A DNA stretch of 64,000 bases, from assembly GCF_024972735.1 (NCBI RefSeq), contig NZ_CP087723.1:1364001-1428000 (forward strand), written 5' to 3'. This DNA comes from Halalkaliarchaeum sp. AArc-CO. Its GTDB lineage: Archaea; Halobacteriota; Halobacteria; Halobacteriales; Haloferacaceae. The translations under genes and the position numbers were made by a program. The notes below the pieces were generated by a model. The model worked only from the letters and a program-made list of their open reading frames with translations. It did not search any database and was not told the origin of the DNA. Of the stretch, positions 1 to 64,000 are shown in pieces (within the stretch, counting starts at the first letter, position 1; each line of letters starts with the position of its first letter).

Positions 1-1007
1 TCGTCGACTTCCAGGGCGTGTTCGAGAACATCGACGACGCTCTCGACTACGACGACGAGACGAAACAGTACGCCGCCCAGGACAGCGAGCAACTGTTCGA
101 GAAGCTCCAGAATCAACTCGACGCCGTCCTCGACATCTTCGAGGGGATTCCCCGCGAGGACAGCCAGGAAGTCGTCGACGAGTGTCTCGACCGAGTGAGC
201 ACCCACCCCGAGAAGCGCGAGTTCAAGCAAGGGTTCCGACGACTCCAGGACCTCTACGAGTCCGTCTCGCCCGACCGCCGACTCGTCGAGGAGCGGATCG
301 ACGAGGACTACGGCTGGCTCGGGCGGATCCACACGGCCTTCCAGCGGACGGCCAACCGGTCGGAACGGCCCGAAGACGAAATGCGCGAAAAGACCCGCGA
401 GATCGTCGAGGAGCACGTCGACATCGGCGAGATCAAGCGGGACTACCCGGTCTACGAACTCGGCGCGGAGTACCTGGAAGACCTCGATCACCTCAGAAGT
501 GACGCCGCGAAGGCGTCAACGATTGCCCACGCCATCCAGGAGAGCACGCAATCCCGAATGGGCCAGAACCCCCGCTACGAACGACTGAGTGAGCGTGTGA
601 CCGACATCGTCGAGGCGTGGCAGGCCGGCGACCGAGCCGATCCCGAGGCCGTCGAGGCGCTCCGCGAGGTCGAAGCGGCGGTGCTCGCGATCGACGAAGA
701 GGCCAATAAGTGCGGGATGTCAGACGCCGAGTTCGCCATCTTCACCGATCTCACCGAGGAGCGCGATCTTGATCTCTCGGAGGACACCGCCGAAGCACTC
801 GCCCGCGACATCGTCGCCGAGTTCGACGACCGCGTCGACACGAGTTACGAGGGCTGGGAGACGAACGACCAGACGGTCAAGGAGATCGAGCTTGTACTGT
901 TGGATGTACTGGTGAAAGAACACGACCGGGGTGAACTGGTCACCGACGAGTTCATCGACGCCGTCCATACCTACCTGATTCAAAACTATGTCGCAGACGA
1001 GGCGTAA
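1..1007 (+). CDS. hsdR: Type I restriction subunit HsdR, C-terminal part (gene runs off the left edge)
   Basis: The window opens inside this gene. The frame is open from base 3 and stops at 1005-1007, leaving about 334 residues. It matches the last third of the complete HsdR at 49383-52358 block by block, for example VDFQGVF at the start, HPEKREFKQG, and TSYEGW against TSFEGW near the end. The nuclease and ATPase domains must therefore lie to the left. In the family this region is the helical C-terminal part that contacts the methylase core of the restriction complex. It overlaps the following metallopeptidase gene by 20 bases, the same order as in the second type I system. Confidence 0.9.
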   Translation, partial: VDFQGVFENIDDALDYDDETKQYAAQDSEQLFEKLQNQLDAVLDIFEGIPREDSQEVVDECLDRVSTHPEKREFKQGFRRLQDLYESVSPDRRLVEERIDEDYGWLGRIHTAFQRTANRSERPEDEMREKTREIVEEHVDIGEIKRDYPVYELGAEYLEDLDHLRSDAAKASTIAHAIQESTQSRMGQNPRYERLSERVTDIVEAWQAGDRADPEAVEALREVEAAVLAIDEEANKCGMSDAEFAIFTDLTEERDLDLSEDTAEALARDIVAEFDDRVDTSYEGWETNDQTVKEIELVLLDVLVKEHDRGELVTDEFIDAVHTYLIQNYVADEA

Positions 1008-1713
1008 GCGAACGACGACGCTGGCCGGCGAGCAAGTGATCTACGAGGTCTCGCGGAGCGACGACGCCACACAGCCCCGGATCGACGCGGGGATCGACGG
1101 GATTACCGTCATTGTACCCTCAGACGCCCACGAGGATCCGGAGGCGATCCTGTCGGAAAACGCGACATGGGTGCTCGACAAGAAGGCGAAGTTCGAGCGC
1201 TATCGGGACGACGTCCCGGATCGAACGTTCGAGCCCGGTGAAACGTTCCCGTACCTGGGCGAAGAGCACGAACTCGTCGTCGAGCCCCGACAGAAGTCCG
1301 TCGTCGAGGACGAGACAATCCGTCTCCGACGAAGCGCGGTCGAACAGTCGTCGGTCAAGCGGGCCCTTCGGAACTTCTACCGACGTCAGGCCCGCGAATA
1401 TCTCTCCGAGCGTCTCGACCACTTCGCCGACGAGATGGGGCTGGAGTACGACGGCCTCGAAATCAGGAACCAGCGGACCCGCTGGGGGAGTTGTTCGACG
1501 AACGGCACGATCAGCCTGAACTGGCGGCTGCTGATGGCCCCGCAGGACATCGTCGACTACGTGGTCGTCCACGAACTCGCCCACCTACGAGAGCCCAATC
1601 ACACCGACGCTTTCTGGTCGCTCGTGGCCGAGCACGATCCCCGCTACGAGGCACACGCCGAGTGGCTGGAGGAGCACAGCGCCAGACTCGTGTTCAGTCG
1701 CGAGGATCTCTAG
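988..1713 (+). CDS. YgjP/DUF45-type zinc metallopeptidase attached to a type I restriction operon
   Basis: A 241-residue protein of the YgjP (DUF45, M48-like) family. HELAH at residues 195-199 and NH at 204-205 supply the expected zinc and catalytic residues, and the family signature RTRWGSCS sits at 163-170. No signal peptide or membrane segment is visible, so it should act in the cytoplasm. The ATG lies inside the last codons of hsdR, so translation is probably coupled. A paralogue (48667-49386) occupies the same place after the other hsdR, which argues for a functional link to type I restriction, perhaps turnover of HsdR. The substrate is unknown. Confidence 0.85.
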   Translation: MSQTRRKRTTTLAGEQVIYEVSRSDDATQPRIDAGIDGITVIVPSDAHEDPEAILSENATWVLDKKAKFERYRDDVPDRTFEPGETFPYLGEEHELVVEPRQKSVVEDETIRLRRSAVEQSSVKRALRNFYRRQAREYLSERLDHFADEMGLEYDGLEIRNQRTRWGSCSTNGTISLNWRLLMAPQDIVDYVVVHELAHLREPNHTDAFWSLVAEHDPRYEAHAEWLEEHSARLVFSREDL

Positions 1714-1949
1714 GTCGTCCCGACCCGTGGAACCCGCTGTGAGCCGTCTCTGACACCCACGATGAAGTAAGACTACCCATACCACTCAGCCATCGTCGGA
1801 TGATCACGAGAGGGGTCACAGAGGCGTCCCCAGGAGGCTGAGAGAGGCCTCAGGTTCGTGTGACTGACCGAAACCCGGACTGCTGACGCTGGCTGCGCCG
1901 GAGGGATCGAGGAAGAGAGCAGGAGGTGATTCTGAAGATCTCTGGGGTG

Positions 1950-1968
1950 TCGCTGACGGTTCAGACGG
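1950..1968 (+). repeat. Copy of dispersed 19-bp repeat TCGCTGARGGTTCAGACGG
   Basis: This copy reads TCGCTGACGGTTCAGACGG and overlaps the stop codon of the minus-strand regulator gene ending at 1961. The core CTGA-N4-TCAG can form a short hairpin. Further copies lie at 4134, 4233, 4303, 4571 and 4634. Confidence 0.6.
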
Positions 1969-2209
1969 AGTCTGGATCCCTGTCGGTAAGCGCCGACAAG
2001 AGGTACACCCCGTTTTGGGTCAGCCCGTAGATTTTCCTGTCGCCATCCTCCTCGACCACCTCGATCATGCCCTCATCTCGAAGCTCCTTCAGATGCGTAT
2101 ATATGTATCCGTGAGACAGATCGAGACGCTCCGCGAGGAGGTATCCGTGCGCCGACTCCTCGGCCAGCGCCTCCAAGATGTCCACCTTGGTTTTCGGCAC
2201 CAAACCCAT
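1961..2209 (-). CDS. Small winged-helix (PadR-like) transcriptional regulator
   Basis: An 82-residue protein starting MGLVPKTKVDILEAL. It has a helix-turn-helix (AHGYLLAERLDLSHGYIYTH) and a wing (GMIEVVEEDGDRKIYGLT), typical of PadR-like or small archaeal winged-helix repressors. The frame is open further upstream, but that extension is proline-rich and hydrophobic. The ATG at 2209 begins the conserved fold and is preferred. It is divergent from the secreted protein gene at 2316, with 106 bases between the two starts, so it may control that gene and itself. Confidence 0.75.
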   Translation of the reverse strand: MGLVPKTKVDILEALAEESAHGYLLAERLDLSHGYIYTHLKELRDEGMIEVVEEDGDRKIYGLTQNGVYLLSALTDRDPDSV

Positions 2210-2315
2210 CACTGGAAATGCTGACCGGTGAGGCCGAAAGTGATAGAACAGCGTTCTCTGAGGGGTCAGAAGAAACAAACAAGTAAGGAGAAGGAACAAT
2301 AAAGTCTGATAGGAG

Positions 2316-2810
2316 ATGGCGTCCAGACGTGGAATCCTGAAGAAAGGCGCGATAGGAGGGGGCTTAGTCTTCGGTGGGCTGGTAGTAATCGGAGGACTCG
2401 CGTCTGAGACGGGTCTCATCGAGGATCCTCAGGATAACAACGACAGTGAGGACGAAACCTCTGGTAATGCAGAGTCAGACGGCGGGGGGACCAGTTCTCA
2501 GGATGACGGCACCAGTGAGACGAGTCAAGCCCGCGAGACGCTCCGAGACGAGCGGCTTGATACACAGACCCGATGGCCCCACGAGTTCGAGGCTGGCGAT
2601 ACTCTCTACGTCACCATCGAGGTCGACGAAAGTGGACCGGCTGGGTTCACGATTTTCCACGACGAAGAGCGCGATGTGGAAGAGTCCTGGATCGTCGAAC
2701 TCGAAGATACAATCGAGTACGAGATCGAACTCGATGGTTTACACCAGTTAGTCGTGGATCCAAACGGGGTCGTTGACGTCGTTATCGAGGTCGAAGAGGC
2801 AAGAGACTGA
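2316..2810 (+). CDS. Hypothetical membrane-anchored or exported protein
   Basis: A 164-residue protein. Residues 3-8 (SRRGIL) followed by a glycine-rich hydrophobic stretch to about residue 30 look like a twin-arginine-type signal or an N-terminal anchor. Residues 35-75 are a low-complexity Asp/Ser/Gly linker. The C-terminal 90 residues are acidic and beta-rich, ending in VVDVVIEVEEARD. The layout is typical of haloarchaeal surface proteins. No catalytic motif is recognised. Its start is divergent from the PadR-like regulator. Confidence 0.7.
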   Translation: MASRRGILKKGAIGGGLVFGGLVVIGGLASETGLIEDPQDNNDSEDETSGNAESDGGGTSSQDDGTSETSQARETLRDERLDTQTRWPHEFEAGDTLYVTIEVDESGPAGFTIFHDEERDVEESWIVELEDTIEYEIELDGLHQLVVDPNGVVDVVIEVEEARD

Positions 2811-2857
2811 TGCAGGGATCACACGATACCTGTGGGGGGCACCGTCGGTGACGAGCT

Positions 2858-3370
2858 ATGGACTTCGAGACTGAGCAAGCGACACGGTATCAGCGTATTA
2901 TCGACCTCCTCTCACCCCCGGATGGAACTCCAACATCGACCGCGAAGCTGGAGGGAGAACTCGAAGGGGAATCGGACGACATCCACGAGGCGATTACGGA
3001 CTTAATCGCCTTCGGAGAACTGGAACTGGTAAATTCGAGCCAACATGGCCGAGTTCGACTCCATCAACCGACGCCATCGACGAAGGCCCAAGCGACGTTA
3101 ACCGATCCAACCGAATACGTCTGGCACGCCTATATCACTGAGAGGGACGGACTCGGACGGACCCGAGCCCGGCGTTTATTCAAGGACCGAGAGGTCGCCG
3201 AGGAGCACCTGAAACAGATCGTCAACGTCGAAACTCTCACTCCCGTTCCCGGTATCAAGAAGGTCTGGTGTGCGTCTCTCGGGAGTAAAGGATACACCCC
3301 TGAGTACGCTGTCCTCAGGAGAGAGCCCGTCTTTCAGCAAGCCGATGATCCGTATCCAGAGTCACGGTAG
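2858..3370 (+). CDS. Hypothetical protein with N-terminal winged-helix-like region
   Basis: A 170-residue soluble protein that I do not recognise. Residues 10-70 (RIIDLLSPP, then AITDLIAFGELELV and RVRLHQ) look like a degenerate helix-turn-helix with a wing. Residues 85-155 form a second, mixed domain ending in a short Trp-Cys-containing strand (IKKVWCASLGSKGYTPEYAV). It starts 47 bases after the preceding gene on the same strand. Composition matches its neighbours. Confidence 0.6.
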   Translation: MDFETEQATRYQRIIDLLSPPDGTPTSTAKLEGELEGESDDIHEAITDLIAFGELELVNSSQHGRVRLHQPTPSTKAQATLTDPTEYVWHAYITERDGLGRTRARRLFKDREVAEEHLKQIVNVETLTPVPGIKKVWCASLGSKGYTPEYAVLRREPVFQQADDPYPESR

Positions 3371-3815
3371 GACGTCTGACACTCGTCGACGACTGAAGGT
3401 CCGAGAGCCGGGTGACAGCGCCGGTTGCGAGGGGCCAGCGAACGACTGAGCGGGGAGACTCAGCCCAGACCGAGGTTGCCATCACGGGGGCGACATCCCG
3501 ACAAAGACGACCCTCAGTCCCGTGGTCGACGCTGAGAGTACAGCGGGCCTCTCCAGTGCCGTTAGCCGAGGATCGAGTTGATCAAGGCCCATACCGTCTC
3601 CAAACGCTTCGAGTGTGAGCAGAGCCGTCCACGACCGGTCAGACGAGTAGAGAATCGGCTTGTGGAGGGACGGGTCGGAAGGTAGCGCCGGCGGAACCGA
3701 AACCCGGAACTTCGGGTTCGGACGCTCCGGAGGGACCGCCAGTGAGTGCGGGACCAGACTGTCAAGACGTGAGGGGTCCAAAGAGCCTTGATGGTGGCAG
3801 TTATTCATCATAAAC
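3371..3815. other. 445-base intergenic stretch, no gene supported
   Basis: Short frames run through this stretch on both strands, but none has acidic haloarchaeal composition, a plausible start site or recognisable motifs. I see no strong hairpin. Confidence 0.5.
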
Positions 3816-4091
3816 ATGGACGACTCCCTAACATACCACATCAACAAAGCGCTGACCTACGAGGAAGACGACCGGGAAGATCCTGATCCCGACGACGAAA
3901 AGCTCGATGTGTTCAACCAAGGCTGGCGAAAAGGCGTTGATACTGACCAGGAAGACTACGGTGAGCGTGCCCACAGTAGCCTCTCGTGGCACAATCTCGG
4001 ATATCGTCTTGGGATGCTATTCGGTCCGACGTCTACGGAGCTACGCGAAAAGATGTACTTCTGGTGCGTCGAGCAAATGAGAGAGGAGTAG
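3816..4091 (+). CDS. Small hypothetical acidic protein
   Basis: A 91-residue protein beginning MDDSLTYHINKALTYEEDD. The first third is very acidic, and the rest is helical with aromatic residues (WHNLGYRLGMLFG, MYFWCVEQM). ATG start after an A/T-richer leader. It has haloarchaeal composition but no recognised family. A copy of the 19-bp repeat begins 43 bases after its stop. Confidence 0.6.
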   Translation: MDDSLTYHINKALTYEEDDREDPDPDDEKLDVFNQGWRKGVDTDQEDYGERAHSSLSWHNLGYRLGMLFGPTSTELREKMYFWCVEQMREE

Positions 4092-4133
4092 ACCAGTAAC
4101 GAGGGAAGACAGGGTCCTCGGACACGAGAGTCG

Positions 4134-4651
4134 TCGCTGAGGGTTCAGACGGCCACGAGTACGATCACTGGCAAGTCGAGATCGTAGCCGAGACCGCATT
4201 CGACTGGCGTGAACTGCCGGGCGAGTTACCCACGCTGAACCCTCAGACGGAGTTCTGGGTGAGGTCGGGGTACCACAGTCGAGGGAACCACCCGGAGGGA
4301 AATCGTCTGAACCTTCAGACGAGACCGAGGGTCTCTCGGCCCTGACTGACCCATCCCGACGCCGTCTTTATCGGCTCCCAACACGTACCGAGCCCCATGA
4401 GCGAGGACGAGACGGCCCGCTCGCCAGAAGAACAGGAGGTTCTCGATCAGGTCGCCGAGGACCGGGGCGAGGAGTTCGCCGAAGAGAACGAGGAACTGAT
4501 CCTCGCCGACGCCAAGCGACTGGGCCTGATCTGACGTCACGAGCCCGTGGGAAGTCGACGGGGATAGAAGTCGCTGAAGGTTCAGACGGGTCGGGGATGA
4601 CGGCGGCACGAGAAGAGGGACCTTTCCACTTCATCGCTGAGGGTTCAGACG
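4134..4651 (+). repeat. Cluster of five copies of the dispersed 19-bp repeat
   Basis: Copies lie at 4134-4152 (GAGGGTTC core), 4233-4250 (core in reverse-complement form, GAACCCTC), 4303-4322 (a perfect inverted repeat, TCGTCTGAACCTTCAGACGA), 4571-4589 and 4634-4651. The outer bases TCGCTGA and TCAGACGG are held while the middle four bases flip or vary, which preserves the hairpin. They flank the small gene at 4397-4534 and the stop of the gene ending at 4091. Function unknown; operators, terminators or a short palindromic repeat family are all possible. Confidence 0.6.
4397..4534 (+). CDS. Small acidic protein of 45 residues
   Basis: The reading frame begins MSEDETARSPEEQEVLDQ and ends AKRLGLI. 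It is helical and strongly acidic, with ATG start and TGA stop, as expected for the abundant small haloarchaeal proteins of unknown role. It sits between copies of the 19-bp repeat. The typical codon use and composition support a real gene. Confidence 0.55.
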   Translation: MSEDETARSPEEQEVLDQVAEDRGEEFAEENEELILADAKRLGLI

Positions 4652-5099
4652 AGGCCGGGCCAACAAGGGTCGAGAGCAGAGCGACGAGAGGCGATGGTAG
4701 CGAACGCGCTTCTCGAACCACCCGACTGGGAAGGGCGAGGGGTAGCACCGAGATCGGCTCGTGTTGTCGCTGGGGTCCCCAGAAGGCCCACCAGAGCCGA
4801 TCGACGGGGATGCAAGAGACGGAGACCAATACCCCTCGCCGAACGTCCAAGGTTCGAGAGACGGCTCTGTGAGGGGCTGGCGAGGGCTACAGAGCCAGTA
4901 TGGGGCTTAGGACTACCTCCTGTCGGCCGCGACGAGTATGACGGTGACAAAAACTAACCTTCTGGCCTACGAACCCCTGGGTTGAACCCGCGCTGCGGAG
5001 AGTTGACCGGGGTACCCGTTCGACTCACTCGGCGTATATGGGCGGTATATGCGATGATCCCGTCGCTGTACGTCGAACGTACTTCGGCTGAAAACCGAG
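4535..5099. other. 565-base stretch without a supported gene
   Basis: It holds two copies of the 19-bp repeat near its left end, then Arg/Ser/Pro-rich frames that look like non-coding GC-rich DNA. The right end is the 3' flank of the minus-strand tRNA-Tyr. Confidence 0.5.
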
Positions 5100-5173
5100 T
5101 CCGCCCTCCCCGATTTGAACGGGGGGCAAGCCGATCTACAGTCGGCTGCTCTACCAGGCTGAGCTAAGGGCGG
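5100..5173 (-). tRNA. tRNA-Tyr (GTA)
   Basis: Read on the minus strand it starts CCGCCCTTAGCTCAG and ends AGGGCGG plus discriminator A. It folds as a cloverleaf with anticodon stem GCCGA/TCGGC around loop CTGTAGA, giving anticodon GTA. The C1-G72 pair is the archaeal tRNA-Tyr identity element. CCA is not encoded. Confidence 0.95.
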
Positions 5174-5321
5174 TCACTGTATCGTAGGCGCGTCTCACAA
5201 TTTAAGGGTTCTCATTCGAACTGCCCGAGCCGGCTGCCAGCCCTTGGTTCCCCCGACGCCCCCGGTGGTTCGCTGGCTCGTGAGGTTTTAGACGACGGGT
5301 CCGAAAGTGCAGGTAACGCGC

Positions 5322-6097
5322 ATGGCGAACGAAGACGACGGCCGACAGGCGACCTTCGGCTCTGACGGAAGCCTCGAAACCGACACGCCGCCTGAAGCAA
5401 CGGGACAAAACGACTTCGGCGAGCAGAAAGACCCCGACGAAACCGACGGCGGCTACAACCGATACGCCGTCTCCAGCCTGCTCCAGAAGGCGGTTCGACG
5501 CTCCGACGAGGAGGTCGCCGCCTGGGCCGCCTGGGAGCTCGCCCGCTCCGGATACGCCTGGAACCTCTGGGACCGACTCAACCTCTACGTGGTCGAGGAT
5601 CTCCGGGCCGGCCACGAGGTTGCGCTCCTGATCGAACGCTACGAACAGCTCGCAACCGAGCGGTGGGAACCCGACGAGTGGCGCGGCCGACTGTGTGCGA
5701 GCCACGCGGCGCTCGCTGCCGCCCGTGCCCCCTCGACCCGGGAGAGTTCAAACGCCGACGAGTACTTCCGCCGGGTCGCTGACGTCCGGGCGAAGGCTCG
5801 GGAGAACGACGACGAGCCAGCCCACGACTTTCCTGTCGGCGATCTCGAACCCGGCGGCGAGTACGACGTCGCCTTCGATATGCACACCGGCGAGGGGAGC
5901 CGGCTCGGACGCGACACCCGGTTTTTCAAGACACGCGGCGCCCGCGTCGGGCCGGAAGGAGAACGCGATCTCAGTGCCCGCTGGCAACGACTTGCAATGC
6001 TTCTGGATCCAGAACGCGACTACTCCGAGGCGGAACTGGATCACGCGGTCGAACCGGTTCATCCCGCCGATCGCTGGGAGGAACCCGACGACTTCGA

Positions 6098-6101
<4 letters not shown>
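5322..6101 (+). CDS. Stand-alone RarA/MgsA C-terminal-like protein
   Basis: A 259-residue protein from the ATG at 5322; a GTG 15 bases upstream is less likely. After an acidic 40-residue leader, residues 45-150 (SSLLQKAVRRSDEEVAAWAA, VEDLRAGHEVALLIERY, HAALAAARAPSTRESSNADEY) resemble the clamp and tetramerisation domain at the C-terminus of RarA/MgsA/WRNIP1 ATPases. There is no AAA domain in front of it. The last 100 residues are a haloarchaeal extension. A paralogue at 36805-37638 shares the whole length. In the parent family this domain helps act at stalled replication forks; a similar role here is inference. Confidence 0.7.
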
Positions 6102-6150
<49 letters not shown>

Positions 6151-6154
6151 CTGT

Positions 6155-6907
6155 CTACAGCTGATCTTCCCAGTCGACCCAGTCGTACTCCCAGCCGCTG
6201 CGGGCAAAATACCCCTGGCTCTGAAACTCCGCGTCCTCGCGAACCGTCCGGTTTCGGGCCGGGCCGGTGTGCCGTTCGCCTTTCGCGAGCAGCGGTCCGA
6301 GCTGGACCAGGCCGTACTCTTCGAGAATCCGGTATCCGTCCGGCTCCGACCGATTCCGTTCCCCGACGACTATCTGCTGGCTGCCCATTCCCCGGGGGAA
6401 CACGATCGTCCCCTCCGGGGCGAGCTGATCGAGAAGCGCGGTCGGCGGGCGAACGACCGCCGCCTCCAGAAGGATCCGATCGTAGGGAGCATACTCCGGG
6501 AGCCCCTCGGTCCCGTCCCGGCGGTCCACCAGAGCGTCGCCGTATCCGGCGGACTCGAGGTTCGACCGGGCGGCGGACACGACCCGACGGTCGATATCGA
6601 CGGCGTGAACGTGTCGATCGCCGACGATCTCCGCGATCACTGCGACGGTGTATCCGATCCCCGACCCGACGACGAGCACGTCGTCACCCTCGGCGGCGGC
6701 GAGTGCATCGACGAACTGTGCGGCCGTTTTCGGTGCAAGCACCCGGGTCCCGTACGCCTCTGTTGGGCGGTTTTCGTATGGGGCCTCGTCAAGAAACTCG
6801 TGTCGAGGAACCGTCCGCATCGCCCAGGATACCTCCGGATCGAGCGGCTCGTCGAGGCCGTATTCGAGTCCCTCGACCATGTCGTCCCGGAGCACCGCTG
6901 GGTCCAT
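6155..6907 (-). CDS. Protein-L-isoaspartate O-methyltransferase-like protein, second paralogue
   Basis: A 250-residue protein from the ATG at 6907 (MDPAVLRDDM). The frame also opens at a GTG overlapping the stop of the preceding gene, which would add 24 residues. The SAM-binding motif is VLVVGSGIGYTVAVIAEIVG, and AMRTVPRHEF near the N-terminus is the PCMT signature region. The C-terminal 60 residues, ending in a Trp-rich segment, are extra compared with the normal enzyme. It follows the pcm gene at 6976-7644 directly on the same strand. Repair of isoaspartate is likely for pcm; this copy may be specialised. Confidence 0.8.
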   Translation of the reverse strand: MDPAVLRDDMVEGLEYGLDEPLDPEVSWAMRTVPRHEFLDEAPYENRPTEAYGTRVLAPKTAAQFVDALAAAEGDDVLVVGSGIGYTVAVIAEIVGDRHVHAVDIDRRVVSAARSNLESAGYGDALVDRRDGTEGLPEYAPYDRILLEAAVVRPPTALLDQLAPEGTIVFPRGMGSQQIVVGERNRSEPDGYRILEEYGLVQLGPLLAKGERHTGPARNRTVREDAEFQSQGYFARSGWEYDWVDWEDQL

Positions 6908-6975
6908 GTTCTCCTCTCGGCCGTCGTCCCTCTTGAACTGTGCGCTCCGTCCTGCAGTTGTCTCGGCGTGATTTC

Positions 6976-7644
6976 TCACTCACCGCCACGCATCGGAACG
7001 AATCGCACGCCGCCGTGGCTTTCTCGACTGACACCGTCTGAATCGATCTGCAGCCGGACGAGCTCTTGATAGCCGCGCCCGACGGGACCGACGACCACGC
7101 CGCCTTCCCGGACCTGGTCGACGACCGCGTCCGGGATCTCCGGCGTCGCACAGGTGAGGTAGGCGGCGTCATAGGGGGCGTGTTCGGGCCAGCCACGGTG
7201 GCCGTCGCCCTGCCTGACGTGGATGTCGTATCCAAGTTCTTCGAGGCGTTCACGGGCCGCCGTTGCGTGTTCCTCGACGTACTCGACGGTGTAGACGTTG
7301 CCCGAGCCGACGATTTCCGCGACGACGGCCGCGTGATAGCCGCAGCCGGTGCCGATCTCGAGGACCCGATCGCCCGTCTCGAGTTCGAGCAGGTCCGTCA
7401 TCACCGCGACCATGTGTGGCGCGCTGATGGTCTGGTCGTGACCGATCGGGAGCGGTCGGTCGGCGTAGGCGTTCCGCCGCCGCGAGTCGGGGACGAACAC
7501 GTGGCGAGGGACGGCCCGGAGCGCCCGCGCGGTGGAGGACCGCCGGATGGAGCCCCGCTCTTCGAGCCGGTCGACCATCCGGTCGCGGGCAGCCTCGAAG
7601 TCGCCGTCGTCGACGGCGTTCGAGTCGTCCCTGAACCCAAACAT
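6976..7644 (-). CDS. pcm: Protein-L-isoaspartate(D-aspartate) O-methyltransferase
   Basis: A 222-residue protein from ATG 7644 (MFGFRDDSNAV). RAVPRHVFVP, then PLPIGHDQTISAPHMVAVM, is the hallmark substrate loop of PCMT. The SAM motif VLEIGTGCGYHAAVVAEIVG follows, with GDGHRGWPEHAPYDA as motif II. It transfers methyl from SAM to isoaspartyl residues to start repair of aged proteins in the cytoplasm. The frame is open upstream of 7644, but that part is an Arg-rich shadow. It ends with a GTGA overlap to the alternative start of the paralogue. Confidence 0.93.
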   Translation of the reverse strand: MFGFRDDSNAVDDGDFEAARDRMVDRLEERGSIRRSSTARALRAVPRHVFVPDSRRRNAYADRPLPIGHDQTISAPHMVAVMTDLLELETGDRVLEIGTGCGYHAAVVAEIVGSGNVYTVEYVEEHATAARERLEELGYDIHVRQGDGHRGWPEHAPYDAAYLTCATPEIPDAVVDQVREGGVVVGPVGRGYQELVRLQIDSDGVSRESHGGVRFVPMRGGE

Positions 7645-7689
7645 GGGTTGAATTTCGGGTTCCGGGTACGTATGCTTTCGCACGTTTTT

Positions 7690-8321
7690 ATGTGGGAAGG
7701 GGGATGGAGGGCGTCGAGATCGACGACGTCGACGTCGAGTGTTCGCTCGCTGTCGGCACAGAGGGAGAAGGCCACCGCTGGATCGCCCGGCCCGGAGTCG
7801 AACCTCACCGGGACGTCGGCGCCCTTGGGGATCTCCGGGACGGCGACACAATGAGGGCGCGGTCCCCGATTGCAGGTCGCGAAGACGTTGTGGCCTACCG
7901 TCAACGCCCTGTGGTTGACGCCGATTCCCCTGACGCTGTCGTTGCTGTCGGTGAGGTCAATCGACGTCTACCCGCCGACGTTTACGAGAGACGCCGCGTT
8001 GGGTTGTTCTTCCTCTTCGATCCGACAGGGTTCGTTCCGGAGAGAGGCTCGCGGTGTGCGTGACCTCGACCGCGATGCCGCCGGCGGGGCTGGTATCAGT
8101 GGACCCGTTCGACCCAACGATCGCGGTGCTGCCGGCCCTGAGTCCGGCCATCTCTGCCAGTAGGTGTCTGCTTTTGATGTTCTGCGGGTTCTGTCGAGGG
8201 GGCGGAAGGGTCGAACCACCGAACTGCTTCGAAGCCAAATTACGAGCCCCGGCGAGGCCCGGGACCCCCACGCACCAGCGTGGATATCACCAATGATGGT
8301 GGTCGCGAATTTTGCTATCAC
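7690..8321 (-). pseudogene. Probable frameshifted remnant of a DUF1102-like secreted protein
   Basis: On the minus strand three frames together give a sequence of the kind seen in the neighbouring DUF1102 proteins. A piece with STAIVGSNGSTDTSPAGG and IAVEVTHTASLSP lies at about 8170-8040. EEEEQPNAASLVNVGG follows in another frame at about 8015-7968, then DLTDSNDSVRGIGVNHRALT and VFATCNRGP continuing to about 7690. The last part (VPEIPKGADVPVRFDS, then ERTLDVDVVDLDAL) parallels the C-terminus of the protein at 10697-11107. At least two frameshifts would be needed. It directly follows the DUF1102 gene ending at 8318, with a GTGA overlap. The alternative is plain non-coding DNA. Confidence 0.35.
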
Positions 8322-8989
8322 GGTGCTTCTGCGGTGATAGTCAGCGTTCCCGAGAGGTCGTCGCCAACATCACCGGTTTCGATTTTAATCGATCCGAAGA
8401 TCCGTTTTCCGAGTCTGAACGAAGCGTCACCCTCGCTAGCTTCGATAGTAAGTGATCCCTCGTTCTCGAAAGAACCGTAGTCTCTCGGCCCACCGATCTG
8501 AGGTGCCCAGCCGTTGTAGAAGTGAAACTCGATATCGGAGGAACCGGAAGTACCATCGAACTCGTACGCGAATGTGAGCTCGTACTCCTGTGTCCCACGG
8601 TTCTCGACGCCGAACGCGGCCCGCGGCGTGTAGGTGTGATCACCCACCCAGTCGATATTATCATCATCCTCCTCCACCCAGGCACTCTCGTTTGTGGGAT
8701 CTGGCGTTCCGATCCAGGTCGTCGCATCGGCGTTCACACCGCTGGCTAGAGGCCGACTCGTATCGACGGTCAGAACACCGTCGACTTCGGCGACGGGAGC
8801 GTCGTCTGGGTCAACCTCCTCTATCTTGTGGACGACCGGCGTCATCCGGAGGAAGGCCGAATTGTCTCCGACGACCTCTACGGAGATGCCCCGTTCGGCC
8901 GTGACCGACGTAAACGCTCCGGACCCGAGTACCGTGGCTCCGCTTGCCGCGGTCGCGCTGAGTCCGAGGATGAATTGTCGTCGCTTCAT
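8318..8989 (-). CDS. DUF1102/SipW-type secreted protein
   Basis: A 223-residue protein with the N-terminal signal MKRRQFILGLSATAASGATV and then GSGAFTSVTAERGISVEVVG. This is the typical start of haloarchaeal DUF1102 proteins cut by a SipW-like peptidase. The mature part is a beta-rich acidic domain with an ENRGTQEYELTF strand. It is expected outside the cell or on the surface. It follows a paralogue at 9026-9610 with 36 bases between them. Confidence 0.8.
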   Translation of the reverse strand: MKRRQFILGLSATAASGATVLGSGAFTSVTAERGISVEVVGDNSAFLRMTPVVHKIEEVDPDDAPVAEVDGVLTVDTSRPLASGVNADATTWIGTPDPTNESAWVEEDDDNIDWVGDHTYTPRAAFGVENRGTQEYELTFAYEFDGTSGSSDIEFHFYNGWAPQIGGPRDYGSFENEGSLTIEASEGDASFRLGKRIFGSIKIETGDVGDDLSGTLTITAEAP

Positions 8990-9025
8990 AGTTATTACCG
9001 GGATAAATCCCGGTTACCGTCGTGA

Positions 9026-9610
9026 TTAGACCTCGTCTTCGGTGTACGCGTTGATAGTAATCGTGCCGTCGAAATTCAGAAGGGCATCTGCAGGTCCTCC
9101 GTCACCGAGTTCGTCGTCAACGCGGAAGATCACACCTACACGTGTGAGGGATTCACCAGCATCAAGTCGCGGGAGATTGTTCGAGCCAGCTCCCTGAGCA
9201 TCCTGATTTAGGGTGATTCCCTCTGGCGGGACGACATCGTCATCGTCGGCGTAGATGCTCATTCCATCCGGAAGATCAGTAACCCCGACAACGACCTCCT
9301 GAGTGCCTTGGTTGTGGATCTCAAAGAGATCCCGAATAATCGTTTCTCCATTCTGATTCAGACCGTTACCCCCCTCGGATGTTGAACTGAAGTCGAGAGT
9401 GAGGGTTCCACTCGTTCCGTCGTTTGCCACGTACTCATTACCATTTGGCGTATCCTTCCCTTCGAGGGCCAGGAACGCGTTCGCATCGTTAGCCACGTCC
9501 ACTTGGACGGTCCGATCCGCTTCCACACTCGTAAACGCACCACTACCCATTGCAGCCGCCCCGCCGACGGCGAGCGATCCCATTCCGATCAGTAATTTGC
9601 GTCGTTCCAT
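9026..9610 (-). CDS. DUF1102/SipW-type secreted protein
   Basis: A 194-residue protein with signal MERRKLLIGMGSLAVGGAAA and GSGAFTSVEADRTVQVDVAND, the same signature as its neighbour. IHNQGTQEVVVGVTDLPDGM is the conserved core strand region, and the C-terminus ends in GTITINAYTEDEV. Probable first gene of a two- or three-gene minus-strand operon. The 499-base gap upstream is shared with a divergent DUF7344-like regulator. Confidence 0.8.
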   Translation of the reverse strand: MERRKLLIGMGSLAVGGAAAMGSGAFTSVEADRTVQVDVANDANAFLALEGKDTPNGNEYVANDGTSGTLTLDFSSTSEGGNGLNQNGETIIRDLFEIHNQGTQEVVVGVTDLPDGMSIYADDDDVVPPEGITLNQDAQGAGSNNLPRLDAGESLTRVGVIFRVDDELGDGGPADALLNFDGTITINAYTEDEV

Positions 9611-10109
9611 TGTGAATCTCCCTCGTTGACACGCCCCGTCTCTGCTGATTCGACGACTCCGAATCGATCATCAACCGGGCGCGTATTCATCAAAACTACC
9701 GAGACCCACTTTGGAATATACTATCAGTCAATCTGACAGAGTGTCTATTCGGGAGCGACAGAGACTCTCTGCGGAGTCGCATCCGGCACGACGTCGTGAG
9801 CCTCAGCACATCCCCCGTCGAGCAATTTCGTTTGACGACATGTCATTGAGTTATCTGTATTTGCCACAGTCGTTAAGCCGTCAATAATCCCGGCCGCGTA
9901 CAGAGTATGATTTCGTTACTGCAATTTCATATAATATTCCAGACTACAGAAACGAAGTCGACAGAGACTCTTTGCGCCTGATAAGTACCCACATACTAAA
10001 AATCGGGTGTAGTGATTGCATAACCCGACGACGACGCTGGCCACTCGCAACGAAAATCGCTCGAATGGATCGGGGGATCGATCGCGTACGACGCTGAGAG
10101 GGGGGACAC
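9611..10109. promoter_or_regulatory. 499-base divergent promoter region between DUF1102 and regulator genes
   Basis: No gene is supported here. The middle is A/T-richer than its surroundings. It includes GGAATATACTAT near 9712-9723, and TTTCATATAATATTCC near 9930, either of which could hold TATA elements for the divergent genes. ATACTAAAAATC lies about 110 bases before the regulator start. The assignments are by eye only. Confidence 0.4.
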
Positions 10110-10700
10110 ATGAGCAATGTACTGAAACCGGTTCCGGATCAATCGACGGACAGGGACGACGACTTCACGAGAGACGACATGCTCGAGGTGCTCAGCAATC
10201 AGCGACGACGGTTCGTGATTCACTACCTCAAACAGAACGGGGACGACGCCTCGGTGTCCGAGATCACAGACCGGGTCGCAAGCTGGGAGTACGGCAAAGA
10301 AATCGACGAGCTCACTCACAGGGAACGAAAGCGTGTGCGGAACGCACTTCGGCAGTTTCACCTGCCGAAAATGGCCGACTACGGCTTCATCGAGTTCGAC
10401 TCGCGGCAGGGGACCGTCGAACTCACGGAAACCATTTCCCACACCAACTTCTACGTCGATTCTCTGACTGACAATTCGGTCCCGTGGGGCGTCTACTATC
10501 TGGGACTCTCCCTTCTGAGCGCGATCTGTCTTGCTGGCGTCTGGCTGGGAATTTTTCCGTTCGATCGTTTCTCTCCGCTCCTGTGGGGCCTATTTTTCGT
10601 CACGACGCTTTCGGTTTCCTCGGTGGGACATTTCTACGACAACTACTATCGGATGCGACTCGGCGCACGCGAGACTCCACCGGAGGTGACCGAAAAGTGA
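10110..10700 (+). CDS. DUF7344-like helix-turn-helix membrane regulator
   Basis: A 196-residue protein. Residues 20-105 hold a winged helix of the haloarchaeal type (MLEVLSNQRRRFVIHYLKQN, SEITDRVASWEYGK, RKRVRNALRQFHLPKMADY, GFIEFDSRQGTVELTE). Two membrane helices follow at about 127-147 and 150-172 (WGVYYLGLSLLSAICLAGVW; PLLWGLFFVTTLSVSSVG). A DNA-binding domain tethered to the membrane next to DUF1102 genes suggests it senses or controls that secreted system. Its last base pairs overlap the start of the next gene (GTGA). Confidence 0.75.
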   Translation: MSNVLKPVPDQSTDRDDDFTRDDMLEVLSNQRRRFVIHYLKQNGDDASVSEITDRVASWEYGKEIDELTHRERKRVRNALRQFHLPKMADYGFIEFDSRQGTVELTETISHTNFYVDSLTDNSVPWGVYYLGLSLLSAICLAGVWLGIFPFDRFSPLLWGLFFVTTLSVSSVGHFYDNYYRMRLGARETPPEVTEK

Positions 10701-11107
10701 TCCGCCGTCGATGGATTCTGCTTTCAGTGATTCTGGTTCTGGGACTCTCCCTCGCAACGGCCACGGCCGGGTTCAGTGCGACGACGGCGGAACGCAGCGT
10801 GACCGTCGACATCGCCGACGATCAAACCGCCTTCCTCGGATTCGAACAGACCACGAATGCCACGGCAAACGAGACGACGGAGCTCGAAGTAACGGTCAGA
10901 AATCAGTTCCCGCCCGGGATTGCGCTCTCGGAGGTCTCGGTCACGATCGGAAACTCGTCGATTTCACTCCTCGACGACGGCCCGCTTTACCCCGGCGAGG
11001 AGACGAGCCAGACGTTCTCAGCGGTTTCCTGTGACGCAACGCTGTCCGTCGAGGCGTCGGGGAGCGGTGTGTCCGTCCAGCTCGAGCGATCGGTCGACTG
11101 TCCGTAG
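10697..11107 (+). CDS. Secreted DUF1102-related protein coupled to the regulator
   Basis: A 136-residue protein from the GTG at 10697, which overlaps the TGA of the upstream gene. It begins VIRRRWILLSVILVLGLSLA, a signal peptide, then TAGFSATTAERSVTVDIADD as in DUF1102 proteins. The mature part is a small beta domain ending in a disulphide-capable pair of cysteines (SCDATLSV, SVDCP). Translational coupling to the membrane regulator suggests a receptor-partner role; that is inference. Confidence 0.75.
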   Translation: MIRRRWILLSVILVLGLSLATATAGFSATTAERSVTVDIADDQTAFLGFEQTTNATANETTELEVTVRNQFPPGIALSEVSVTIGNSSISLLDDGPLYPGEETSQTFSAVSCDATLSVEASGSGVSVQLERSVDCP

Positions 11108-11239
11108 CTTCGGGCTCCCGCTCTGGGTTCGACGGGTAACTGCCACTCGAATTCCTCGAGCTTTAAAAGGCGTACCTGGAATCACCCGGGATCCGTCGAA
11201 ATTCGCCCGGCTTTTCGGGAACGCATATACGACCACGGG

Positions 11240-12145
11240 ATGAAACGCACCGTAATGACCGACACGACCGACGCGACGGACGTGACCGACGCCCCGGAGG
11301 CGGCCTGGTTTTCGGGGCTGGATCCGGCGGACCTCGAGGCCGCCGGGACCGCGATCGACGAGGGGACCGCCGACGCGCCGGCCGACTGGCCGGAGCTCGC
11401 CGTCGAAGTCGGCTACGCCGACTCCGAAGCCGACTACTACCGCCGACTCCACGAGGCGACGATGGCAGCCGCCCGTGCGGAAGTCCGCAAACGGGAGCGT
11501 GCCGACGACGCACAGCTGGTTCACGCGGTCCGGGCAATGGACGACGCCGAGCGCGTCGCCAATGAACTCACCGAACGGGTTCTCGAATGGGCGGGGACCC
11601 GGTTCGACGACGTCCCGGACGGCTCCGCCGGCGTGGACTGGCTCGCGGACCGGGAGCCGGACGGCCCGGCCGAAGAGCGGTTGCTCTCACTGGCCGGTCT
11701 CGCCGCCGACCTCGGGACGGAAGCCGACGAGCACCGGGCGTTCATCGAGCGCCAGGCGCCGGCGGTCGCGCCGAACCTCGCGGAGATGGCGGGTCCGGTG
11801 CTCGCCGCGCGACTGATCGCGCTTGCGGGCGGGCTCGAGACGCTGGCGAAAAAGCCGGCAGGCACCGTCCAGCTGCTCGGCGCCGAAGACGCCCTCTTTG
11901 CCCACCTGTCGGGTCGGGCCCCCTCGCCGAAACACGGCGTGATCTACACCCACGAGTACGTCAAGGGGACCCACCCGGACGACCGCGGCTCGGCGGCACG
12001 GGCGTTCGCCGGCAAGCTCGCCATCGCCGCGCGGATCGATCACTACAGCGGAGAGCACCGTCCCGAGATCCACGAGGAAATGCGCGACCGGATCGAGACG
12101 ATCCGGGCACGGCGGCCGGACGCGTCCGGAGGTGACAGCGAATGA
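11240..12145 (+). CDS. nop5: Nop5/Nop56 core protein of the C/D box sRNP
   Basis: A 301-residue protein (ATG 11240; an ATG at 11255 is also possible). An N-terminal Nop5 domain is followed by coiled-coil regions, and then the Nop signature around residues 165-255 (MAGPVLAARLIALAGGLETL, AKKPAGTVQLLGAEDALF, HGVIYTHEYVKGTHP). It holds fibrillarin and L7Ae on C/D guide RNAs for 2'-O-methylation of rRNA and tRNA. The gene overlaps fibrillarin by 4 bases (ATGA), the normal archaeal pairing. It lacks the long Lys-rich tail of eukaryotic Nop56/58, as is normal for archaea. Confidence 0.95.
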   Translation: MKRTVMTDTTDATDVTDAPEAAWFSGLDPADLEAAGTAIDEGTADAPADWPELAVEVGYADSEADYYRRLHEATMAAARAEVRKRERADDAQLVHAVRAMDDAERVANELTERVLEWAGTRFDDVPDGSAGVDWLADREPDGPAEERLLSLAGLAADLGTEADEHRAFIERQAPAVAPNLAEMAGPVLAARLIALAGGLETLAKKPAGTVQLLGAEDALFAHLSGRAPSPKHGVIYTHEYVKGTHPDDRGSAARAFAGKLAIAARIDHYSGEHRPEIHEEMRDRIETIRARRPDASGGDSE

Positions 12146-12813
12146 CTGACTCGTCGCCGGGGTCGTCTGCAGATTCGTCATCCGATAGGCTCCCGGCGGG
12201 CGTGACGCGCCGGCGGATCGGCGGTTCAGAGCGGCTCGCCACCCGCGGGGAGCCCGTCTACGGAGAGCCGACAGCGGACGGCTGGCGGGTCTGGGACGCC
12301 GGGCGGTCCAAACTTGGGGCGATGCTCGAACTCGGCCTGGACACCGGACTCGAGGCGGGCGATACGGTGCTGTATCTCGGTGCGGCGAATGGAACGACGG
12401 TCAGCCACGTTGCGGACTTTGCGGGTCCCACCTACGCCGTGGAGTTCGCTGCGAGGCCGATGCGGGACCTGCTGGACGTCGCAGAGAGTCGAGACAGCCT
12501 CTTCCCGCTGTTGAAGGACGCACGGAAACCGGAGACGTACGCCCACGTCGTCGAAGCCGACATCGACGTCATAGTTCAGGACGTTGCGACCCGTGGACAG
12601 GCTACCGTCGCGAACCGCAACAGGCAGTTCCTCCGGGAGAACGGGCGACTCCTACTTTCGGTGAAAGCCAGAAGTGAGGACGTCACGGCCTCCCCCGAGG
12701 CCGTCTTCGACTCCGTGCTACAGGAACTCGAACGCGAGTACGAACCGCTCGAAACCCGGAAGCTGGCGCCGTATCACGAGGATCACCTCGGCGTCGTCGC
12801 CCGGCCACGGTGA
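12142..12813 (+). CDS. flpA: Fibrillarin, 2'-O-methyltransferase of the C/D box sRNP
   Basis: A 223-residue protein with a Ser/Asp-rich leader, then the fibrillarin fold. WDAGRSKLGAMLELGL marks the domain entry, VLYLGAANGTTVSHVAD the SAM-binding loop, YAVEFAARPMRDLL motif post-I, and DVIVQDVATRGQA the catalytic region. KARSEDVTASP and LAPYHEDHLGVVA close the domain. It is the catalytic subunit partnered with Nop5 encoded just upstream in the same operon. Confidence 0.95.
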   Translation: MTDSSPGSSADSSSDRLPAGVTRRRIGGSERLATRGEPVYGEPTADGWRVWDAGRSKLGAMLELGLDTGLEAGDTVLYLGAANGTTVSHVADFAGPTYAVEFAARPMRDLLDVAESRDSLFPLLKDARKPETYAHVVEADIDVIVQDVATRGQATVANRNRQFLRENGRLLLSVKARSEDVTASPEAVFDSVLQELEREYEPLETRKLAPYHEDHLGVVARPR

Positions 12814-12912
12814 GGGTTCGGTGCCCATTGGATTCTGTAGAATCGGGTCCGTATTGCGGACTGGGCGACCGCCTTCACGACATATTTAGGCATTCAAACC
12901 GAACTGGGGGTA

Positions 12913-13989
12913 ATGGATCTCGGGTCTCGTGACGCCTTCGATCGGATGGGCGTTCTCGGTATCGAAGAGGAGTTTTTTATTGTCGACGAGACGGGGCGTC
13001 CGACGTCCGGGACGGACGAACTCGTCTACGAGACGGAACCCCCGGCGGCGCTGGACGGTCGGATCGATCACGAACTGTTCAAGTGCACGATCGAGACGCA
13101 GACACCACTGATCGAGGATCCCTCCAACGCACGCCAAGAGCTCGAGCGCGTCCGGGCGGCGCTCGTGGACCACGCCGAATCGCAGGGGTTCCAGATCGCG
13201 GGCGCCGGGCTCCATCCAGAGGCCCGGTGGCGAGAACTGGATCACACGCAAAAACCGCGGTACAAAGCGCAACTGGATCGCATCCAGTACCCACAACATC
13301 GCAATACCACCGCCGGGCTACATCTCCACGTCGGTGTCGACGATCCGGACAAGGCCGTCTGGGTCGCAAACGAGCTCCGCTGGTACGCCCCCGTGCTGCT
13401 CGCGCTGTCGGCGAATTCCCCGTTCTGGAACGGCTACGACACCGGGCTAGAATCGGCCCGAGCGAAGATATTCGAGGGCTTACCTAACACGGGGATGCCC
13501 ACCGCCTTCGAGGATTACGACGCGTTCGAGCGATTCGAACGTCGGATGGTCGAGGATGGGTCGATCGACGATCGGGGTGGGCTCTGGTACGACGTTCGTC
13601 CGCACAGCGGTCACGGCTCCGTCGAGATGCGGGCACCCGACGGACAGCGCGATCCCGAAATCGTGCTCGCGTTCGCCGAGTACGTCCACGCGCTGGTCGT
13701 GGATCTCGCCGAGCGATACGAAGACGGAGAACCGGGAACCGAGATCAGGCGGGAACTCCTCGACGAGAACAAGTGGCGGGCGATCCGGCACGGCCACGAC
13801 GCCACCTTTATGACTGCCGACTCGGGGACTGTTTCCCTCGAAGAATTCGTCGATCGCGAGTGTGAGCGGTTGGGCGTCGACGGGCTCTCCGGCGTCCTCG
13901 ACCGGGAAAGCGGTGCGACACGTCAGCGTCGCATCCACGCCGAGGAGGGTATCGACTCGCTGTGTCAGGACTTGCTACTGTCCGAGTGA
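12913..13989 (+). CDS. gshA: Glutamate-cysteine ligase (gamma-glutamylcysteine synthetase)
   Basis: A 358-residue YbdK/GCS2-type carboxylate-amine ligase. [13 protein letters not shown] near the N-terminus supplies the metal-binding glutamates, HDATFMT the C-terminal motif, and [12 protein letters not shown] and [12 protein letters not shown] the central active-site strands. Haloarchaea make gamma-glutamylcysteine as their main thiol, and this enzyme is its source. ATG 12913 follows a short GGGGG leader. Single gene, about 100 bases from its neighbours. Confidence 0.9.
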
Positions 13990-14081
13990 AGAGGATTCCG
14001 TCGACCAGAAAGAGTCCTGTCGGAAGAAAAACGACGAGAAACTCTTTTGCCCGCGGAGTTCTGACCTACGACACAGAACAC

Positions 14082-14747
14082 ATGACCCCCGAAGACGACC
14101 CTGACGACCGAGATGACGAATTCGAGTACGAGAAACTCGAAAGCGAGAATGACGAGGCAGACGAATCCGACGAGGAACTCGATGGGGAGTTCGACGACGG
14201 CGAGAAGTCGCCCGGGAAGGCCGCAAAAGAGGAACTGAAAAAGACCCGCGAGCGCATCGAAGAGGAGGCCGACCGTGCAGTCGAGGAGTTCGACCGCGGG
14301 ATCGTCGACCTGCTCTCGTGGCTCTTGGACACGGAAACGAAAGCCCGAATCTACGTGTACCTCCGTGAGAACCCCGACAGCACGAGCGAGGAGATCGCCG
14401 ACGGGACCGGACTGTATCCGAGTACTGTGCGCGAGGCGCTCGCAGAGCTCCACGACGAAGGCACCGTCGAGCGCCAGAAGCGCGAAAGCGCCGGCGCAGG
14501 TAACAATCCCTACGAGTACCAGGCGATCCCGCCGAGCGAACTGGTACACGGTGTCGTCGATCAGATCCAGTCGGAGCTCAATACCGTGTTCAACCTGGAT
14601 CGCCGCCTCGGTGACGAGGAGAGTGAAAGCTCCGAGCCAGTACGTATTACGGTCGAAGGGGGCGGCGAGCAGGCCGGCGACGAAGAGACAGACGACGAAG
14701 AGCCGCAAGATGAAGACGTGGACGACGAGGTGCAGGACGAGGAATAG
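14082..14747 (+). CDS. Helix-turn-helix transcriptional regulator with acidic tails
   Basis: A 221-residue protein from ATG 14082. Residues 1-65 and 185-221 are extremely acidic. Between them a coiled-coil-like segment (EELKKTRERIEEEADRAVEE) leads into a winged helix at about 85-150 (TKARIYVYLRENPDSTSEEI, GLYPSTVREALAELHDEG) and a short helix (SELVHGVVDQIQSELNTVF). It resembles TrmB-like or conserved haloarchaeal HTH proteins without a sensor domain. The target is unknown. Confidence 0.75.
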   Translation: MTPEDDPDDRDDEFEYEKLESENDEADESDEELDGEFDDGEKSPGKAAKEELKKTRERIEEEADRAVEEFDRGIVDLLSWLLDTETKARIYVYLRENPDSTSEEIADGTGLYPSTVREALAELHDEGTVERQKRESAGAGNNPYEYQAIPPSELVHGVVDQIQSELNTVFNLDRRLGDEESESSEPVRITVEGGGEQAGDEETDDEEPQDEDVDDEVQDEE

Positions 14748-14826
14748 GTGGTCCTTCGATCGGTCCCGGTTTTCTCGCGTGGAATCCGATGCGTCCATTT
14801 AAGGGAGACGGCGTCAACCCACCTGT

Positions 14827-15330
14827 ATGAACGTCGCGCTGGGCGGGACCTTCGATCCCGTTCACGACGGTCACCTCGCGTTATTCAGGCGGGCGTTCGA
14901 ACTCGGGGACGTCACCGTCGGGTTGACGTCGGACGAGCTCGCACCCGAAACCCGGCACGTCGACCGCTACGTTCGCCCATACGGGGAGCGCAAGCGCGAC
15001 CTGAAAGCCGAGCTCGAGCCGCTCGCCGAAGAGCACGGCCGGGAGTTCGAGATCAGGAAGCTCGAACGGCCGACCGGTATCGCGACGGAGCCCGGGTTCG
15101 ACGCGCTGATCGTCTCCCCGGAAACTGTCGACGGCGGAAAGCGGATCAACGACCTCCGGGTCGAGCGCGGGCTGCCCCCGCTGCAGATCGAGGTGGTCGA
15201 CCACGTACCCGCTGCCGACGACGACCGAATCTCTTCGACGCGGATCGTTCGTGGCGAGATCGACCGCCACGGGAACCTCACCCCCGACCGAGACGGTCGG
15301 ACGGCAAAGCGGGACGAAACGGCAAAATGA
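14827..15330 (+). CDS. coaD: Phosphopantetheine adenylyltransferase
   Basis: A 167-residue nucleotidyltransferase. GGTFDPVHDGHLAL is the nucleotide-binding (H/T)xGH motif, and DDRISSTRIVRGEID is the C-terminal ISSTxI signature. The length and RINDLRVERGLPPLQIEVVD are typical of archaeal CoaD. It converts 4'-phosphopantetheine and ATP to dephospho-CoA. ATG start 79 bases after the preceding gene. Confidence 0.92.
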   Translation: MNVALGGTFDPVHDGHLALFRRAFELGDVTVGLTSDELAPETRHVDRYVRPYGERKRDLKAELEPLAEEHGREFEIRKLERPTGIATEPGFDALIVSPETVDGGKRINDLRVERGLPPLQIEVVDHVPAADDDRISSTRIVRGEIDRHGNLTPDRDGRTAKRDETAK

Positions 15331-15358
15331 ACGGGACCCGTACCTCTCGCAAGTGGAC

Positions 15359-15790
15359 ATGACGTTGAGAACGACGGGAAGCGAACGTGCGTTCGTCTGG
15401 GCGATCGCGATCGCTCTGACCGTCCAGTTTACGCTACCGGGAGCGATCGCCCGGTCCACCTCGGACGGCTATGCGGTGCTTTTCGGCCTCGCAGCTCTCG
15501 GACTTATTTCGGCGGCGGGCTACGGTTACGCCCACGGCGGCGTTGCAGGATCGGTGTTGCTTGCGGTGTCTCCGCTGATCGGTGCAGTCGGAGTCGTCCC
15601 CATCGTGGGAGCGGTTGCACCGTTCGTTCCAGTGACGATCCCCGCCGAGACCGGGCTCGCGTGGGAGCTATCGGTCGCGCTTTTGGTCGGGATGGTCGTC
15701 GGTGGGTTTGGAACGGTCCTCGGTCGCGGCATGCGTCGGCTCCGTTCGCGAGAGCATCACCAGCGCGACTCGGGGACGGCCAGTGGGTAG
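15359..15790 (+). CDS. Hypothetical four-helix membrane protein
   Basis: A 143-residue protein from ATG 15359. Four hydrophobic segments are visible: AFVWAIAIALTVQFTLPGA, AVLFGLAALGLISAAGYGYA, GSVLLAVSPLIGAVGVVPIV and LSVALLVGMVVGGFGTVLG. The tail is Arg/His-rich and cytoplasmic. It has core haloarchaeal composition and no recognised family. It ends 48 bases before tRNA-Arg. Confidence 0.7.
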   Translation: MTLRTTGSERAFVWAIAIALTVQFTLPGAIARSTSDGYAVLFGLAALGLISAAGYGYAHGGVAGSVLLAVSPLIGAVGVVPIVGAVAPFVPVTIPAETGLAWELSVALLVGMVVGGFGTVLGRGMRRLRSREHHQRDSGTASG

Positions 15791-15838
15791 CCGACGAACC
15801 GCGGAACTTAAGCGGATGAGCCTACAATCGGATTTCGA

Positions 15839-15913
15839 GGGCGCTTAACTCAGCTTGGACAGAGTGCTTGGCTTCGGACCAAGATGTCGCGGGTTCAAAT
15901 CCTGCAGCGCCCA
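15839..15913 (+). tRNA. tRNA-Arg (TCG)
   Basis: A cloverleaf from GGGCGCT to AGCGCCC plus discriminator A. The anticodon stem CTTGG/CCAAG encloses loop CTTCGGA, anticodon TCG. The T arm is GCGGGTTCAAATCCTGC. CCA is not encoded. It marks the left edge of the accessory island. Confidence 0.95.
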
Positions 15914-16155
15914 TCATTCTGCGTGACGGGCAACATTTGGCAGACGGCGGCACGACGCTTATAAAGGAACCCCTCTTCGGACGTTTGGATTTCATCACGC
16001 TGCGGAACGGGGGTCGCCGGTGTCATGCGATTCGCTTACATTTGAATGACACTGTGGGGACATAATACTTGGGTAGAGAGGAGCGTGTCATAGAACTCTT
16101 CACACACTCTAGTCAGCCTAGTTACCATTATAGCACGTTATCTGCTTAGAGGGCC

Positions 16156-16170
16156 GTGCACCGAGTGCAC
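16156..16170. promoter_or_regulatory. Downstream copy of the GTGCAC inverted repeat
   Basis: GTGCACCGAGTGCAC lies 15 bases beyond the 3' end of the RHH gene. It differs by one base from the upstream copy at 16410. A second binding site for the RHH protein is the simplest reading. Confidence 0.5.
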
Positions 16171-16185
16171 GTGGTTTAGAACTAG

Positions 16186-16386
16186 TCAAAGAGTACCCTT
16201 TCGTTTCCGAATAATGATTTCTCGCACCCGTTCAACGTGGTTCGTCTCGGATTGAACGAATGCTGTGAGGATGGCTTCGACGATCTCGGAGCGGCTGACT
16301 CCGAGATCGTCACATTCAGCGACCAGTTCATCTACTTCTTGCACGATTTCCTCGTCAACAGCGACTCCGAACTTCTCTTTTGCCAT
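16186..16386 (-). CDS. CopG-like ribbon-helix-helix DNA-binding protein (transposon passenger)
   Basis: A 66-residue protein. KFGVAVDEEIVQEVDELVAE followed by LGVSRSEIVEAILTAFV gives the strand-helix-helix pattern of RHH regulators, and the C-terminus is basic (REIIIRKRKGTL). It is the only gene of the 405-bp mini-element. A GTGCAC inverted repeat 24-38 bases upstream of the ATG overlaps the place where a promoter would be, so autoregulation is likely. It could also act on the transposase promoter of the related IS; that is speculation. Confidence 0.8.
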   Translation of the reverse strand: MAKEKFGVAVDEEIVQEVDELVAECDDLGVSRSEIVEAILTAFVQSETNHVERVREIIIRKRKGTL

Positions 16387-16409
16387 AGTTATAACACTCT
16401 AAGAACAGC

Positions 16410-16424
16410 GTGCACCAAGTGCAC
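16410..16424. promoter_or_regulatory. Operator-like inverted repeat upstream of the RHH gene
   Basis: GTGCACCAAGTGCAC, two palindromic GTGCAC half-sites with a 3-bp spacer, centred 31 bases upstream of the RHH start codon. A near-identical copy lies downstream of the gene. Confidence 0.55.
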
Positions 16425-16657
16425 GGCGCTTTCAATTCGTTAGAGCTGATTCAGCGAGCCATGAGAACTATTCTATGACACGCTCTAGAGAGTGTAATTG
16501 GCGGCGCGCGCGAGAGACTTTGGTCGTCTTCCCGCCACTCAACTCAGCAAATCAGAGGGCCTGTCCGAACTGAAGCAAGCCAGAATCCCCTCCGGAATTA
16601 ACTATCTGATGTTGATTGTCCGTCATATATACATCCCTACGATTGGTGTTGGAGTAC

Positions 16658-18049
16658 TCAGGAAGGCGTGAGTAGGTCGTCGATGTCCGCGACAGTAAAC
16701 AAGGACCACGAGTCATCGAGTTGTGCTTCGAGACCGTCGACGAAGCCGCTTTTCGAAAACAGGGCGAACTGCTCGTCTCGATCCGACGGTCCCCATCGGA
16801 CGTGCTCCGCCTTTGCTCGCAGACTCTTGACGAGGTCTTCCCCAACCGGATCTGTCGTCCACTTACATTCGGCGAGGAGGACTCGGTCGTCGTTCGGTGC
16901 CAGCCCGACGATATCGATCTCCTCTTCTCCGTACCACCAGCGACCGACTTCGGAGTACGGTTCGAATGCACCGCGTCGAATCCCTTCCCAGACGGCTTCT
17001 TGACACACGTCCTCGAACGTGGTTGCGACGTGCGTTGGGAGGTCCGGTTCAATCGTCCCGTCGTACACGATCTCCGGTGCTTCCTCGATACTGGATCGAT
17101 GCGGCTCGACATACCGAAACCAGAACCGAAGGAACTCGTCCGCAACCCGGTACCGTGACCGCTTCGATTTCTTCCCCGAGGCCGTGACTGGGACATCTCG
17201 TTCGATGAGGCGGAGTCGGCGGAGTGTCTGTAGGTACTTCGAGAGCGGACCCGAATCGATCCCCGTTGCGCCGGAGATCTCGTTCGGTGTCGTATGGCCC
17301 AGTGCGACTGCTTCGAGGATGCTCATGTACCGGGCTGGGTTTCGGAGCTCGGTGCGCAGGAGGAACTCGGGTTCGTTATACAGTACCGCAGATGATGACA
17401 GGACGTGTGATCGAATGTTCGCCGCGAGCGACTGGTCGTAGTCGAACAGCGTGAGGTACATCGGGGTGCCACCTGTGACGGCATACGACCGAACCGCGTC
17501 CGTGATGTTGTATGAGATGACCTCTCGTGCCTGTTGAAACGAGAACGGCGTTACGTCGAGTTGCGCCGTTCGTCGCCCGTACAGTGGGCTCTCGTGACCC
17601 AGGATCTCTGACTCCATCGTGCTCACGCTCGACCCACAGAGCACCAGCATCGAGTCCGTCCCATCGAGTGCCTGGTCAACGAACGCTTGTATGTACGATG
17701 GAAGCGAGTCGTTCTCTTCGACGAGATACGGGAACTCGTCGATGACGACGACAAGATCCTCTCGCTGGAGGTTCTCCCCGAGGTATTCGAACGCTTCGTC
17801 CCAACTGTCGATTCGAGGGACGCGCTCGTCGAAGTAGTCCGCAACTTGCTCAAGGAACTTCTCGCGCTGTCGATGCTCGGCTTCCTGCGCGGCAAGGAAG
17901 TAAATGTGGGGACGGTCAGCACAGAATTCTTTGAGGAGTTCCGTTTTCCCGACCCGACGCCGGCCATAGACGACAACGAAGTCCGAACCGGGGGACTCCA
18001 CCGCACCCGTGAGTGTATCGAGTTCTTCCTCCCGGTCGTAGAAGGTCAT
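16658..18049 (-). CDS. Archaeal-type ATPase with DUF234-like C-terminus
   Basis: A 463-residue protein of the archaeal STAND-like ATPase family. Walker A GRRRVGKT is at residues 29-36 and Walker B DLVVVIDEFPYLV near 100. A winged helix sits around 235-285 (TTPNEISGATGIDSGPLSKY), and the C-terminal nuclease-like region (VLLAECKW) belongs to the DUF234 group. ATP-dependent regulation or DNA targeting is typical, but the partner is unknown. It is monocistronic, with an A/T-rich promoter (TAATGATTA) just upstream. It stands between the mini-transposon and the helicase operon and is common in archaeal mobile islands. Confidence 0.85.
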   Translation of the reverse strand: MTFYDREEELDTLTGAVESPGSDFVVVYGRRRVGKTELLKEFCADRPHIYFLAAQEAEHRQREKFLEQVADYFDERVPRIDSWDEAFEYLGENLQREDLVVVIDEFPYLVEENDSLPSYIQAFVDQALDGTDSMLVLCGSSVSTMESEILGHESPLYGRRTAQLDVTPFSFQQAREVISYNITDAVRSYAVTGGTPMYLTLFDYDQSLAANIRSHVLSSSAVLYNEPEFLLRTELRNPARYMSILEAVALGHTTPNEISGATGIDSGPLSKYLQTLRRLRLIERDVPVTASGKKSKRSRYRVADEFLRFWFRYVEPHRSSIEEAPEIVYDGTIEPDLPTHVATTFEDVCQEAVWEGIRRGAFEPYSEVGRWWYGEEEIDIVGLAPNDDRVLLAECKWTTDPVGEDLVKSLRAKAEHVRWGPSDRDEQFALFSKSGFVDGLEAQLDDSWSLFTVADIDDLLTPS

Positions 18050-18210
18050 ACTTAGGATAATGATTACTGCGATAATGACTTAAGAATTCGGGTAGCCTCC
18101 CCCACCGGAGTGATTCTCGCACTGCGACCAAGACACCGAACCTGACGAGGGATGCAGGCGAGATGGGGAACTGGATCTACGGGAAATTGTTTTCGCGTGG
18201 TGTCGACGAT

Positions 18211-21200
18211 TCACTCCTCGAACCCGGGACCGACGGTAAACGAGGCCGGCGCGCAGGGAAGTTGGTTGTGCTGACACCACCGGCAGTGCTCATCCGAAGT
18301 GTACCGACTGAACGAGAACTCAACAATATCGTTCATCGACGACGTCACGTCATCTCTGACTGCTTCCAGATCACCATCGCTGAACGTTCGAGATTCGACT
18401 TTCGGCCCGATGTCACCGACATAAGCGTATCCCGCACGTGCGACAGGCTCATCGTACAGGTCACGGCACGCTAACAGGTAGATCGGGAGTTGCTTATCGT
18501 CCTCCAAGTCGCGGTGACGTTCGGTCGCCTTGTAATCGATGACGACCAGTTCGTCGTCAGGCGTCCGGTAGACGGCGTCAATATAGCCGACGAGTTCGTG
18601 CCCATCGATAGTGAGTTCGAACTCTCGCTCCGCGTCGATGATCTCGTAACTGGGGAGATCTAACTCGAAGTACCGGTCGATGCACTGTTTTGCCGCCGGG
18701 AGCGCGTCCTCAGCGCGGCGCTGACTGGCGAGTCGCTCGCAGATCTCGTACCACTCCCCACGACGTTCCACCCCTTGATTCGCGGCTTGCTCAGCGGTGT
18801 CGTGGAACAGCAATCCGATCTCACGTTGCGATACACCTTCTTTCGCATCGCTCGTGGCCGCAGTCTCCTGATAGTCAGGGAACGCGTTGACCACGTAGTC
18901 CAAATAGTGACTCCGCGGGCATTCCTCATAGGCCGCCAGCGACGTGTAGCTGTGAGAGAGCGATGGCGACGGTGTCGACGGGCCAGTCAGCGACCCAACC
19001 TGGAGGATTTCCCGCTCGGCTCTCGGTGAGAGACTCCCATCGACAGTGGCCGTTGCCAGGTTTAGCACACGGTCGCGCGCAACCCCAACCGCGAGATCTT
19101 CCCCATCGTGCCTGACGGTACCGCCGACACTTCCGACGGTCTCGCTGGCCAGCGTGTTCGTCCAGTCTACTGCGTCGTCCGGGAGACACTCTTGAACGTC
19201 GGTCCAGAGTGGGAGCTGTCCTCGCTCCGGCTGCCATGGGATTCGAGAGGGGAGGATCTCGTCAACCAGCTCTGAAACAGCGTTCTCGTCCGCAGCATCG
19301 TCACCTTCGTCGCTGCCACCCTGCAGGACGAGGATGTCCTCGGCACGCGTGATCCCGACGTGGAACACGCGCCGTGTCTCACGGGCATCACGCTCGACGA
19401 AGTCCTGTGCGAACGCTGCCTCTGGGCCATCCGAGAGGCTGGTTTCGAGCGCGTCGTACGTGCGTGAACTTGGTGCCCACTCGTCAGCGGTGACTTGTGG
19501 GATGAGGACGACCGGGAAGTCCAGGCCCTTGCTTTTGTGGATGGTCATCACGTTGACCGCGTCGTCGGCGACGTCCGGCTGACTCGTGGGCGTGGTGCCA
19601 CTTTCGTCGAACAGGGAGTCGTAGTGTTCGAGCGAGTCGATGAACTCCGGAGTCAGCGGCGGTTGGACGGCACTATCCCCGTACTGTTCGATGACGTCCT
19701 CCAGTTGGGTGAGATCCCGGCGCTCCTGCTCGCTGAGATACCACTCGATGTTCGTGCGGTCCGTGAGTTCGCGGTACAGGTGGCTGAGCGACGCCGAATC
19801 ACGAATACCGAGTAGTTCCGTGGCGTGCTCGCGGGCTTCTGCGACGCGGTCGGGCTCCTTGAACTCGTCGAGCGGTGTCTCACGGAGCGTGTCCACGAGT
19901 GGGTCGTCGCCCGCGTTGAGCGTGCGGAGGTCCGCGTCGCAGAGCCGGTACCGCATCAGGAGGACGCGGTTCCAGCTCACCTCGTCTTCGGGGCGTGCGA
20001 GTGCCTTCAGGTAGGCGGTCACGGTGCCGACGCCGACCGATTCCGTGGCCAGATCCCCAGCAACTTGGTACGGGATGCCAGCGTCTTCGAATTCCTCGAT
20101 GACAGGTGTCGCGTGGGCGTTCTTCCGGACGAGTAACGCGATATCACCTGGATCGTACACCTCATCGAGGTTGTCTGCTGCGCCGCTCACCAGATTCTGG
20201 ACGACGGTGCGAAGCTGGGTCGCACCGTCCGCATCGTCCTCGTCCGGCAGTTCGACGGTAGCGACGGTGTCCCCGTCGTACGCAGGTTCGTCGACGCGAG
20301 TGAGTGTCTTGTGTCGTTCACGGTGATCGAGCTTCTGAATCGCCTCGTTCGCCAGGTCCAGAATCGGCTGTCGGGAGCGGAAGTTCTCCTCCAGCGGTTC
20401 GTCCGTGAGCGCCGCGAACGCTTGGTCCAGTTCGTCGGTGATGTTGGCGACGTTCGCGCCGCGCCATTCGTAGATCGCCTGATCGTCGTCGCCGACGACG
20501 AACAGATTATCGTCGGTGACGAGTGACGTGACGAGGTCGAACTGGAGGCGATCCGTGTCCTGGAACTCGTCGCAAAACACGTAGTCCCACCGCTCGGCGA
20601 TTTCCTCGCCGACCGACGAGTCCATCAGCGCAGCTGTCTCGACCACCAGGCCGTCGAAGTCGATGAGGTTACGCTCGTCCAGTTCCCGCTCGTACGCCGC
20701 GTACCCGGCGGTGAGATCTCGGGCGGTAAGACAGTCGGACACGAACGAGTCGAGGTGGTCCGTGAGTTCGAGACCAAGATCGTCCGGGATCCCTTTCGGG
20801 GCACCGCTTGCGTACCCGCCGAACAGGTACTTCGGGAGTTTGTACGCGTTGTCCGGCAGGTCACGCTCGCCAGCCTGGTGGGCCTCGAACGCGGTTTCAA
20901 GCGCATCACACAGGTCGACGAGCCGGTCGAGGAAATCCCGAGCACTGGCCTCGATCCCGTCCGTTCCCAACCCGTCGCGTTCCGCGGTGAGTTCATCGCG
21001 CACCTCGGGAAGTGAATCCAGCACGCTTGCCACGGACCGGCCACCGAGATGGTCGCTAGCGATTGCTTCGATGTGCTCCGGCAGGTCGGCGAGGTCATAG
21101 ACGCGGTCGGCGGGCCCGAGGAACGCGTCGATGTCGTCTGGCGAGATGCCGCTGCGCTTCATCGACCCGATAAAGCTGAGCAGCTTCGACGCAGCTCCGG

Positions 21201-21669
21201 ACGCGTACCCGTCGCTGCCGTACACGTTGGGTTTGACCGACCGGTACTCGATGTCGTCCAGAACATCCAGCACGATAGCGTACTTCTCGGCGTCCGTGGC
21301 GACCTCGAAGTCCGGGTCGATCCCGGCTTCGTAGGCGTAGTCAGTGAGGATCTCGTTACAGATCGAGTGGTACGTGTACGCGTCGATGTCGTACCCCGCT
21401 GTCCCGAGTTTCGCGTTAAGCTTCTCCCGCATCGAGTCCGCCGCGTTGTTCGTGAACGTCAACGCGAGAATCCGGTCTGGCGAGACGTCTTCCTCGTCGA
21501 TGAGGTGCTCGATCTTCCGCACCATCGTGAACGTCTTGCCCGTTCCTGCTCCTGCGAGCACACGCATCGGGTACGCGTCGGAGTTGATGATTGTCCGCTG
21601 TTGAGGCTCTGGGGACACGTCTTCTTCCGGCACCGGAAACCAAGACGGGTACTCGGACTCGTCGCTCAT
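18211..21669 (-). CDS. AddA/UvrD-like SF1 helicase fused to an Fe-S PD-(D/E)XK nuclease
   Basis: A 1152-residue protein. Residues 37-46 (VLAGAGTGKT) are Walker A, followed by ILALTFTNNAADSMREKL (motif Ia) and VFCDEFQDTDRLQFDLV (Walker B). VGDDDQAIYEWRGA is motif III, VMTIHKSKGLDFPVV motif V and VFHVGITRAED motif VI. The C-terminal 270 residues hold YEECPRSHYLDYV, a D-x-K nuclease centre (VGYIDAVYR, LVVIDYKATE) and CRWCQHNQLPC, so four cysteines can bind an Fe-S cluster as in AddB and Cas4. The predicted role is unwinding and degrading DNA ends. It is the last gene of the Argonaute operon and overlaps the upstream nuclease gene by 4 bases. Confidence 0.9.
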   Translation of the reverse strand: MSDESEYPSWFPVPEEDVSPEPQQRTIINSDAYPMRVLAGAGTGKTFTMVRKIEHLIDEEDVSPDRILALTFTNNAADSMREKLNAKLGTAGYDIDAYTYHSICNEILTDYAYEAGIDPDFEVATDAEKYAIVLDVLDDIEYRSVKPNVYGSDGYASGAASKLLSFIGSMKRSGISPDDIDAFLGPADRVYDLADLPEHIEAIASDHLGGRSVASVLDSLPEVRDELTAERDGLGTDGIEASARDFLDRLVDLCDALETAFEAHQAGERDLPDNAYKLPKYLFGGYASGAPKGIPDDLGLELTDHLDSFVSDCLTARDLTAGYAAYERELDERNLIDFDGLVVETAALMDSSVGEEIAERWDYVFCDEFQDTDRLQFDLVTSLVTDDNLFVVGDDDQAIYEWRGANVANITDELDQAFAALTDEPLEENFRSRQPILDLANEAIQKLDHRERHKTLTRVDEPAYDGDTVATVELPDEDDADGATQLRTVVQNLVSGAADNLDEVYDPGDIALLVRKNAHATPVIEEFEDAGIPYQVAGDLATESVGVGTVTAYLKALARPEDEVSWNRVLLMRYRLCDADLRTLNAGDDPLVDTLRETPLDEFKEPDRVAEAREHATELLGIRDSASLSHLYRELTDRTNIEWYLSEQERRDLTQLEDVIEQYGDSAVQPPLTPEFIDSLEHYDSLFDESGTTPTSQPDVADDAVNVMTIHKSKGLDFPVVLIPQVTADEWAPSSRTYDALETSLSDGPEAAFAQDFVERDARETRRVFHVGITRAEDILVLQGGSDEGDDAADENAVSELVDEILPSRIPWQPERGQLPLWTDVQECLPDDAVDWTNTLASETVGSVGGTVRHDGEDLAVGVARDRVLNLATATVDGSLSPRAEREILQVGSLTGPSTPSPSLSHSYTSLAAYEECPRSHYLDYVVNAFPDYQETAATSDAKEGVSQREIGLLFHDTAEQAANQGVERRGEWYEICERLASQRRAEDALPAAKQCIDRYFELDLPSYEIIDAEREFELTIDGHELVGYIDAVYRTPDDELVVIDYKATERHRDLEDDKQLPIYLLACRDLYDEPVARAGYAYVGDIGPKVESRTFSDGDLEAVRDDVTSSMNDIVEFSFSRYTSDEHCRWCQHNQLPCAPASFTVGPGFEE

Positions 21670-22568
21670 CGGTGCACCTCCGTGGACAGTCGGTCAGCAC
21701 ACATCTCTCGATAGTCGCAGTCCGGGCACGCCTCCTCAGTAATAAGGTCGAGCGGTTCCGGCTCGTACGTCTCACCCGTGATACCATCGTGGGCGTCTCG
21801 GATGAGCGCCCAAATCGTGTCGTAGTGGTTCTCGTAGATTTCCGTGGTTTCCCGAGGCCAGCCACGCGCGGACACGTCGTATCCGCTCGGGGTGCTCTCG
21901 AACGACGTGCTGTTGAGGATTCCGTAAAAGCTGAACCGAACCTCCATCCCGTCCTCGTAGAACGGTTCATTCTTCACGCCTTCGACGTATGTCGCCGTCT
22001 GGAACGCGTTCCGGACCCGCTTCGGTTCGTGGGCCTCTCCGTTGAAATGGTCGTTAAGGTATTCGGCTGTCCCCGACGAAAGAATCCCGTCCGTGTTCCG
22101 CTTGTAGTCGAAGATGTGCAGCCCGTCGTCAGTCCGGACGACGTTGTCAGCTTTCCCGTGGAGTTCTCGACCATCCACTTCGCACTCCACCCAACATTCC
22201 GTGGTGACCGAGTAGCGAGCGTGCTCGATCCCGTCACCGCCGTCCGGATCGAAGAACGACGCGATGGCAGCGCGGTTCTCAGCTCGTTGGTACTCCTGAT
22301 GCGCAGCGGATTCGTAGTCGTCCGGGGTACTGTGTTCGTCCCACTTCGCATCGAAGACCTGCATCGCCCGGTTGTGTATCGTCTCCGGGTCGTCATCGCG
22401 GTCAGTCGCATCACACACGTCCTCGATAGTCTCGTGGTAGATCGTTCCTTGGTTGAGATACAGTTCTGTACGGTCCGGCGCGTTCACGTCTTGCGTGTAG
22501 CGGTAGTCGTACAGCCGCGGACACGTCGCGTAGTTCGCTAACCGCGACGGGGAGAGCGACGAACTCAT
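21666..22568 (-). CDS. Cas4/RecB-like PD-(D/E)XK nuclease with Fe-S cysteines
   Basis: A 300-residue protein. RLANYATCPRLYDYRY carries the first cysteine and CPDCDYREMC the C-terminal three, the arrangement of Cas4 and AddB nucleases. The catalytic core is GTIYHETIED, GKADNVVRT and LHIFDYKRNT (D-x-K), followed by a QTATYVEGV helix. A single-strand exonuclease processing ends is the likely activity. It overlaps both neighbours by 4 bases, so the three helicase-nuclease genes are translationally coupled and probably form one complex. Confidence 0.85.
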   Translation of the reverse strand: MSSSLSPSRLANYATCPRLYDYRYTQDVNAPDRTELYLNQGTIYHETIEDVCDATDRDDDPETIHNRAMQVFDAKWDEHSTPDDYESAAHQEYQRAENRAAIASFFDPDGGDGIEHARYSVTTECWVECEVDGRELHGKADNVVRTDDGLHIFDYKRNTDGILSSGTAEYLNDHFNGEAHEPKRVRNAFQTATYVEGVKNEPFYEDGMEVRFSFYGILNSTSFESTPSGYDVSARGWPRETTEIYENHYDTIWALIRDAHDGITGETYEPEPLDLITEEACPDCDYREMCADRLSTEVHR

Positions 22569-24622
22569 CGCCGCACCTCCTCGTTAGCGAATTCGACACG
22601 TGCACGCAACGCTTCTCGGAGCTCGTCTCCTCGGGAGCCGCTTTGTTCGAGTAGGTCCTGAATCTCTCCGAGTTCCGCTTCGACCTCGTCAAGCGACACC
22701 GTCACGTCCTGACTGTTCGCGCGGCGTACCTCCGCGAGCGCGTCGTCAACCCGCGACAGCAGGTACTGCTCCGCCGCTTGCTCACTCGTAATGTGTGGCT
22801 CATCGGCCTCGGTCACCCACGGAAGATCCTCATACGCTGCTGTGAGGAACCGCGATGCCTGCGTACGCTCTTCGAGCGCCGTGTCTTCGTACTCGTAGAG
22901 ACAACAGTAGAGCCGCTCTGTCGCCGCGCCAGCACCGACAGCTAACCGTCGACGCGCGTGCTCCGTGTGGTACTGGGCGAACGATCGTCCTGACGCTGTC
23001 GACGTCGTCGGGAACGTCGCATCCACGTCCGATCCATCGAGTTCCGTTACACCAGGGTAGTCTGGCATCGACGCGACTCGCTCGCTCGGGAACAACCGTG
23101 TCAGGAACGGGTCACCTGGGTACTCACTGTCGACGAGATTCACGAGGAACACAGCGCGGAAGGACTCGTTCTTGATCGCTTGCAAGTGATCGACGCGGAC
23201 ACCACCGTTGAGATCCGTCGCGCTTGTCTGGTTCTGCTGCGGTGCGTATTCGTGAGCGCGTTCGAGCATCTCCTTGTAGGATTCCCACGTCGCATCCACA
23301 AACTCGGTCTCTTCGAGGAACTCGGCCATTCGGAACGCCCGTCGGACGTTCCCGAACTGCGCCCGTGCATCCAACGGGGCCGCCCGCTCCGCGATCCGCT
23401 CTTTTAACCCGGAGTCCGTTGCCCACCAGCGAATCGCGTCTCCGAGGCTCTCCGTCTCGCTGACACGGTCTAAGCGGTCCGTATCGAGTTCTGGACCGTG
23501 GTCGGGTACATCATCTTCCTCGTCGGCGAAGTACCGAACGGCCGCGAGGAGTTCCCGAATCGCGGGATCGTCACCGAACCCGGTGACGGTTGTCGATTCC
23601 GTTGGAATCCCGGTGCCTTCGAACGCTTCGATAATGTCTGTAACAGCACTCCCGCTTTGCTTCGTGGCGACAGCGATGTCGTCGTACCCCCAGTCCGGCT
23701 GCGCGACGAGCTCTTCAATCTCGTTCGCAATCTCAGCGAGTTGTTCGTCACTGGAGTCTGTGGCGAGGACGGACACCGACCCGGCTTCCGGATCTTCCGG
23801 GACCGTTTCTTCGGCGAAATAGGCTGCCGTTGCAGCTGGTCGCGTCGACGGCGTCCCCGATGCCCCTTGTCGGGATTCGCTGAACGAGACGTAGTTCGTG
23901 ACTGGCCCTGTCTCAACCCACGTCCGGCGCACACTCGCGTGCTCTTCAGCGACACAGACGAGCTCGCAGTCTCCCGCAAGCGCGTCGAGATACGCGCGAT
24001 CAAGCGGGAAGAACTCCTCAAACTCGACCGCGATCACCGCGTCGAAATCAACGACGTCGCCGCGGGCATCCCCGGTGAGGACATCGAGCGCTTCCGAGAT
24101 GAGTTGCCCGCGCTCCATGTGCCCGTGCTCGGCGAGCCACTCGTGGAACGCGTCAAGCGCAGTCGTGATGTCACGGAGTTCCGGAGTATCGTCAGGCCTG
24201 ACCGTCTGCCAGGAAATCGTGCCCATCACGGCATCCACGTCCTCAATGAACGACGGCTGCGCAGACGCCCGTTGGAGGTACTCCGTGTCCCACTCGTAAT
24301 CTGCGAGGAACCGGTACAGGAGTTCCCGCCGTAGGGCGTCGGAGAGAATGACGCGGTCATCGGTCTGGTTGAGGACATCGGTCGCGTGCACTACCGACGA
24401 CGTCACGTACGGCGTCGCCGCGCCCGGCAGTTCCTCACCTAACGCTTCACGGAACGTGTCTGCGCTCGTCGGCGCACCGGTGATGACGAGCACGTCCTCA
24501 GAATCGTGCTCGTCGAGAAGCATTCGGTATTCGTTTCGCGCTGTCCGTTCGACGTTTTCGCCCCCGAACGGTACCGTGACTAACGCCCCGTCGAACTGCC
24601 GGTGAGATGAGTGATTAGACAT
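22565..24622 (-). CDS. AddB-like inactivated helicase subunit
   Basis: A 685-residue protein. The N-terminus (GALVTVPFGGENVERTARNE) is where a P-loop would sit, but no GxGKT is present. Further on it has SF1-helicase-like segments: an ANEIEELVAQPDWGYDDIAV block, ESFRAVFLVNLVDSEYP, and ARRRLAVGAGAATERLYCCL in the motif VI position. This pattern fits a structural AddB/RecC-like subunit that has lost ATP binding. The nuclease domain usual at the AddB C-terminus is instead the separate gene at 21666-22568, which overlaps by 4 bases. AddB assignment is by pattern and context, not by alignment. Confidence 0.65.
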   Translation of the reverse strand: MSNHSSHRQFDGALVTVPFGGENVERTARNEYRMLLDEHDSEDVLVITGAPTSADTFREALGEELPGAATPYVTSSVVHATDVLNQTDDRVILSDALRRELLYRFLADYEWDTEYLQRASAQPSFIEDVDAVMGTISWQTVRPDDTPELRDITTALDAFHEWLAEHGHMERGQLISEALDVLTGDARGDVVDFDAVIAVEFEEFFPLDRAYLDALAGDCELVCVAEEHASVRRTWVETGPVTNYVSFSESRQGASGTPSTRPAATAAYFAEETVPEDPEAGSVSVLATDSSDEQLAEIANEIEELVAQPDWGYDDIAVATKQSGSAVTDIIEAFEGTGIPTESTTVTGFGDDPAIRELLAAVRYFADEEDDVPDHGPELDTDRLDRVSETESLGDAIRWWATDSGLKERIAERAAPLDARAQFGNVRRAFRMAEFLEETEFVDATWESYKEMLERAHEYAPQQNQTSATDLNGGVRVDHLQAIKNESFRAVFLVNLVDSEYPGDPFLTRLFPSERVASMPDYPGVTELDGSDVDATFPTTSTASGRSFAQYHTEHARRRLAVGAGAATERLYCCLYEYEDTALEERTQASRFLTAAYEDLPWVTEADEPHITSEQAAEQYLLSRVDDALAEVRRANSQDVTVSLDEVEAELGEIQDLLEQSGSRGDELREALRARVEFANEEVRR

Positions 24623-24627
24623 GTCTA

Positions 24628-26748
24628 TTACCCTCGGACGAGCCGCGTGACCCGAGACAGCACACCGATGTCGTCAGCGGCTGTCTCGGTATTGCATCGT
24701 GCATCTTCAATGACACTGGGCTCATCAATCCAATTCTGGAACCTGTTCGCGCTTTCAAACTGAACCGCCGGCCCGTAAATACCCGCCCGGATATGGGCTG
24801 GCGTGGCCTTCTGGAACTCCCAGCATTGCTGCTGGTCCAGATGTGCCGAGAAATCAGCGACAATCCGTCCGTCGTCCTTGAAATCGAGTTCACACAGCCC
24901 GTCGGACAGCGCACTGATCCACTTCCGACGCCCCGGATCGTGCTCCTGCTCGGCGGGTGTCTCAAGCGGAACGTACTCCGGCGGTTCCTTCTCGGCATAC
25001 GCGTACAGCTCCACGAACACGTCCCGAGCATCCGCGAGCCGATCCGACTGATCTGGAAGCGAGATATCCCGCTGCAAGAACAGATGAGCGAACCACGGGA
25101 ACAGGTTACAACTGTCTGCCTGCCCCGCGATCTGCGCGGCGGCTTCGCGTTCGTCTTTCTTCAGTTCGGAGAAGTTAACGTTGAAATCCAGCGTCTTCAT
25201 CCGAGTGCGGAGTTCGGATTTCGGCTTCGTGGAGTCGTTCGAGGAGAAAATGAACGTCGGCATCTGGATAGACCCATCCCACTTCCCCTCCCAGTACGAC
25301 TTGATGATGTCCCGGTCGATTTTCGACTTCGCCACGTCGTCAACGATGTACGGGAAAACTGTGTCCGACGCACGAGCGCGCTCGATGTTGTTTTTCACGA
25401 AGTCGTCCCCGGTCGTGACTTCCTGCACGTACCCGTTCGAGATGAGACGCGTCCCGAACCGCAGGAACATGCCTTTCCCGCTGTCGTTGTCACCGTGGAG
25501 GAACAGGAACGGTAGATCCTTGTCCAGCTCTGCGGACTCGTATTCGGCGTAGTGATGGGCGCAGTAGTTAGCGAACGGAGCCCAGCAGAAGTAGATAATT
25601 CCCTCGTAGAAATGTGCCCGCGTCTCCTTTGGCGTTCGCGTTTCGCCGAACTCGCCGACAGTTTCGATGTACTGCTCGATCAGGTCGAGTGCGTCAGCGA
25701 CTTCCTGCGGATCGTCCGGCAGTGGTGCTGTTAGTTCAAGGACGGAGTCGTCAACTCGCAACCCGACATTGTTCTCGTCTCTATCGACGTTGAGATCTGG
25801 ATACCCTGTGAAGGTCTCTTTGTACCGCGCGATGCCGGCGGGTGTCGCTACGATTTCGCCGTCGTTGATCCGGATGTTATTGGCAGACAGCGTGTCGTCC
25901 AGATTCGAGATAGCGTCTTCGAGGCCCTGCGGGGAGAGGCGGACACGCTTGTCCGGACTGATTTCGGTTGGATCGGTGTCTGTATCTTCAGCGGCGAACA
26001 CCGCTTTCTCTGCTTCTTCGGCGTCGGTGACGACGTTGTACGTATTGACCTGGTCGTCGTCAACTGCTTCGTCGAGCCGGGCGTTCAGCTCGGCGACCGG
26101 GTCGTCACTGAACTCGTCGCCGCCCAGCCAGATGTCGTAGATCTTCGCCTCTTCTTCTGCCGTTTCGGCGTCCTCGATCTCCTCGGTGAGATCCTCCATG
26201 AACGGCGTCGCGTAGTCCTTGTGGAACGCGTACAGCCGTTCGAACCACTCGTCGACGGGCGTGTCCCCGTCGGTACGCCAGGCGATGTTGACGTTGGTTT
26301 GCTTGCTCCCCTGCCAGGCCTGCTTGGAGAGGTTCGCCGACCCACAGATGAGTGTACGTGACCCGTCCTGGTTCTCGACGATGTAGAGTTTCGTATGAAG
26401 CAGGACGCGTGCGGAATCGACGGTGTGGATGAGCAGATCACCGTCTTGGCGCAGCGATTCCAGTTGCGCGGCGATCCTCTTCGCGTTGCTCGTGTTCTTC
26501 AGCGAGCGCCGGTAGTCGTCGTGCTGGCTGTCCCCGACGATGACCTCCAGTGAGTCCACTGCGAGATCCTGATTCTGAAACATCTTGTAGATGAACGCGG
26601 GGGACTGACTGTACGTGACGCAGTAGACGTGCTGGGCGTCACCGAAGTAGTTCAGGAAACTATCCCATGATTTGTCGGCAGCCATCTCCAGATCGGCGGT
26701 GCTGCCGTCATCGAAATCGACTGTTGCTTCGAATTCTGTCTTGGTCAT
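24628..26748 (-). CDS. Phospholipase D-like domain fused to SF3-type ATPase
   Basis: A 706-residue protein. Residues 30-200 form a PLD-like nuclease domain with HTK at 118-120 and GSANLS at 136-141, one HKD half-site, so a dimer would be needed for activity. Residues 380-620 resemble a D5/SF3 primase-helicase ATPase: FLFLHGDNDSGKG (Walker A, 419-426), VFPYIVDD (Walker B, 464-471), TFIFSSND (sensor, 498-505) and RTRMKTLDF as a possible arginine finger. The two domains are joined by an acidic linker. It lies 63 bases after the Argonaute gene and 5 bases before the AddB-like gene. A role as effector or loader for the Argonaute is inference. Confidence 0.75.
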   Translation of the reverse strand: MTKTEFEATVDFDDGSTADLEMAADKSWDSFLNYFGDAQHVYCVTYSQSPAFIYKMFQNQDLAVDSLEVIVGDSQHDDYRRSLKNTSNAKRIAAQLESLRQDGDLLIHTVDSARVLLHTKLYIVENQDGSRTLICGSANLSKQAWQGSKQTNVNIAWRTDGDTPVDEWFERLYAFHKDYATPFMEDLTEEIEDAETAEEEAKIYDIWLGGDEFSDDPVAELNARLDEAVDDDQVNTYNVVTDAEEAEKAVFAAEDTDTDPTEISPDKRVRLSPQGLEDAISNLDDTLSANNIRINDGEIVATPAGIARYKETFTGYPDLNVDRDENNVGLRVDDSVLELTAPLPDDPQEVADALDLIEQYIETVGEFGETRTPKETRAHFYEGIIYFCWAPFANYCAHHYAEYESAELDKDLPFLFLHGDNDSGKGMFLRFGTRLISNGYVQEVTTGDDFVKNNIERARASDTVFPYIVDDVAKSKIDRDIIKSYWEGKWDGSIQMPTFIFSSNDSTKPKSELRTRMKTLDFNVNFSELKKDEREAAAQIAGQADSCNLFPWFAHLFLQRDISLPDQSDRLADARDVFVELYAYAEKEPPEYVPLETPAEQEHDPGRRKWISALSDGLCELDFKDDGRIVADFSAHLDQQQCWEFQKATPAHIRAGIYGPAVQFESANRFQNWIDEPSVIEDARCNTETAADDIGVLSRVTRLVRG

Positions 26749-26811
26749 GCGAGGGTCACCAGTGTGTTGACGGGTACGTGAGTGGTTGTGTGGGGCTGTG
26801 CTGGTGCATGG

Positions 26812-28236
26812 TCAGATGTACGGGACACCGCGGATGACGCTGCCTTTGGTGAGGTAGCCCTTCATGGCGAAGTCGGCGCACTTGTCGGCGTAGTACGTGG
26901 TGATGGGGAGCCGAGTGGAGCGGCTCAGCGACCCGACGTGTGCTTCCGATAGCCAGTAGGTTTGCTCCGCGAGCGTGTCGAGATCTGTCGATCCGTGCCG
27001 TTTCACGATCTGTAACGGCCGCGGCGTGCCTGGACTGCCCTCCTTCCCACCGGTCGTGGTCAGGTAGGAGTGGTCGCCGTTGTGAACATAGAAGGCGACG
27101 CCTTTGTCCGCGATGTCGAACCGTGATTTCGATTCGTCGTACTTGGCGATGCGGGGGTTCCCGGATTTCCGGATCTCGACGAGGTCGAACCGCTGGATGA
27201 GATCGCGGGCTTTGTCGAGACGGTTGATGAGGCTCTCGACGTCGAGGTAGAACTTCCCGTCCCGATGGATTACCACGTGCCGGGGCGGTCGGCCTTCCTC
27301 TTCGGCGAAGATTTCCAGGACGTGCTTGATGACGTTCGCTACGTCGTCCTCGTCGAACGTCTCGCCAGCCTGCTTCGTGACGGCCTCGGACGCGAGGATG
27401 GTTCCGTCGGCCATGATGACGTTCGCGGCTGCGCCGAGGTGTTGCTTCGTCGCGTGGTCGTAGGTCACGTCAAGGCCGACGAACGCGTCAACGCCCCCGG
27501 GAACGTCGTCGATCCGCCACGGCACCCCGCCCGCTTTCCCGATAAGGGACGAGCAGATATTCCCGCCGTAGTTGTCGTTACCGAGGTTGTCGACGGAGAT
27601 CATCTGACTCGGCACGCCGAGTTGGCCGAGCCGCCGCTTGAACTCGGGATACGGATCGTCGTAGTCCGCTTCTGCAGCCTCGTCTTCGTCCGGCACGACG
27701 ATCAGTGCCGCATCGTAGTCACTCGCTTTCTGCGCGGGCTGGGAGTAGTGGAACTCCGAGCCGAGTTCGTAGGTGTCGCGGTCGAACGCTGTCGGGCTCG
27801 CATCGTAGTCTGCGAGCTTGTTGAGCAGCGATAGCACGTATGGCCGTGCGTCATCCTCGTCGTCTTCGGGATACAGCGCGATGATGTCGAACGACTCTGG
27901 TGACTTGTACACGCCGTAGCCGTTCCGTTCCAGCCCGCCAGCCCCGTAGTACCCTGTCTGTCCGTCACCGAACCGCAGGTTCGGGATATTCCGCGTCTTG
28001 TGTTCTCGGTACCCGGCGTTCGTGGGTTGGGGGGTTGGGTCGAAGTTGAAGTACGGTGTCGGACCGAGCAGGTCGACGAACGACGTGACGACGTTGAACC
28101 GTTCCTCGGGTTTCATCCGGCTCTCATTGTGGATGACGTCCAGGAACGCGTCATCGACGCGACCCAACTGCTCGAACGTCGGGATAACCTTACAGTATTT
28201 GGCTCTGTAGTTTCGGTACACGGCGGTTGATTTCAC
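26812..28236 (-). CDS. Prokaryotic Argonaute, MID-PIWI part; N-terminus removed by an IS
   Basis: 474 codons are open. The PIWI domain carries a full catalytic set: D256 (AFVGLDVTYD), E292 (QAGETF), D326 (VVIHRDGKF) and D451 (TTYYADKCADF). The MID region has GVPSQM and IGKAGG as likely 5'-end-binding residues, and ARLPIT-like RLPITTYYAD is the family C-terminal block. It resembles the C-terminal half of long haloarchaeal Argonautes of about 850-900 residues. Codons 1-12 belong to the IS at 28201-29126, so the original N and PAZ domains are gone. Expression would depend on IS sequence. It may be a pseudogene, or survive as a short Argonaute. Confidence 0.88.
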   Translation of the reverse strand: MKSTAVYRNYRAKYCKVIPTFEQLGRVDDAFLDVIHNESRMKPEERFNVVTSFVDLLGPTPYFNFDPTPQPTNAGYREHKTRNIPNLRFGDGQTGYYGAGGLERNGYGVYKSPESFDIIALYPEDDEDDARPYVLSLLNKLADYDASPTAFDRDTYELGSEFHYSQPAQKASDYDAALIVVPDEDEAAEADYDDPYPEFKRRLGQLGVPSQMISVDNLGNDNYGGNICSSLIGKAGGVPWRIDDVPGGVDAFVGLDVTYDHATKQHLGAAANVIMADGTILASEAVTKQAGETFDEDDVANVIKHVLEIFAEEEGRPPRHVVIHRDGKFYLDVESLINRLDKARDLIQRFDLVEIRKSGNPRIAKYDESKSRFDIADKGVAFYVHNGDHSYLTTTGGKEGSPGTPRPLQIVKRHGSTDLDTLAEQTYWLSEAHVGSLSRSTRLPITTYYADKCADFAMKGYLTKGSVIRGVPYI

Positions 28237-29126
28237 GGATATCTCACGCTCCGGCGGAGGTTGTAGACGGTGGCTTTCAGCAGCATTTCACGGAACTCAA
28301 GCCACCAGCTTCGCGCACGCACGGCTGCCCCGAGCGTGCGCTTGATGCTTGAGAAGACGGTTTCGTTCATCGAGCGGCGATTGTACCGATCACGGTCTAT
28401 GCGGGCGTTGTGAGCGTGATCGAGCGGGTTCATGATACGGTGTTTAATCAGCGGTCTCACACCGTTTTCGCGGAGTTCATCGCGGAAGGCTTTCGCGTCG
28501 TAGCCACGATCAGCCGCGAGGCTCCGCAGGTCGCCGGCGTTACGCCGAGCGACCTGCGGGCCGATCTTCGCATCGTGTTTCTTGCTCGTTGTAGAGTGGA
28601 TGTCGGTGATGTACAGCGTTTCGACATCCACCAAGGCAGTGACTTTCAGCGCCCGGACGCGGTAGTGCGTGCGGTTGGCGTAGTGGCGACTGGGGTGGTC
28701 GCGGTCGAAGCCAGTCGAATCGATGGCGGCGTGGCCAGTGCGTTTCTCGGCGCGTCAGCCGAGAAACGCACGCCACGTCTTCGTTGGAATCCGTGCAAAC
28801 CACGTGCGGAGGACAGTGTAGTGAGGAAGCCGTGTAAGGCCGATCTCTTCGAGGACACCGGGCATCTCACTGAGCAAATCCACCGTGACGCGGTAGGATT
28901 TGCCCAGCTCGATGCGGAGTGCATGCAGCGTGAGCATCGCCCACTCGGCGAACCCGCCACCCCCTTCGGGGTCGGCGGGTTCGTCCGGGTTAGCGACAAC
29001 TGATTTAGCCTTAGCCACCGTAACACGCGTGAGGAGACGGAATTCCGATACCACAACATTCCGTCTCTTCGCTTTCTACGGCAATAACGCAGTCGCGGTG
29101 TCTCCGTCTAGCGAAACTACAGAGCC
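28201..29126. mobile_element. 926-bp IS5-type insertion sequence without target duplication
   Basis: Terminal inverted repeats GGCTCTGTAGTTTCG (28201-28215) and CGAAACTACAGAGCC (29112-29126) are perfect over 15 bp and enclose one transposase gene. The flanking bases (CAGTATTT and CATATTAC) do not form a direct repeat. Both neighbouring genes are cut exactly at its ends, which points to deletion or rearrangement rather than simple insertion. Confidence 0.88.
28233..29054 (-). pseudogene. IS5-family transposase inactivated by an in-frame stop
   Basis: One continuous frame of 274 codons. It starts MVSEFRLLTRVTVAKAKSVV (GTG at 29054) and ends VYNLRRSVRYP. The only break is a TGA at 28755-28757, after KTWRAFLG. 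HAAIDSTGFDRDHPSRHYA just after the stop holds the first catalytic Asp, LAADRGYDAKAF the second, and MNETVFSSIKR the Glu. The stop lies in a 6-bp core between 11-bp inverted repeats. Inverting that core would restore GASAEKR. Confidence 0.85.
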
Positions 29127-29962
29127 CATATTACCAATATCCTTACTCGACCAACCTTTCCGATAGACATTGAACTCATAGACGGTAATAGACTAGCAGA
29201 AGACAGATTGAATGAAATACGTGAAACACTAGATCGGAATGCAAGAGCTGGAAGTTATATGCAAATCAACTCCCCTCATCCTGCGAATCAATTAATTTCA
29301 CCACTATCTCGTTTAGCTGGAAACTATGCAATACGAGAGAATCGGTCAGAGCTGGAATCCCTCAGTGAAGAACTCCTAGTCTCATATTCGGTGGCAACAG
29401 ATAACGACCTGCCATCGACAGTAAATTGGAACGAGGAAAATCAATATACGGATTCAGATACGTTCGTCCATGCAACTTATGGGGAGGGTGCAGCTAGAAT
29501 TGCAACCCACGATAGAGGCGACACATTCTGGGAAAAAATTGAAACTTTGTCCGAGTCTGCTCGGGTAGCGGTTACGGAGACCGAGAGACACGAATGGAGC
29601 TTCTATTGCCACGTAGTCTCATCAGCTGCACCAGTGATATCCGATACTAATGAAATCACCAATCTCGTAGAAAACGTGGAAACTGCCCTTATAAACACTC
29701 AATCATATTCGTCCGTTGGAAATTCGAAACGAGGGCGTGCTTTGTTTTATTCGAACGTGGTTCACCAATTAATGCGTAAACATTCTTATCATAGTGTTTC
29801 AAGATGGACAAGAGCAATTAATATTAGGACAGATACCGGTCTCGACGCACTCCCATACTTCCATCGAGGAATTGTAGAGATCTGTGGATTGCGTTGTGAA
29901 GAGTTAAGACTCCCGTATCGATGGTTAGAGTGGATCGCAGAGCAAGAGAATTTATTGTACAA

Positions 29963-31025
29963 GAGCCTGTCATAGAAAGCGTCACGTACGAAGCGGCAGG
30001 GTGCGCGAAGTGTGTCCAACACCAGCACAGCCCTGCAAGACGTAGCTTCGGTAGACGACTTCTTGAATGTCGCGGCTACCGAGACGGTATCGCTGTTCGA
30101 CCATCTTGAGTTCGAGTTTCTGCTGGAGTACGACGTGTTCGCCCCCGCTCGCCGGGGGCGAACACGAGTTCACGAGCCACCTGATCTCTTTCGCGGCTTT
30201 TTGCACTGCTACTACGAGGATGTCTACGGCACACGTCCGGTGACACGAGAACTTCAGAACGGCCTTGTCTGGTACTACTGCGGACTCGACAAACCGCCAT
30301 CCAGAGACACGGTTGATCGCTTTCTCACCGACCTCGAACACGTTATTGACGATGTCTTCGACAGACTCGTCGAGCAGGCCGCCGCCCGCGGCCTGCTCGA
30401 CTCCACGTACTCCATCGATTCGACCCACGTTGAAGCGATCCAACACAACGACGCTGCCTCGTGGAATTACGATCCAACAGCTGAGGAATACTACTACGGC
30501 TTCGGCTGTACGATCGTTTCAACCGGTTCAAAGATCCCGATAGCAGCGGAGTTCACACAGGCCAAACAAGCGGATCAGGAGACGGCGATGCGCGTCACGC
30601 GTGACGCGCTCGCCGTCGATACACCGGTCTGGATGCTGGGAGACAGCGCCTACGACATCCTCGATTGGCACGACCACCTGCTGGCCGCAGGGGTCGTGCC
30701 AATCGCTCCATACAATCCGCGAAACACTGACGACCCGAAAGACATCGAGTACAGGATCGAAGACCGAATCGAGGAACACAGCGAGGACGTGCAGCTGAAA
30801 CAGTCCATCTTGGAGGAGACGTACAACAACCGGACAGGAGTCGAACGAACCAACGACGCAGTCAAGGACTGCGGCCTCGGGCAGGTCTGCGCCCGAGGCC
30901 GCGTCCACGCACGGACAGAAGTGTTCCTTGCGCTGTGTCTCCGACTCGTCGTGGCCATCACCAACTACGAGCGAGGAAACAATCCGGGCTGTGAGAAGCT
31001 ATGAGATGGATTCTATGACAGGCTC
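29963..31025 (+). mobile_element. 1063-bp IS (IS5-like) with 7-bp target duplication
   Basis: Inverted repeats GAGCCTGTCATAGAA (29963-29977) and TTCTATGACAGGCTC (31011-31025) are perfect. The target duplication TGTACAA is at 29956-29962 and 31026-31032. It holds one complete transposase gene and interrupts the gene that spans it. Its ends match those of the mini-element at 16081-16485 apart from base 5. Confidence 0.92.
30012..31004 (+). CDS. IS5-family transposase, intact
   Basis: A 330-residue DDE transposase starting at GTG 30012. An N-terminal helical domain is followed by STYSIDSTHVEAIQHND (first Asp), VWMLGDSAYDILDWHDHL (second Asp) and YNNRTGVERTNDAVKDCGLG (Glu with the IS5-type spacing). 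The C-terminus ends LVVAITNYERGNNPG. The gene fills the IS, leaving 49 bases on the left and 21 on the right. No frameshift or stop is seen, so the element may still be mobile and may also move the mini-element. ISH9-like is possible, but the exact name is not claimed. Confidence 0.9.
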   Translation: MSNTSTALQDVASVDDFLNVAATETVSLFDHLEFEFLLEYDVFAPARRGRTRVHEPPDLFRGFLHCYYEDVYGTRPVTRELQNGLVWYYCGLDKPPSRDTVDRFLTDLEHVIDDVFDRLVEQAAARGLLDSTYSIDSTHVEAIQHNDAASWNYDPTAEEYYYGFGCTIVSTGSKIPIAAEFTQAKQADQETAMRVTRDALAVDTPVWMLGDSAYDILDWHDHLLAAGVVPIAPYNPRNTDDPKDIEYRIEDRIEEHSEDVQLKQSILEETYNNRTGVERTNDAVKDCGLGQVCARGRVHARTEVFLALCLRLVVAITNYERGNNPGCEKL

Positions 31026-31287
31026 TGTACAATGCAATTGATAGACAATCTGAAACTGTATTCGGAGATTATCATTCGCCCTTCCACCTTTTGAGGGATT
31101 TCTTTGCTTTATATATTGGATTTGTTCAGTCCCCCTCAAATGCTGATCGTTCAGATACTCTCATTGAATTACTTGAAGATCGGATCGATGAAATGTCCCC
31201 AAATAACCAGGATATTGCGGAGGGGGCTCTTAGCGCAGTCCAAGATGTCCATGAAATTGCAGTGGATATTAACGACGAATATAGCTA

Positions 31288-32301
31288 CTAGAGGTTGTCG
31301 AGATATTCGCGGCGCTGTTCCATCTTCTCTCGTTCAGTACGTCGGTCGTAGTGCTGTTCGATCACCCGCTGACTGACGTTCGCTCGGTCACTGACGACCT
31401 TATCCGGCATGTCACTGTTCAGGCTGTGCGTGATGCTTCCGCGGCGAATTGCGTGAGGACTCACGCTCGACGGACACTCGTAGGCAGTGTCCCGCTCTAC
31501 TGCTGAACACTCGCCGAGGCCGCGGTCGTGTGGACACTCGGTGCTATAGACACACGGACGAGTCCAGCGGTACACGTAGGCACGCAGCGTCGTCTTATTG
31601 GTCCGTCCTTCCCGCGAGGCCAGCAACGGTTCTCGACCGTACTCGTCAGTTACCGACGGTCGCTTGGCGTCTAACCAGTCATTGAGGAGATTACAGACTT
31701 GGTCTGAGAGCGCGACCATCCGTTCACCTTCTCCCTGGTTTTTGATCGGGGTGCCTGTATCTGGTCGATGACGGACCTTGATACACTTCTCGTTTGAATC
31801 GTAGTCGTCAATGTCGAGTGCGTGAACACCGCCGACGCGCATCATCGTGTGCCACATCAGGGCAATTGAGACGTGCTGGATGCTCGCGTATTCGTACTTC
31901 TCCAGATGCGCGAGCACCTTCGAAGCATTGTCACTGTCCAACATTACGTCCCGAGAGTTCTCATCAGGAGTGATCGCCGGAGACAGCACCTTCTGACTCA
32001 GGTCCTGTTCTACGCCGTCGACAGACTCTAGCCACCGGATGAACACGCGAAGGGTATCCATCTGCGTCTTCTCGCTGACCTTGTTCAGGTCGCCATCCTC
32101 GCGCCGCCAGAGCCGGTACTTGTGCAGCTGGCGGCCGCTAAGTTTGTTGAGATTCTGTATCTCTTCTACCTCATCACACCAGCGGACGAAGTGACCGAGT
32201 CGGTACTTGTGCCCCTTCAGAGAGGCCTCCGATAATTCGTTCCCTCTGTCAGCGAGGTACAGTTCAAGCGCGGTTTCAGCATCTATTGGTTCGAGACTCA
32301 T
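31288..32301 (-). CDS. Tyrosine recombinase / integrase (left copy)
   Basis: A 337-residue integrase from ATG 32301. It has an N-terminal SAM-like core-binding domain, then HTMMRVGGVHALDIDDY (catalytic Arg), SPHAIRRGSITH (H-x-x-R) and VIEQHYDRRT (nucleophile Tyr). A Cys-rich insert (RPCVYSTECPHDRGLGEC) is shared with the neighbouring integrase. Its 3' end overlaps the stop of the split gene by 4 bases. A tRNA T-arm-like sequence (GATTTGAACCCGG, 32425-32437) lies 124 bases upstream of its start. It probably belonged to the Argonaute-bearing island. Confidence 0.9.
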   Translation of the reverse strand: MSLEPIDAETALELYLADRGNELSEASLKGHKYRLGHFVRWCDEVEEIQNLNKLSGRQLHKYRLWRREDGDLNKVSEKTQMDTLRVFIRWLESVDGVEQDLSQKVLSPAITPDENSRDVMLDSDNASKVLAHLEKYEYASIQHVSIALMWHTMMRVGGVHALDIDDYDSNEKCIKVRHRPDTGTPIKNQGEGERMVALSDQVCNLLNDWLDAKRPSVTDEYGREPLLASREGRTNKTTLRAYVYRWTRPCVYSTECPHDRGLGECSAVERDTAYECPSSVSPHAIRRGSITHSLNSDMPDKVVSDRANVSQRVIEQHYDRRTEREKMEQRREYLDNL

Positions 32302-32770
32302 GGTTGGTCTTCTTCGGTCAAGCGAACCCCACGAGTCCCGGTTACTGCCCGTTCCGAACCAACGGCTACAATGCCCGAAATCGCCAAAATGAAGGGTTGT
32401 CACACCGCGTGACCAGGGCCTGCAGATTTGAACCCGGAGGAAGACGGTCGCTCACTCCGTTCTCGCTGCGTCTTCCAGGGCTTCAAATCCACGCGTCCGC
32501 AAGGCGGACGCTCGGCTCGTCCATTCTCGCTCCCTCGTAAAACTCGGTCGCTCCGATGGACTCGCCGGGATTTTTCACCACGGGGCACTCTCCCAGCCTC
32601 GGTCGTTCGGCGCTTCGCGCCTCACATGACCTCGGGTTGGTCAGACCGCCGTGGCTCAAACGTACCGCGGCTCGTCCACTCGCTCGCGCCTTCGGCGCTC
32701 GCAGGCCGCGCAGCCCAACAACCGTTGCTCGTACCTCCGTTTCCTGGTTCCGGTTACAAGGAGTCAACGT
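32302..32770. other. Integrase intergenic region: hairpins and attachment-site remnants
   Basis: The 469 bases between the divergent integrases have no supported gene. They hold GATTTGAACCCGG (32425-32437), the inverted repeat GGAAGACG/CGTCTTCC (32439-32446 and 32469-32476), the hairpin GCGTCCGC-AAG-GCGGACGC (32493-32511) and the tRNA-Ala fragment at 32556-32595. These are features expected of an attachment region with integrase binding arms. Confidence 0.6.
32556..32595 (-). repeat. attL candidate: 3' part of tRNA-Ala
   Basis: ATGGACTCGCCGGGATTT (32556-32573) is identical to 61166-61183 at the 3' end of tRNA-Ala(GGC). The match continues with small changes (CGGGGC-CTCTCCCA) to 32595, that is, to the edge of the anticodon arm. 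Same orientation as the tRNA, so it is a direct repeat 28.6 kb away. An integrase gene starts 175 bases to the right. Confidence 0.75.
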
Positions 32771-33775
32771 ATGCTGGAACCAACAACACCAGAAGAAGCA
32801 GTTGAACTGTACCTGAAAGACCGGAAAGGTGACATCGCTCACTCTACCCACAACCGTCATCACGAGCGTCTCAAACGCTTTCTGGAGTGGTGCGAAGAGA
32901 CAGGCTTCGACAACATGAACGACATCACTGGTAAGAAGCTACTTGAGTACAAGCAGTGGCGCAAAGCCGACGGGCTGGCGAACGTGACCCTGAAGAACCA
33001 GCTCTGGACACTTCGTGTGTTCCTCCAGTTCTGCGAAAACATCGATGCCGCCCCGAAACGCATTAACGAGAAAATGAGGATGCCTGATCTCGATGTGGGC
33101 GAGGACACAAGAGATGTCCTCGTCACCTCAGCGGAAGCCGAACAAATCCTTGACTACTGCGAGAAGTTCGAATACGCGACACCTCGTCACGTCACGTTCT
33201 ATCTTCTATGGCACACCGGGATCCGGTCAGGAACGGCCAGAGCCCTTGACGTCAGTGACTACTACTCGAAAGAGCAGTACCTTGATGTTTCGCACCAGCC
33301 TGAACAGGGCACTCCACTGAAGAATAAAGAGCGTGGTGAACGCCAAATCACCCTGAAAACCGAACTCTGCGAAGTCTTAGATGACTACATCGATATGCAC
33401 CATCCGATGCAAGAGGACGACTACGGCCGTGTGCCCTTGTTAGGCACGTCTCACGGCCGACCTCACAAAACGACTATCCAGTACAAGATCTACACGCTCA
33501 CCCGCCCGTGTCACTACACGAACGAGTGTCCACACGACAGAGATCCAAACGAGTGCGAAGCAAACAGTCACAGCCAAGCGAGTCAGTGTCCCAGCTCTGT
33601 GAGTCCACACGCCGTCCGTCGAGGCTCGATCACCCACCATCGAAAGGCTGAAATCCCGAAAGATGTGGCATCCGAGCGAATGAACGTGAGTACGGAGGTG
33701 CTCGATAAGCACTACGACCGCCGAACCAAAGAAGAACAGCGAGAGGCGAGACAAAAGTACCTCGACGGACTCTGA
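32771..33775 (+). CDS. Tyrosine recombinase / integrase of the tRNA-Ala element
   Basis: A 334-residue integrase from ATG 32771. HTGIRSGTARALDVSDYYS holds the first Arg, SPHAVRRGSITH the H-x-x-R, and VLDKHYDRRTKEE the catalytic Tyr. The whole protein parallels the left integrase, including the Cys-rich insert (RPCHYTNECPHDRDPNEC), but the two have clearly diverged. The gene points into the element and its start lies 198 bases from attL, the usual place for a tRNA-targeting archaeal integrase. Confidence 0.92.
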   Translation: MLEPTTPEEAVELYLKDRKGDIAHSTHNRHHERLKRFLEWCEETGFDNMNDITGKKLLEYKQWRKADGLANVTLKNQLWTLRVFLQFCENIDAAPKRINEKMRMPDLDVGEDTRDVLVTSAEAEQILDYCEKFEYATPRHVTFYLLWHTGIRSGTARALDVSDYYSKEQYLDVSHQPEQGTPLKNKERGERQITLKTELCEVLDDYIDMHHPMQEDDYGRVPLLGTSHGRPHKTTIQYKIYTLTRPCHYTNECPHDRDPNECEANSHSQASQCPSSVSPHAVRRGSITHHRKAEIPKDVASERMNVSTEVLDKHYDRRTKEEQREARQKYLDGL

Positions 33776-33941
33776 GAACGGCATTAACTGGATCGTATTC
33801 GCTATATCATCTTTTCGCATTGTTCATTCTGTGATCAGATCTCCGCTTACTTGCCAATGCAGCTGTTGGCATTGTCGCGGTGAGTTCGGACACTCATTTC
33901 TCCGTACACTTTTGTTGTTGTATACCGTCTGACAAGCTAAG

Positions 33942-34382
33942 ATGTCCACACCGAGAAGCACACCCCGTGGACCCGCCGACAGGACTGCAGAGATAGCAGA
34001 GCGAGCGTGGCAAAATACTGTAGCGAGTGCTATATTGATCCCGGCTATTCAGTTGATATTTCTTGAACTTGCTGAAGCAACCCACTCGCTGAACGGTGCT
34101 ACCCTCGGTACTGATCCAGTCACAATACTCTATACCGGAATCGTTGTTCTTGGCCTGATACCGATCTTCTCAACCATCGTTGCCACAGCGATAGCGTATA
34201 TTGGGGCTGGCTGGCCCGGAGTCATACTCTATTATATTGTATCAGTGGGTGCATCGATGATGCTTGGAGCCCAGCTAACCGGTGTCCTGATCTTCCTCAC
34301 CGGGATCATACTTTTCCTACTTGTAACTACGATTAAGTCAAAACGCAAGCGCAGTCGAAGAACTCATCCACCCATGCGCTGA
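33942..34382 (+). CDS. Hypothetical membrane protein
   Basis: A 146-residue protein with an Arg/Pro-rich cytoplasmic start. Four hydrophobic segments follow: ASAILIPAIQLIFLELAEA, ILYTGIVVLGLIPIFSTIVA, PGVILYYIVSVGASMMLGA and GVLIFLTGIILFLLVTTI. The tail is strongly basic (KSKRKRSRRTH). It ends 13 bases before the end of the convergent FokI-like gene. Lower GC than the core genes suggests it came with the element. Confidence 0.65.
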   Translation: MSTPRSTPRGPADRTAEIAERAWQNTVASAILIPAIQLIFLELAEATHSLNGATLGTDPVTILYTGIVVLGLIPIFSTIVATAIAYIGAGWPGVILYYIVSVGASMMLGAQLTGVLIFLTGIILFLLVTTIKSKRKRSRRTHPPMR

Positions 34383-34395
34383 CTCGGTTTTGCTT

Positions 34396-35745
34396 CTACA
34401 CTCCCAACTCTTCACGGACATCAGCAGCCGTTAGAACGCCGCTCTCTGCGAAGAAATCTTGTACACCTGGGCCGCCGAGATCACCCGGTCCAAGTCCAAA
34501 GCTGGGATCACGAAGCCGGTTCTCCAGTAGGATCAACAGCGCCTCAACTTCGATTAAACGGACTTCCTGGATGTCGGTACTAATCTTGAGTGTCCGAATC
34601 GCGTCACGCCCATCATCCGTGAAGTCACCAGAGATGACGGCAAAGTAGATGTTCCGGAATCCCTGGGCACGGAGTGATGGAACCTCGCGATTGATATAGT
34701 CCTGAAACTGGCGTTCATCGCTCGTGCCCATACTGTAACCGTTCCGACGGGATTTCGCGTCGTAGATAATCGCGTAGTTGTGCATATGATCCTTTGCGAT
34801 GCCATCTGGATTCCGACCGCTCCCCTGTCCCATCTCATCGACTTCGAACCCGACCATCCGGAACGCACGCGCCAGACGATTCTCGAAGAGCGTTTCTACC
34901 GAGTGCCCCGTCCCATCGACCACATCCTGTATCTCGTCGGTGTTCTCGGCCAAGTCCGGAAGGATGGAAACGATAGGCGGTATGTAGCTGTCGGGAAGGG
35001 TAGCCATCTGTGTCGTCCCTCCAGTGGGCTCAGGCTCGTCATCAAACTCATCACGCTGTTGCCAGAACCAAAACACGTGCTCGACTGTCCAGAGATGGAT
35101 GTCCCGTCCAGTATGATCCGCTAATGCCTCTCGTAACTCCTCGTTGAGCTCCCAGAACTCCGCGTAGCTGTCCGCGAGATCGTCTTCTGGTTCCCAGATA
35201 GCCAAGTCAGACAGTGCGTTCACCATCGAGGTGTAGTAGATTGGATACTCGTCGGGTTCGTGAACTTGCCAAAAGTAGGAGAGGAAGTACGGGATCGAAC
35301 CCGGGCGAGGGGCCTTACGAAGGTCATCCACCTCGTTTCGAAGCCGCTCAACGAAGCCTTCCAGTGAACGGATCTTCTCCTTTGCCTCGGTTTTATCGGC
35401 TGGGGGCTCGATGATATTGCGAAGAAGATCGGCCAGCTCGTCTTGTCGTTCCTCACCAGCCGAACTGTACACCATGTTGAAGAACATCATCCCGTTCATC
35501 CCCTTGAATCCCCAGTAGGGGAATCGCTTGTTCTGGCCGTCAATCTCGGATTTGAACTCACCCAGCGGGAGATCGTCAGCCAGGAAATCATCGATGAGGT
35601 CACGAAGAACAGGGAGCCGGTCCTGTCGTCGCTGATCGGCTTCATCCATGGTGACGACTTCCCCCTGACTGTCTTTCATCCGATAGTTGTTATCTTTGAA
35701 CGCGTCCCAGGCCCGAACGAGCTGCTGATCGTCAGCGAGTACCAT
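34396..35745 (-). CDS. FokI-like nuclease with N-terminal specificity-type region
   Basis: A 449-residue protein. Residues 285-449 match the FokI cleavage domain: GQGSGRNPDGIA (D314), YAIIYDAKSRRNGYSMGTSD (D329 and K331 in D-x-K), QFQDYINREVPSLRAQG, IYFAVISGDFTDDGR and VRLIEVEALLILLENR, ending with a TAADVREEL helix as in FokI. The N-terminal 240 residues (coiled segment SLEGFVERLRNEVDDLR, then YFLSYFWQVHEPDEYPIYYT) resemble regions at the front of McrB-like proteins and may recognise DNA. It stands alone without a methylase, so it may cut modified or foreign DNA. Confidence 0.8.
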   Translation of the reverse strand: MVLADDQQLVRAWDAFKDNNYRMKDSQGEVVTMDEADQRRQDRLPVLRDLIDDFLADDLPLGEFKSEIDGQNKRFPYWGFKGMNGMMFFNMVYSSAGEERQDELADLLRNIIEPPADKTEAKEKIRSLEGFVERLRNEVDDLRKAPRPGSIPYFLSYFWQVHEPDEYPIYYTSMVNALSDLAIWEPEDDLADSYAEFWELNEELREALADHTGRDIHLWTVEHVFWFWQQRDEFDDEPEPTGGTTQMATLPDSYIPPIVSILPDLAENTDEIQDVVDGTGHSVETLFENRLARAFRMVGFEVDEMGQGSGRNPDGIAKDHMHNYAIIYDAKSRRNGYSMGTSDERQFQDYINREVPSLRAQGFRNIYFAVISGDFTDDGRDAIRTLKISTDIQEVRLIEVEALLILLENRLRDPSFGLGPGDLGGPGVQDFFAESGVLTAADVREELGV

Positions 35746-35944
35746 TGATGCGCATGGTTTCGAAGTGTACTGTAATCATACTTGTCCAACAGCAAACTCG
35801 GACTGATTAACAATTAACCGTTCTACAACCAGTACGTGAGGGACGTAATCGGTGAGCAGTACGAGGAAACTATGCTTTCGATTGGACTCTAAGTCCTCTA
35901 TAAAAGCTGAAACGGGATTTTCACCCGATGCTGTCCGAACCTCG

Positions 35945-36334
35945 TTAGACAGCCGCGTAGCTGACTTTCCGATTGGGAAGCGGGTACGTGTTGGTCGCTA
36001 ACTCGTCTTTGATGAACTTCCGCAGATCATCAACCGGCTTCCCTCGGACTTCAGATACCCGATCCGGAGCAATCTCCCGAACAATGCTCAGGAGATACTC
36101 GCGGTCCGCAGTCAGGATCACCGGGCTTTCCAACCCGGGTATGTCGTGCCCGATGACGTAGCCGCCTTCCTCCCGGATGAGGATGCCAGCTTCCGCCATT
36201 ATTTTACACCGCCTGGTGACGTAAGGCTTGCTCAGCCCGGTCTCTCGGGCTATCTCGGCCGGTCGGGCCGAATAGTCGATATGTTTTAGGAACTCTACAA
36301 TATCTTCGTCCGCAGGTTTCTTTTCGTAACTCAT
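35945..36334 (-). CDS. Winged-helix regulator (MarR/ArsR-like)
   Basis: A 129-residue protein. Residues 10-65 form a winged helix: FLKHIDYSARPAEIARETGL, SKPYVTRRCKIMAEAG, then the wing ILIREEGGYVIG. The C-terminal half is a helical region (REYLLSIVREIAPDRVSE) of unknown use. Two inverted repeats lie just upstream of its start (36358-36440), suggesting autoregulation or control of the genes that start at 36805. Typical of element-encoded switch regulators. Confidence 0.75.
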   Translation of the reverse strand: MSYEKKPADEDIVEFLKHIDYSARPAEIARETGLSKPYVTRRCKIMAEAGILIREEGGYVIGHDIPGLESPVILTADREYLLSIVREIAPDRVSEVRGKPVDDLRKFIKDELATNTYPLPNRKVSYAAV

Positions 36335-36804
36335 TTACCGAGTCGCTGATGAAACCTGCATAAGGGGTTACTACTAATAGGGAGGGCCGACGTACTCTCT
36401 GCAGAGGTAACCCTTATGCAAGGGTGAACAGTCACCCTTGCCACAGCAAAGCAGGGTGACCTCGATCGGGAATCGGGACGTCCACAGGGGCTCAAACCAG
36501 TTGACGTCCCGGCTTTACTTCGTCTATCGTGTCGGCCAGTCATGACCTATTTCGTAATCAATAATTCGTTCGTAAGGTATAAAAGGCTGGCCTCACCGGA
36601 GTGAAAGTAAAAAGTATCACCCTAAATCCGCAACACTGGACCTTTGTTTCTACTCGAAATAATCGGGGGATAATGCTGATTTCAGCGGCAAAAATCAGTT
36701 TATAAATATTTGGGTTAATATCTCTTCTGATATAATTGTTCATAATCATATCAAAAAGTTGTCTTTACAATCGTTCAAACACAATATACATATGGGTAAT
36801 ACCT
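36335..36804. promoter_or_regulatory. 470-base regulatory region between regulator and RarA-C-like gene
   Basis: The left part holds the two inverted repeats described separately. The right part (36540-36800) is markedly AT-rich and non-coding, with a TATA-like TTTATAAATATT at 36699-36710 and ACAATATACATA just before the start of the gene at 36805. No protein gene is supported. Confidence 0.5.
36358..36440. promoter_or_regulatory. Double inverted-repeat operator candidate
   Basis: GCATAAGGGGTTAC (36358-36371) pairs with GTAACCCTTATGC (36407-36419) except for one bulged base. Immediately after it, CAAGGGTGA (36419-36427) and TCACCCTTG (36432-36440) form a perfect 9-bp inverted repeat with spacer ACAG. 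Both share an AAGGGT/ACCCTT core. They lie 24-106 bases upstream of the winged-helix gene. Confidence 0.6.
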
Positions 36805-37638
36805 ATGGCTAAGGAGAACGACGAGGAGCGACAGGACCGCCAACAAATCGACATCCACGGCAACCCGGTAGACAACGGAGATGACGAGGACGACGAGGCG
36901 ATGCTCAATGAGAAGGGAGAAGAGATGCCGTGGTACGAGGTCAAATCGGGAGCGAATAGATTTGAGTTGGTCTCGTTATATCAAAAATCTGTCAGGAGAA
37001 ATGACGAAGAGGTTGCGGCGTATTGCGCCTGGGAACTCGTCCGCTCTGGGCACGCAGAGAAGTTCTGGGAACGCACGATTCTGTTCATCGTGGAGGATCT
37101 CAGGGCGAACTCGAAAGAGGCTCTCCTCCTCGACTACTACCACCGCCTGGCGACGGAACGCTGGGACCCAGAGTCGTGGGAGGGACGAATCACAGCCATC
37201 CACGCAGCCCTGACAGCCGCAAGAGCCCCACCGAGCCGCGAGAGTACGCACGCCAACGACGTGTGGACACACGTTAGTAACGAGCGTGAGGCGGCCTTCG
37301 AGGAGGGCCGAGAACCAGAAGCCGAGTTCCCGGTGACAGAGGACGAGTTGGAGTTGGGTCGAAGGTTCGACGTTGCGCTCGACCGCCACACGTATTCCGG
37401 AAAAAATCGGGGGCGCGACTGGAAACATTTCTTCACTCGGGCCGCGCGGGTGTCGGAACCCGGAGAACCCAAGCTATCCCGCAAGTGGCAACGCCGCCGC
37501 CTCGAAATCGACCCCAAGCGGGAGTTTAGCGAGGAGGAGATCGAGCACGCCCTCAAACCCGTTGACCCCGAGAACCGCTGGGAAGAAGACGTCGTCACCG
37601 AAAACGAGGAACTCGACGACTTCGGCGAGGAGGAGTGA
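36805..37638 (+). CDS. RarA/MgsA C-terminal-like protein, element copy
   Basis: A 277-residue paralogue of the protein at 5322-6101, from ATG 36805. The shared core reads LYQKSVRRNDEEVAAYCAWE, VEDLRANSKEALLLDYYHRL and HAALTAARAPPSRESTHAND, and the matching tail LSRKWQRRRLEIDPKREFSE ends in an Asp/Glu-rich stretch. As in the first copy there is no AAA ATPase domain. It lies 6 bases upstream of a GHKL ATPase-peptidase gene and probably shares its mRNA. It may supply a fork- or SSB-binding module; the function is not known. Confidence 0.75.
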   Translation: MAKENDEERQDRQQIDIHGNPVDNGDDEDDEAMLNEKGEEMPWYEVKSGANRFELVSLYQKSVRRNDEEVAAYCAWELVRSGHAEKFWERTILFIVEDLRANSKEALLLDYYHRLATERWDPESWEGRITAIHAALTAARAPPSRESTHANDVWTHVSNEREAAFEEGREPEAEFPVTEDELELGRRFDVALDRHTYSGKNRGRDWKHFFTRAARVSEPGEPKLSRKWQRRRLEIDPKREFSEEEIEHALKPVDPENRWEEDVVTENEELDDFGEEE

Positions 37639-37644
37639 CCGCCG

Positions 37645-39246
37645 ATGGCAACCAGTGACGAAGTCGAGACAGGCCAGCTCGGAGTCGATCAAGAACGAAT
37701 CCTCGAAGAGCTCATTTTCAGTCAGGCCGAGTCACTCGTCGACGGCGTCCGCGAACTCGTCCAGAACGGCGTAGACGCCCCCGACTCAGAGCAGGTCACC
37801 GTGTCGATCACGCCAGAACGGACTGTCGTCGAGGACGACGGCGATGGGATGGATCTCACCGAAGCGCAGATCCGCGATTTCCTCACCCAGCTCGGGAAGT
37901 CCACGAAGCGGGACGACCCGACCGCAATCGGGATGTTCGGGATCGGGTTCGGTCAAGCCCTCGCGAAGGGCCGCGTCACCGCCCAGAGCGGAACAACCGT
38001 GGTTAAGTTCGACGCCAAGGAGTGGTTCCGCGAGTATCGCCTCTACGATGTCGACGACGCGGTCGACGGCTTCCGAGTCGAGATTGACCACTACGACGAC
38101 GAAGTACCAGACTCCGATTCGACGACGTGGGACGACTACGTCGACGATCTCGGGGAACGGTTCCAGTTTATGGAGCTGGTCCACGACGTCGAAGTCCACG
38201 TCAACGGCGACCTCGTAAGCGACCGGGTTCCTGAGGATGAGATGTACGGGATCGACTACGTGTACGAGGACGACTTGGTCTATATCGCGCTCCGCGAGAA
38301 GGGGATCAGCGACTGGGTCAAAGTCTACTCGGCGGGGCTGAAGGTCAAGAGTGTCGACGGTCACGGCGTCTCCGGCTACGTGGTCACGAAGCAGAACTTG
38401 GAGCTGAACACCGCCCGCAACGAGATCCGATCCGGCTGCGAAACTTGGGCCACCGTCCGCGATACTCTCGACGACGCACGAGCCGCCGTGTTCCGTGACT
38501 ACGAGCCCTCAGAGCTGACCGATGCGGGCCGTGCGGGGGTGGCGCGGCTAACCGGCAAGGGCTACAGCGAGTTCGAGGACGCGCCCGTGCTGAAGGATGG
38601 CGACGGAGACTACGTCAGCTACGCGAGTGTCCGCGACAGCGACGAGATGATTTGGTCAACGAAGGACAGCCCATGGGCGGGGAAGCTCGCTACTCGCGGC
38701 GAGACGGTTGTCCTCGAAGACGACCCAGCGGGACGGGAAATCCAACAGGCCGCCGACCGCTCCGAGGAGATCAAACTCCCGGACAGCAAGGACGAGAAGA
38801 CGACAGCCCGCGCTCTCGGCGTTTTCAGGGGCTACGAGCAACTGGATGATGACGAAGGCCAAGAGAAGGTGTCGACACAGAAGATGGCGATCGCCCGCGT
38901 GCTCGCCCACAAGATGGGGCTGGGTCGGGAGATCCGTTACGGTCAGGACGACCAGTGCAGGGCCTGGACGGATGGAGAGGAAGCTATTTGGCTTACAGAC
39001 AGCGCCTGGAGCAAGTCCTACTGGGAAGGGTGGGTATTCCAGCTTTGGCGTGTGCTCGCCCACGAAGCCGCACACAACGAGTCGAGCGAGGGCCAGCCCG
39101 ACCATGGCGAGCAGTTCTGTCGAAACCTTCGCGAGCGGATCGACAAGCACGAGCCAGCGTATCTGGAGCTGGTCGAGGAGCTCCGTGACGAGGGCGTGAA
39201 CGCGACTGTGAGACAGTACCGCCACGTCCACGGGCTGGATGTCTAA
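37645..39246 (+). CDS. GHKL ATPase fused to a zincin metallopeptidase domain
   Basis: A 533-residue protein. The GHKL (Hsp90/MutL-type) fold is clear: the N box RELVQNGVDA (36-45), the G1 box VEDDGDGMD (62-70) and G2 box IGMFGIGFGQA (95-105). The middle region is acidic and unassigned. The C-terminus has VLAHEAAHNESSEGQPDH with HEAAH at 473-477 and a third His at 487, a gluzincin-like metal site. ATP-driven conformational change controlling a peptidase is an attractive reading but is inference. It is co-directional with the RarA-C-like gene 6 bases upstream. Confidence 0.8.
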   Translation: MATSDEVETGQLGVDQERILEELIFSQAESLVDGVRELVQNGVDAPDSEQVTVSITPERTVVEDDGDGMDLTEAQIRDFLTQLGKSTKRDDPTAIGMFGIGFGQALAKGRVTAQSGTTVVKFDAKEWFREYRLYDVDDAVDGFRVEIDHYDDEVPDSDSTTWDDYVDDLGERFQFMELVHDVEVHVNGDLVSDRVPEDEMYGIDYVYEDDLVYIALREKGISDWVKVYSAGLKVKSVDGHGVSGYVVTKQNLELNTARNEIRSGCETWATVRDTLDDARAAVFRDYEPSELTDAGRAGVARLTGKGYSEFEDAPVLKDGDGDYVSYASVRDSDEMIWSTKDSPWAGKLATRGETVVLEDDPAGREIQQAADRSEEIKLPDSKDEKTTARALGVFRGYEQLDDDEGQEKVSTQKMAIARVLAHKMGLGREIRYGQDDQCRAWTDGEEAIWLTDSAWSKSYWEGWVFQLWRVLAHEAAHNESSEGQPDHGEQFCRNLRERIDKHEPAYLELVEELRDEGVNATVRQYRHVHGLDV

Positions 39247-39643
39247 GCCCCCTACTGTCGGGTCGCCCCTACAAGATGTATTCGACGCCCCAGCTCCCTC
39301 TCGGGCCACATTTCACTGGGGGCTGTTTCTCAACTCGACGGTGTGCTGAGCGGTCGCAGTTCGTACAGAAAGCCGCTGTTGGCATGCGCGCTCTCGTCGT
39401 GAATCGAACTCGAAATGTCGGATGTCTGCATCGTTTATCTGACACTCCGGCCCCTCCGACGTCACGGAATTAGGTTTCTCAGAACAGGTCAGAATACACA
39501 GTTTTGGTATTGTGTTCCGCTTGTGGTGGGATTAAAGGACACCCGACAAGTCAGGATGTCGCCATCTTCGCCTGTCGGTTATTATGAAAGTCTGCTTAAG
39601 ATCACACTTTTGTGACCTCCGTCCGTAGATTACGTACAGACAC
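39247..39643. other. 397-base gap, no gene supported
   Basis: Short frames are present, but none looks like haloarchaeal coding sequence. The right half is AT-richer (TTTTGGTATTGTG near 39505, TATTATGAAAG near 39580) and may contain the promoter of the gene at 39644. Confidence 0.45.
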
Positions 39644-39952
39644 ATGCCGACCAAGGATGTTCGCCTTCGCGAAGACCACCATCGGTTCGTTCAGGACGAA
39701 GCTCTATCATTGAGCGGATTAGTCCAAAACGCGATTGACGAGGTGAAAAGCGGAGACCGTGAGCTTCCGACAGAAACCGACCGCGAAACCGAGGGGTACG
39801 ATCTTATCCGTACCTCGGTGAGTCTAACCGATGAGCACGACGATTTTATGGCTTCGCGGGAGTTCGTATTCTCCGTATTCGTCCATCAGCTGATCGAGGA
39901 GCGTATCAAGCGAGAGCAATTGCTTCAACGCATCCAGGACGGCGACATCTAA
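39644..39952 (+). CDS. Small hypothetical protein, RHH-like
   Basis: A 102-residue protein beginning MPTKDVRLREDHHRFVQDEA. Two similar halves may be present (RLREDHHRFVQDEALSLSGL against VSLTDEHDDFMASREFVFSV), each strand plus helix, which fits a tandem ribbon-helix-helix. This type of small protein is common next to plasmid and provirus replication genes. The perfect hairpin CGTGCCG-TTCCAG-CGGCACG lies at 39971-39990, just after the stop. Confidence 0.6.
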   Translation: MPTKDVRLREDHHRFVQDEALSLSGLVQNAIDEVKSGDRELPTETDRETEGYDLIRTSVSLTDEHDDFMASREFVFSVFVHQLIEERIKREQLLQRIQDGDI

Positions 39953-39970
39953 TGAGTCAGCAGAAAAATC

Positions 39971-39990
39971 CGTGCCGTTCCAGCGGCACG
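39971..39990. terminator. Hairpin downstream of the small RHH-like gene
   Basis: CGTGCCG (39971-39977) and CGGCACG (39984-39990) form a perfect 7-bp stem with a 6-base loop, starting 19 bases after the stop codon. No T run follows, so termination is only one possibility. Confidence 0.4.
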
Positions 39991-40056
39991 AATCACCGCA
40001 CCCGATTGGTTACGGTAGACGGGTACGAGGACTCCGTTCCACGGATCTTTGCCCGT

Positions 40057-40107
40057 ATTGGACTTCGTGACCTGACAGTATGAAAGTTGTTATGTCACGT
40101 GTCCAAT
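40057..40107. promoter_or_regulatory. Long inverted repeat upstream of the helicase gene
   Basis: ATTGGACTTCGTGAC (40057-40071) pairs with GTCACGTGTCCAAT (40094-40107) with one gap or mismatch, over a 22-base spacer. It ends 59 bases before the ATG at 40167. It may be an operator or part of a replication origin of the element. Confidence 0.5.
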
Positions 40108-40166
40108 CCGGTCACTCGTCCCCGTTGTTTCCCCTCAGAAGATAAGCTAAGACAACGAGAGTATTG

Positions 40167-42404
40167 ATGAGTGACCCAGAGGCTCAGCAACAGTTCCAGA
40201 GCCAATCGTCCCGACCTACCGAAACGGGGGGCAACTCTACGGACAACAGAGCAGTCAGTCCCGAAGAGCTACAGCGCACCGTCACAACCGAGGCCGAAGA
40301 GTTGTGGAAGCAGAATGAGCAGCTATTATATTGGTCTCTTGAACAGAAACAGAATACGCTTGTACGGACGGTACCTGGCGGCGGAAAATCCTACTTCAAG
40401 GAGGTTATCGTCCCGCAGCTGGCCGCAGAAACGGAGAATCGGTTTGTCCTCGCCACGACAGAGTATCGAAACCGTCAGGAGACATATCGGCAAGTGCTCG
40501 AAACACTTGTCGACCAAGACCTGGTTGACGACGTTAATGTAGTCTATATCCCAGCACCTCGCGAGTGCTACGGAGAGATACCTCAGCTCCACATCTCTGG
40601 AGATGGAGGATGGGAAGTCACTACTCCTGACGATGATGAAGCGGTGTGTCAAACATTTACCAAGATTGATGGCGAGTATGTCGAGCCCATCGCAGGAGAG
40701 ATAGATGAGATCGTCCAGCGTGGCACAACAACGGGTGCGGTTCACAAAGCGGCTTCCAGCGAGTGGGAACAGGTGTTTACTCTGCGCGACCCCGATTACG
40801 AAGACTCACCACTGGTGTGTCAGCAGCGGGGGATTGAGAAAGGGTACGACCCTGCTGACCCCCATAGCGAACCAGCCTGTCGCCATCGTCGGATGATGAA
40901 ACGACGTCTCCAGGAGGTCAAAAATGGCGATGCCGATATTGTCATTTGCGGCGCTTCGCTTCTATACCAGGAAGATATTGTCAGAGATGCGATCGTAATC
41001 GCAGATGAAGATGTCTCCAGCGAACTGGTTCGGAAGTATCCGGAAAGCTATCTTGAAAACGCCGTTGAGAACTATCTCACGGGTATCGAGCCTGGGCCAA
41101 ACACGTATCGCAGTGTCGGTCGCAGAGGTGAGAATGAACGCCAGAGAACAATCTCATATATCCTTGAAAATCACGGTTACCGGTCTGACTTTGATGACGA
41201 GGACAACAAGGAACCACTGGTGAACCGCCAGGCCCCCGTGAAATCGGAGATGTATCACTATGAGCGTGCAGAGGCACCACTACTAACCCTCGGATGGTTG
41301 GCTGGGGAGAAGACCGACGAAACAGATCATCTTGTCTACGAATCGGAGAATCATCCATATAGGGTCACCTTCGACCTGCAGCGCAACAACACCAACAACA
41401 ACCACAAGATGGTTGCGATGACGAACCCGCCGTCAGCCCTCCAATACGCGAAGCAGGTTATCGCACTCGACGCGACCGGTTCCGAAGTATGGTGGGAACG
41501 CCTAACCGGAGTTGAGTTCGAATCGGTGAGTCCAAATCCGAGGGACAAGCGTGGCACGGTTGTTTCCGAGGCGTTCAACATCGAGTTCCGCTCGCTGACT
41601 GAGAAGATGGTAGCACTCAGCCGACCTAACAACCTGTCAGCGCGTCAGTTCCTCGCTATCCTCCAGGCTATCGTGGATCATCATGACGCCGATGAGGTGA
41701 GTGTCGTCACCTCAAAAGCGATGCGACGCAAGGTCAAAAACAGCGAGTACGTCGACGACGTCATGGAGTTAGCCTATGCCGATGAAATCCTGTATTTCGG
41801 CGGCTTACGGAGCGAGAGAACTTTCGAGGACAGCCGTCTTCACGTCGTAATCGGAGCTCCCCACCCCGGTGACGACGCGGTTCGACAGCGGATGGCTCTT
41901 CTCAACTACGATGATAGAATCGTCCAGAACATCTACTCGGTACGTGGCGAAGACCGGTACAAGGGTAATGCCCTCACTGTCTTGAACGACATCGTCCACA
42001 GTGAAGTGTACCAAGCCGCTCGGCGCGCAGCACGGAGCAATGCACGGTATGATACTGCGTACGTGTATCTCTACACGCGGATGTTCGATGAAGCTTTCAT
42101 AAACGCGGATGACTCGTATCGCGTCGACATCCTCGGTCAGGGTGAGCATCGAGACGGTGGGACGGAGGCGATCTTCACTGTACTGGATTCCGCGGAGGAG
42201 CCCCTTGAAACGGTTGAAGTCGTCAGTCGTGTGAATAACCGACTGAAAGACGGCGAGTCGTTGAGTAGGAACCGTGTTCGAGAGAAGCTACAGGAGATGA
42301 CCGAACTGTATAATGTCGAGGAACAGAGATGGATTGGTCGGCGTAAGAGATGGTGGTTAGAGACCTCACCGCGGCACGGAACGTTAATCGCGAGAGAAAC
42401 GTGA
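40167..42404 (+). CDS. Plasmid/provirus-type helicase-like ATPase
   Basis: A 745-residue protein from ATG 40167. A P-loop at residues 67-76 (VRTVPGGGKSYF), motif Ia-like RFVLATTEYRNRQETYRQ and a DEAD-box equivalent VIADEDVSSELV support an SF1/SF2-like ATPase. VVIGAPHPGDDAVRQRMALL fits the C-terminal helicase lobe. A Cys/His group (C-x-H-RR, near 240) and a C-terminal winged helix (ETVEVVSRVNNRLKDGE) are added. Proteins of this kind occur in haloarchaeal plasmids and proviruses, so it may be the replication initiator or helicase of the element. Confidence 0.7.
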   Translation: MSDPEAQQQFQSQSSRPTETGGNSTDNRAVSPEELQRTVTTEAEELWKQNEQLLYWSLEQKQNTLVRTVPGGGKSYFKEVIVPQLAAETENRFVLATTEYRNRQETYRQVLETLVDQDLVDDVNVVYIPAPRECYGEIPQLHISGDGGWEVTTPDDDEAVCQTFTKIDGEYVEPIAGEIDEIVQRGTTTGAVHKAASSEWEQVFTLRDPDYEDSPLVCQQRGIEKGYDPADPHSEPACRHRRMMKRRLQEVKNGDADIVICGASLLYQEDIVRDAIVIADEDVSSELVRKYPESYLENAVENYLTGIEPGPNTYRSVGRRGENERQRTISYILENHGYRSDFDDEDNKEPLVNRQAPVKSEMYHYERAEAPLLTLGWLAGEKTDETDHLVYESENHPYRVTFDLQRNNTNNNHKMVAMTNPPSALQYAKQVIALDATGSEVWWERLTGVEFESVSPNPRDKRGTVVSEAFNIEFRSLTEKMVALSRPNNLSARQFLAILQAIVDHHDADEVSVVTSKAMRRKVKNSEYVDDVMELAYADEILYFGGLRSERTFEDSRLHVVIGAPHPGDDAVRQRMALLNYDDRIVQNIYSVRGEDRYKGNALTVLNDIVHSEVYQAARRAARSNARYDTAYVYLYTRMFDEAFINADDSYRVDILGQGEHRDGGTEAIFTVLDSAEEPLETVEVVSRVNNRLKDGESLSRNRVREKLQEMTELYNVEEQRWIGRRKRWWLETSPRHGTLIARET

Positions 42405-42709
42405 GAGGTAATAAGTGTTTCAGCGAACACGAAAACCCCATATAGATACATTATGGGGAAATCGTGTTCACCGGAGGTATTATATAGTAGTTTTCTGAGC
42501 AGGTAGAAATCTCACCGCGATCATGCCAACAGCTGCGGTTAGAGAGTCTATACGGCCCGTTTACCGTTAGTTTCTGCTGCAAAAGTTGTAACTTTACCTA
42601 TACATCCCCTACTATTACTCAAGGGAATCCTAACGAGGAGCCACGGCTTCGGGCAACAGTTCCGGAGCAAAGGCCCGGTGCGGGAACACCGGACTCGGTA
42701 GGCTTCCCT
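42405..42709. other. 305-base gap with a large palindrome, no gene supported
   Basis: The left part holds the 45-base palindrome at 42425-42469. The middle is AT-rich (TATTATATAGTAG, then TTGTAACTTTACCTATACATC near 42585-42605) and probably contains the promoter of the small-gene operon that starts at 42710. Confidence 0.5.
42425..42469. terminator. 45-base palindrome after the helicase gene
   Basis: The arms GAACACGA-AAA-CCCCATA (42425-42442) and TATGGGG-AAA-TCGTGTTC (42452-42469) are perfectly complementary except for facing AAA triplets, and the loop is 9 bases. It starts 21 bases after the stop codon. It is much longer than an ordinary archaeal terminator, so an origin or resolution site is also possible. 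Confidence 0.5.
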
Positions 42710-42997
42710 GTGGCCAAGGAAGCAATGATAGATAGTGGCGACACTCGGTTAAAGACACCGAGAACGAAGGTAGCACAGGGCGACAAAGACACGATTCTCG
42801 AACGGCACTCAGCACAGGTCAACGGTCACGACTTGGCGAAGTGCGAGGGCTGGGAAGGGCCGCTCACTCCCGAGGAGCGACGAAACGGTGCGGACCGCTG
42901 GTACGTCTTCTACGCCTGCGAAGATTGCGGAACTGAGGCAACGCTCCCACCGCACCGTTGGGAAACGATCCCGTGCGAACCGGAGGGCCAGCGATGA
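42710..42997 (+). CDS. Small hypothetical protein, first of the small-gene operon
   Basis: A 95-residue protein from GTG 42710; ATG 42725 is an alternative. CEGWEGPLTPEERRNGADRW is followed by YVFYACEDCGTEATLPPHRW, a single CxxC knuckle that could bind zinc with the other cysteine. Its stop overlaps the next start (ATGA). Proteins of this kind are common in haloarchaeal integrated elements. Confidence 0.65.
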   Translation: MAKEAMIDSGDTRLKTPRTKVAQGDKDTILERHSAQVNGHDLAKCEGWEGPLTPEERRNGADRWYVFYACEDCGTEATLPPHRWETIPCEPEGQR

Positions 42998-43185
42998 GCC
43001 GACAGCAATCGAGTTCGGAGGCACCGTACTGTCGAGAACTCGGGTGCCAGCGAACGGCGACACACACGGTCTTCGTGAACGCACCGGTACGCGGTTACGC
43101 AGAAGACCCCGCGTGTACTGAACACGCAGAGATGGCTCGGAGTCACGTGTACGTTAGCGAAGTCCAGCGACGAGGAGGTGACTGA
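42994..43185 (+). CDS. Small putative zinc-binding protein
   Basis: A 63-residue protein from ATG 42994, coupled to the upstream gene by a 4-base overlap. YCRELGCQRTATHTVFVNAP and DPACTEHAEMARSHVYV give C-x4-C, then C-x2-H, a plausible zinc site. The family is unknown. It ends 2 bases before the next start. Confidence 0.6.
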   Translation: MSRQQSSSEAPYCRELGCQRTATHTVFVNAPVRGYAEDPACTEHAEMARSHVYVSEVQRRGGD

Positions 43186-43187
43186 TA

Positions 43188-43691
43188 TTGCAAATCCTCG
43201 GGTGTCAGGTGGACTGGCGCGCAGACGTTGCCAACCCACCGAAACTCGAAGTCCTGGTAGACGAAATCCCTGCACTCTCGGAGATGCGCTTCGAGCACGA
43301 CGAGGAGCATGGTCTCTGGTACGCTGAACGAGAGGGAATAGCTCGGTTCTTTGCCTGGACCGGTCCAGAGAATGAGGGTGGTTTCGCTGGGCGGAACTAC
43401 ACGATCACCACTGTTGACGGCAAAGAAGTGACGCTCCGCGGGCCATGGTCAAGCCGTGCGAGTGCGATGAACAAGGTCGGATTCGGTCCCTGTGTTCCGG
43501 TACGAATAACAACCGAGCCAGAAGTCCTCGAACGAGGGTTCACGTTCACGTCACGTGCACTCACGTTGGAAGCCGCGAAACGCGCTGTTGATCTGGCTGA
43601 GAGTGCATCTCATCTACAACGAGTCGAGCGGTATCGAGCCAACGAACCCTGCTGGGAGCCCGTCCCAGCGAATCGAGGTGACGAGGCGTGA
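43188..43691 (+). CDS. Hypothetical protein of the small-gene operon
   Basis: A 167-residue protein with a TTG start at 43188, two bases after the preceding stop. It has a mixed fold with YTITTVDGKEVTLRGPWSSR as its most distinctive stretch, followed by ALTLEAAKRAVDLAESASHL as a helix. No motif is recognised. It overlaps the SWIM gene by 4 bases (GTGA). Confidence 0.6.
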   Translation: MQILGCQVDWRADVANPPKLEVLVDEIPALSEMRFEHDEEHGLWYAEREGIARFFAWTGPENEGGFAGRNYTITTVDGKEVTLRGPWSSRASAMNKVGFGPCVPVRITTEPEVLERGFTFTSRALTLEAAKRAVDLAESASHLQRVERYRANEPCWEPVPANRGDEA

Positions 43692-44077
43692 GCCAGTCGA
43701 TTCAGCCGGATATCGAACCACGAACGCTCAGGGCAATCACACAGACGTTCTCCGTGCTTCCCGACATCGGACGAGCGAAGGGTGCTGACGACCTGTACGT
43801 GGTCGTCTCCCAGAGCGGTAAAGAGTACCTCGTTGATGCCCGTGACTGGGCCTGCGAGTGCCCCGACGCCACCCACAGGGACGTTCGGTGCAAGCACCAA
43901 CGGCGCGTTGCGCTCTACACCGGAGAACTCGACGTCGACGAACTCGAAGAGCAGCTCGCGAACACGGCTGACGACCTCGAATCCAGTGCCGCCGAGTTGG
44001 AGCAGCAAGCGCAGGAACTCACCGAGACCGCCAGTGAACTGCGGCATGCGCTTGATCGGCTGGAGGAGGTGGAATAA
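43688..44077 (+). CDS. SWIM zinc-finger protein
   Basis: A 129-residue protein from GTG 43688. Residues 36-70 read LYVVVSQSGKEYLVDARDWA then CECPDATHRDVRCKH, the C-x-C-xn-C-x-H SWIM finger (C56, C58, C68, H70). A long coiled coil follows (ELEEQLANTADDLESSAAEL and onward). SWIM domains bind DNA or proteins. It overlaps the next gene by one base. Such proteins are frequent in haloarchaeal plasmids and proviruses. Confidence 0.85.
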   Translation: MSQSIQPDIEPRTLRAITQTFSVLPDIGRAKGADDLYVVVSQSGKEYLVDARDWACECPDATHRDVRCKHQRRVALYTGELDVDELEEQLANTADDLESSAAELEQQAQELTETASELRHALDRLEEVE

Positions 44078-44478
44078 TGAGCCGCAGACCCCTGGGTTCG
44101 ACCCACGGAGATGCCCATCGAGGGCCTTCGAGTACGGGTGGTCAGGCGGGCCTCTCGACGGAGGCGGTCTACCGAGGGCGACGGGATCCAACAGCGCCAG
44201 TGGGTGAGGAGGTTGAGGTCACCGTCGATGGTGAACCACTGGACAAGCGATATGATCTACTCAGCGCCAGTCCCTCGGGATTTGAATACGGGTATGGTGG
44301 CTCAGGTCCGGCACAGTTGGCAATAGCGATACTTGCCCACGCCTACAACGACGATTTCGCTTGCGAGTGGTATCAACGATTCAAGCGGGAAGTCATCGCG
44401 GAGCTTCCTGAGGACGGCTGGACGCTGACGACAAGCGACCTTGATGCCTGGCGCGAGGGGGTGACTGGCGATGCTTAA
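44077..44478 (+). CDS. DUF6166-like protein
   Basis: A 133-residue protein. VYRGRRDPTAPVGEEVEVTV, LDKRYDLLSASPSGFEYGYG and GSGPAQLAIAILAHAYNDDF match the DUF6166 pattern seen widely in proviruses and mobile elements. The biochemical role is unknown. Its frame starts at the last base of the SWIM gene and it overlaps the next gene by 8 bases. Confidence 0.75.
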   Translation: MSRRPLGSTHGDAHRGPSSTGGQAGLSTEAVYRGRRDPTAPVGEEVEVTVDGEPLDKRYDLLSASPSGFEYGYGGSGPAQLAIAILAHAYNDDFACEWYQRFKREVIAELPEDGWTLTTSDLDAWREGVTGDA

Positions 44479-44653
44479 GCGGTTCATCCGTCTCCAAATC
44501 TGGTGGTTCCGCCGGTTTTACCCCGTGTTTAGGTTCGTCGGACGCAAGACGGGACGAGAGCAGTTCATCGAGACTGCGATCGAGACGAGCGAGGAGAACA
44601 TCGAACGAACGGCGGAGGCACTCGGCATCGAACTGGAGAGTGATGAACGATGA
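44471..44653 (+). CDS. Small basic-aromatic hypothetical protein
   Basis: A 60-residue protein. The first half (MLKRFIRLQIWWFRRFYPVF) is basic and aromatic and could lie on a membrane surface. The second half is an acidic helix. It overlaps its neighbours by 8 and 4 bases, so it is part of the coupled train. No family recognised. Confidence 0.6.
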   Translation: MLKRFIRLQIWWFRRFYPVFRFVGRKTGREQFIETAIETSEENIERTAEALGIELESDER

Positions 44654-45012
44654 AGGCCGTCAAGGAGATCCTCGCCTCGCTTGGTGTCGAGTCCACCGAT
44701 GAGATGACGGCCAACGAGAGCTACACGATAGATGTCGCGGGCTACGAGGATCTGACCATCGAGAAGGTCGGCCCAGATCGTCTCAGCGTTGCGCATCACT
44801 ACGTCCAGCGAGGCGACCTAATGTGCGATCCTGAGATCGTATTCCACACCGACGGCGGAGAGTGGCGGCCGGTTCGATACACCCAGCATCCGTCGGTCCA
44901 TCAACACAATCCCGCAGGAATCGACATCGAGGACTTCGTAACGCAGTGGAGCGAGAACCTCCGAGATCAGGGCTTCGTGGATGCGGCAAAGGAAATGCCA
45001 GAGGGATGCTGA
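44650..45012 (+). CDS. DUF6908-like protein
   Basis: A 120-residue protein. MKAVKEILASLGVESTDEMT, then LSVAHHYVQRGDLMCDPEIV and FHTDGGEWRPVRYTQ resemble DUF6908 proteins of mobile elements. Function unknown. It overlaps the next gene by 7 bases. Confidence 0.7.
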   Translation: MKAVKEILASLGVESTDEMTANESYTIDVAGYEDLTIEKVGPDRLSVAHHYVQRGDLMCDPEIVFHTDGGEWRPVRYTQHPSVHQHNPAGIDIEDFVTQWSENLRDQGFVDAAKEMPEGC

Positions 45013-45230
45013 CGTTCACGAAACACGACACGGCGACGTGCCCCGACTGTGGATCACCGCTGGTCTACGGAACGAAAGAGGAAGCGTCAGGCTGGAAAGT
45101 CTACTACGAGTGTAACGACCGCTGTGGGTTCGAGCGGATGGCGGGCTGGGTGAAGCTGTCCGACATCGAGCATCGTGACGAGGTAAACGAACGCGCCCGC
45201 GAGATGGGCGAACGGTGGGCTGGACCGTAA
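45006..45230 (+). CDS. Small zinc-ribbon protein
   Basis: A 74-residue protein from ATG 45006. TCPDCGSPLVYGTKEEASGW, then YYECNDRCGFERM gives CPxCG and CxxxC knuckles, a zinc ribbon. It is translationally coupled to the upstream gene by a 7-base overlap. Similar ribbons in mobile elements act as adaptors or transcription-factor-like proteins. Confidence 0.7.
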   Translation: MLTFTKHDTATCPDCGSPLVYGTKEEASGWKVYYECNDRCGFERMAGWVKLSDIEHRDEVNERAREMGERWAGP

Positions 45231-45251
45231 CGATCAGGAACCAGCCCACTA

Positions 45252-45488
45252 ATGTTCTCGTCAATGAGGCGTTTCGAGGTCGGTGATCGAGTCCGCGTCG
45301 ACATCCCCGATAGAAACGATCCCGACTTCGACCGCTATCACGGACGAACCGGAGAGGTTGTCGAGGTAATCGAGGACGACGCGGGACAGACAACAGGCGA
45401 CGAGCGGGACTCGCATCTATTCGAGATCGAGTTCGAGAACGGAGACAGCGATCACTTCCGTTGGCGCGACCTTCGACCGGAGGGATAG
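45252..45488 (+). CDS. Small SH3/KOW-like domain protein
   Basis: A 78-residue protein; the ATG at 45264 is a possible alternative start. FEVGDRVRVDIPDRNDPDFD then RYHGRTGEVVEVIED has the pattern of a KOW or L21e-like barrel, followed by FEIEFENGDSDHFRWRDLRP. A nucleic-acid or protein binding role is possible. It lies 2 bases upstream of the next gene. Confidence 0.65.
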   Translation: MFSSMRRFEVGDRVRVDIPDRNDPDFDRYHGRTGEVVEVIEDDAGQTTGDERDSHLFEIEFENGDSDHFRWRDLRPEG

Positions 45489-45490
45489 CA

Positions 45491-45709
45491 ATGGAACTCA
45501 CCGACCGCGAACACGAGGTTGTGACAAACGTCTACGGCGACGAGATGCCCCGCAATCTCCGGGAGATCGAGGCGGAAGAGCTGGTAGCGATGCACGATAG
45601 GGTCTCCAAGGCGGTACAGGCCTCATACGATGACAACGACGTGGATAGTCTCGGCATCCTTCTCCCGCTGGAGGGGAAGATCGTTCAGGTGCTTCATCAG
45701 CGACTATGA
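45491..45709 (+). CDS. Small hypothetical helical protein, last of the train
   Basis: A 72-residue protein from ATG 45491. The composition is helical and acidic (LTDREHEVVTNVYGDEMPRN, EELVAMHDRVSKAVQASYDD). No family recognised. It converges with the nuclease gene on the other strand, 14 bases away. Confidence 0.6.
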   Translation: MELTDREHEVVTNVYGDEMPRNLREIEAEELVAMHDRVSKAVQASYDDNDVDSLGILLPLEGKIVQVLHQRL

Positions 45710-45723
45710 CGGCGATCCCGCGA

Positions 45724-46743
45724 TTAGGTTGACTCCTCCAGTTCCGTCGTGTACTCTGGATTCTGCTGGAGCTTCGAGAACGAGACATACCGGTGGCCTT
45801 GAACAAAGGCGACTGTGCGGTCGGAATCACTCGCCGTCTTGTCGTTCTTGATCGGATGGGTGAGTTCTTCCCCCTCGCGAAGGAAGATTACTTTCTCTGT
45901 GTCACCGTAGCGTTCTGACCCTTCAGCATGTAACTGCTCGACTGCTTTCAGCAGTTGCTCACGTTGTGACTGCGAGAGGTCAGGATGTCCTTGAACCGCT
46001 TCCTTGGTGAGTTCGATACTCTCGATGGAGTCTGTGACCCTCGGAACGGTGGGCTTGATCTCGCCATCTTTGTAAAACGCCATGTACGAGACGGGTTTGA
46101 ACGACCGGTTCGGTTGACAAAAGTAGAGGCCGTGTTTCTGATACTCCGGCCAGGCCTTCCGGGCTGCAACAACGAGAACGCGGTCTTCTCTCCCGCCAAC
46201 AAGGTCCTCATCGTAGATGAACCGGATGAGTTCGCGGAGCAGGAACGCCTCGCGTTCGGTCGGGACGGACATACTCATCTCCGCAGTTCCCACGTCACGA
46301 TCCAGGACTGTTTCGACAGTATCGACGAGGGTGTCGAAGTTCACCCACACGATGCGCTCGTCCTCAATCTCGACAATCTCGTCGGGGATTCGCCCGTCAG
46401 GTGTCAAGACGATCAGTCGCTGAAGCTCCGTCGATTCGTCATCGAGTGCTTTCAGATGGTTGTCCAGTTGCCGTCGGTCAACCGCGTCACGACTGGTTTT
46501 CGTCTCGAACCAGAGTGCTGTCGAACTTCGGATTGCGGCATCAGGTATAGAATCGACACCCGTTACTTGGTTATCGAACGAGACGAGCCCCAGATCAGAC
46601 TCGTCAACGAGTGCTTCGAGGATGTCTTCCGTCAGTTGGTTGTTGACGTGTTCGAGGACAGCGACAATCGTCGACGTCACCCGGTTTTCGCCTTGTGTGT
46701 ACGTCGAGAATAGGGGATTCGGCATACCGCACAGTACAGACAC
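45724..46743 (-). CDS. PD-(D/E)XK nuclease-like protein
   Basis: A 339-residue protein. The active-site pattern is DSIPDAAIRSSTALWFETKT, with D68, E80 and K82 (ExK), followed by the helix VDRRQLDNHLKALDDES. This arrangement is common to restriction-like nucleases. Other segments (VVAARKAWPEYQKHGLYFCQ) are typical of a small haloarchaeal family of unknown role. It faces a wHTH gene just upstream on the same strand with a 23-base gap. Defence or element control is likely. Confidence 0.7.
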   Translation of the reverse strand: MSVLCGMPNPLFSTYTQGENRVTSTIVAVLEHVNNQLTEDILEALVDESDLGLVSFDNQVTGVDSIPDAAIRSSTALWFETKTSRDAVDRRQLDNHLKALDDESTELQRLIVLTPDGRIPDEIVEIEDERIVWVNFDTLVDTVETVLDRDVGTAEMSMSVPTEREAFLLRELIRFIYDEDLVGGREDRVLVVAARKAWPEYQKHGLYFCQPNRSFKPVSYMAFYKDGEIKPTVPRVTDSIESIELTKEAVQGHPDLSQSQREQLLKAVEQLHAEGSERYGDTEKVIFLREGEELTHPIKNDKTASDSDRTVAFVQGHRYVSFSKLQQNPEYTTELEEST

Positions 46744-46766
46744 TCATCTCAAAAAGTCTCGGTCAA

Positions 46767-47036
46767 TTACTCTTCGTGCTGGCCTGGAGTGAGGTCGTCC
46801 TTGTCGAGCTCCCCAACAAGGTACTGACGTCCAAGATCAGTGATCCGATAGAGTCCGTCGCCAGTGTTTTCGACGAGGTCGTTAGCAGCGAGGATTCGGA
46901 TGCGTTGGTTCACGTACTGGCGCGAGTAGTCGATGTTGCTGGAGATCACAAACGGTGTAGCGACGATCCCCGTTTCGTCCAGAAACTCAAGGATACGATT
47001 GTCGCATTGTGACATCCACGGAACTCGGGGCCGCAT
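46767..47036 (-). CDS. Haloarchaeal MarR-like winged-helix regulator
   Basis: An 89-residue protein. MRPRVPWMSQCDNRILEFLD is followed by GIVATPFVISSNIDYSRQYV (recognition helices) and the wing DGLYRITDLGRQYLVGELD, a very common haloarchaeal single-domain wHTH. An internal Met at residue 8 is an alternative start. It is probably co-transcribed with the nuclease at 45724-46743 and is divergent from the NucS-like gene at 47168. Confidence 0.8.
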   Translation of the reverse strand: MRPRVPWMSQCDNRILEFLDETGIVATPFVISSNIDYSRQYVNQRIRILAANDLVENTGDGLYRITDLGRQYLVGELDKDDLTPGQHEE

Positions 47037-47167
47037 AGACCCCTATCGTGGACATACGGCAACCGCGATTTCTATTCTAATCTATTTGACACACGTACGT
47101 AAGTGATTAGATATACGTTCGTATAGTTTTTGTCGGTAGCACTAACAGTAGGAGTCAGAAACGCCAG

Positions 47168-48310
47168 ATGAGGATCTTCGATTTTGATACCGACGTTGAA
47201 CCGCCGCGTACACAGGAGCTGGAGCGCCGCGCTGTCGAGAGTGAGTGGCAACTGGAGTCGTGGCTTCTTGCGAATCCAGAAGTCGTTCTCGACGAACGAC
47301 TGTTGATCTTTGGTCGACAGTATGGCCTCGATTCGGGCTATCCAGACCTGCTCGCGCTCGACCGATGGGCCAACGTCGTCGTTATCGAAATCAAGAAAGG
47401 TCAGAGTGGTTCCGGGAGCGCCAGCGAGGGAAGCATCCTTTCGCAGCCCCAGGAATACGCGCAGTCGTTGAGTGACTACGGGTACGACGAGTTAGACGGG
47501 ATCTACGATGAGCTGAAAAAGAAGGTCCGAAACGGCGAGTGGGATCAGGGCGAGGCGGGTGTCATCGAAGAAACCCTCGCGGAAGCCCACAAGTCAGCCT
47601 TCGGTATCGAGATTGACCAGTCGGCGTTCAACCAGCACCAGCGGATGGTCATCCTCGCGGAACGGATAACGCGACAGACGGAATCAAACGCTCGCTACCT
47701 CCTCGAACAGGGACTCAACGTACAGTGTGTCTCGGTACAGTGGTTCGCTCCATCAGATGACGATACGAACACGACCGCCGAAGAGTACGCTGTCTTGGGC
47801 TCGTCTACAGTCGTCGACTATCCGCGGTCGAGGGTTCAGCCAGAGGACGACACGGTCGACTACTCTGATCTACTCGTACGGGTTCGGGATCACGCCTACC
47901 CCCAGCTGAAAGATGACCTTCACTTGGAAGACCGAACTGACATCGCCAGCCGTTCGACGAAGCGAACGATCTTCTTCGGCTCGAACAATCCGGACCATCC
48001 GACGCCGCTGAAGTACACGATGGATCCCCAGATCGAAGAGGAAGGTATCGTCCACTACAAGCTTGACCTCTGGCAACCGGACCCGGAGCAGGATACCGCA
48101 CTTCGGGAGTTCTTGCGGCAACAGGCCGAGCAGTTGGACGGGTACTCGTTGACCGAGAACCACGCCAGTGGGATGTCCGTCGTCGAAAGAGAACTGCAAG
48201 TTGGCGTCGGCGATGTCGAGATCGTCGCGTTGGCGCAGGAGCTGGTCGACCTGGTGACGAACGTCCACTCGGCGGCGGTCGAGGAGTTCCGGGACCACGA
48301 GGCGTTCTGA
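47168..48310 (+). CDS. NucS/EndoMS-like endonuclease
   Basis: A 380-residue protein. ESEWQLESWLLANPEVV then LDSGYPDLLALDRWANVVVI and EIKKGQS give a PD-(D/E)XK centre, D60, E74 and K76, as in the NucS/DUF91 group. The rest is an acidic helical extension without the usual NucS N-terminal DNA-binding domain. Mismatch or branched DNA cleavage is the family role; restriction of foreign DNA is also plausible here. Upstream DNA is AT-rich and contains CACGTACGTAAGTG. Confidence 0.7.
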   Translation: MRIFDFDTDVEPPRTQELERRAVESEWQLESWLLANPEVVLDERLLIFGRQYGLDSGYPDLLALDRWANVVVIEIKKGQSGSGSASEGSILSQPQEYAQSLSDYGYDELDGIYDELKKKVRNGEWDQGEAGVIEETLAEAHKSAFGIEIDQSAFNQHQRMVILAERITRQTESNARYLLEQGLNVQCVSVQWFAPSDDDTNTTAEEYAVLGSSTVVDYPRSRVQPEDDTVDYSDLLVRVRDHAYPQLKDDLHLEDRTDIASRSTKRTIFFGSNNPDHPTPLKYTMDPQIEEEGIVHYKLDLWQPDPEQDTALREFLRQQAEQLDGYSLTENHASGMSVVERELQVGVGDVEIVALAQELVDLVTNVHSAAVEEFRDHEAF

Positions 48311-48666
48311 GCGTCGGACGGCGACGACGGCCGACCCGTGAGGGTGAACCGGTCGGGGTGGTGGTTGGGCTGTAGGATGGGTAGGAAGGCACTGGGCGGC
48401 TCTGCGCCGTCACGGTGCGCTCCAGGTGGGTTCGCGCACGGTCGGGCTGTCCGGCGTCAGGGCAACCGCGTCAGTCGGATCAGAGGCCGCGCGCCGGCCA
48501 GCAGTTGGCCGTAACCGCCTTTTCCAATATCGGACGTGTATGTATACATACGTACACATGTACGTGCGTGCTTCTACCTCTTCGGGGCTCGGAACCGGGT
48601 TACTATCTCGTCGCCTCAATGCCAACAGAAACGACGACTTCGATCACGTTTTGCTCAGAGCTGGAA
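48311..48666. other. 356-base convergent gap with palindromes, no gene supported
   Basis: It lies between the 3' ends of the NucS-like gene and the restriction operon. Apart from the palindromes at 48538-48565, it is GC-rich without coding character. Confidence 0.5.
48538..48565. terminator. Adjacent palindromes between convergent operons
   Basis: GTATGTATACATAC (48538-48551) is a perfect 14-bp palindrome, followed directly by GTACACATGTAC, almost a palindrome. They could fold as hairpins ending transcription from either side. Alternatively they bind a regulator. Confidence 0.4.
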
Positions 48667-49386
48667 TTACACGTCGTCAGAACAAAACACTAATCGCGTG
48701 CTATTTTCGGCCAACCAGTTCTTGTGGGCGCGGTATTCTGGATCGTACCGCTCTACCAGTGACCAGAACGCCTCGGAATGATTCGGTTCTTGGATGTGGG
48801 CGAGCTCGTGAATCACAACGTACTCGACGATTTCAGGTGGGGCCATCATCAGCCGCCAGTTCAACCCGATCGTCCCGTTCGTTGAGCAGCTTCCCCACTT
48901 CGTTCGTTGATTCCGAACCTCGATACGATCGTATTCGACGCCCATCTCCGCCGCGTAGTGGCCAGCATACTCCTCAAACTGTTCTCGTGCCTTTCGACGA
49001 TAGAACGTCTCCAGAGCTCGTTTCAACGATGTCCGTTCGACGTTGTGCTCCGCAAGACGTATCGTCCGGTCAACGATCTCCGCCGCGGACCGGACTTCGA
49101 CGACGATTTCGTGAGGTTCGCCGAGGAACGGAAACGTCGTCCCCTCCTCGAACTTACGCTCTGGAACTTGCTCACGATACCTGTCGAACTTCCGCTTTTT
49201 CGCAACGACCCAGTGACCGTTTTCGAGTAACAGTTGTTCCGGATCAGCGGAGACTCCTTCCGGAAGGACGACTGTGATCTCGTGGATACCGACATCGATG
49301 CGGGGCTCGGTCGCATTGCTACTCCGTCTAACGTGATACTCGATCGGTTCGTTCGCAACAGTGACCTGGCGATGTTCGCTACTCAT
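48667..49386 (-). CDS. YgjP/DUF45-type metallopeptidase of the second type I system
   Basis: A 239-residue paralogue of the protein at 988-1713. HELAH at residues 193-197, NH at 202-203 and RTKWGSCSTNGTIGLNWRL are conserved. It overlaps hsdR by 4 bases (ATGA). Repetition of the same gene in the same position after two different hsdR genes supports a conserved four-gene restriction module. Confidence 0.88.
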   Translation of the reverse strand: MSSEHRQVTVANEPIEYHVRRSSNATEPRIDVGIHEITVVLPEGVSADPEQLLLENGHWVVAKKRKFDRYREQVPERKFEEGTTFPFLGEPHEIVVEVRSAAEIVDRTIRLAEHNVERTSLKRALETFYRRKAREQFEEYAGHYAAEMGVEYDRIEVRNQRTKWGSCSTNGTIGLNWRLMMAPPEIVEYVVIHELAHIQEPNHSEAFWSLVERYDPEYRAHKNWLAENSTRLVFCSDDV

Positions 49387-52358
49387 AGGCTTCCCGACGA
49401 ACTGGCCGCGTTTTCGATTAAGTAGTCTCGGACGTTCTCAACGAAGTCGTCCGCCTTCACTAAATCCGCTCGGTCGTGATCTTTCACCAGTACGTCAATA
49501 ACGGCAATCTCGATCGCGTTCAACGTCCCGTCGTTTGTGTGCCACCCCTCGAAACTTGTATCGACTTCTGACTCGAACGCGTCGTAGATGTCGCGAGCGA
49601 GTTCTTCTGCGTCGCGTTCGCTACCGATCAGCTCCTCGTGGTGGTCGACCAACTCCGCAAACACCGCGAACGCGCCATCCGAGAGATCACGCTCATCAGC
49701 CTCCTGCTCGACTTCAATAACCTCGCGTTCGAGCTGTTCGAGTGCGTCGACGGCCGCGGGATCGTCCATCTGACCGCTTTGCCATCGCTCGACAAGATCG
49801 GTCACGCGTTCGCTCAGCCGCTTGTAGCGTGGGTTCTGGTTCGACCGAGGGTGAAGGTGGTCTTTGGTTGCGTGTGCGATCGAAGACGCCTGTGCGGCTG
49901 GCTCATCCATATCCTGGACCGCTTCGAGGTGTTCCTCGCCGATTTTGTACACCGGGAATCGGTCCTTGATGTCGCGGACGTCGACGTTGTCCTCGACGAT
50001 CTTCTTCGTCTTCTCCCGCATATCGTCTTCGGGGTTCTCGTCACGGTTGTTGTTCCGGCGGAACGCGACGAACACGCGAGTAAGCCACTGGTACTTCGCC
50101 TGGATACCGCTCTCGATCAGTCGACCGTCAGGTGAGACGCTCTCGTAGAGGTTCTGGAGTCGCCGATACCCCTGCTTGAACTCCCGCTTCTCTGGGTGTT
50201 TGCTCACACGAGCGAGACACGCCTGTAAACTCTCTTGGGAATCCGTCTTTGGGATGTCTTCGAACAAGTCGAGTACGTCTTCGAGTTGATCTTCAAGCGT
50301 CTCGAAAAGCTCTTCTTCGTCGCGAGCAGCGAAGTCACGCGTCTCCTTGTCGTACTGGAGGGCTTCATCGACATTGCGGAACACGCCCTGGAAGTCGACG
50401 ATCTCGCCGTTGGTCTTGCCCTCGGCTGGACGATTCGTCCGGGCGATCGCCTGGAGCAGGGTGTGGTTCTTCAGATTGCGGTCAAGATACATCGTCTTGA
50501 GCACGGGGGCATCAAAGCCAGTCAGGAGCATATTGTGGACGACGAGCAGCTTCGGCTCGTCCTCCTCCCGGAATCGCTTGACAATGCGGCCGCGTTCTTC
50601 GCTTGTCGTGTGAAACTGGCGGATGCGCTCGCTATCCCCCTCGTTCGAGGTGTAGATCACGTCGACCTCCGAGGGATCGCGTTCCTCTATCAACAGCTCA
50701 CCGTACAAGGCGGCGGCTTCTCGACTCGGCGTAACGACCATCCCTTTCCAGCCGTTGGCGTCGACCTTCTCGTCGAAATGCTCGTTCAGCTTCTCGACGT
50801 AGGCCTCTACGCGCGGCTGGAGTTCACCAAGTTCTCGGCTCGTGAACGACTCGGCGATGATTTCCTGTTTCTCCTCGTCTGGAAGGTCGCTAAACGATGC
50901 ATCGAAGCGTTCGTCCATCCCCGCTTCGTCAATATCCCACTCGACATCGTGCCAGAGCGTGAAGAAGACAGGCTTGATCAGATCGTCCTCGATCCCGCGC
51001 TTGATCGAGTATCTGTGGAGACACTCCTCGCCATCGGGGCTGAACTCGCGGAAGGTATTGCGGTCGAGTTCACTCTCACCCTCGTGAACGGGTGTACCGG
51101 TGAACCCGAAGTGATAGCAGTTCGGTAGTGCGGCATCGAGTCGGCTACCAAGATCCTTCTCCATGAAGCGGTGGGCCTCATCGGACATCACCACGACCTC
51201 GTCGTTGCCTTGGCTGTCCGGTTCGACATCCTGGAACTTTTGGATGGTTGTGAGAACGAGCTGGCTCTTGCCCTCCTCGATGAGCTGCTGGAGGTGTTCG
51301 ATGCTTCCGGCGACCTCTGATCGTTCGAAGCCGATGTTACTCAAGTTGTCCCGCATCTGGCTGGCGAGCTTGTCCGTATCGACGATGATGAACACCTGCG
51401 GCGAGCCCATCACGTCGCGTTCGAGTAGGTTCTTCGCTGCGTAGAGCATCGTGTAGGACTTGCCCGAGCCCTGTGTGTGCCAGATCAGCCCGCGGTCGGC
51501 GTCGTCATCGTAGACACGCCGGAGAATACGCTGAACTGCATAGTACTGCATATGGCGGGGAACAATCTTTGCGTCACCGCCCGCAGTGCGCTCGTAGAAG
51601 ACGAAGTTGTCGAGGATGTTCAGTAGTGTCTGTGGGTTGCACAACGCCTGGACGGCTTGTTTCATCGGATTCGGATCCTCGTACTCCGGTGGGGCATCCG
51701 TCCACGGCTCGTAGAACTCTGTGCTAGCACTGACAGCACCATAACGGAGCTCTGTTGTGTCGGCGGCAACGTTCAATAGACCAGGGACGAACAGCCGAGG
51801 AACCTGCTCTTCGTAGCTCTGAAGATCGCTGATGGCGTCGAAGAAGTCGTTATCCTGCGCGAGCGACTTGAGTTCCATCTGTACCAGTGGGATACCGTTA
51901 ACGAACAGCGTCACGTCTGGGCGGATCGACTTGCGACGGTTGACGCGGAACTGGTTGGCGGCAACGAAGTGGTTGTTCTCAATGTCCGCGAAATCGATCA
52001 GGTCGACGTAGGTGGGCTTGGTCGTACCGTTGTTGTGCTTGGCTGCGAACTGTTTACCTGTGCGGAGAAGCTTCTGGAACTTCCGGTTGCCGTCCATTAG
52101 ATCATCGGTGTCGAGGTCACGGCGCAGAGAGTTGAGGAAGCGATCGACGTTAGTTTCGTCGACATCGTCGTTAATGGCCTTGACACGCTCACGGAGGAGG
52201 TTCCAGTAGATAACATCACTCGCTTCGCGGTCGTATTCGGTGTCGAGGTGAGACGCTCCCTCACCGTCGTCGAGGCCGTAAGTCTCCCAGCCGAGGCTGT
52301 CGAGCCACTGGAGGATAGATCCTTCGACGCCAGCCTCGGAAGGGAGTGGATCAGCCAT
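49383..52358 (-). CDS. hsdR: Type I restriction endonuclease subunit HsdR
   Basis: A 991-residue protein. The nuclease domain near residue 140 reads RRKSIRPDVTLFVNGIPLVQ then MELK (PD-(D/E)XK). GLIWHTQGSGKSYTMLYAAK is Walker A, VVMSDEAHRF the DEAD box and ATNRPAEGKTNGEIVDFQG-type motif VI (ARTNRPAEG) closes the translocase. The C-terminal helical part matches the fragment at 1-1007. It translocates DNA and cuts at a distance when methylation is missing. It overlaps hsdS by 8 bases. Confidence 0.95.
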   Translation of the reverse strand: MADPLPSEAGVEGSILQWLDSLGWETYGLDDGEGASHLDTEYDREASDVIYWNLLRERVKAINDDVDETNVDRFLNSLRRDLDTDDLMDGNRKFQKLLRTGKQFAAKHNNGTTKPTYVDLIDFADIENNHFVAANQFRVNRRKSIRPDVTLFVNGIPLVQMELKSLAQDNDFFDAISDLQSYEEQVPRLFVPGLLNVAADTTELRYGAVSASTEFYEPWTDAPPEYEDPNPMKQAVQALCNPQTLLNILDNFVFYERTAGGDAKIVPRHMQYYAVQRILRRVYDDDADRGLIWHTQGSGKSYTMLYAAKNLLERDVMGSPQVFIIVDTDKLASQMRDNLSNIGFERSEVAGSIEHLQQLIEEGKSQLVLTTIQKFQDVEPDSQGNDEVVVMSDEAHRFMEKDLGSRLDAALPNCYHFGFTGTPVHEGESELDRNTFREFSPDGEECLHRYSIKRGIEDDLIKPVFFTLWHDVEWDIDEAGMDERFDASFSDLPDEEKQEIIAESFTSRELGELQPRVEAYVEKLNEHFDEKVDANGWKGMVVTPSREAAALYGELLIEERDPSEVDVIYTSNEGDSERIRQFHTTSEERGRIVKRFREEDEPKLLVVHNMLLTGFDAPVLKTMYLDRNLKNHTLLQAIARTNRPAEGKTNGEIVDFQGVFRNVDEALQYDKETRDFAARDEEELFETLEDQLEDVLDLFEDIPKTDSQESLQACLARVSKHPEKREFKQGYRRLQNLYESVSPDGRLIESGIQAKYQWLTRVFVAFRRNNNRDENPEDDMREKTKKIVEDNVDVRDIKDRFPVYKIGEEHLEAVQDMDEPAAQASSIAHATKDHLHPRSNQNPRYKRLSERVTDLVERWQSGQMDDPAAVDALEQLEREVIEVEQEADERDLSDGAFAVFAELVDHHEELIGSERDAEELARDIYDAFESEVDTSFEGWHTNDGTLNAIEIAVIDVLVKDHDRADLVKADDFVENVRDYLIENAASSSGSL

Positions 52359-53703
52359 GTTGGAGCACTTCGTTTACGATTTCGATATCTTTGTCGTGGG
52401 TTCGGACTTCTCCCGAAAGGAGATCTTGCATAAGGCCTTGTTTGAGCTGTTTATACCGAGCCATTTCATCTTGAAGAGCTTCGACCAGTCTATCGAACTC
52501 CCACAGAATCGATGCAATCTCACGTTGTTCCTCAAGTGGAGGGAGAGCCGTTTTCAGTTCGAGGAGGTCGCTCGTAGCGATCCCCGAGATACTGGTTTCA
52601 GTGATGATCCGTTCGATTGCTTTCGAGCCGATTGGTCCCTCGAAGTACTGGGTGTAGAAGCGGGGATCAGCTTGTCCTGTGAGCCGAATACGAATGAGAG
52701 AGGATTCAAAAACAGTTAGTTCGTCGAGTTTAGGTACGTAGCAACAGTCCCCCGCGGCTGAAACATCTTGAGCCCGACGAGCAAAAATCAGGTCGCCTTC
52801 TTCAAGGGCGTATTTTTCTTTCTCACTTTTTGTGAGTTCGAGCCTGTCAGCAGTTGACATATTGAGAACACGTTCTTCGAGAGCGTTCCCCATTTTGGCT
52901 ATGGGATAACCTTCTCCGTATGCATCGGTGGACTTGTACAGACCATTTCTGTTCGAGTCTATGAGCTCTTTAAACGGGACGATTTCCCATGTAGCAGGGA
53001 CTTTACCGAGCCACGTGTCGACTGTTTCTTGCCCGTTGGTGCTGTGACGAAAGAGATTTTGAGCGACACCCCTTTTTGTTCGCTTAGTCTGAACACTGAT
53101 TTCTTCGGTCTTCTGAATCGCCTGATCGACGGTATAGAGTACGCTGGCGATTTTGTGTTGCTCTTCGATCGAGGGTAAACCAAAGTGAGTCAGCAATAGA
53201 TCTTGTGTGGTGATCCCGTCAACGGTGGTACCACGTCCGAGACTCTTGAGGTATGGATCCTTATCCCAGAGAGAATACACGAGGAACAGGGGATTTATTC
53301 TCTCGGTATCGGGAATGATGGCTTTCATATCCTGATTGATTGCCATATCTACATTGTTGAGGAAGGGCTCTCCTACAGTCATCCGAGTTGAGACAATAAC
53401 CGAGTCAGTCGAAACGACGTTGGTTGCGCTATTCTTAACTCCAGCTTCGGTAATGTGGTCTTCCGTCTCGGATAGCTCAATCCCGTTGAGATCTTTAACA
53501 CTAGCCCAAGGGATGTCTCCTTCCCAATACTCATCGTTACTCTTTGATGGAGTTCCACCGCCAACGAGATTATCGGCGACATCCTCTACTGCGACAATGC
53601 TCCAATCCTTGGGGATCTTATCGATTTCCGGGAGGTGCTGATCTAGTTTCTGTTCATCTGCATTTGACACAAACTCGTCCAGACTCGCCTCCTGCTCACT
53701 CAT
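52351..53703 (-). CDS. hsdS: Type I restriction specificity subunit HsdS
   Basis: A 450-residue protein with two target-recognition domains. The first starts at IDKIPKDWSIVAVEDVADNL and closes with the conserved helix PSIEEQHKIASVLYTVDQAI. The second starts at LGKVPATWEIVPFKELIDSN and closes with PPLEEQREIASILWEFDRLV. Both halves look intact, so the sequence specified is bipartite as usual. It overlaps hsdM and hsdR by 8 bases each, so the operon is translationally coupled. Confidence 0.95.
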   Translation of the reverse strand: MSEQEASLDEFVSNADEQKLDQHLPEIDKIPKDWSIVAVEDVADNLVGGGTPSKSNDEYWEGDIPWASVKDLNGIELSETEDHITEAGVKNSATNVVSTDSVIVSTRMTVGEPFLNNVDMAINQDMKAIIPDTERINPLFLVYSLWDKDPYLKSLGRGTTVDGITTQDLLLTHFGLPSIEEQHKIASVLYTVDQAIQKTEEISVQTKRTKRGVAQNLFRHSTNGQETVDTWLGKVPATWEIVPFKELIDSNRNGLYKSTDAYGEGYPIAKMGNALEERVLNMSTADRLELTKSEKEKYALEEGDLIFARRAQDVSAAGDCCYVPKLDELTVFESSLIRIRLTGQADPRFYTQYFEGPIGSKAIERIITETSISGIATSDLLELKTALPPLEEQREIASILWEFDRLVEALQDEMARYKQLKQGLMQDLLSGEVRTHDKDIEIVNEVLQHG

Positions 53704-55177
53704 AGTTCAGCGCCCCCATGTGCTGAGTCATCCGTGCCTCGATCTCTTTGCGCTCGGCCTGTAGCTCCCGCAACGTTGCCAACTCTTCGGCGACGTTAAG
53801 TTCCTCCTCAGGTTCGGTTGTATCTACGTAGAGCGCGATGTTAAGATTGTAGTCGTTTTCACGGATCTCCTCGGCCGATACCGCCCGGCTAACCCGTTCT
53901 TCGTTCGTCCAGTCGTTAAAGTTCTCAACAATTTTATTTATTCCTTCAGGCGTGAGGATGTTCTGGTTGCTCTCTTCGCGGTAGAATCCCTCGTCAGCAG
54001 CATGAATGAACTGTACCTCGTCAGTCCGTTCTTCTGACTTGTCCTGATTCAATAATAGGATAGCTGTCGGTATCGAGTTATTCTGAAATAGGTTCTTCGG
54101 CAACCCGATCACCGCCTCGACGAGATCGTTATCGATCATCGGCTTCCGGTACTTGCTCTCGTGCTTGCGGAAGAGCACGCCGTGAGGAACAACGATCGCC
54201 GCTTGGCCGGTATCATTCAGCTGCTCGGCCATATGCATGATGAACGCGTAGTCGCCCCGGTCGGCCCGCGGAAGCTTGTCGGCCCAGCCAAACCGATTCC
54301 ACGGGTCGTCTTGGAGGTCGTCTTTCGGCCAATCCGCCGAGAACGGGAAGTTTGCGAGGACGTAATCAAACGTGTCCAACTCACCGTTGTCTTCGAACTT
54401 CGGATCGCCCAGTGAGTCGCCACGTTGGATGTCACCGTTCAGCCCGTGGACGAAGAGGTTGATCTTCGCAATCGCGTAGATGTCTGGGTTGATTTCCTGA
54501 CCGGTGAACGTGAGTTTTGAGGGGTCGCCACCCTGTACCTCGCGATAGTGACGGGCGGCCTCAACGAGCATCCCGCCGGAACCACAGGTCGGATCGTGGA
54601 ACGTGTCGCCGTCCTCGAACGGTTCCAGCAGACGGACCATTAGTTCAACGATGTGCGGCGGCGTGAAGAACTCCCCACCATCCCGGCCTTCCTCACTGGC
54701 GAAGTGACGCACGAGATCCATGTACGCCTCGCCGAGCAGATCCGGCGGGACACGCTCGATGGAGAGGTTGTACGTGCTCAGATGCTCGACGAGTGTCGTG
54801 AGCTTTTGATCGTCCAGAGCGTCGGCGGCGACGAAGTCGGCCCGCAGAACACCCTCCAACTTGCCCTCATTGGCCTCTGAGAGAGCGTCGAAGGCTTCGT
54901 TGATGAACTGGTCGACGTTCTTGTTCTGCGCGCGTAGTTCTTCCCACGCGTACTCTTCGGGGACAACGAAGTCGTAGAAGGCCGGTCGTTTGGCGATCTC
55001 CTCGTCACCGTACTCTTCGAGCCGCTGCTCATACTGGTCGTCGTACGTGTCCGAGATCGTCTTGTAGAAGACGAGCGGGAGGATGTAGTCTTTGTAGTCG
55101 GTCTTGTCGACGGTATTCCGGATGATGTCGGCGCACTTGAAGAGATGGTCGTCGAGTTCGCCGAGACTGAGAGACAT
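53696..55177 (-). CDS. hsdM: Type I restriction methylase subunit HsdM
   Basis: A 493-residue N6-adenine methyltransferase. The SAM motif is DTFHDPTCGSGGMLVEAARH and the catalytic motif is NFPF (VLANFPFSADWPKDDL) instead of the common NPPF, a variant common in type I methylases. The N-terminal helical domain (LFKCADIIRNTVDKTDYKDY) is typical. First gene of the hsdM-hsdS-hsdR-peptidase operon, 49 bases downstream of the TBP-like gene. Confidence 0.95.
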   Translation of the reverse strand: MSLSLGELDDHLFKCADIIRNTVDKTDYKDYILPLVFYKTISDTYDDQYEQRLEEYGDEEIAKRPAFYDFVVPEEYAWEELRAQNKNVDQFINEAFDALSEANEGKLEGVLRADFVAADALDDQKLTTLVEHLSTYNLSIERVPPDLLGEAYMDLVRHFASEEGRDGGEFFTPPHIVELMVRLLEPFEDGDTFHDPTCGSGGMLVEAARHYREVQGGDPSKLTFTGQEINPDIYAIAKINLFVHGLNGDIQRGDSLGDPKFEDNGELDTFDYVLANFPFSADWPKDDLQDDPWNRFGWADKLPRADRGDYAFIMHMAEQLNDTGQAAIVVPHGVLFRKHESKYRKPMIDNDLVEAVIGLPKNLFQNNSIPTAILLLNQDKSEERTDEVQFIHAADEGFYREESNQNILTPEGINKIVENFNDWTNEERVSRAVSAEEIRENDYNLNIALYVDTTEPEEELNVAEELATLRELQAERKEIEARMTQHMGALNYE

Positions 55178-55226
55178 ACCTCAACGATGTAATCGAGCCG
55201 TCTTATCTTTCGGGGTTCTGAAACGG

Positions 55227-55814
55227 TCAGAGTTGGGACTGTACCCGCTCGATGGAGGGCTCGATGTCACCGAATCCGCGTAGTCCCTGAATCACGAACT
55301 TACCCGTCGAAAACAGTAGAAACGTGACTGGCGGGGTTTCGATCTTGACGATTGCAGCGGGAAACTGCTCGGGTTCGTACTCGACATCAATCCCTTCCGT
55401 GGTGAGCTCTACGGTCAACGCTTCGAGCCCGAGAGGTGTTCCAAGGTCGCCACTGACAGCAATGTTCGTAATTTCAGGGCCATCGACGAGTTCGGCGTTG
55501 TGATCGATTTCGGTAATGCGATCGATGATCGTCTCGACATGCTGGCGGGCTTCCTTAGTTGACTTGCTCCCGTAGATCAGGATACGCTTCTCGGACCAGT
55601 CTCGACCGCTAACGATAACCCGGACGTTAGAGTCCTCGGGGACGAACTTGTGCCCGGCGTCCGTACGCTCGAAGCCGTCAAGCATCTCCAGCTTTATTGG
55701 GTCCATCCGAACAATTGCCTTATGCATCATCGAGTGGGGTGTGTACTCGATGCCATCGGCTGTCCGGCGTGGTTCGGCTTCGTTTTCGACGTCGCTCACG
55801 AGTGTCGCCTCCAC
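55227..55814 (-). CDS. TATA-box binding protein paralogue, divergent
   Basis: A 195-residue protein. The second half is a clear TBP repeat: ITNIAVSGDLGTPLGLEALT, YEPEQFPAAIVKIETPPVTF and LLFSTGKFVIQGLRGFGDIE. The first half is only a weak repeat, shorter of the usual PEQFPG motif and richer in charged residues (KRILIYGSKSTKEARQHVET). Haloarchaea carry many TBP variants; this one sits 49 bases upstream of hsdM and could drive the element's own promoters. Whether the degenerate repeat still binds DNA is unclear. Confidence 0.8.
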   Translation of the reverse strand: MEATLVSDVENEAEPRRTADGIEYTPHSMMHKAIVRMDPIKLEMLDGFERTDAGHKFVPEDSNVRVIVSGRDWSEKRILIYGSKSTKEARQHVETIIDRITEIDHNAELVDGPEITNIAVSGDLGTPLGLEALTVELTTEGIDVEYEPEQFPAAIVKIETPPVTFLLFSTGKFVIQGLRGFGDIEPSIERVQSQL

Positions 55815-55857
55815 ATTGCCGTGCTGGGTATCTGGTTCTTGTGTTACTTATCTCGGC

Positions 55858-56799
55858 TTAGTCTACCTCGGTATTTTTAATACGATCAGAAACTTCTTCG
55901 AACACATTATTTTCAATCTCAAAGAGAACAATATTTGGGCGGTTTAGAAGATCAGCAAGAGAAGCGAACATAGTAGCCTTGCGTTCTGTTTTTCGAGCTG
56001 TCTCGCTATGCCTGAGACCAATCTCTCCTGCGGTTAATGCGGTTTGAAAGTCTCCGAATGATGGAAAGACCGGTTCCTTTGAACTGGTGCTATCCAGAAA
56101 CTGCTCATTCACGTTTTCGTTTTCAATCCGCACATCCATTGGCTTCGTCATCGGTATTCGGGAAATTAAAGTATTCATTCCGCTCTTGAACTCGTGAGTG
56201 TTCAAAACGCTGCTTAGTGGCACGTATAATGGCTCTTCTGCATATTTGATAAACAAAAACTCGTTATGAGGATTATCGAAGTTGTTTGTGTAGTCTACAC
56301 CCTCTTTAAATCGGTCTCCCCATGACTTACCACCTCTCATTAAATAATGTCCAAACATGTAGACACCACCCATAGCAAAGAACTGCTTTGGTGGAACACC
56401 GTGAGTTGAGTCTCGTCGCTTGGTCTGAACAAGGATAAACCGATCTTGGTTTTCGGTTACAGGGTACTCAACTCCATAATCCACACCTGTGATACTTTCT
56501 GCTGGTTTCGGATGTCCCCCCATTGGATCGTGTATCGTGATCAAGAATGAGTTCGGTTCATCTTCGACTTCAAGAACGTACCGATGTACGGAGCCTTCAA
56601 CTTCCGTTACATTTACAGGACCTGTCTGTAGGTCTTTTTCACGGAGATATACCTCAAGCCACTGCTTCAACTCGACACCGATATCGACTCTTTCGTGGTC
56701 GCCCTCTTCGTATTCTTGCTTATCGTATCGTTTGGGTATAATCTGGCTGGTGATCCCGTCAATACCCTCGATTAGGTCATTGCGAAGATAGTTTTCCAT
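55858..56799 (-). CDS. Hypothetical protein with Mrr-like nuclease pattern
   Basis: A 313-residue protein of lower GC than its neighbours. A stretch ITGVDYGVEYPVTENQDRFI then LVQTKRRD has the D...Q-x-K arrangement (D107, Q125, K127) seen in Mrr-type PD-(D/E)XK nucleases. The remainder is unassigned, with EFLFIKYAEEPLYVPLSSVL and a long helical tail. It lies just upstream of the TBP gene on the same strand. The nuclease assignment rests on this short pattern only. Confidence 0.5.
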   Translation of the reverse strand: MENYLRNDLIEGIDGITSQIIPKRYDKQEYEEGDHERVDIGVELKQWLEVYLREKDLQTGPVNVTEVEGSVHRYVLEVEDEPNSFLITIHDPMGGHPKPAESITGVDYGVEYPVTENQDRFILVQTKRRDSTHGVPPKQFFAMGGVYMFGHYLMRGGKSWGDRFKEGVDYTNNFDNPHNEFLFIKYAEEPLYVPLSSVLNTHEFKSGMNTLISRIPMTKPMDVRIENENVNEQFLDSTSSKEPVFPSFGDFQTALTAGEIGLRHSETARKTERKATMFASLADLLNRPNIVLFEIENNVFEEVSDRIKNTEVD

Positions 56800-56991
56800 A
56801 ATAAGCCGTTTTAGAGAATGACTATATAGCTATCTGATGTCAGTCTATGAGTAGAATACGTGTCTGGACAATTATATCATCACGATATTGAAATGGGATG
56901 TATACACGTTACAATTTCATAATCAGATGTCACCTCTACGGATTCTGCTAATTGATCCAAAAACGCCGTCCCATACTTCGTCGAAGCGTGG

Positions 56992-57135
56992 GTGAACCTC
57001 GAACTTCAGATCCTCCCTCCCTATAGTCTGGGCGACGTACTGAACGTGATGTTCAACTTACTCGTCACAGGCGTCATCGCGCTCATTTGGCCAGTGAAGT
57101 GGAGTGAAGGGATGTATCGCCACCATGGCCGTTAG
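56992..57135 (+). CDS. Possible remnant of a membrane protein
   Basis: A 47-residue frame from GTG 56992. NLELQILPPYSLGDVLNVMF then NLLVTGVIALIWPVKWSEG has one good membrane helix and coding-like codon use; the open frame extends only a little upstream. It looks like the C-terminal end of a plasmid or viral membrane protein. It could be a small real gene. Confidence 0.3.
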   Translation: MNLELQILPPYSLGDVLNVMFNLLVTGVIALIWPVKWSEGMYRHHGR

Positions 57136-57296
57136 CCCTCTTACTGAAGCGAGGTCTTTTGTCAATAAGACACGTACAGACTGACAACACCGACGCGTCT
57201 GAGGACAGCGGGTGCGGATCCTGGATTTCGGGGTTCGAATCCTCGTGAGGGGATAACGGCGGATCGGAGAACCGCATCCTAAACCACTTCAGACAA

Positions 57297-57443
57297 ATGA
57301 CAAAGGAAATCATCATCTCCGGCTGTCTAAGCGTCGTGTTCGCAACTGTCGGCGTAGCGCCTCCGACTATCCTGGCGCTCATCGCGTATGTCGGCCTTCG
57401 GCTGAATGACGTAACCCTCAATCCTCCATCCGCAACAGGCTGA
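57297..57443 (+). CDS. Possible small membrane protein
   Basis: A 48-residue frame from ATG 57297. MTKEIIISGCLSVVFATVGV and PPTILALIAYVGLRLNDV give one or two hydrophobic helices. Plausible as a single-pass membrane peptide, but short and without recognised relatives. Confidence 0.35.
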   Translation: MTKEIIISGCLSVVFATVGVAPPTILALIAYVGLRLNDVTLNPPSATG

Positions 57444-57507
57444 GAGTCATCTCTTACGCGATTCATGCCAACAGCCTCTTGGGAGGACGCTACGACGGCC
57501 AGATCGC

Positions 57508-58218
57508 TCAGGGGGCGGACGTTTCCTCTACGGCGTCAGCTACTCGATTCAGAAACGCCCTGTCGTACTGCTCTCCGACGTGGTTGATGTTCCAAAGGCC
57601 TGAGTCGCTAATCTCGCTCCGGGGACTGACGCGTCCCAGCCAGTCGTCGTCGCGAGGGTCGATAGAGTCCTTCCGATAGTTACTGACCAGAGCGATTGCA
57701 TTTCGCTCAATGTAGACTCGGTCACTCTCCGGGCTAGGCTCGTCGTCGATGTCGATCCAGAGGAAGGGTAGATCACGGATATACTGACTCACCCGCTGTT
57801 CATGCTCCAGCTCGGCAAGCCGTCGATCCCGATCCGCGCTGGAGCCGTTACCCCAGTGTGAGTATTCGTCGTGAAGCTCGTCTCGTTCGATCTTCGCCTC
57901 ACCGACCCGCTTTCGGAACACCGATCCCCTATGATTTCCGCCGCCTTGGTAGGTTCCTCTGTTCGCTCCGCGATGTGTCCGAAGTCGATTCCACAGCGAC
58001 GTACCGGAGCCGGATGAGACTGCGTGTGTGCCGATACGGGTGAGCCGGAGCTGATCGGTCGACTCACGCGTTTCACCGTCTGCGAAGAAGAAATAGACGC
58101 CTCTCTCTGGCCAGTCCATGTAGCCCGTACAATCCTTGAGTCGTTGCTTGCCACCGACGTTCGCTTCGAGCCGGTCGAGGAGATCGTAGAGTCGATCGAG
58201 ATCAGAACGACGCGACAT
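57508..58218 (-). CDS. GIY-YIG nuclease-like protein
   Basis: A 236-residue protein from ATG 58218; the open frame upstream is a shadow. ERGVYFFFADGETR, then LRLTRIGTHAVSSGSGTSLW and NRLRTHRG fit the GIY-YIG fold (GVYFF, RIGTH, R). The spacing and HRGSVFRKRVGEA helix fit a haloarchaeal subfamily. The Glu of the catalytic centre is not obvious. It is followed by a DUF6884 gene on the same strand, a common pairing in defence islands. Confidence 0.65.
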   Translation of the reverse strand: MSRRSDLDRLYDLLDRLEANVGGKQRLKDCTGYMDWPERGVYFFFADGETRESTDQLRLTRIGTHAVSSGSGTSLWNRLRTHRGANRGTYQGGGNHRGSVFRKRVGEAKIERDELHDEYSHWGNGSSADRDRRLAELEHEQRVSQYIRDLPFLWIDIDDEPSPESDRVYIERNAIALVSNYRKDSIDPRDDDWLGRVSPRSEISDSGLWNINHVGEQYDRAFLNRVADAVEETSAP

Positions 58219-58260
58219 ACTACTCCGTTCAGAGGTGGGGCACAAAATCACTCGGGGTTC

Positions 58261-58686
58261 TCAGAGGTGCCCGTTGTACCACGCAAGGGTCTCCCCGAAC
58301 TGGAGACCATCAGTCGGGGTTTCGACATCGACCGGCGTTTCGTCCAAGAGCGGGATGAGTTCGGAGTAGTAGTCACGCCCTGCGTGAAACACCAGTCGAT
58401 TGCCGTCGTTGAGTGAGCCCTCCGCTTCGAGCTGATCGTAGACGGCTTTAGCCCACTCACGCTTCCGTGCAACCCCCGCACCGGACAGTGTGTCGTCATA
58501 GGGATCGATAGGCGGGCCGGAGGGATCGAGCAGGCGATGTTTCGCGGAAAGGATGTACCAGCGGTCGTGATTCGTTTCGACGTACTCACGCGCCTTGCTG
58601 AAGAACGTCGACGGCATATAGAGGTCAGCGGGCTTTGTGGCTTGCTCGCGTTTGCTCTTCGTACAGCTAACGAGCCCGATCTCCAT
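58261..58686 (-). CDS. DUF6884-like protein
   Basis: A 141-residue protein from ATG 58686. MEIGLVSCTKSKREQATKPA, then YMPSTFFSKAREYVETNHDR and WYILSAKHRLLDPSGPPIDP are the DUF6884 hallmarks, a family distantly like YaaA and common beside restriction and phage genes. It probably shares a transcript with the GIY-YIG gene downstream. Biochemical function unknown. Confidence 0.75.
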   Translation of the reverse strand: MEIGLVSCTKSKREQATKPADLYMPSTFFSKAREYVETNHDRWYILSAKHRLLDPSGPPIDPYDDTLSGAGVARKREWAKAVYDQLEAEGSLNDGNRLVFHAGRDYYSELIPLLDETPVDVETPTDGLQFGETLAWYNGHL

Positions 58687-58710
58687 AGCTAATGGTCCTC
58701 TGTTGACGGA

Positions 58711-59763
58711 ATGAATCCTCTGGTTGAGTATATCCAGACCAACCATTTACATAGGCATAGTGAACAGATCTGGCATATGAGCAGTTGGGTTCCTTGGACC
58801 AATCGCAACTCAGAAGTTGAACAGCGTATCCACGAAGATCTAACCGATAAAGCGGCCAGTCGGATTTCCTTTTCATTAAACCAGATCGCGTCAAGAGGCG
58901 AGATTGACGATGCATATACGGAGTATCGTACAGAGACTGGGAAGCATGTTGACTACTTTGAAACGGCAAACAGTGAACCAGCAAAAAGATCACTTGACAA
59001 GTTCGTGTCGACTGAAGATCTACATGATGTTCTCACTTTGATAGAAATACTGGTCAACGAACTATGGGAAGAATCCACCTTATCTGGCGAAAATCATTCT
59101 GCTGAGGAACTGCTTGATTTTGATCGTAAGTTAAGACGTATTCTTGTTGAGGAAGGTATCTTGTTGCGAATACGTCCAACACGAGATGAGGTAGAGACAT
59201 TTGGAGAGAAACTTTCGAGATATAGAGAAGCGAAGAACAGCAGAAGCTATTCGTCACGGCATAGATCTCAGCCCCGCCCTGAGAAGCCATTTAACATCCA
59301 TTTTGAGACATTAGCTGATGAATCCGTAATCGAATCAGATCAGCAGCTTCGGGCGTTAGGGAAGAAAGGGAGGTGGGAAGAGGAACTCAGCCCATATAAT
59401 GAAGCATGGACTCAGTATCAAGATGAGCAGTTCTCGTATCTCATCGCTGAGAAGCTATACAATAGTCTTGAAGCAGTTTTGGTCAAAATCTGTGTTAAAG
59501 AGCGTGGCTGGAATAACGAAGGTGATGGTGTGAGTGCTTATCTAAACTCCATCAAGGACAACGGGTTGTTTGACCCTAATGAGGCAATGTTCGCTGAGTG
59601 GGAGCAAATCATCAACGGGCTCCAAATCGGTGTCCAACGAACAGGTGGAGATAGGAAACGACACGAAACCTTCGATCAAGATTATTCTATACTCTTGCTC
59701 CATCAGGTAGGAGCGTTCCTTACGTTCGTGATAAATAGATACGAAGATCAATATCCCAACTGA
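58711..59763 (+). CDS. Hypothetical helical protein, possibly abortive-infection type
   Basis: A 350-residue protein, divergent from the DUF6884 gene (24 bases apart). It has low GC and is mostly helical, with a basic Ser/Arg-rich linker in the middle (KNSRSYSSRHRSQPRPEKPF). The last 100 residues (EKLYNSLEAVLVKICVKERG, VQRTGGDRKRHETFDQDYSI, LLHQVGAFLTFVINRYED) recall HEPN or Abi C-terminal domains, with R/K-rich RTGGDRKRH as a possible nuclease motif. The assignment is tentative. Confidence 0.6.
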   Translation: MNPLVEYIQTNHLHRHSEQIWHMSSWVPWTNRNSEVEQRIHEDLTDKAASRISFSLNQIASRGEIDDAYTEYRTETGKHVDYFETANSEPAKRSLDKFVSTEDLHDVLTLIEILVNELWEESTLSGENHSAEELLDFDRKLRRILVEEGILLRIRPTRDEVETFGEKLSRYREAKNSRSYSSRHRSQPRPEKPFNIHFETLADESVIESDQQLRALGKKGRWEEELSPYNEAWTQYQDEQFSYLIAEKLYNSLEAVLVKICVKERGWNNEGDGVSAYLNSIKDNGLFDPNEAMFAEWEQIINGLQIGVQRTGGDRKRHETFDQDYSILLLHQVGAFLTFVINRYEDQYPN

Positions 59764-59913
59764 ATCACTGAGTCCGTTCTGTCTCACAGTTCCATAGTAG
59801 AGATGATCCTTTCGACGAGAGAGCGCCCATGCCAACAAATCCGGCGGCCTCGGCTCCGATCAGCCCGAGAAGCGTCCCTCACGGTTTTAGCCCCCGCCCA
59901 CCTTCGTCCGAAC

Positions 59914-60882
59914 ATGGCTTTCAGCGTGAGCTGGCATACGCTCCTCGACGAACTCGACGATCTCCCCGAAGGAGCGACGCTAATCACGCCCCTGTCGCAC
60001 AAGCGGTTTCGGATCGACGACGTACAGGAGCAACGCGTCATCATCACCTTCGAGGACAGAGACGAGAAGCGGCCACTCCAGCGCGACCAGTTCGAGACGT
60101 TGTACCGACGTATCACCGACGAGCCGGGCGGCTTCGAACTTGATCGGCTCCCAGCTGACGCGGATCCGTACCCGGCGGTGTTGAGCCTACATCCCCAGTT
60201 CGAGATCGATGAGGATGCGGGCGTGATCTCCGAGACGGACGGCCCGACGTCGACGCAGCTTCTCGATGCCGAGCCCGACACCGAACCCGAAGAGCGATCG
60301 GAACCGGATCTGGACGTGTATGCGGACTCACTGCTGCTCGTAGACGCCCTCGAACGACACGACGTGACCACGTTGTCGGAGATGGAAACGGACGCTCTCG
60401 TGAACCTCTACACGCTGCTGTCGGACGTCCAGCGCAATGCCAACGATCTCCGTCAGGACGTGGCTGGGGTGCTCCTGAACCGACTTCACCACGATCGCCC
60501 CGTGAGGGGCCCCTTCGGATCCGTCCAGCGCACGACCCGTCGGAATCGATCGTTGAAAGACGAGGACGAGGTACTGGCGAAGCTGGAAGAGGCGGGGATC
60601 GATCGCGAGCGCGTGACGGGGATCGACCGGAGCAAGATCGACGACGCGTTGGAGGTCACAAAGTTGTCCGAGACGGACGTGTACGACATCGAGGAGAGCG
60701 AGTACGTCCGCAAGGCCGAGGTGGATGAGGAGGTCAAGGAGACGCGTCTTCAGGGCCTCAAGGAGCAACTGGCGGCTACTGAGGGCGAGGAGGCCGAGGA
60801 CTTACGCCAGGAGATCGAGGACTTGGAGGGACGTATCGACGAGCTGACGAGCTTCCGAACGGGGGCTGAAGTCCATGAATAG
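59914..60882 (+). CDS. Hypothetical haloarchaeal protein near attR
   Basis: A 322-residue protein from ATG 59914 (MAFSVSWHTLLDELDDLPEG). A beta-rich N-terminal domain (ATLITPLSHKRFRIDDVQEQ, RVIITFEDRDEKRPLQRDQF) is followed by an acidic region and a long coiled coil at the C-terminus (VDEEVKETRLQGLKEQLAAT, EEAEDLRQEIEDLEGRIDEL). No enzyme motif. It is the last gene before the right attachment site. Confidence 0.65.
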   Translation: MAFSVSWHTLLDELDDLPEGATLITPLSHKRFRIDDVQEQRVIITFEDRDEKRPLQRDQFETLYRRITDEPGGFELDRLPADADPYPAVLSLHPQFEIDEDAGVISETDGPTSTQLLDAEPDTEPEERSEPDLDVYADSLLLVDALERHDVTTLSEMETDALVNLYTLLSDVQRNANDLRQDVAGVLLNRLHHDRPVRGPFGSVQRTTRRNRSLKDEDEVLAKLEEAGIDRERVTGIDRSKIDDALEVTKLSETDVYDIEESEYVRKAEVDEEVKETRLQGLKEQLAATEGEEAEDLRQEIEDLEGRIDELTSFRTGAEVHE

Positions 60883-61165
60883 ATATCCCAATGGCCGGGC
60901 TGTTTCAGATCGCCGTCGAGCTCATGCTAACGAAGTGTTGAACATGGGAAAAGCGGCTTGTCAGCACCCTATTCCGGTAATACTATGATTCGTGGCTGTG
61001 ACTCCCATGTTGTAACCGCAAGCAGGAGCGGACGGTGCCATGAAAACACTCCAACTCTGGTCGGAAGCGGTTGCCGGTAAAACGCACCAACTCGCCTCTC
61101 CAGAGTGGGGTATCCGTTATAAAGAACCTGCGCCGTCTGGCAAATGTGCCTCAGGCGCTCCCGTC

Positions 61166-61202
61166 ATGGACTCGCCGGGATTTGAACCCGGGGCCTCTCC
61201 CA
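61166..61202 (-). repeat. attR candidate: 3' part of tRNA-Ala
   Basis: The first 18 bases (61166-61183) repeat exactly at 32556-32573, and the similarity continues to 61202. Together with the integrase at 32771 this defines an integrated element of about 28.6 kb whose insertion kept tRNA-Ala intact. Confidence 0.75.
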
Positions 61203-61238
61203 TGCCAAGGGAGTGATCTACCACTGATCTACGAGCCC
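61167..61238 (-). tRNA. tRNA-Ala (GGC)
   Basis: Read on the minus strand it starts GGGCTCGTAGATCAG and ends CGAGTCC plus A. The anticodon stem CTCCC/GGGAG encloses TTGGCAT, anticodon GGC. The G3-U70 pair (GGGCTCG with CGAGTCC) is the alanine identity element. Its 3' end faces the integrated element. Confidence 0.95.
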
Positions 61239-61503
61239 CCGTACGCGACCGAACGTATCCCGGTTACGCTAATAAGGCCTTCGAATCGCCCGAACCTCCG
61301 ATACCGATTCCAAACCGACCGGGGATAGAAACCCATTAAACCCTCCGCGTCCACCTCACAGTTGGGAACAGCACGGCCGCAAATCTGACTCGCCCGTACG
61401 GGCTTGGGATTGCGGAAGTGCATCGAGAGCTCCCGGCGGACCCACCAGTTCGTCGCGGAGTAGTCGGTGTTTCGCCTTCTGCGGCCGGCGTTCCAATCAG
61501 ACA

Positions 61504-61971
61504 ATGGCACGAATGCACACACGCCGACGCGGCTCGTCCGGTTCGGACAGGCCCGTCGCAGACGACCCACCGGAGTGGAGCGACGTCGAACCAGACGCGA
61601 TCGAGGAGCGCGTCCTCGAACTTGCAGACCAGGGGCACGATCCCAGCCAGATCGGCATGAAACTGCGCGACGAGGGCGTCAAGGGCGTCCCAGTCCCCGA
61701 CGTGAAACTCGCGACCGGCAAGAAGCTCACCGAGATCCTCGAGGAGAACGACGCCGACCCGGAGCTCCCCGAAGACCTCCGGAACCTGATGGAACGTGCC
61801 GTCCGCCTGCGCGAGCACATGCAGGAAAACCAGCAGGACCACAGCAACAAGCGGGCGCTTCAAAACACCGAAGCGAAGATCCGCCGCCTGGCTAACTACT
61901 ACCGCGGCGACAAGCTCGAGGAAGACTTCAAGTACAACTACGAGAACGCCGTCGAGCTGCTCGAAGAGTAA
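61504..61971 (+). CDS. rps15: 30S ribosomal protein S15
   Basis: A 155-residue archaeal/eukaryotic-type S15 (S13e). MARMHTRRRGSSGSDRPVAD then PPEWSDVEPDAIEERVLELA and GHDPSQIGMKLRDEGVKGVP form the archaeal N-terminal extension. LREHMQENQQDHSNKRALQN then TEAKIRRLANYYR is the S15 core. Start of a core operon that continues with recJ-like, pcc1 and rps3ae genes. Confidence 0.97.
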   Translation: MARMHTRRRGSSGSDRPVADDPPEWSDVEPDAIEERVLELADQGHDPSQIGMKLRDEGVKGVPVPDVKLATGKKLTEILEENDADPELPEDLRNLMERAVRLREHMQENQQDHSNKRALQNTEAKIRRLANYYRGDKLEEDFKYNYENAVELLEE

Positions 61972-61993
61972 CCCGAGACGACTCCCACCACCA

Positions 61994-63256
61994 ATGTCCG
62001 GAACCGACGCGGTCGGTCCGTCCGCCGACGCGACAAGCGTCGCCGCTACCGTCCGGGAGGCATCGTTCCTGACGCTGCTTTCCGACACTGACGGCGATGC
62101 GATCGCCGCTGCGGGACTCATCGCAGGCGCCGCACGGACCGCAGGGATCCCGTTTCAGGTCAGGTCGACCGACGACCCGAACGGCCTGCTTTCGACGGGA
62201 CTCCCGAACGACGGCCCGGACGAGCGGACGCTGGTTGTGGGACGCGAGTCGGCGATCGCCGACGCGTCCCTGCCAGGGAAGGTGTCGACAGCCGACGGGG
62301 AATCCGCTAGCGCGTCCGCCTACCGGACGGCAATCGAGCTCGACGACGATCCCGATCCGGTGCTCGCGCTCGCAGGCTCGATCGCGGCCGGGGCGGTACC
62401 CGGAGACGACGGCACCGCGGCGATCCTCGAACGCGCACGGGAACGGGACCGCCTCGAACAGCGACCCGGCGTCGGGCTGCCGGTTCGGGAGCTCACGGAC
62501 GGGCTCGGCCACTCTGTGCAGTTTCTCGCCCCGTTTTCGGGTGATCCCGATCGGACCGCGGAGATCCTCGACGAGTGGGGACTCCCGACGGACGCCGATG
62601 CGGGAGAGCTGGAACCCGGCCAGCAGGAACAGCTCGCCTCACTGCTCGCAATCGAGGTGACGACCGCCGAGGGGGCGGTCCCGGAGGCGGCGGCCGCGAT
62701 CGAGACAGCGTTGCGACCGTACGCGATCGACGGCCCGTTCGAAACGCTAGCCGGCTATGCGGAGGTACTCGACGTGCTGGCCCGCGAACGACCGGGAACC
62801 GCGATCGCGATCGCACTCGATCGCGACGACCGAGAAGGGCCGAACAGCTCGAACCGATCTCCCCAGCTTCGCGAGAGCGCACTCGAGGCGTGGCGCGCCC
62901 ACGCTCGAGGAACCCATCGAGCGATCGACGCCGCGACCACCGGGCGATACGACGGCTCGCTGCTCGCGCGCGTCGACGCCGACCCGGCCGTGCTGCCGAC
63001 GATCGCCAGACTTCTGTGCGACTACCGGTCGCCGGAGCCGGTCGTGGTCGTGATCCAGCAGGGCGCGGACGGTGCCGGCGGAGCAGCCGCCGGGGCGAAC
63101 CGGGATCCCGGGGGAGGTGGGCCGGCGCTCGGCGAGGCGTTCACGGACGTGGCTGCCGAATTCGACGGCACCGGCTCGGGAACGACCACAATCGCGACTG
63201 CGAGGTTCGACGGTGACCCCACCGAGTTCGCGGCCGCCATCAGGGAACAGCTATGA
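61994..63256 (+). CDS. RecJ-like DHH-family protein, reduced active site
   Basis: A 420-residue protein from ATG 61994, 22 bases after rps15. FLTLLSDTDGDAIAAAGLIA is the DHH-superfamily entry motif, with Ser in place of the first His. The DHH triplet and its histidines are not obvious, so the nuclease centre may be lost, as in several archaeal RecJ-like and Cdc45-related proteins. YRTAIELDDDPDPVLALAGS and ALGEAFTDVAAEFDGTGSGT-type C-terminal strands fit a DHHA1-like end. It overlaps pcc1 by 4 bases. Confidence 0.75.
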   Translation: MSGTDAVGPSADATSVAATVREASFLTLLSDTDGDAIAAAGLIAGAARTAGIPFQVRSTDDPNGLLSTGLPNDGPDERTLVVGRESAIADASLPGKVSTADGESASASAYRTAIELDDDPDPVLALAGSIAAGAVPGDDGTAAILERARERDRLEQRPGVGLPVRELTDGLGHSVQFLAPFSGDPDRTAEILDEWGLPTDADAGELEPGQQEQLASLLAIEVTTAEGAVPEAAAAIETALRPYAIDGPFETLAGYAEVLDVLARERPGTAIAIALDRDDREGPNSSNRSPQLRESALEAWRAHARGTHRAIDAATTGRYDGSLLARVDADPAVLPTIARLLCDYRSPEPVVVVIQQGADGAGGAAAGANRDPGGGGPALGEAFTDVAAEFDGTGSGTTTIATARFDGDPTEFAAAIREQL

Positions 63257-63606
63257 CAGGAAACACCGCCGACGTCGACACCGAATGGGACCGCGGGGAT
63301 CACCGCCGGTTCGCGCGGATCGAGACGGCACACGACGATCCAACGGCCGTCGCGGCCGCGGTCGCGCCGGACAACACCGCCGACGTCGACACTGAGGCGG
63401 TCGAATCCGACGGCGTGGTTCGAACCAGAATCCGGCGGGAGACGACCGGCGGGCTCCAGTCGACGGTGGACGACTACGTCGTCAACCTGATCGTCGCAGA
63501 GCGGCTCTCCGGGATCGCCGCCGACCACGCCGACGCCCTCGGCTATGACGGAAACAGCACCGACAGACGAACACGACACGAGACAGACGACACACATCAT
63601 GAGTGA
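63253..63606 (+). CDS. pcc1: KEOPS complex subunit Pcc1
   Basis: A 117-residue protein. RIETAHDDPTAVAAAVAPDN, then VVRTRIRRETTGGLQSTVDD and YVVNLIVAERLS is the Pcc1/LAGLIDADG-unrelated beta-alpha fold of the KEOPS tRNA t6A-modification complex. It overlaps the RecJ-like gene by 4 bases and rps3ae by 8, as usual in haloarchaea. The family is small and divergent; context supports the call. Confidence 0.85.
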   Translation: MTGNTADVDTEWDRGDHRRFARIETAHDDPTAVAAAVAPDNTADVDTEAVESDGVVRTRIRRETTGGLQSTVDDYVVNLIVAERLSGIAADHADALGYDGNSTDRRTRHETDDTHHE

Positions 63607-64000
63607 ACGATCAGTAAGCAAGCAGAAGCGAGGTAAGCGATGGTACACCGTGATCGCGCCCGAGCAGTTCGACCGGGCGGAGATCGGCGAGACCGTCGCG
63701 GAGGAACCGGACATGGTCATCGGACGAACCATCGAGACGACGCTGGGCGACATCACTGACGACGCCGGCGCGAACAACACGAAGTTGACGTTCAAGATCA
63801 CGGATGTCGGCTCCGACTCGGCGTATACGGAGTTCGTCAAACACGAGCTCACGCGGGACTACCTGCGATCGCTCGTGCGTCGGGGCGCATCGAAGATCGA
63901 CGCGTCGATCACGGTGCTCACGACCGACGACTACCGACTGCAGGTCCAGCCGGTCGCGTTTACGACCAAGCGTGCGGACCGCTCCCAGGAGGAAGCGATC
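63599..64000 (+). CDS. rps3ae: 30S ribosomal protein S3Ae, 5' part (runs off the right edge)
   Basis: It starts MSERSVSKQKRGKRWYTVIA and continues PEQFDRAEIGETVAEEPDMV, GRTIETTLGDITDDAGANNT and KLTFKITDVGSDSAYTEFVK, the N-terminal two thirds of archaeal S3Ae (S1e). About 134 codons are present and no stop is reached before base 64000. It is the last gene of the S15 operon and overlaps pcc1 by 8 bases. Confidence 0.97.
   Translation, partial: MSERSVSKQKRGKRWYTVIAPEQFDRAEIGETVAEEPDMVIGRTIETTLGDITDDAGANNTKLTFKITDVGSDSAYTEFVKHELTRDYLRSLVRRGASKIDASITVLTTDDYRLQVQPVAFTTKRADRSQEEAI

Follow-up and report, generated by a model that had tools for sequence, protein, structure and literature searches.

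A probable six-gene haloarchaeal defence locus in decayed form, with an IS-truncated Argonaute gene and an AddAB/RecBCD-like gene trio

Gene content and surroundings of the locus

Five minus-strand open reading frames (ORFs), of which two neighbouring pairs are separated by 63 and 5 bases and two overlap by 4 bases, make up the locus in the window (the whole analyzed stretch of Halalkaliarchaeum sp. AArc-CO DNA, 64,000 nucleotides; Table 1), and the ORF coordinates confirm the order and spacing given in the original prediction. From the Argonaute (pAgo) gene onwards, their Pfam domains are Piwi; PLDc_2; UvrD_C (weak); PDDEXK_1; and UvrD helicase, UvrD_C, and PDDEXK_1. Relatives of the locus include a sixth, divergent gene, AAA_14-DUF4143 (AAA-DUF4143 below), absent from the window. 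Sequence comparison shows the order of the presumptive intact locus as the divergent AAA-DUF4143 ATPase, a long-A pAgo that bears an RPA-like OB domain, then AgaP, and an AddAB/RecBCD-like trio.

Table 1. Features of the locus, with positions in the window.
Feature	Positions	Strand	Evidence
pAgo ORF	26812-28236	minus	ORF list; Piwi (Pfam)
Native pAgo remnant, MID-PIWI (intact-protein residues 434-895), DEDD retained	26812-28200	minus	Piwi, E = 5.8e-21
Insertion sequence, IS5-family-like, 926 bp	28201-29126	minus	23-bp TIR, DDE_Tnp_1
agaP, PLD-family nuclease and P-loop ATPase (GDNDSGKG)	24628-26748	minus	PLDc_2, motif spacing
AddB/RecC-like subunit, predicted SF1 helicase fold without Walker A and nuclease domain	22565-24622	minus	AlphaFold/Foldseek, alignment
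Cas4/RecB-type Fe-S nuclease, putative split-off AddB nuclease	21666-22568	minus	PDDEXK_1, E = 1.8e-22
AddA-like SF1 helicase fused to Fe-S PD-(D/E)XK nuclease	18211-21669	minus	Pfam, motifs

Directly after the trio, an ATPase_2-DUF234 gene (window 16658-18049, minus strand) matches the PADLOC candidate PDC-S27 (2.4e-59), and recurs 3' of trios in about ten loci. Upstream of the operon lie a second transposase and a phage-type integrase (window 30012-31004, plus strand, and 31288-32403, minus strand), and downstream a tRNA-Arg gene (window 15839-15913), which suggests a mobile island. A 255-aa ORF without a Pfam match (window 29208-29975, plus strand) sits where relatives have the AAA-DUF4143 gene.

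The AddA-like protein carries Walker A (GAGTGKT), DEFQDTD, DYK, and a Cys cluster, present in most of 53 relatives, and its PDB matches are PcrA/UvrD, AdnB, AddA, and RecB. By these motifs it combines an active SF1 helicase with a C-terminal RecB-family nuclease, as AddAB/RecBCD-type enzymes do, although its scores are far below the NCBIfam equivalog cut-offs (addA_Gpos, 129.6 vs. 707.65; recB, 150.4 vs. 696.05). The Cas4-like protein (300 aa) has the RecB-nuclease residues H45, D141, D154/K156, Q190, and Y194, and four Cys, the catalytic and Cys residues being conserved in most of 11 relatives. It stays below the cut-off of the Cas4 equivalog (TIGR00372, 34 vs. 65), and its gene is in the trio, not with cas genes. 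Both proteins carry the motifs of the Fe-S nucleases that had been predicted.

The AlphaFold model of the AddB-like protein (pLDDT 77.7) matches AddB (4cei_B; Foldseek E = 1.9e-20, TMq 0.57), and also UvrD; Walker A, already noted as missing, is absent from the alignment in all 19 relatives. The protein belongs to no sequence family, the Pfam match to UvrD_C being weak; a sequence-only PDB search yielded nothing meaningful, and no relatives were found in viral contigs. The Foldseek match to AddB and the lack of Walker A are as in the second, inactive SF1-fold subunit of AddAB/RecBCD-type enzymes. From these motifs and the predicted fold, we read the trio as a putative AddAB/RecBCD-like enzyme of three subunits, one of which would be the AddB nuclease, in support of the earlier suggestion that this domain had been split out as its own gene. 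The trio shares with AddAB, AdnAB, and RecBCD the active SF1 helicase-nuclease, the inactive SF1-fold subunit, and the RecB-family Fe-S nuclease, and differs from them in its three genes, the AddB nuclease being a separate 300-aa protein. UvrD-Cas4-like fusions and the pAgo orthogroup og_6, as described in parts of PMC5704561 and PMC6299218, likewise combine a UvrD helicase with a PD-(D/E)XK nuclease, in settings related to defence or to pAgo; those descriptions lack the AddB-like subunit and the three-gene set.

The truncated Argonaute gene and AgaP

The pAgo tetrad D256, E292, D326, and D451 is exactly as originally given; nearly all long pAgos from related loci share it, and the region can be aligned with CpAgo and other solved pAgos. 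The MID-PIWI assignment holds for the Piwi domain and the tetrad, but not for the protein as a whole: intact ago orthologues in sister loci encode 883-895 aa, hence the window pAgo is a truncated long pAgo rather than a MID-PIWI design. Its first ~12 residues are encoded by one end of an insertion sequence (IS), which also supplies the apparent GTG start. The remnant shows 96.4% nucleotide identity over 462 codons to the intact ago of Halorubrum sp. 48-1-W (locus L034), and is 99% identical to the corresponding stretch of the full-length protein. In the alignment with L034, homology to intact loci ends at position 28200, and the terminal repeat begins at 28201.

The 926-bp element, which we take to belong to the IS5 family, has the DDE transposase and 23-bp terminal inverted repeats of IS5-type elements, the transposase being in pieces (28233-28634, DDE_Tnp_1, E = 6.6e-17; and 28755-29054). 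A second copy in the genome, 99% identical, lies on the second replicon (G000:C1:34102-35027), flanked by an 8-bp target duplication, CGGCACTC. No target duplication was found beside the window copy, which points to an IS-linked deletion. Residues 1-433 of Ago are lost, including the N-terminal RPA-like OB domain, together with the 254-260 bp divergent intergenic region, with its conserved promoter-like boxes, and the divergent AAA_14-DUF4143 gene. Elsewhere in the genome, the N-terminal half of Ago was not found, apart from a weak RPA-like match, nor was the AAA-DUF4143 ATPase gene, in a search run without a positive control. Since the IS with its adjoining deletion appears to have taken away the ATPase gene, the promoter region, and the front half of Ago, the Ago arm in this genome is probably non-functional. 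The agaP and trio ORFs remain intact, but are separated from the native ago promoter, and their expression in this organism is therefore uncertain.

In the APAP system of Natrinema pellirubrum, a long-A pAgo is paired with AgaP (Cheng et al. 2024, PMC11442185); plasmid immunity depended on AgaP and ssDNA-virus immunity on Ago catalysis, and AgaP was toxic by itself. Like APAP, the window and sister loci have a haloarchaeal long-A pAgo with DEDD, followed after 63 bp by a PLD-ATPase gene; the long-A pAgo with a DEDX tetrad that characterizes APAP is found in the sister loci, while the window copy, with 462 native residues, falls short of it. In contrast to APAP, the locus of this clade has the AAA-DUF4143 gene and the AddAB-like trio as fixed components, whereas the APAP study speaks of no more than "a helicase-encoding gene" close to certain operons (PMC11442185); a further difference is the truncation of the window copy.

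The HxK/GSxN motif of APAP is seen throughout as HTK...GSAN. In the window AgaP its halves are 16 residues apart, compared with ~50 in the studied protein, where H105/K107 are remote from G157/S158/N160 (PMC11442185). The split layout (H105, spacing 45-50) occurs in another group of loci (L067, L085, L088, and others), and because of this difference in spacing, we assign the AgaP of the window group to a second subtype. The PLD part of the predicted AgaP model matches SauUSI, the NgoAVII R protein, and Nuc (Foldseek), so that the N-terminal half would resemble PLD nucleases of restriction enzymes. The P-loop of the ATPase half is invariant; the SF3 label given to this half was not confirmed, support being limited to the P-loop (Pfam; Foldseek aligned only the PLD part well).

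Natural partial breakage of the APAP pair is seen as a truncated Ago with an intact AgaP (window, L036), and as an intact Ago with a broken agaP (L050), and bears on the reported toxicity of AgaP. In some genomes AgaP is kept with little or no Ago (window, L036), which the reported toxicity of lone AgaP does not predict.

Distribution of the trio and its partners

Of 384 sampled Halobacteria genomes, 46 have PIWI, and 35 encode a close AddB-like protein (at least 76% identity). Both were present in 19 genomes, compared with 4.2 expected (Fisher p = 8e-11), and adjacent in 15; in all 15 sampled genomes with this Ago clade, the trio is directly downstream of Ago. The 42 distinct close trio loci, from sampled and added named genomes, comprise 18 adjoining Ago (16 full-length; two truncated, the window and L036), four with agaP remnants only (L035, L037, L049, and L054), and 20 with neither. 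The AAA-DUF4143 gene accompanies full-length Ago in 16/16 loci, and a Salinigranum marinum plasmid has the complete six-gene set. The original prediction had made the link between operon and pAgo depend on such a count, which goes against it on both sides, with 24/42 close trio loci lacking pAgo, and 31/46 Ago genomes lacking an adjacent trio. Hence, the association stands, but the obligate coupling is contradicted: the link is non-random, yet optional, since every Ago of the clade sits on a trio, while most close trio loci are without Ago.

The trio genes are always together, Ago present or not, and gene order, the 5-bp spacing, and the 4-bp overlaps are fixed across loci from several family groups. 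dN/dS of the trio is ~0.09-0.14 with and without Ago, consistent with purifying selection in both groups. Mapped on the tree of the trio, the presence of Ago switches at least 11 times (shuffled mean, 13.8); loci with and without Ago are interspersed, and the mixing of family groups implies that the locus has been transferred. The synonymous distances of ago/agaP agree only roughly with those of the trio genes, in a mosaic pattern, which means that the two halves recombine. Taken together, sequence comparisons show the trio as a self-standing unit, with the Ago-AgaP pair gained or lost repeatedly. Ordinary metabolic genes directly flank several Ago-less trios, three Ago-less loci (L032, L056, and L057) have a common distinct upstream region of their own, and other defence genes are beside some loci. 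A housekeeping role does not fully explain the trio and was rejected in that sense: diverged trios (~33%) are frequent within one family group, but both kinds are present together in some genomes.

The partners also occur in other combinations. Genes of the AAA-DUF4143 family precede trio-less ago-agaP pairs (L085, L087-L090), and also a 61%-identical, often plasmid-borne trio with no Ago in the locus, where AgaP follows farther on, beside a 375-aa OB + exonuclease-like protein. This protein's OB domain scores ~38 bits to the OB domain of Ago vs. ~11 bits to the host RPA-like OB; the closer match to this Ago clade speaks against its being just RPA. Hence, the modules are mixed and matched. The gene for this DnaQ-like exonuclease-like protein (L067:4754-5881, L193, L194, and other plasmid-type loci) runs convergently to addA and divergently from agaP. 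The closer Ago relatives that lack the trio (L105 and L107) have a DUF4143 gene upstream. Downstream they carry, in the trio's stead, a 1500-aa AAA_11/AAA_12 helicase-like gene (L105:848-5401, L107:10032-14522). In a sub-clade of trios (L060, L062, and L063), an ORF of 1644-1645 aa without a Pfam match is upstream of addB.

Possible functions of the locus

We consider it fairly probable that the window carries the decayed remains of a haloarchaeal defence locus of six genes with an optional Ago arm, in which the trio would degrade DNA opened by Ago/AgaP. Invading DNA would be nicked or cut by Ago and/or AgaP; the trio would load on the ends, unwind the DNA, and degrade it with its two nucleases; the pieces so produced could be taken up again by Ago as guides. 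In loci that lack Ago, the trio would serve as a general DNA-end-processing or defence nuclease.

An obligate guide-generation system, with the AddAB-like set existing to make pAgo guides and degrade pAgo targets, would agree with the position of the trio directly downstream of every Ago in the clade, and with pAgo guide pools in E. coli being shaped by RecBCD (although it is not required) and AddAB co-precipitating with TtAgo (PMC10269773). We nevertheless regard it as unlikely, given the 24 close trio loci without Ago, the common absence of Ago beside diverged trios, and the Ago genomes without an adjacent trio; in the window genome such coupling is hardly operable, since pAgo has lost its front half. 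That two unrelated defence modules are mere neighbours in a mobile defence island is, in our estimate, quite improbable: the trio does travel without Ago, through mixed family groups and in some loci beside other defence genes, but the fixed order, spacing, and overlaps, the joining of the same ATPase and AgaP families to a diverged plasmid trio without Ago, and the Ago-trio co-occurrence argue against it. As for the 474-aa pAgo of the window, its open ORF, intact DEDD, and near-identity to the intact protein would suit a functional short pAgo; this is very hard to reconcile with a start inside the IS end, the lost promoter region, and the long intact orthologues, and was rejected, as the protein is IS-truncated, has no APAZ match or partner, and keeps an intact tetrad where short pAgos have an inactive one.

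Beyond the favoured reading of an optional Ago arm, we tentatively suggest, as a possibility short of an even chance, a modular immune platform, in which the trio, the AAA-DUF4143 ATPase, and AgaP would work with interchangeable OB-fold recognition subunits (OB-Argonaute or, on plasmids, OB + DnaQ-like exonuclease), the trio being the shared DNA-destroying engine, and Ago the optional targeting arm.

Already known are the Ago-PLD pair (PMC11442185) and, in outline in parts of PMC6299218 and PMC5704561, UvrD-nuclease proteins near pAgos. No description was found in the open-access literature of the six-gene locus as a whole, of the AddB-like subunit, of the compact AgaP subtype, or of the Ago-less plasmid version, nor was any paper found there that links argonaute with DUF4143 in archaea.

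The locus is a natural gene set that joins a long pAgo, a nuclease partner, and an AddAB-like machine, and thus may offer a genetic test, in haloarchaea, of end-resection enzymes feeding or finishing Argonaute immunity. The putative three-gene AddAB-like enzyme is also of interest because Haloferax volcanii lacks HerA-NurA, the pair that serves end resection in thermophilic archaea (PMC7776575).

Follow-up and report, generated by a model that had tools for sequence, protein, structure and literature searches.

The stretch of DNA analysed here, which we call the window, comprises 64,000 nucleotides of the Halalkaliarchaeum sp. AArc-CO chromosome and carries, on the minus strand, a truncated long-A Argonaute (pAgo) gene (26812-28236) whose 5' end lies inside an insertion sequence (IS; 28201-29126). 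Downstream of it on the same strand are four intact genes: AgaP (24628-26748, 706 aa), which is PLD nuclease-like in its N-terminal part and keeps H118-x-K120 and G136-S137-x-N139; a helicase/AddB-like gene (22565-24622, 685 aa) with a weak Pfam UvrD_C match, the counterpart of which in an intact Salinigranum plasmid module is annotated 'DNA helicase UvrD'; a Cas4-like PD-(D/E)XK nuclease (21666-22568, 300 aa; Pfam PDDEXK_1, PADLOC Cas4); and an AddA/RecB-like UvrD helicase with a C-terminal PD-(D/E)XK nuclease (18211-21669, 1152 aa). These four genes are syntenic with relatives over 10-11 kb and belong to a six-gene module of ATPase, pAgo, AgaP, AddB-like, Cas4-like and AddA-like genes (18211-28236 in the window; loci L055-L066 and L117) that is found in several haloarchaeal families at protein identities of 80-97%. 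The gap between pAgo and AgaP is 63 bp, and no promoter-like box was seen in it by eye.

The far border of the IS coincides with the beginning of a 5'-truncated orphan ORF on the plus strand (29127-29975), which has a G+C content of 43%, as against 60% for the module. The first-pass annotation had this gene entering at 29127 with no start codon before 29208, and we find the same: the frame is open from 29127 and its first start codon is a TTG at 29208. The encoded protein has no match in Pfam, PHROGs, 147 other genomes or viral contigs; a viral origin, which we considered, is unsupported, with nothing found among PHROGs or viral contigs. Repeats of the tRNA end, as would mark an island boundary at a tRNA-Arg/att site, were sought in the window and none were found. 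Further along are a second transposase gene (30012-31004) and two tyrosine integrases on opposite strands (31288-33775), and this cluster of integrases and transposases beside the IS suggests an insertion hot spot. Elsewhere in the window, three adjoining minus-strand genes (49383-55177) resemble, by eye, a type I restriction-modification set.

The insertion sequence and the pAgo junction

The IS is 926 bp long and has perfect 15-bp terminal inverted repeats at 28201-28215, on the pAgo side, and 29112-29126, on the side of the orphan ORF (GGCTCTGTAGTTTCG / CGAAACTACAGAGCC); extended to 23 bp, the arms are 91% complementary. It is flanked by ACAGTATTT and CATATTACC, with no target duplication, and inspection of its ends and flanks thus bears out what had been claimed of it. 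Its transposase gene (28233-29054, minus strand) reads towards pAgo. The length of about 0.9 kb, inverted repeats of at least 15 bp, a DDE transposase and the 8-bp duplication around the plasmid copy described below place the element in the ISH1/ISH28-like part of the IS5 family; the transposase matches DDE_Tnp_1 and, by a C-terminal fragment just under the cut-off, NCBIfam transpos_IS5_2, and relatives in PLSDB are ISH28/IS5, including unnamed IS5 elements of haloarchaeal plasmids. A second full copy is present in the same genome on a 167-kb plasmid contig (C1:34102-35027), with the 8-bp duplication CGGCACTC around it; of five copies in other haloarchaea, four likewise show 8-bp duplications, so the missing duplication at the window IS is informative. 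The two copies in this genome differ only at the 6-bp loop (28752-28757) of a perfect 14-bp inverted repeat (28738-28771), which in the window has the opposite orientation to that in the plasmid copy and in five relatives. This flip creates a TGA (28757-28755) that breaks the window transposase, and only that copy; the plasmid frame is open through the site.

The truncated pAgo frame consists of 12 IS-derived codons (36 nt, 28201-28236), opening with a GTG that overlaps the transposase stop codon (GTGA), followed by 462 pAgo codons. It had been proposed that the frame is cut at 28201 and that its first 12 codons are IS sequence, and protein similarity to every close intact relative indeed starts at codon 13. 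Nucleotide homology to all 12 named intact loci stops at 28195-28200, the edge of the IS, and the first 40 bases past the IS are identical to those of Halorubrum sp. 48-1-W, the closest relative. The retained codons correspond to residues 431-892 of the Halorussus marinus pAgo. By profile alignment to CbAgo and CpAgo the breakpoint falls, approximately, at the end of PAZ and the start of L2, a border that we take from general knowledge of Argonaute architecture. Of the long-A set of N, L1, PAZ, L2, MID and PIWI, therefore, only L2-MID-PIWI remains, residues 1-430 being gone. Within that part the MID motif (Y196/K200/Q211/N226/K234) is kept, as are D256/E292/D326/D451, which align with the catalytic residues of CpAgo and CbAgo; the top PDB matches are likewise CbAgo and CpAgo (E ~1e-39), making the protein kin to long catalytic pAgos. 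AlphaFold models from an alignment of 13 close sequences had mean pLDDT values of only 36.8 for the half-pAgo and 32.0 for a full-length relative, the alignment being too shallow.

Comparison with related genomes for an unbroken locus recovered the same pAgo, without IS and at full length (881-900 aa, 81-97% identical), in 14 haloarchaeal genomes from several families. Over the retained part, identity to the C-terminal region of full-length long-A pAgos is 87-98.7% in more than 10 genomes, the closest match giving 98.7%, while an IS-free orthologue of the short length seen here was sought among the relatives and none was found. Given these full-length orthologues, the truncation of pAgo at the IS edge is, on sequence comparison, far beyond chance. 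When residues 1-430 were searched against the whole genome of the strain, only an RPA-type OB-fold protein matched; the lost half is therefore absent and has been deleted, neither inverted nor moved to another place. The first-pass annotation had the N and PAZ half removed. Both are gone, but the loss is larger and takes in an RPA-like OB-fold, L1, the promoter and probably the divergent ATPase. In 11 of the 12 named intact loci a further 1.94 kb upstream of pAgo is conserved, which holds a divergent AAA/DUF4143 ATPase gene (558 aa); this stretch is absent here, and the ATPase was not found when sought in the rest of the genome. The same upstream stretch contains a GAAAnnTATTTAT box, likewise conserved and some 30 bases ahead of the start of pAgo, which is promoter-like and which we take as the promoter. 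If the ancestor was complete, the deletion would have removed at least 3.2 kb.

Age and origin of the junction

Over 920 bp there are no point substitutions between the two IS copies, corresponding to a divergence of at most about 0.33% (95%), whereas dS to the closest pAgo relative is 0.14. These values indicate a recent truncation event. Gene conversion between the copies could mimic such youth. Against the closest relative, pAgo and AgaP have dN/dS values of about 0.05-0.08 and undamaged frames; 15 synonymous and 3 nonsynonymous differences fall on the window branch, and 25 and 6 on the branch of locus L056. The truncation is much younger than the split between these two. Because the IS copies show no drift, the low dN/dS and intact frames say nothing about function after the truncation.

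In the course that we propose, an ISH1/ISH28-like IS would have landed at codon 430/431 of a long-A pAgo that was still complete and part of a six-gene module, giving a pre-deletion stage with the IS in pAgo and AAATACTG on both sides. A deletion from the IS end would then have taken the 5' side: codons 1-430, encoding OB-fold, N, L1 and PAZ, together with the promoter, the divergent ATPase and more beyond; and the same or a later event would have put the IS against an unrelated, likewise truncated ORF. The likely route is an IS-adjacent deletion, the alternative being recombination between two IS copies. Both are established causes of absent duplications and both leave one IS (PMC11708052). 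The IS5-family adjacent deletions described there likewise have the IS at the deletion edge without target duplication; they differ in that the window element is haloarchaeal and ISH1/ISH28-like and its history is reconstructed rather than watched. The earlier reading had offered either route. Its deletion part is supported by the missing duplication and the missing half, whereas the two routes are inseparable from one genome.

Homologous recombination between two directly repeated IS copies, deleting the DNA between them, is a serious contender, though we lean somewhat against it. A single IS with two unmatched flanks is its expected product, and a second, near-identical copy is indeed present in the genome; but that copy, the sole other full one, lies on the plasmid and has its own matched duplication, so it was not a partner in an exchange, and no second chromosomal copy is left, although this would be expected after either route. 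One might also suspect an assembly error in which a collapsed IS bridges reads from unrelated places, since an element that occurs twice is the usual weak spot of an assembly. We think this very unlikely: the chromosome was assembled as a single contig of 3.01 Mb, the IS on the plasmid lies within a matched duplication, and the loop sets the window copy apart from it. Nor would a misjoin explain why the N half and the ATPase are missing from the whole assembly. That the pAgo was short from the outset, with the IS landing beside it later, would fit the short-pAgo MID-PIWI layout of the retained part, but we regard this reading as refuted by the full-length orthologues, to whose C-terminal part the retained part is so closely identical in more than 10 genomes, and such a reading would also have to accommodate a full DEDD tetrad. 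The overall account, in which IS insertion and a one-sided, recent deletion have probably silenced the operon and cost the strain this defence, is in our judgement probable, if short of certain.

Comparison with known Argonaute systems

The closest described system is APAP of Natrinema pellirubrum, a long-A pAgo with the phospholipase D AgaP (mLife 2024, PMC11442185). In that species, the only one for which this has been shown, AgaP alone is toxic, pAgo suppresses the toxicity, and the system restricts plasmid and virus; a strain with a MID-mutant pAgo and AgaP could not be built (PMC11442185). The window pAgo is 42% identical to the N. pellirubrum pAgo over the retained part, and a PLD-family AgaP, 30.5% identical to that of N. 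pellirubrum, adjoins it in the same order. As we read them, the N. pellirubrum genes give the published residue numbers (Y570/K574 in NpAgo, H105 and G157 in AgaP), so the residue equivalences are firm: Y196/K200 of the window MID correspond to NpAgo Y570/K574, and H118/K120 and G136/S137/N139 of the window AgaP align with H105/K107 and G157/S158/N160. A related ATPase also lies upstream of pAgo in N. pellirubrum, beyond an MBL-fold gene. The window differs in lacking pAgo residues 1-430 and the promoter, and with them a full-length pAgo partner, and in that its subfamily has AddB-, Cas4- and AddA-like genes downstream, where PMC11442185 mentions a helicase near some operons only. In the public annotation of the N. 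pellirubrum locus (L072; NC_019963.1, 118737-123498), pAgo begins about 150 codons late, and AgaP, a single open frame, is broken up into entries on both strands.

Loss of PAZ is a known kind of pAgo truncation, to which the window adds a datable example. Ryazansky et al. 2018 (PMC6299218) listed 31 truncated long pAgos without PAZ, scattered and arising by independent losses. The window pAgo is likewise long-A by sequence with PAZ absent, but it keeps a visible and very young IS lesion at the breakpoint and has lost its entire 5' half. AfAgo, a split or pseudo-short pAgo whose N-L1-L2 subunit comes from a gene of its own and whose PIWI is dead (PMC10954474), resembles it in being a MID-PIWI protein derived from a long pAgo; here, by contrast, the tetrad is complete and no N-terminal partner was found in a genome search with the N half. 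Nor is it a short pAgo of the SPARTA/SPARSA kind: the tetrad is complete, and there is no APAZ-type model among the PADLOC matches of the module.

Other copies of the module have been damaged as well. Intact AgaP adjoins full-length pAgo in 10 other genomes (close subfamily, order-wide sample). Genomes G135 (L107) and G149 (L108) have no pAgo and have lost AgaP residues 1-392 and 1-610, respectively, including the PLD centre, and still have the helicase-nuclease genes; in G367 (L109) pAgo is intact and AgaP has an internal deletion across the PLD centre. On the chromosome of Salinigranum marinum (G063, L046) pAgo is cut at residue 337 beside an intact AgaP, with no IS seen at the junction, which we read as a second, independent truncation; the same cell carries, on a plasmid, a further module that is complete. 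The window is thus the only case seen, in small numbers, of an intact AgaP without a complete pAgo in the genome. Across these copies, one module has been eroded repeatedly from the same side. An AgaP-like PLD protein (46.5% identical) on a plasmid of Halobaculum marinum (L106) has genes for a metallophosphoesterase, an SMC-type ATPase and NurA as neighbours but lacks a pAgo; this cluster is possibly a separate system. Since such distant AgaP-like proteins without pAgo exist, dependence of AgaP may be limited to Ago-linked members.

What remains of the locus, and what it may mean

The remaining frame can, as predicted from its sequence, encode an L2-MID-PIWI protein in which guide pocket and catalytic tetrad are both complete. 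With promoter, PAZ and OB-fold gone, however, guided activity is probably lost, and the truncated pAgo is most likely no longer a guided defence nuclease. The most likely outcome is an operon that the deletion silenced very recently, and the simplest reason why an intact AgaP is tolerated would be that this operon yields little or no transcript. Against silencing, the transposase reads towards pAgo, making read-through transcripts possible, and undamaged pAgo and AgaP frames with low dN/dS would also be expected under retained function.

The half-pAgo might instead still work, translated from the IS-derived GTG on read-through from the transposase, its L2-MID-PIWI binding guides and restraining AgaP as a newly born pseudo-short pAgo, in which case the AgaP arm of the defence would persist. 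Failure to build the strain with the NpAgo MID mutant and AgaP suggests that MID is needed for restraint (PMC11442185), and the MID-PIWI of AfAgo alone binds guide duplexes. In the window AgaP is whole and keeps its catalytic residues, the two pAgo-less genomes have lost the PLD part of AgaP, and the IS transposase is co-oriented with pAgo. Against this, OB-fold, N, L1 and PAZ are lost along with the native promoter, the GTG has no obvious ribosome-binding site, the transposase copy has a premature TGA, and split pAgos of the AfAgo type encode N-L1-L2 as a protein of its own, of which none was found here. Conservation of the sequence is no evidence either, given how recently the event took place. 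The earlier reading had offered a lost system or a short, IS-started protein, a choice that the retained AgaP sharpens. We consider a working half-pAgo unlikely, and prefer the silenced operon.

For most long pAgos that lack PAZ, the way in which they arose can no longer be seen; at this locus the lesion is fresh, and the complete ancestral type is known from 14 genomes. The AddAB-like helicase-nuclease set, which is this subfamily's own, might supply guides and so is a possible guide source. Should the half-pAgo prove functional, it would have been caught before further change and would show how long pAgos can shed N-PAZ while the effector stays restrained. Having retained an AgaP of a kind reported to be toxic without pAgo, the strain is a natural test of which part of pAgo restrains AgaP.
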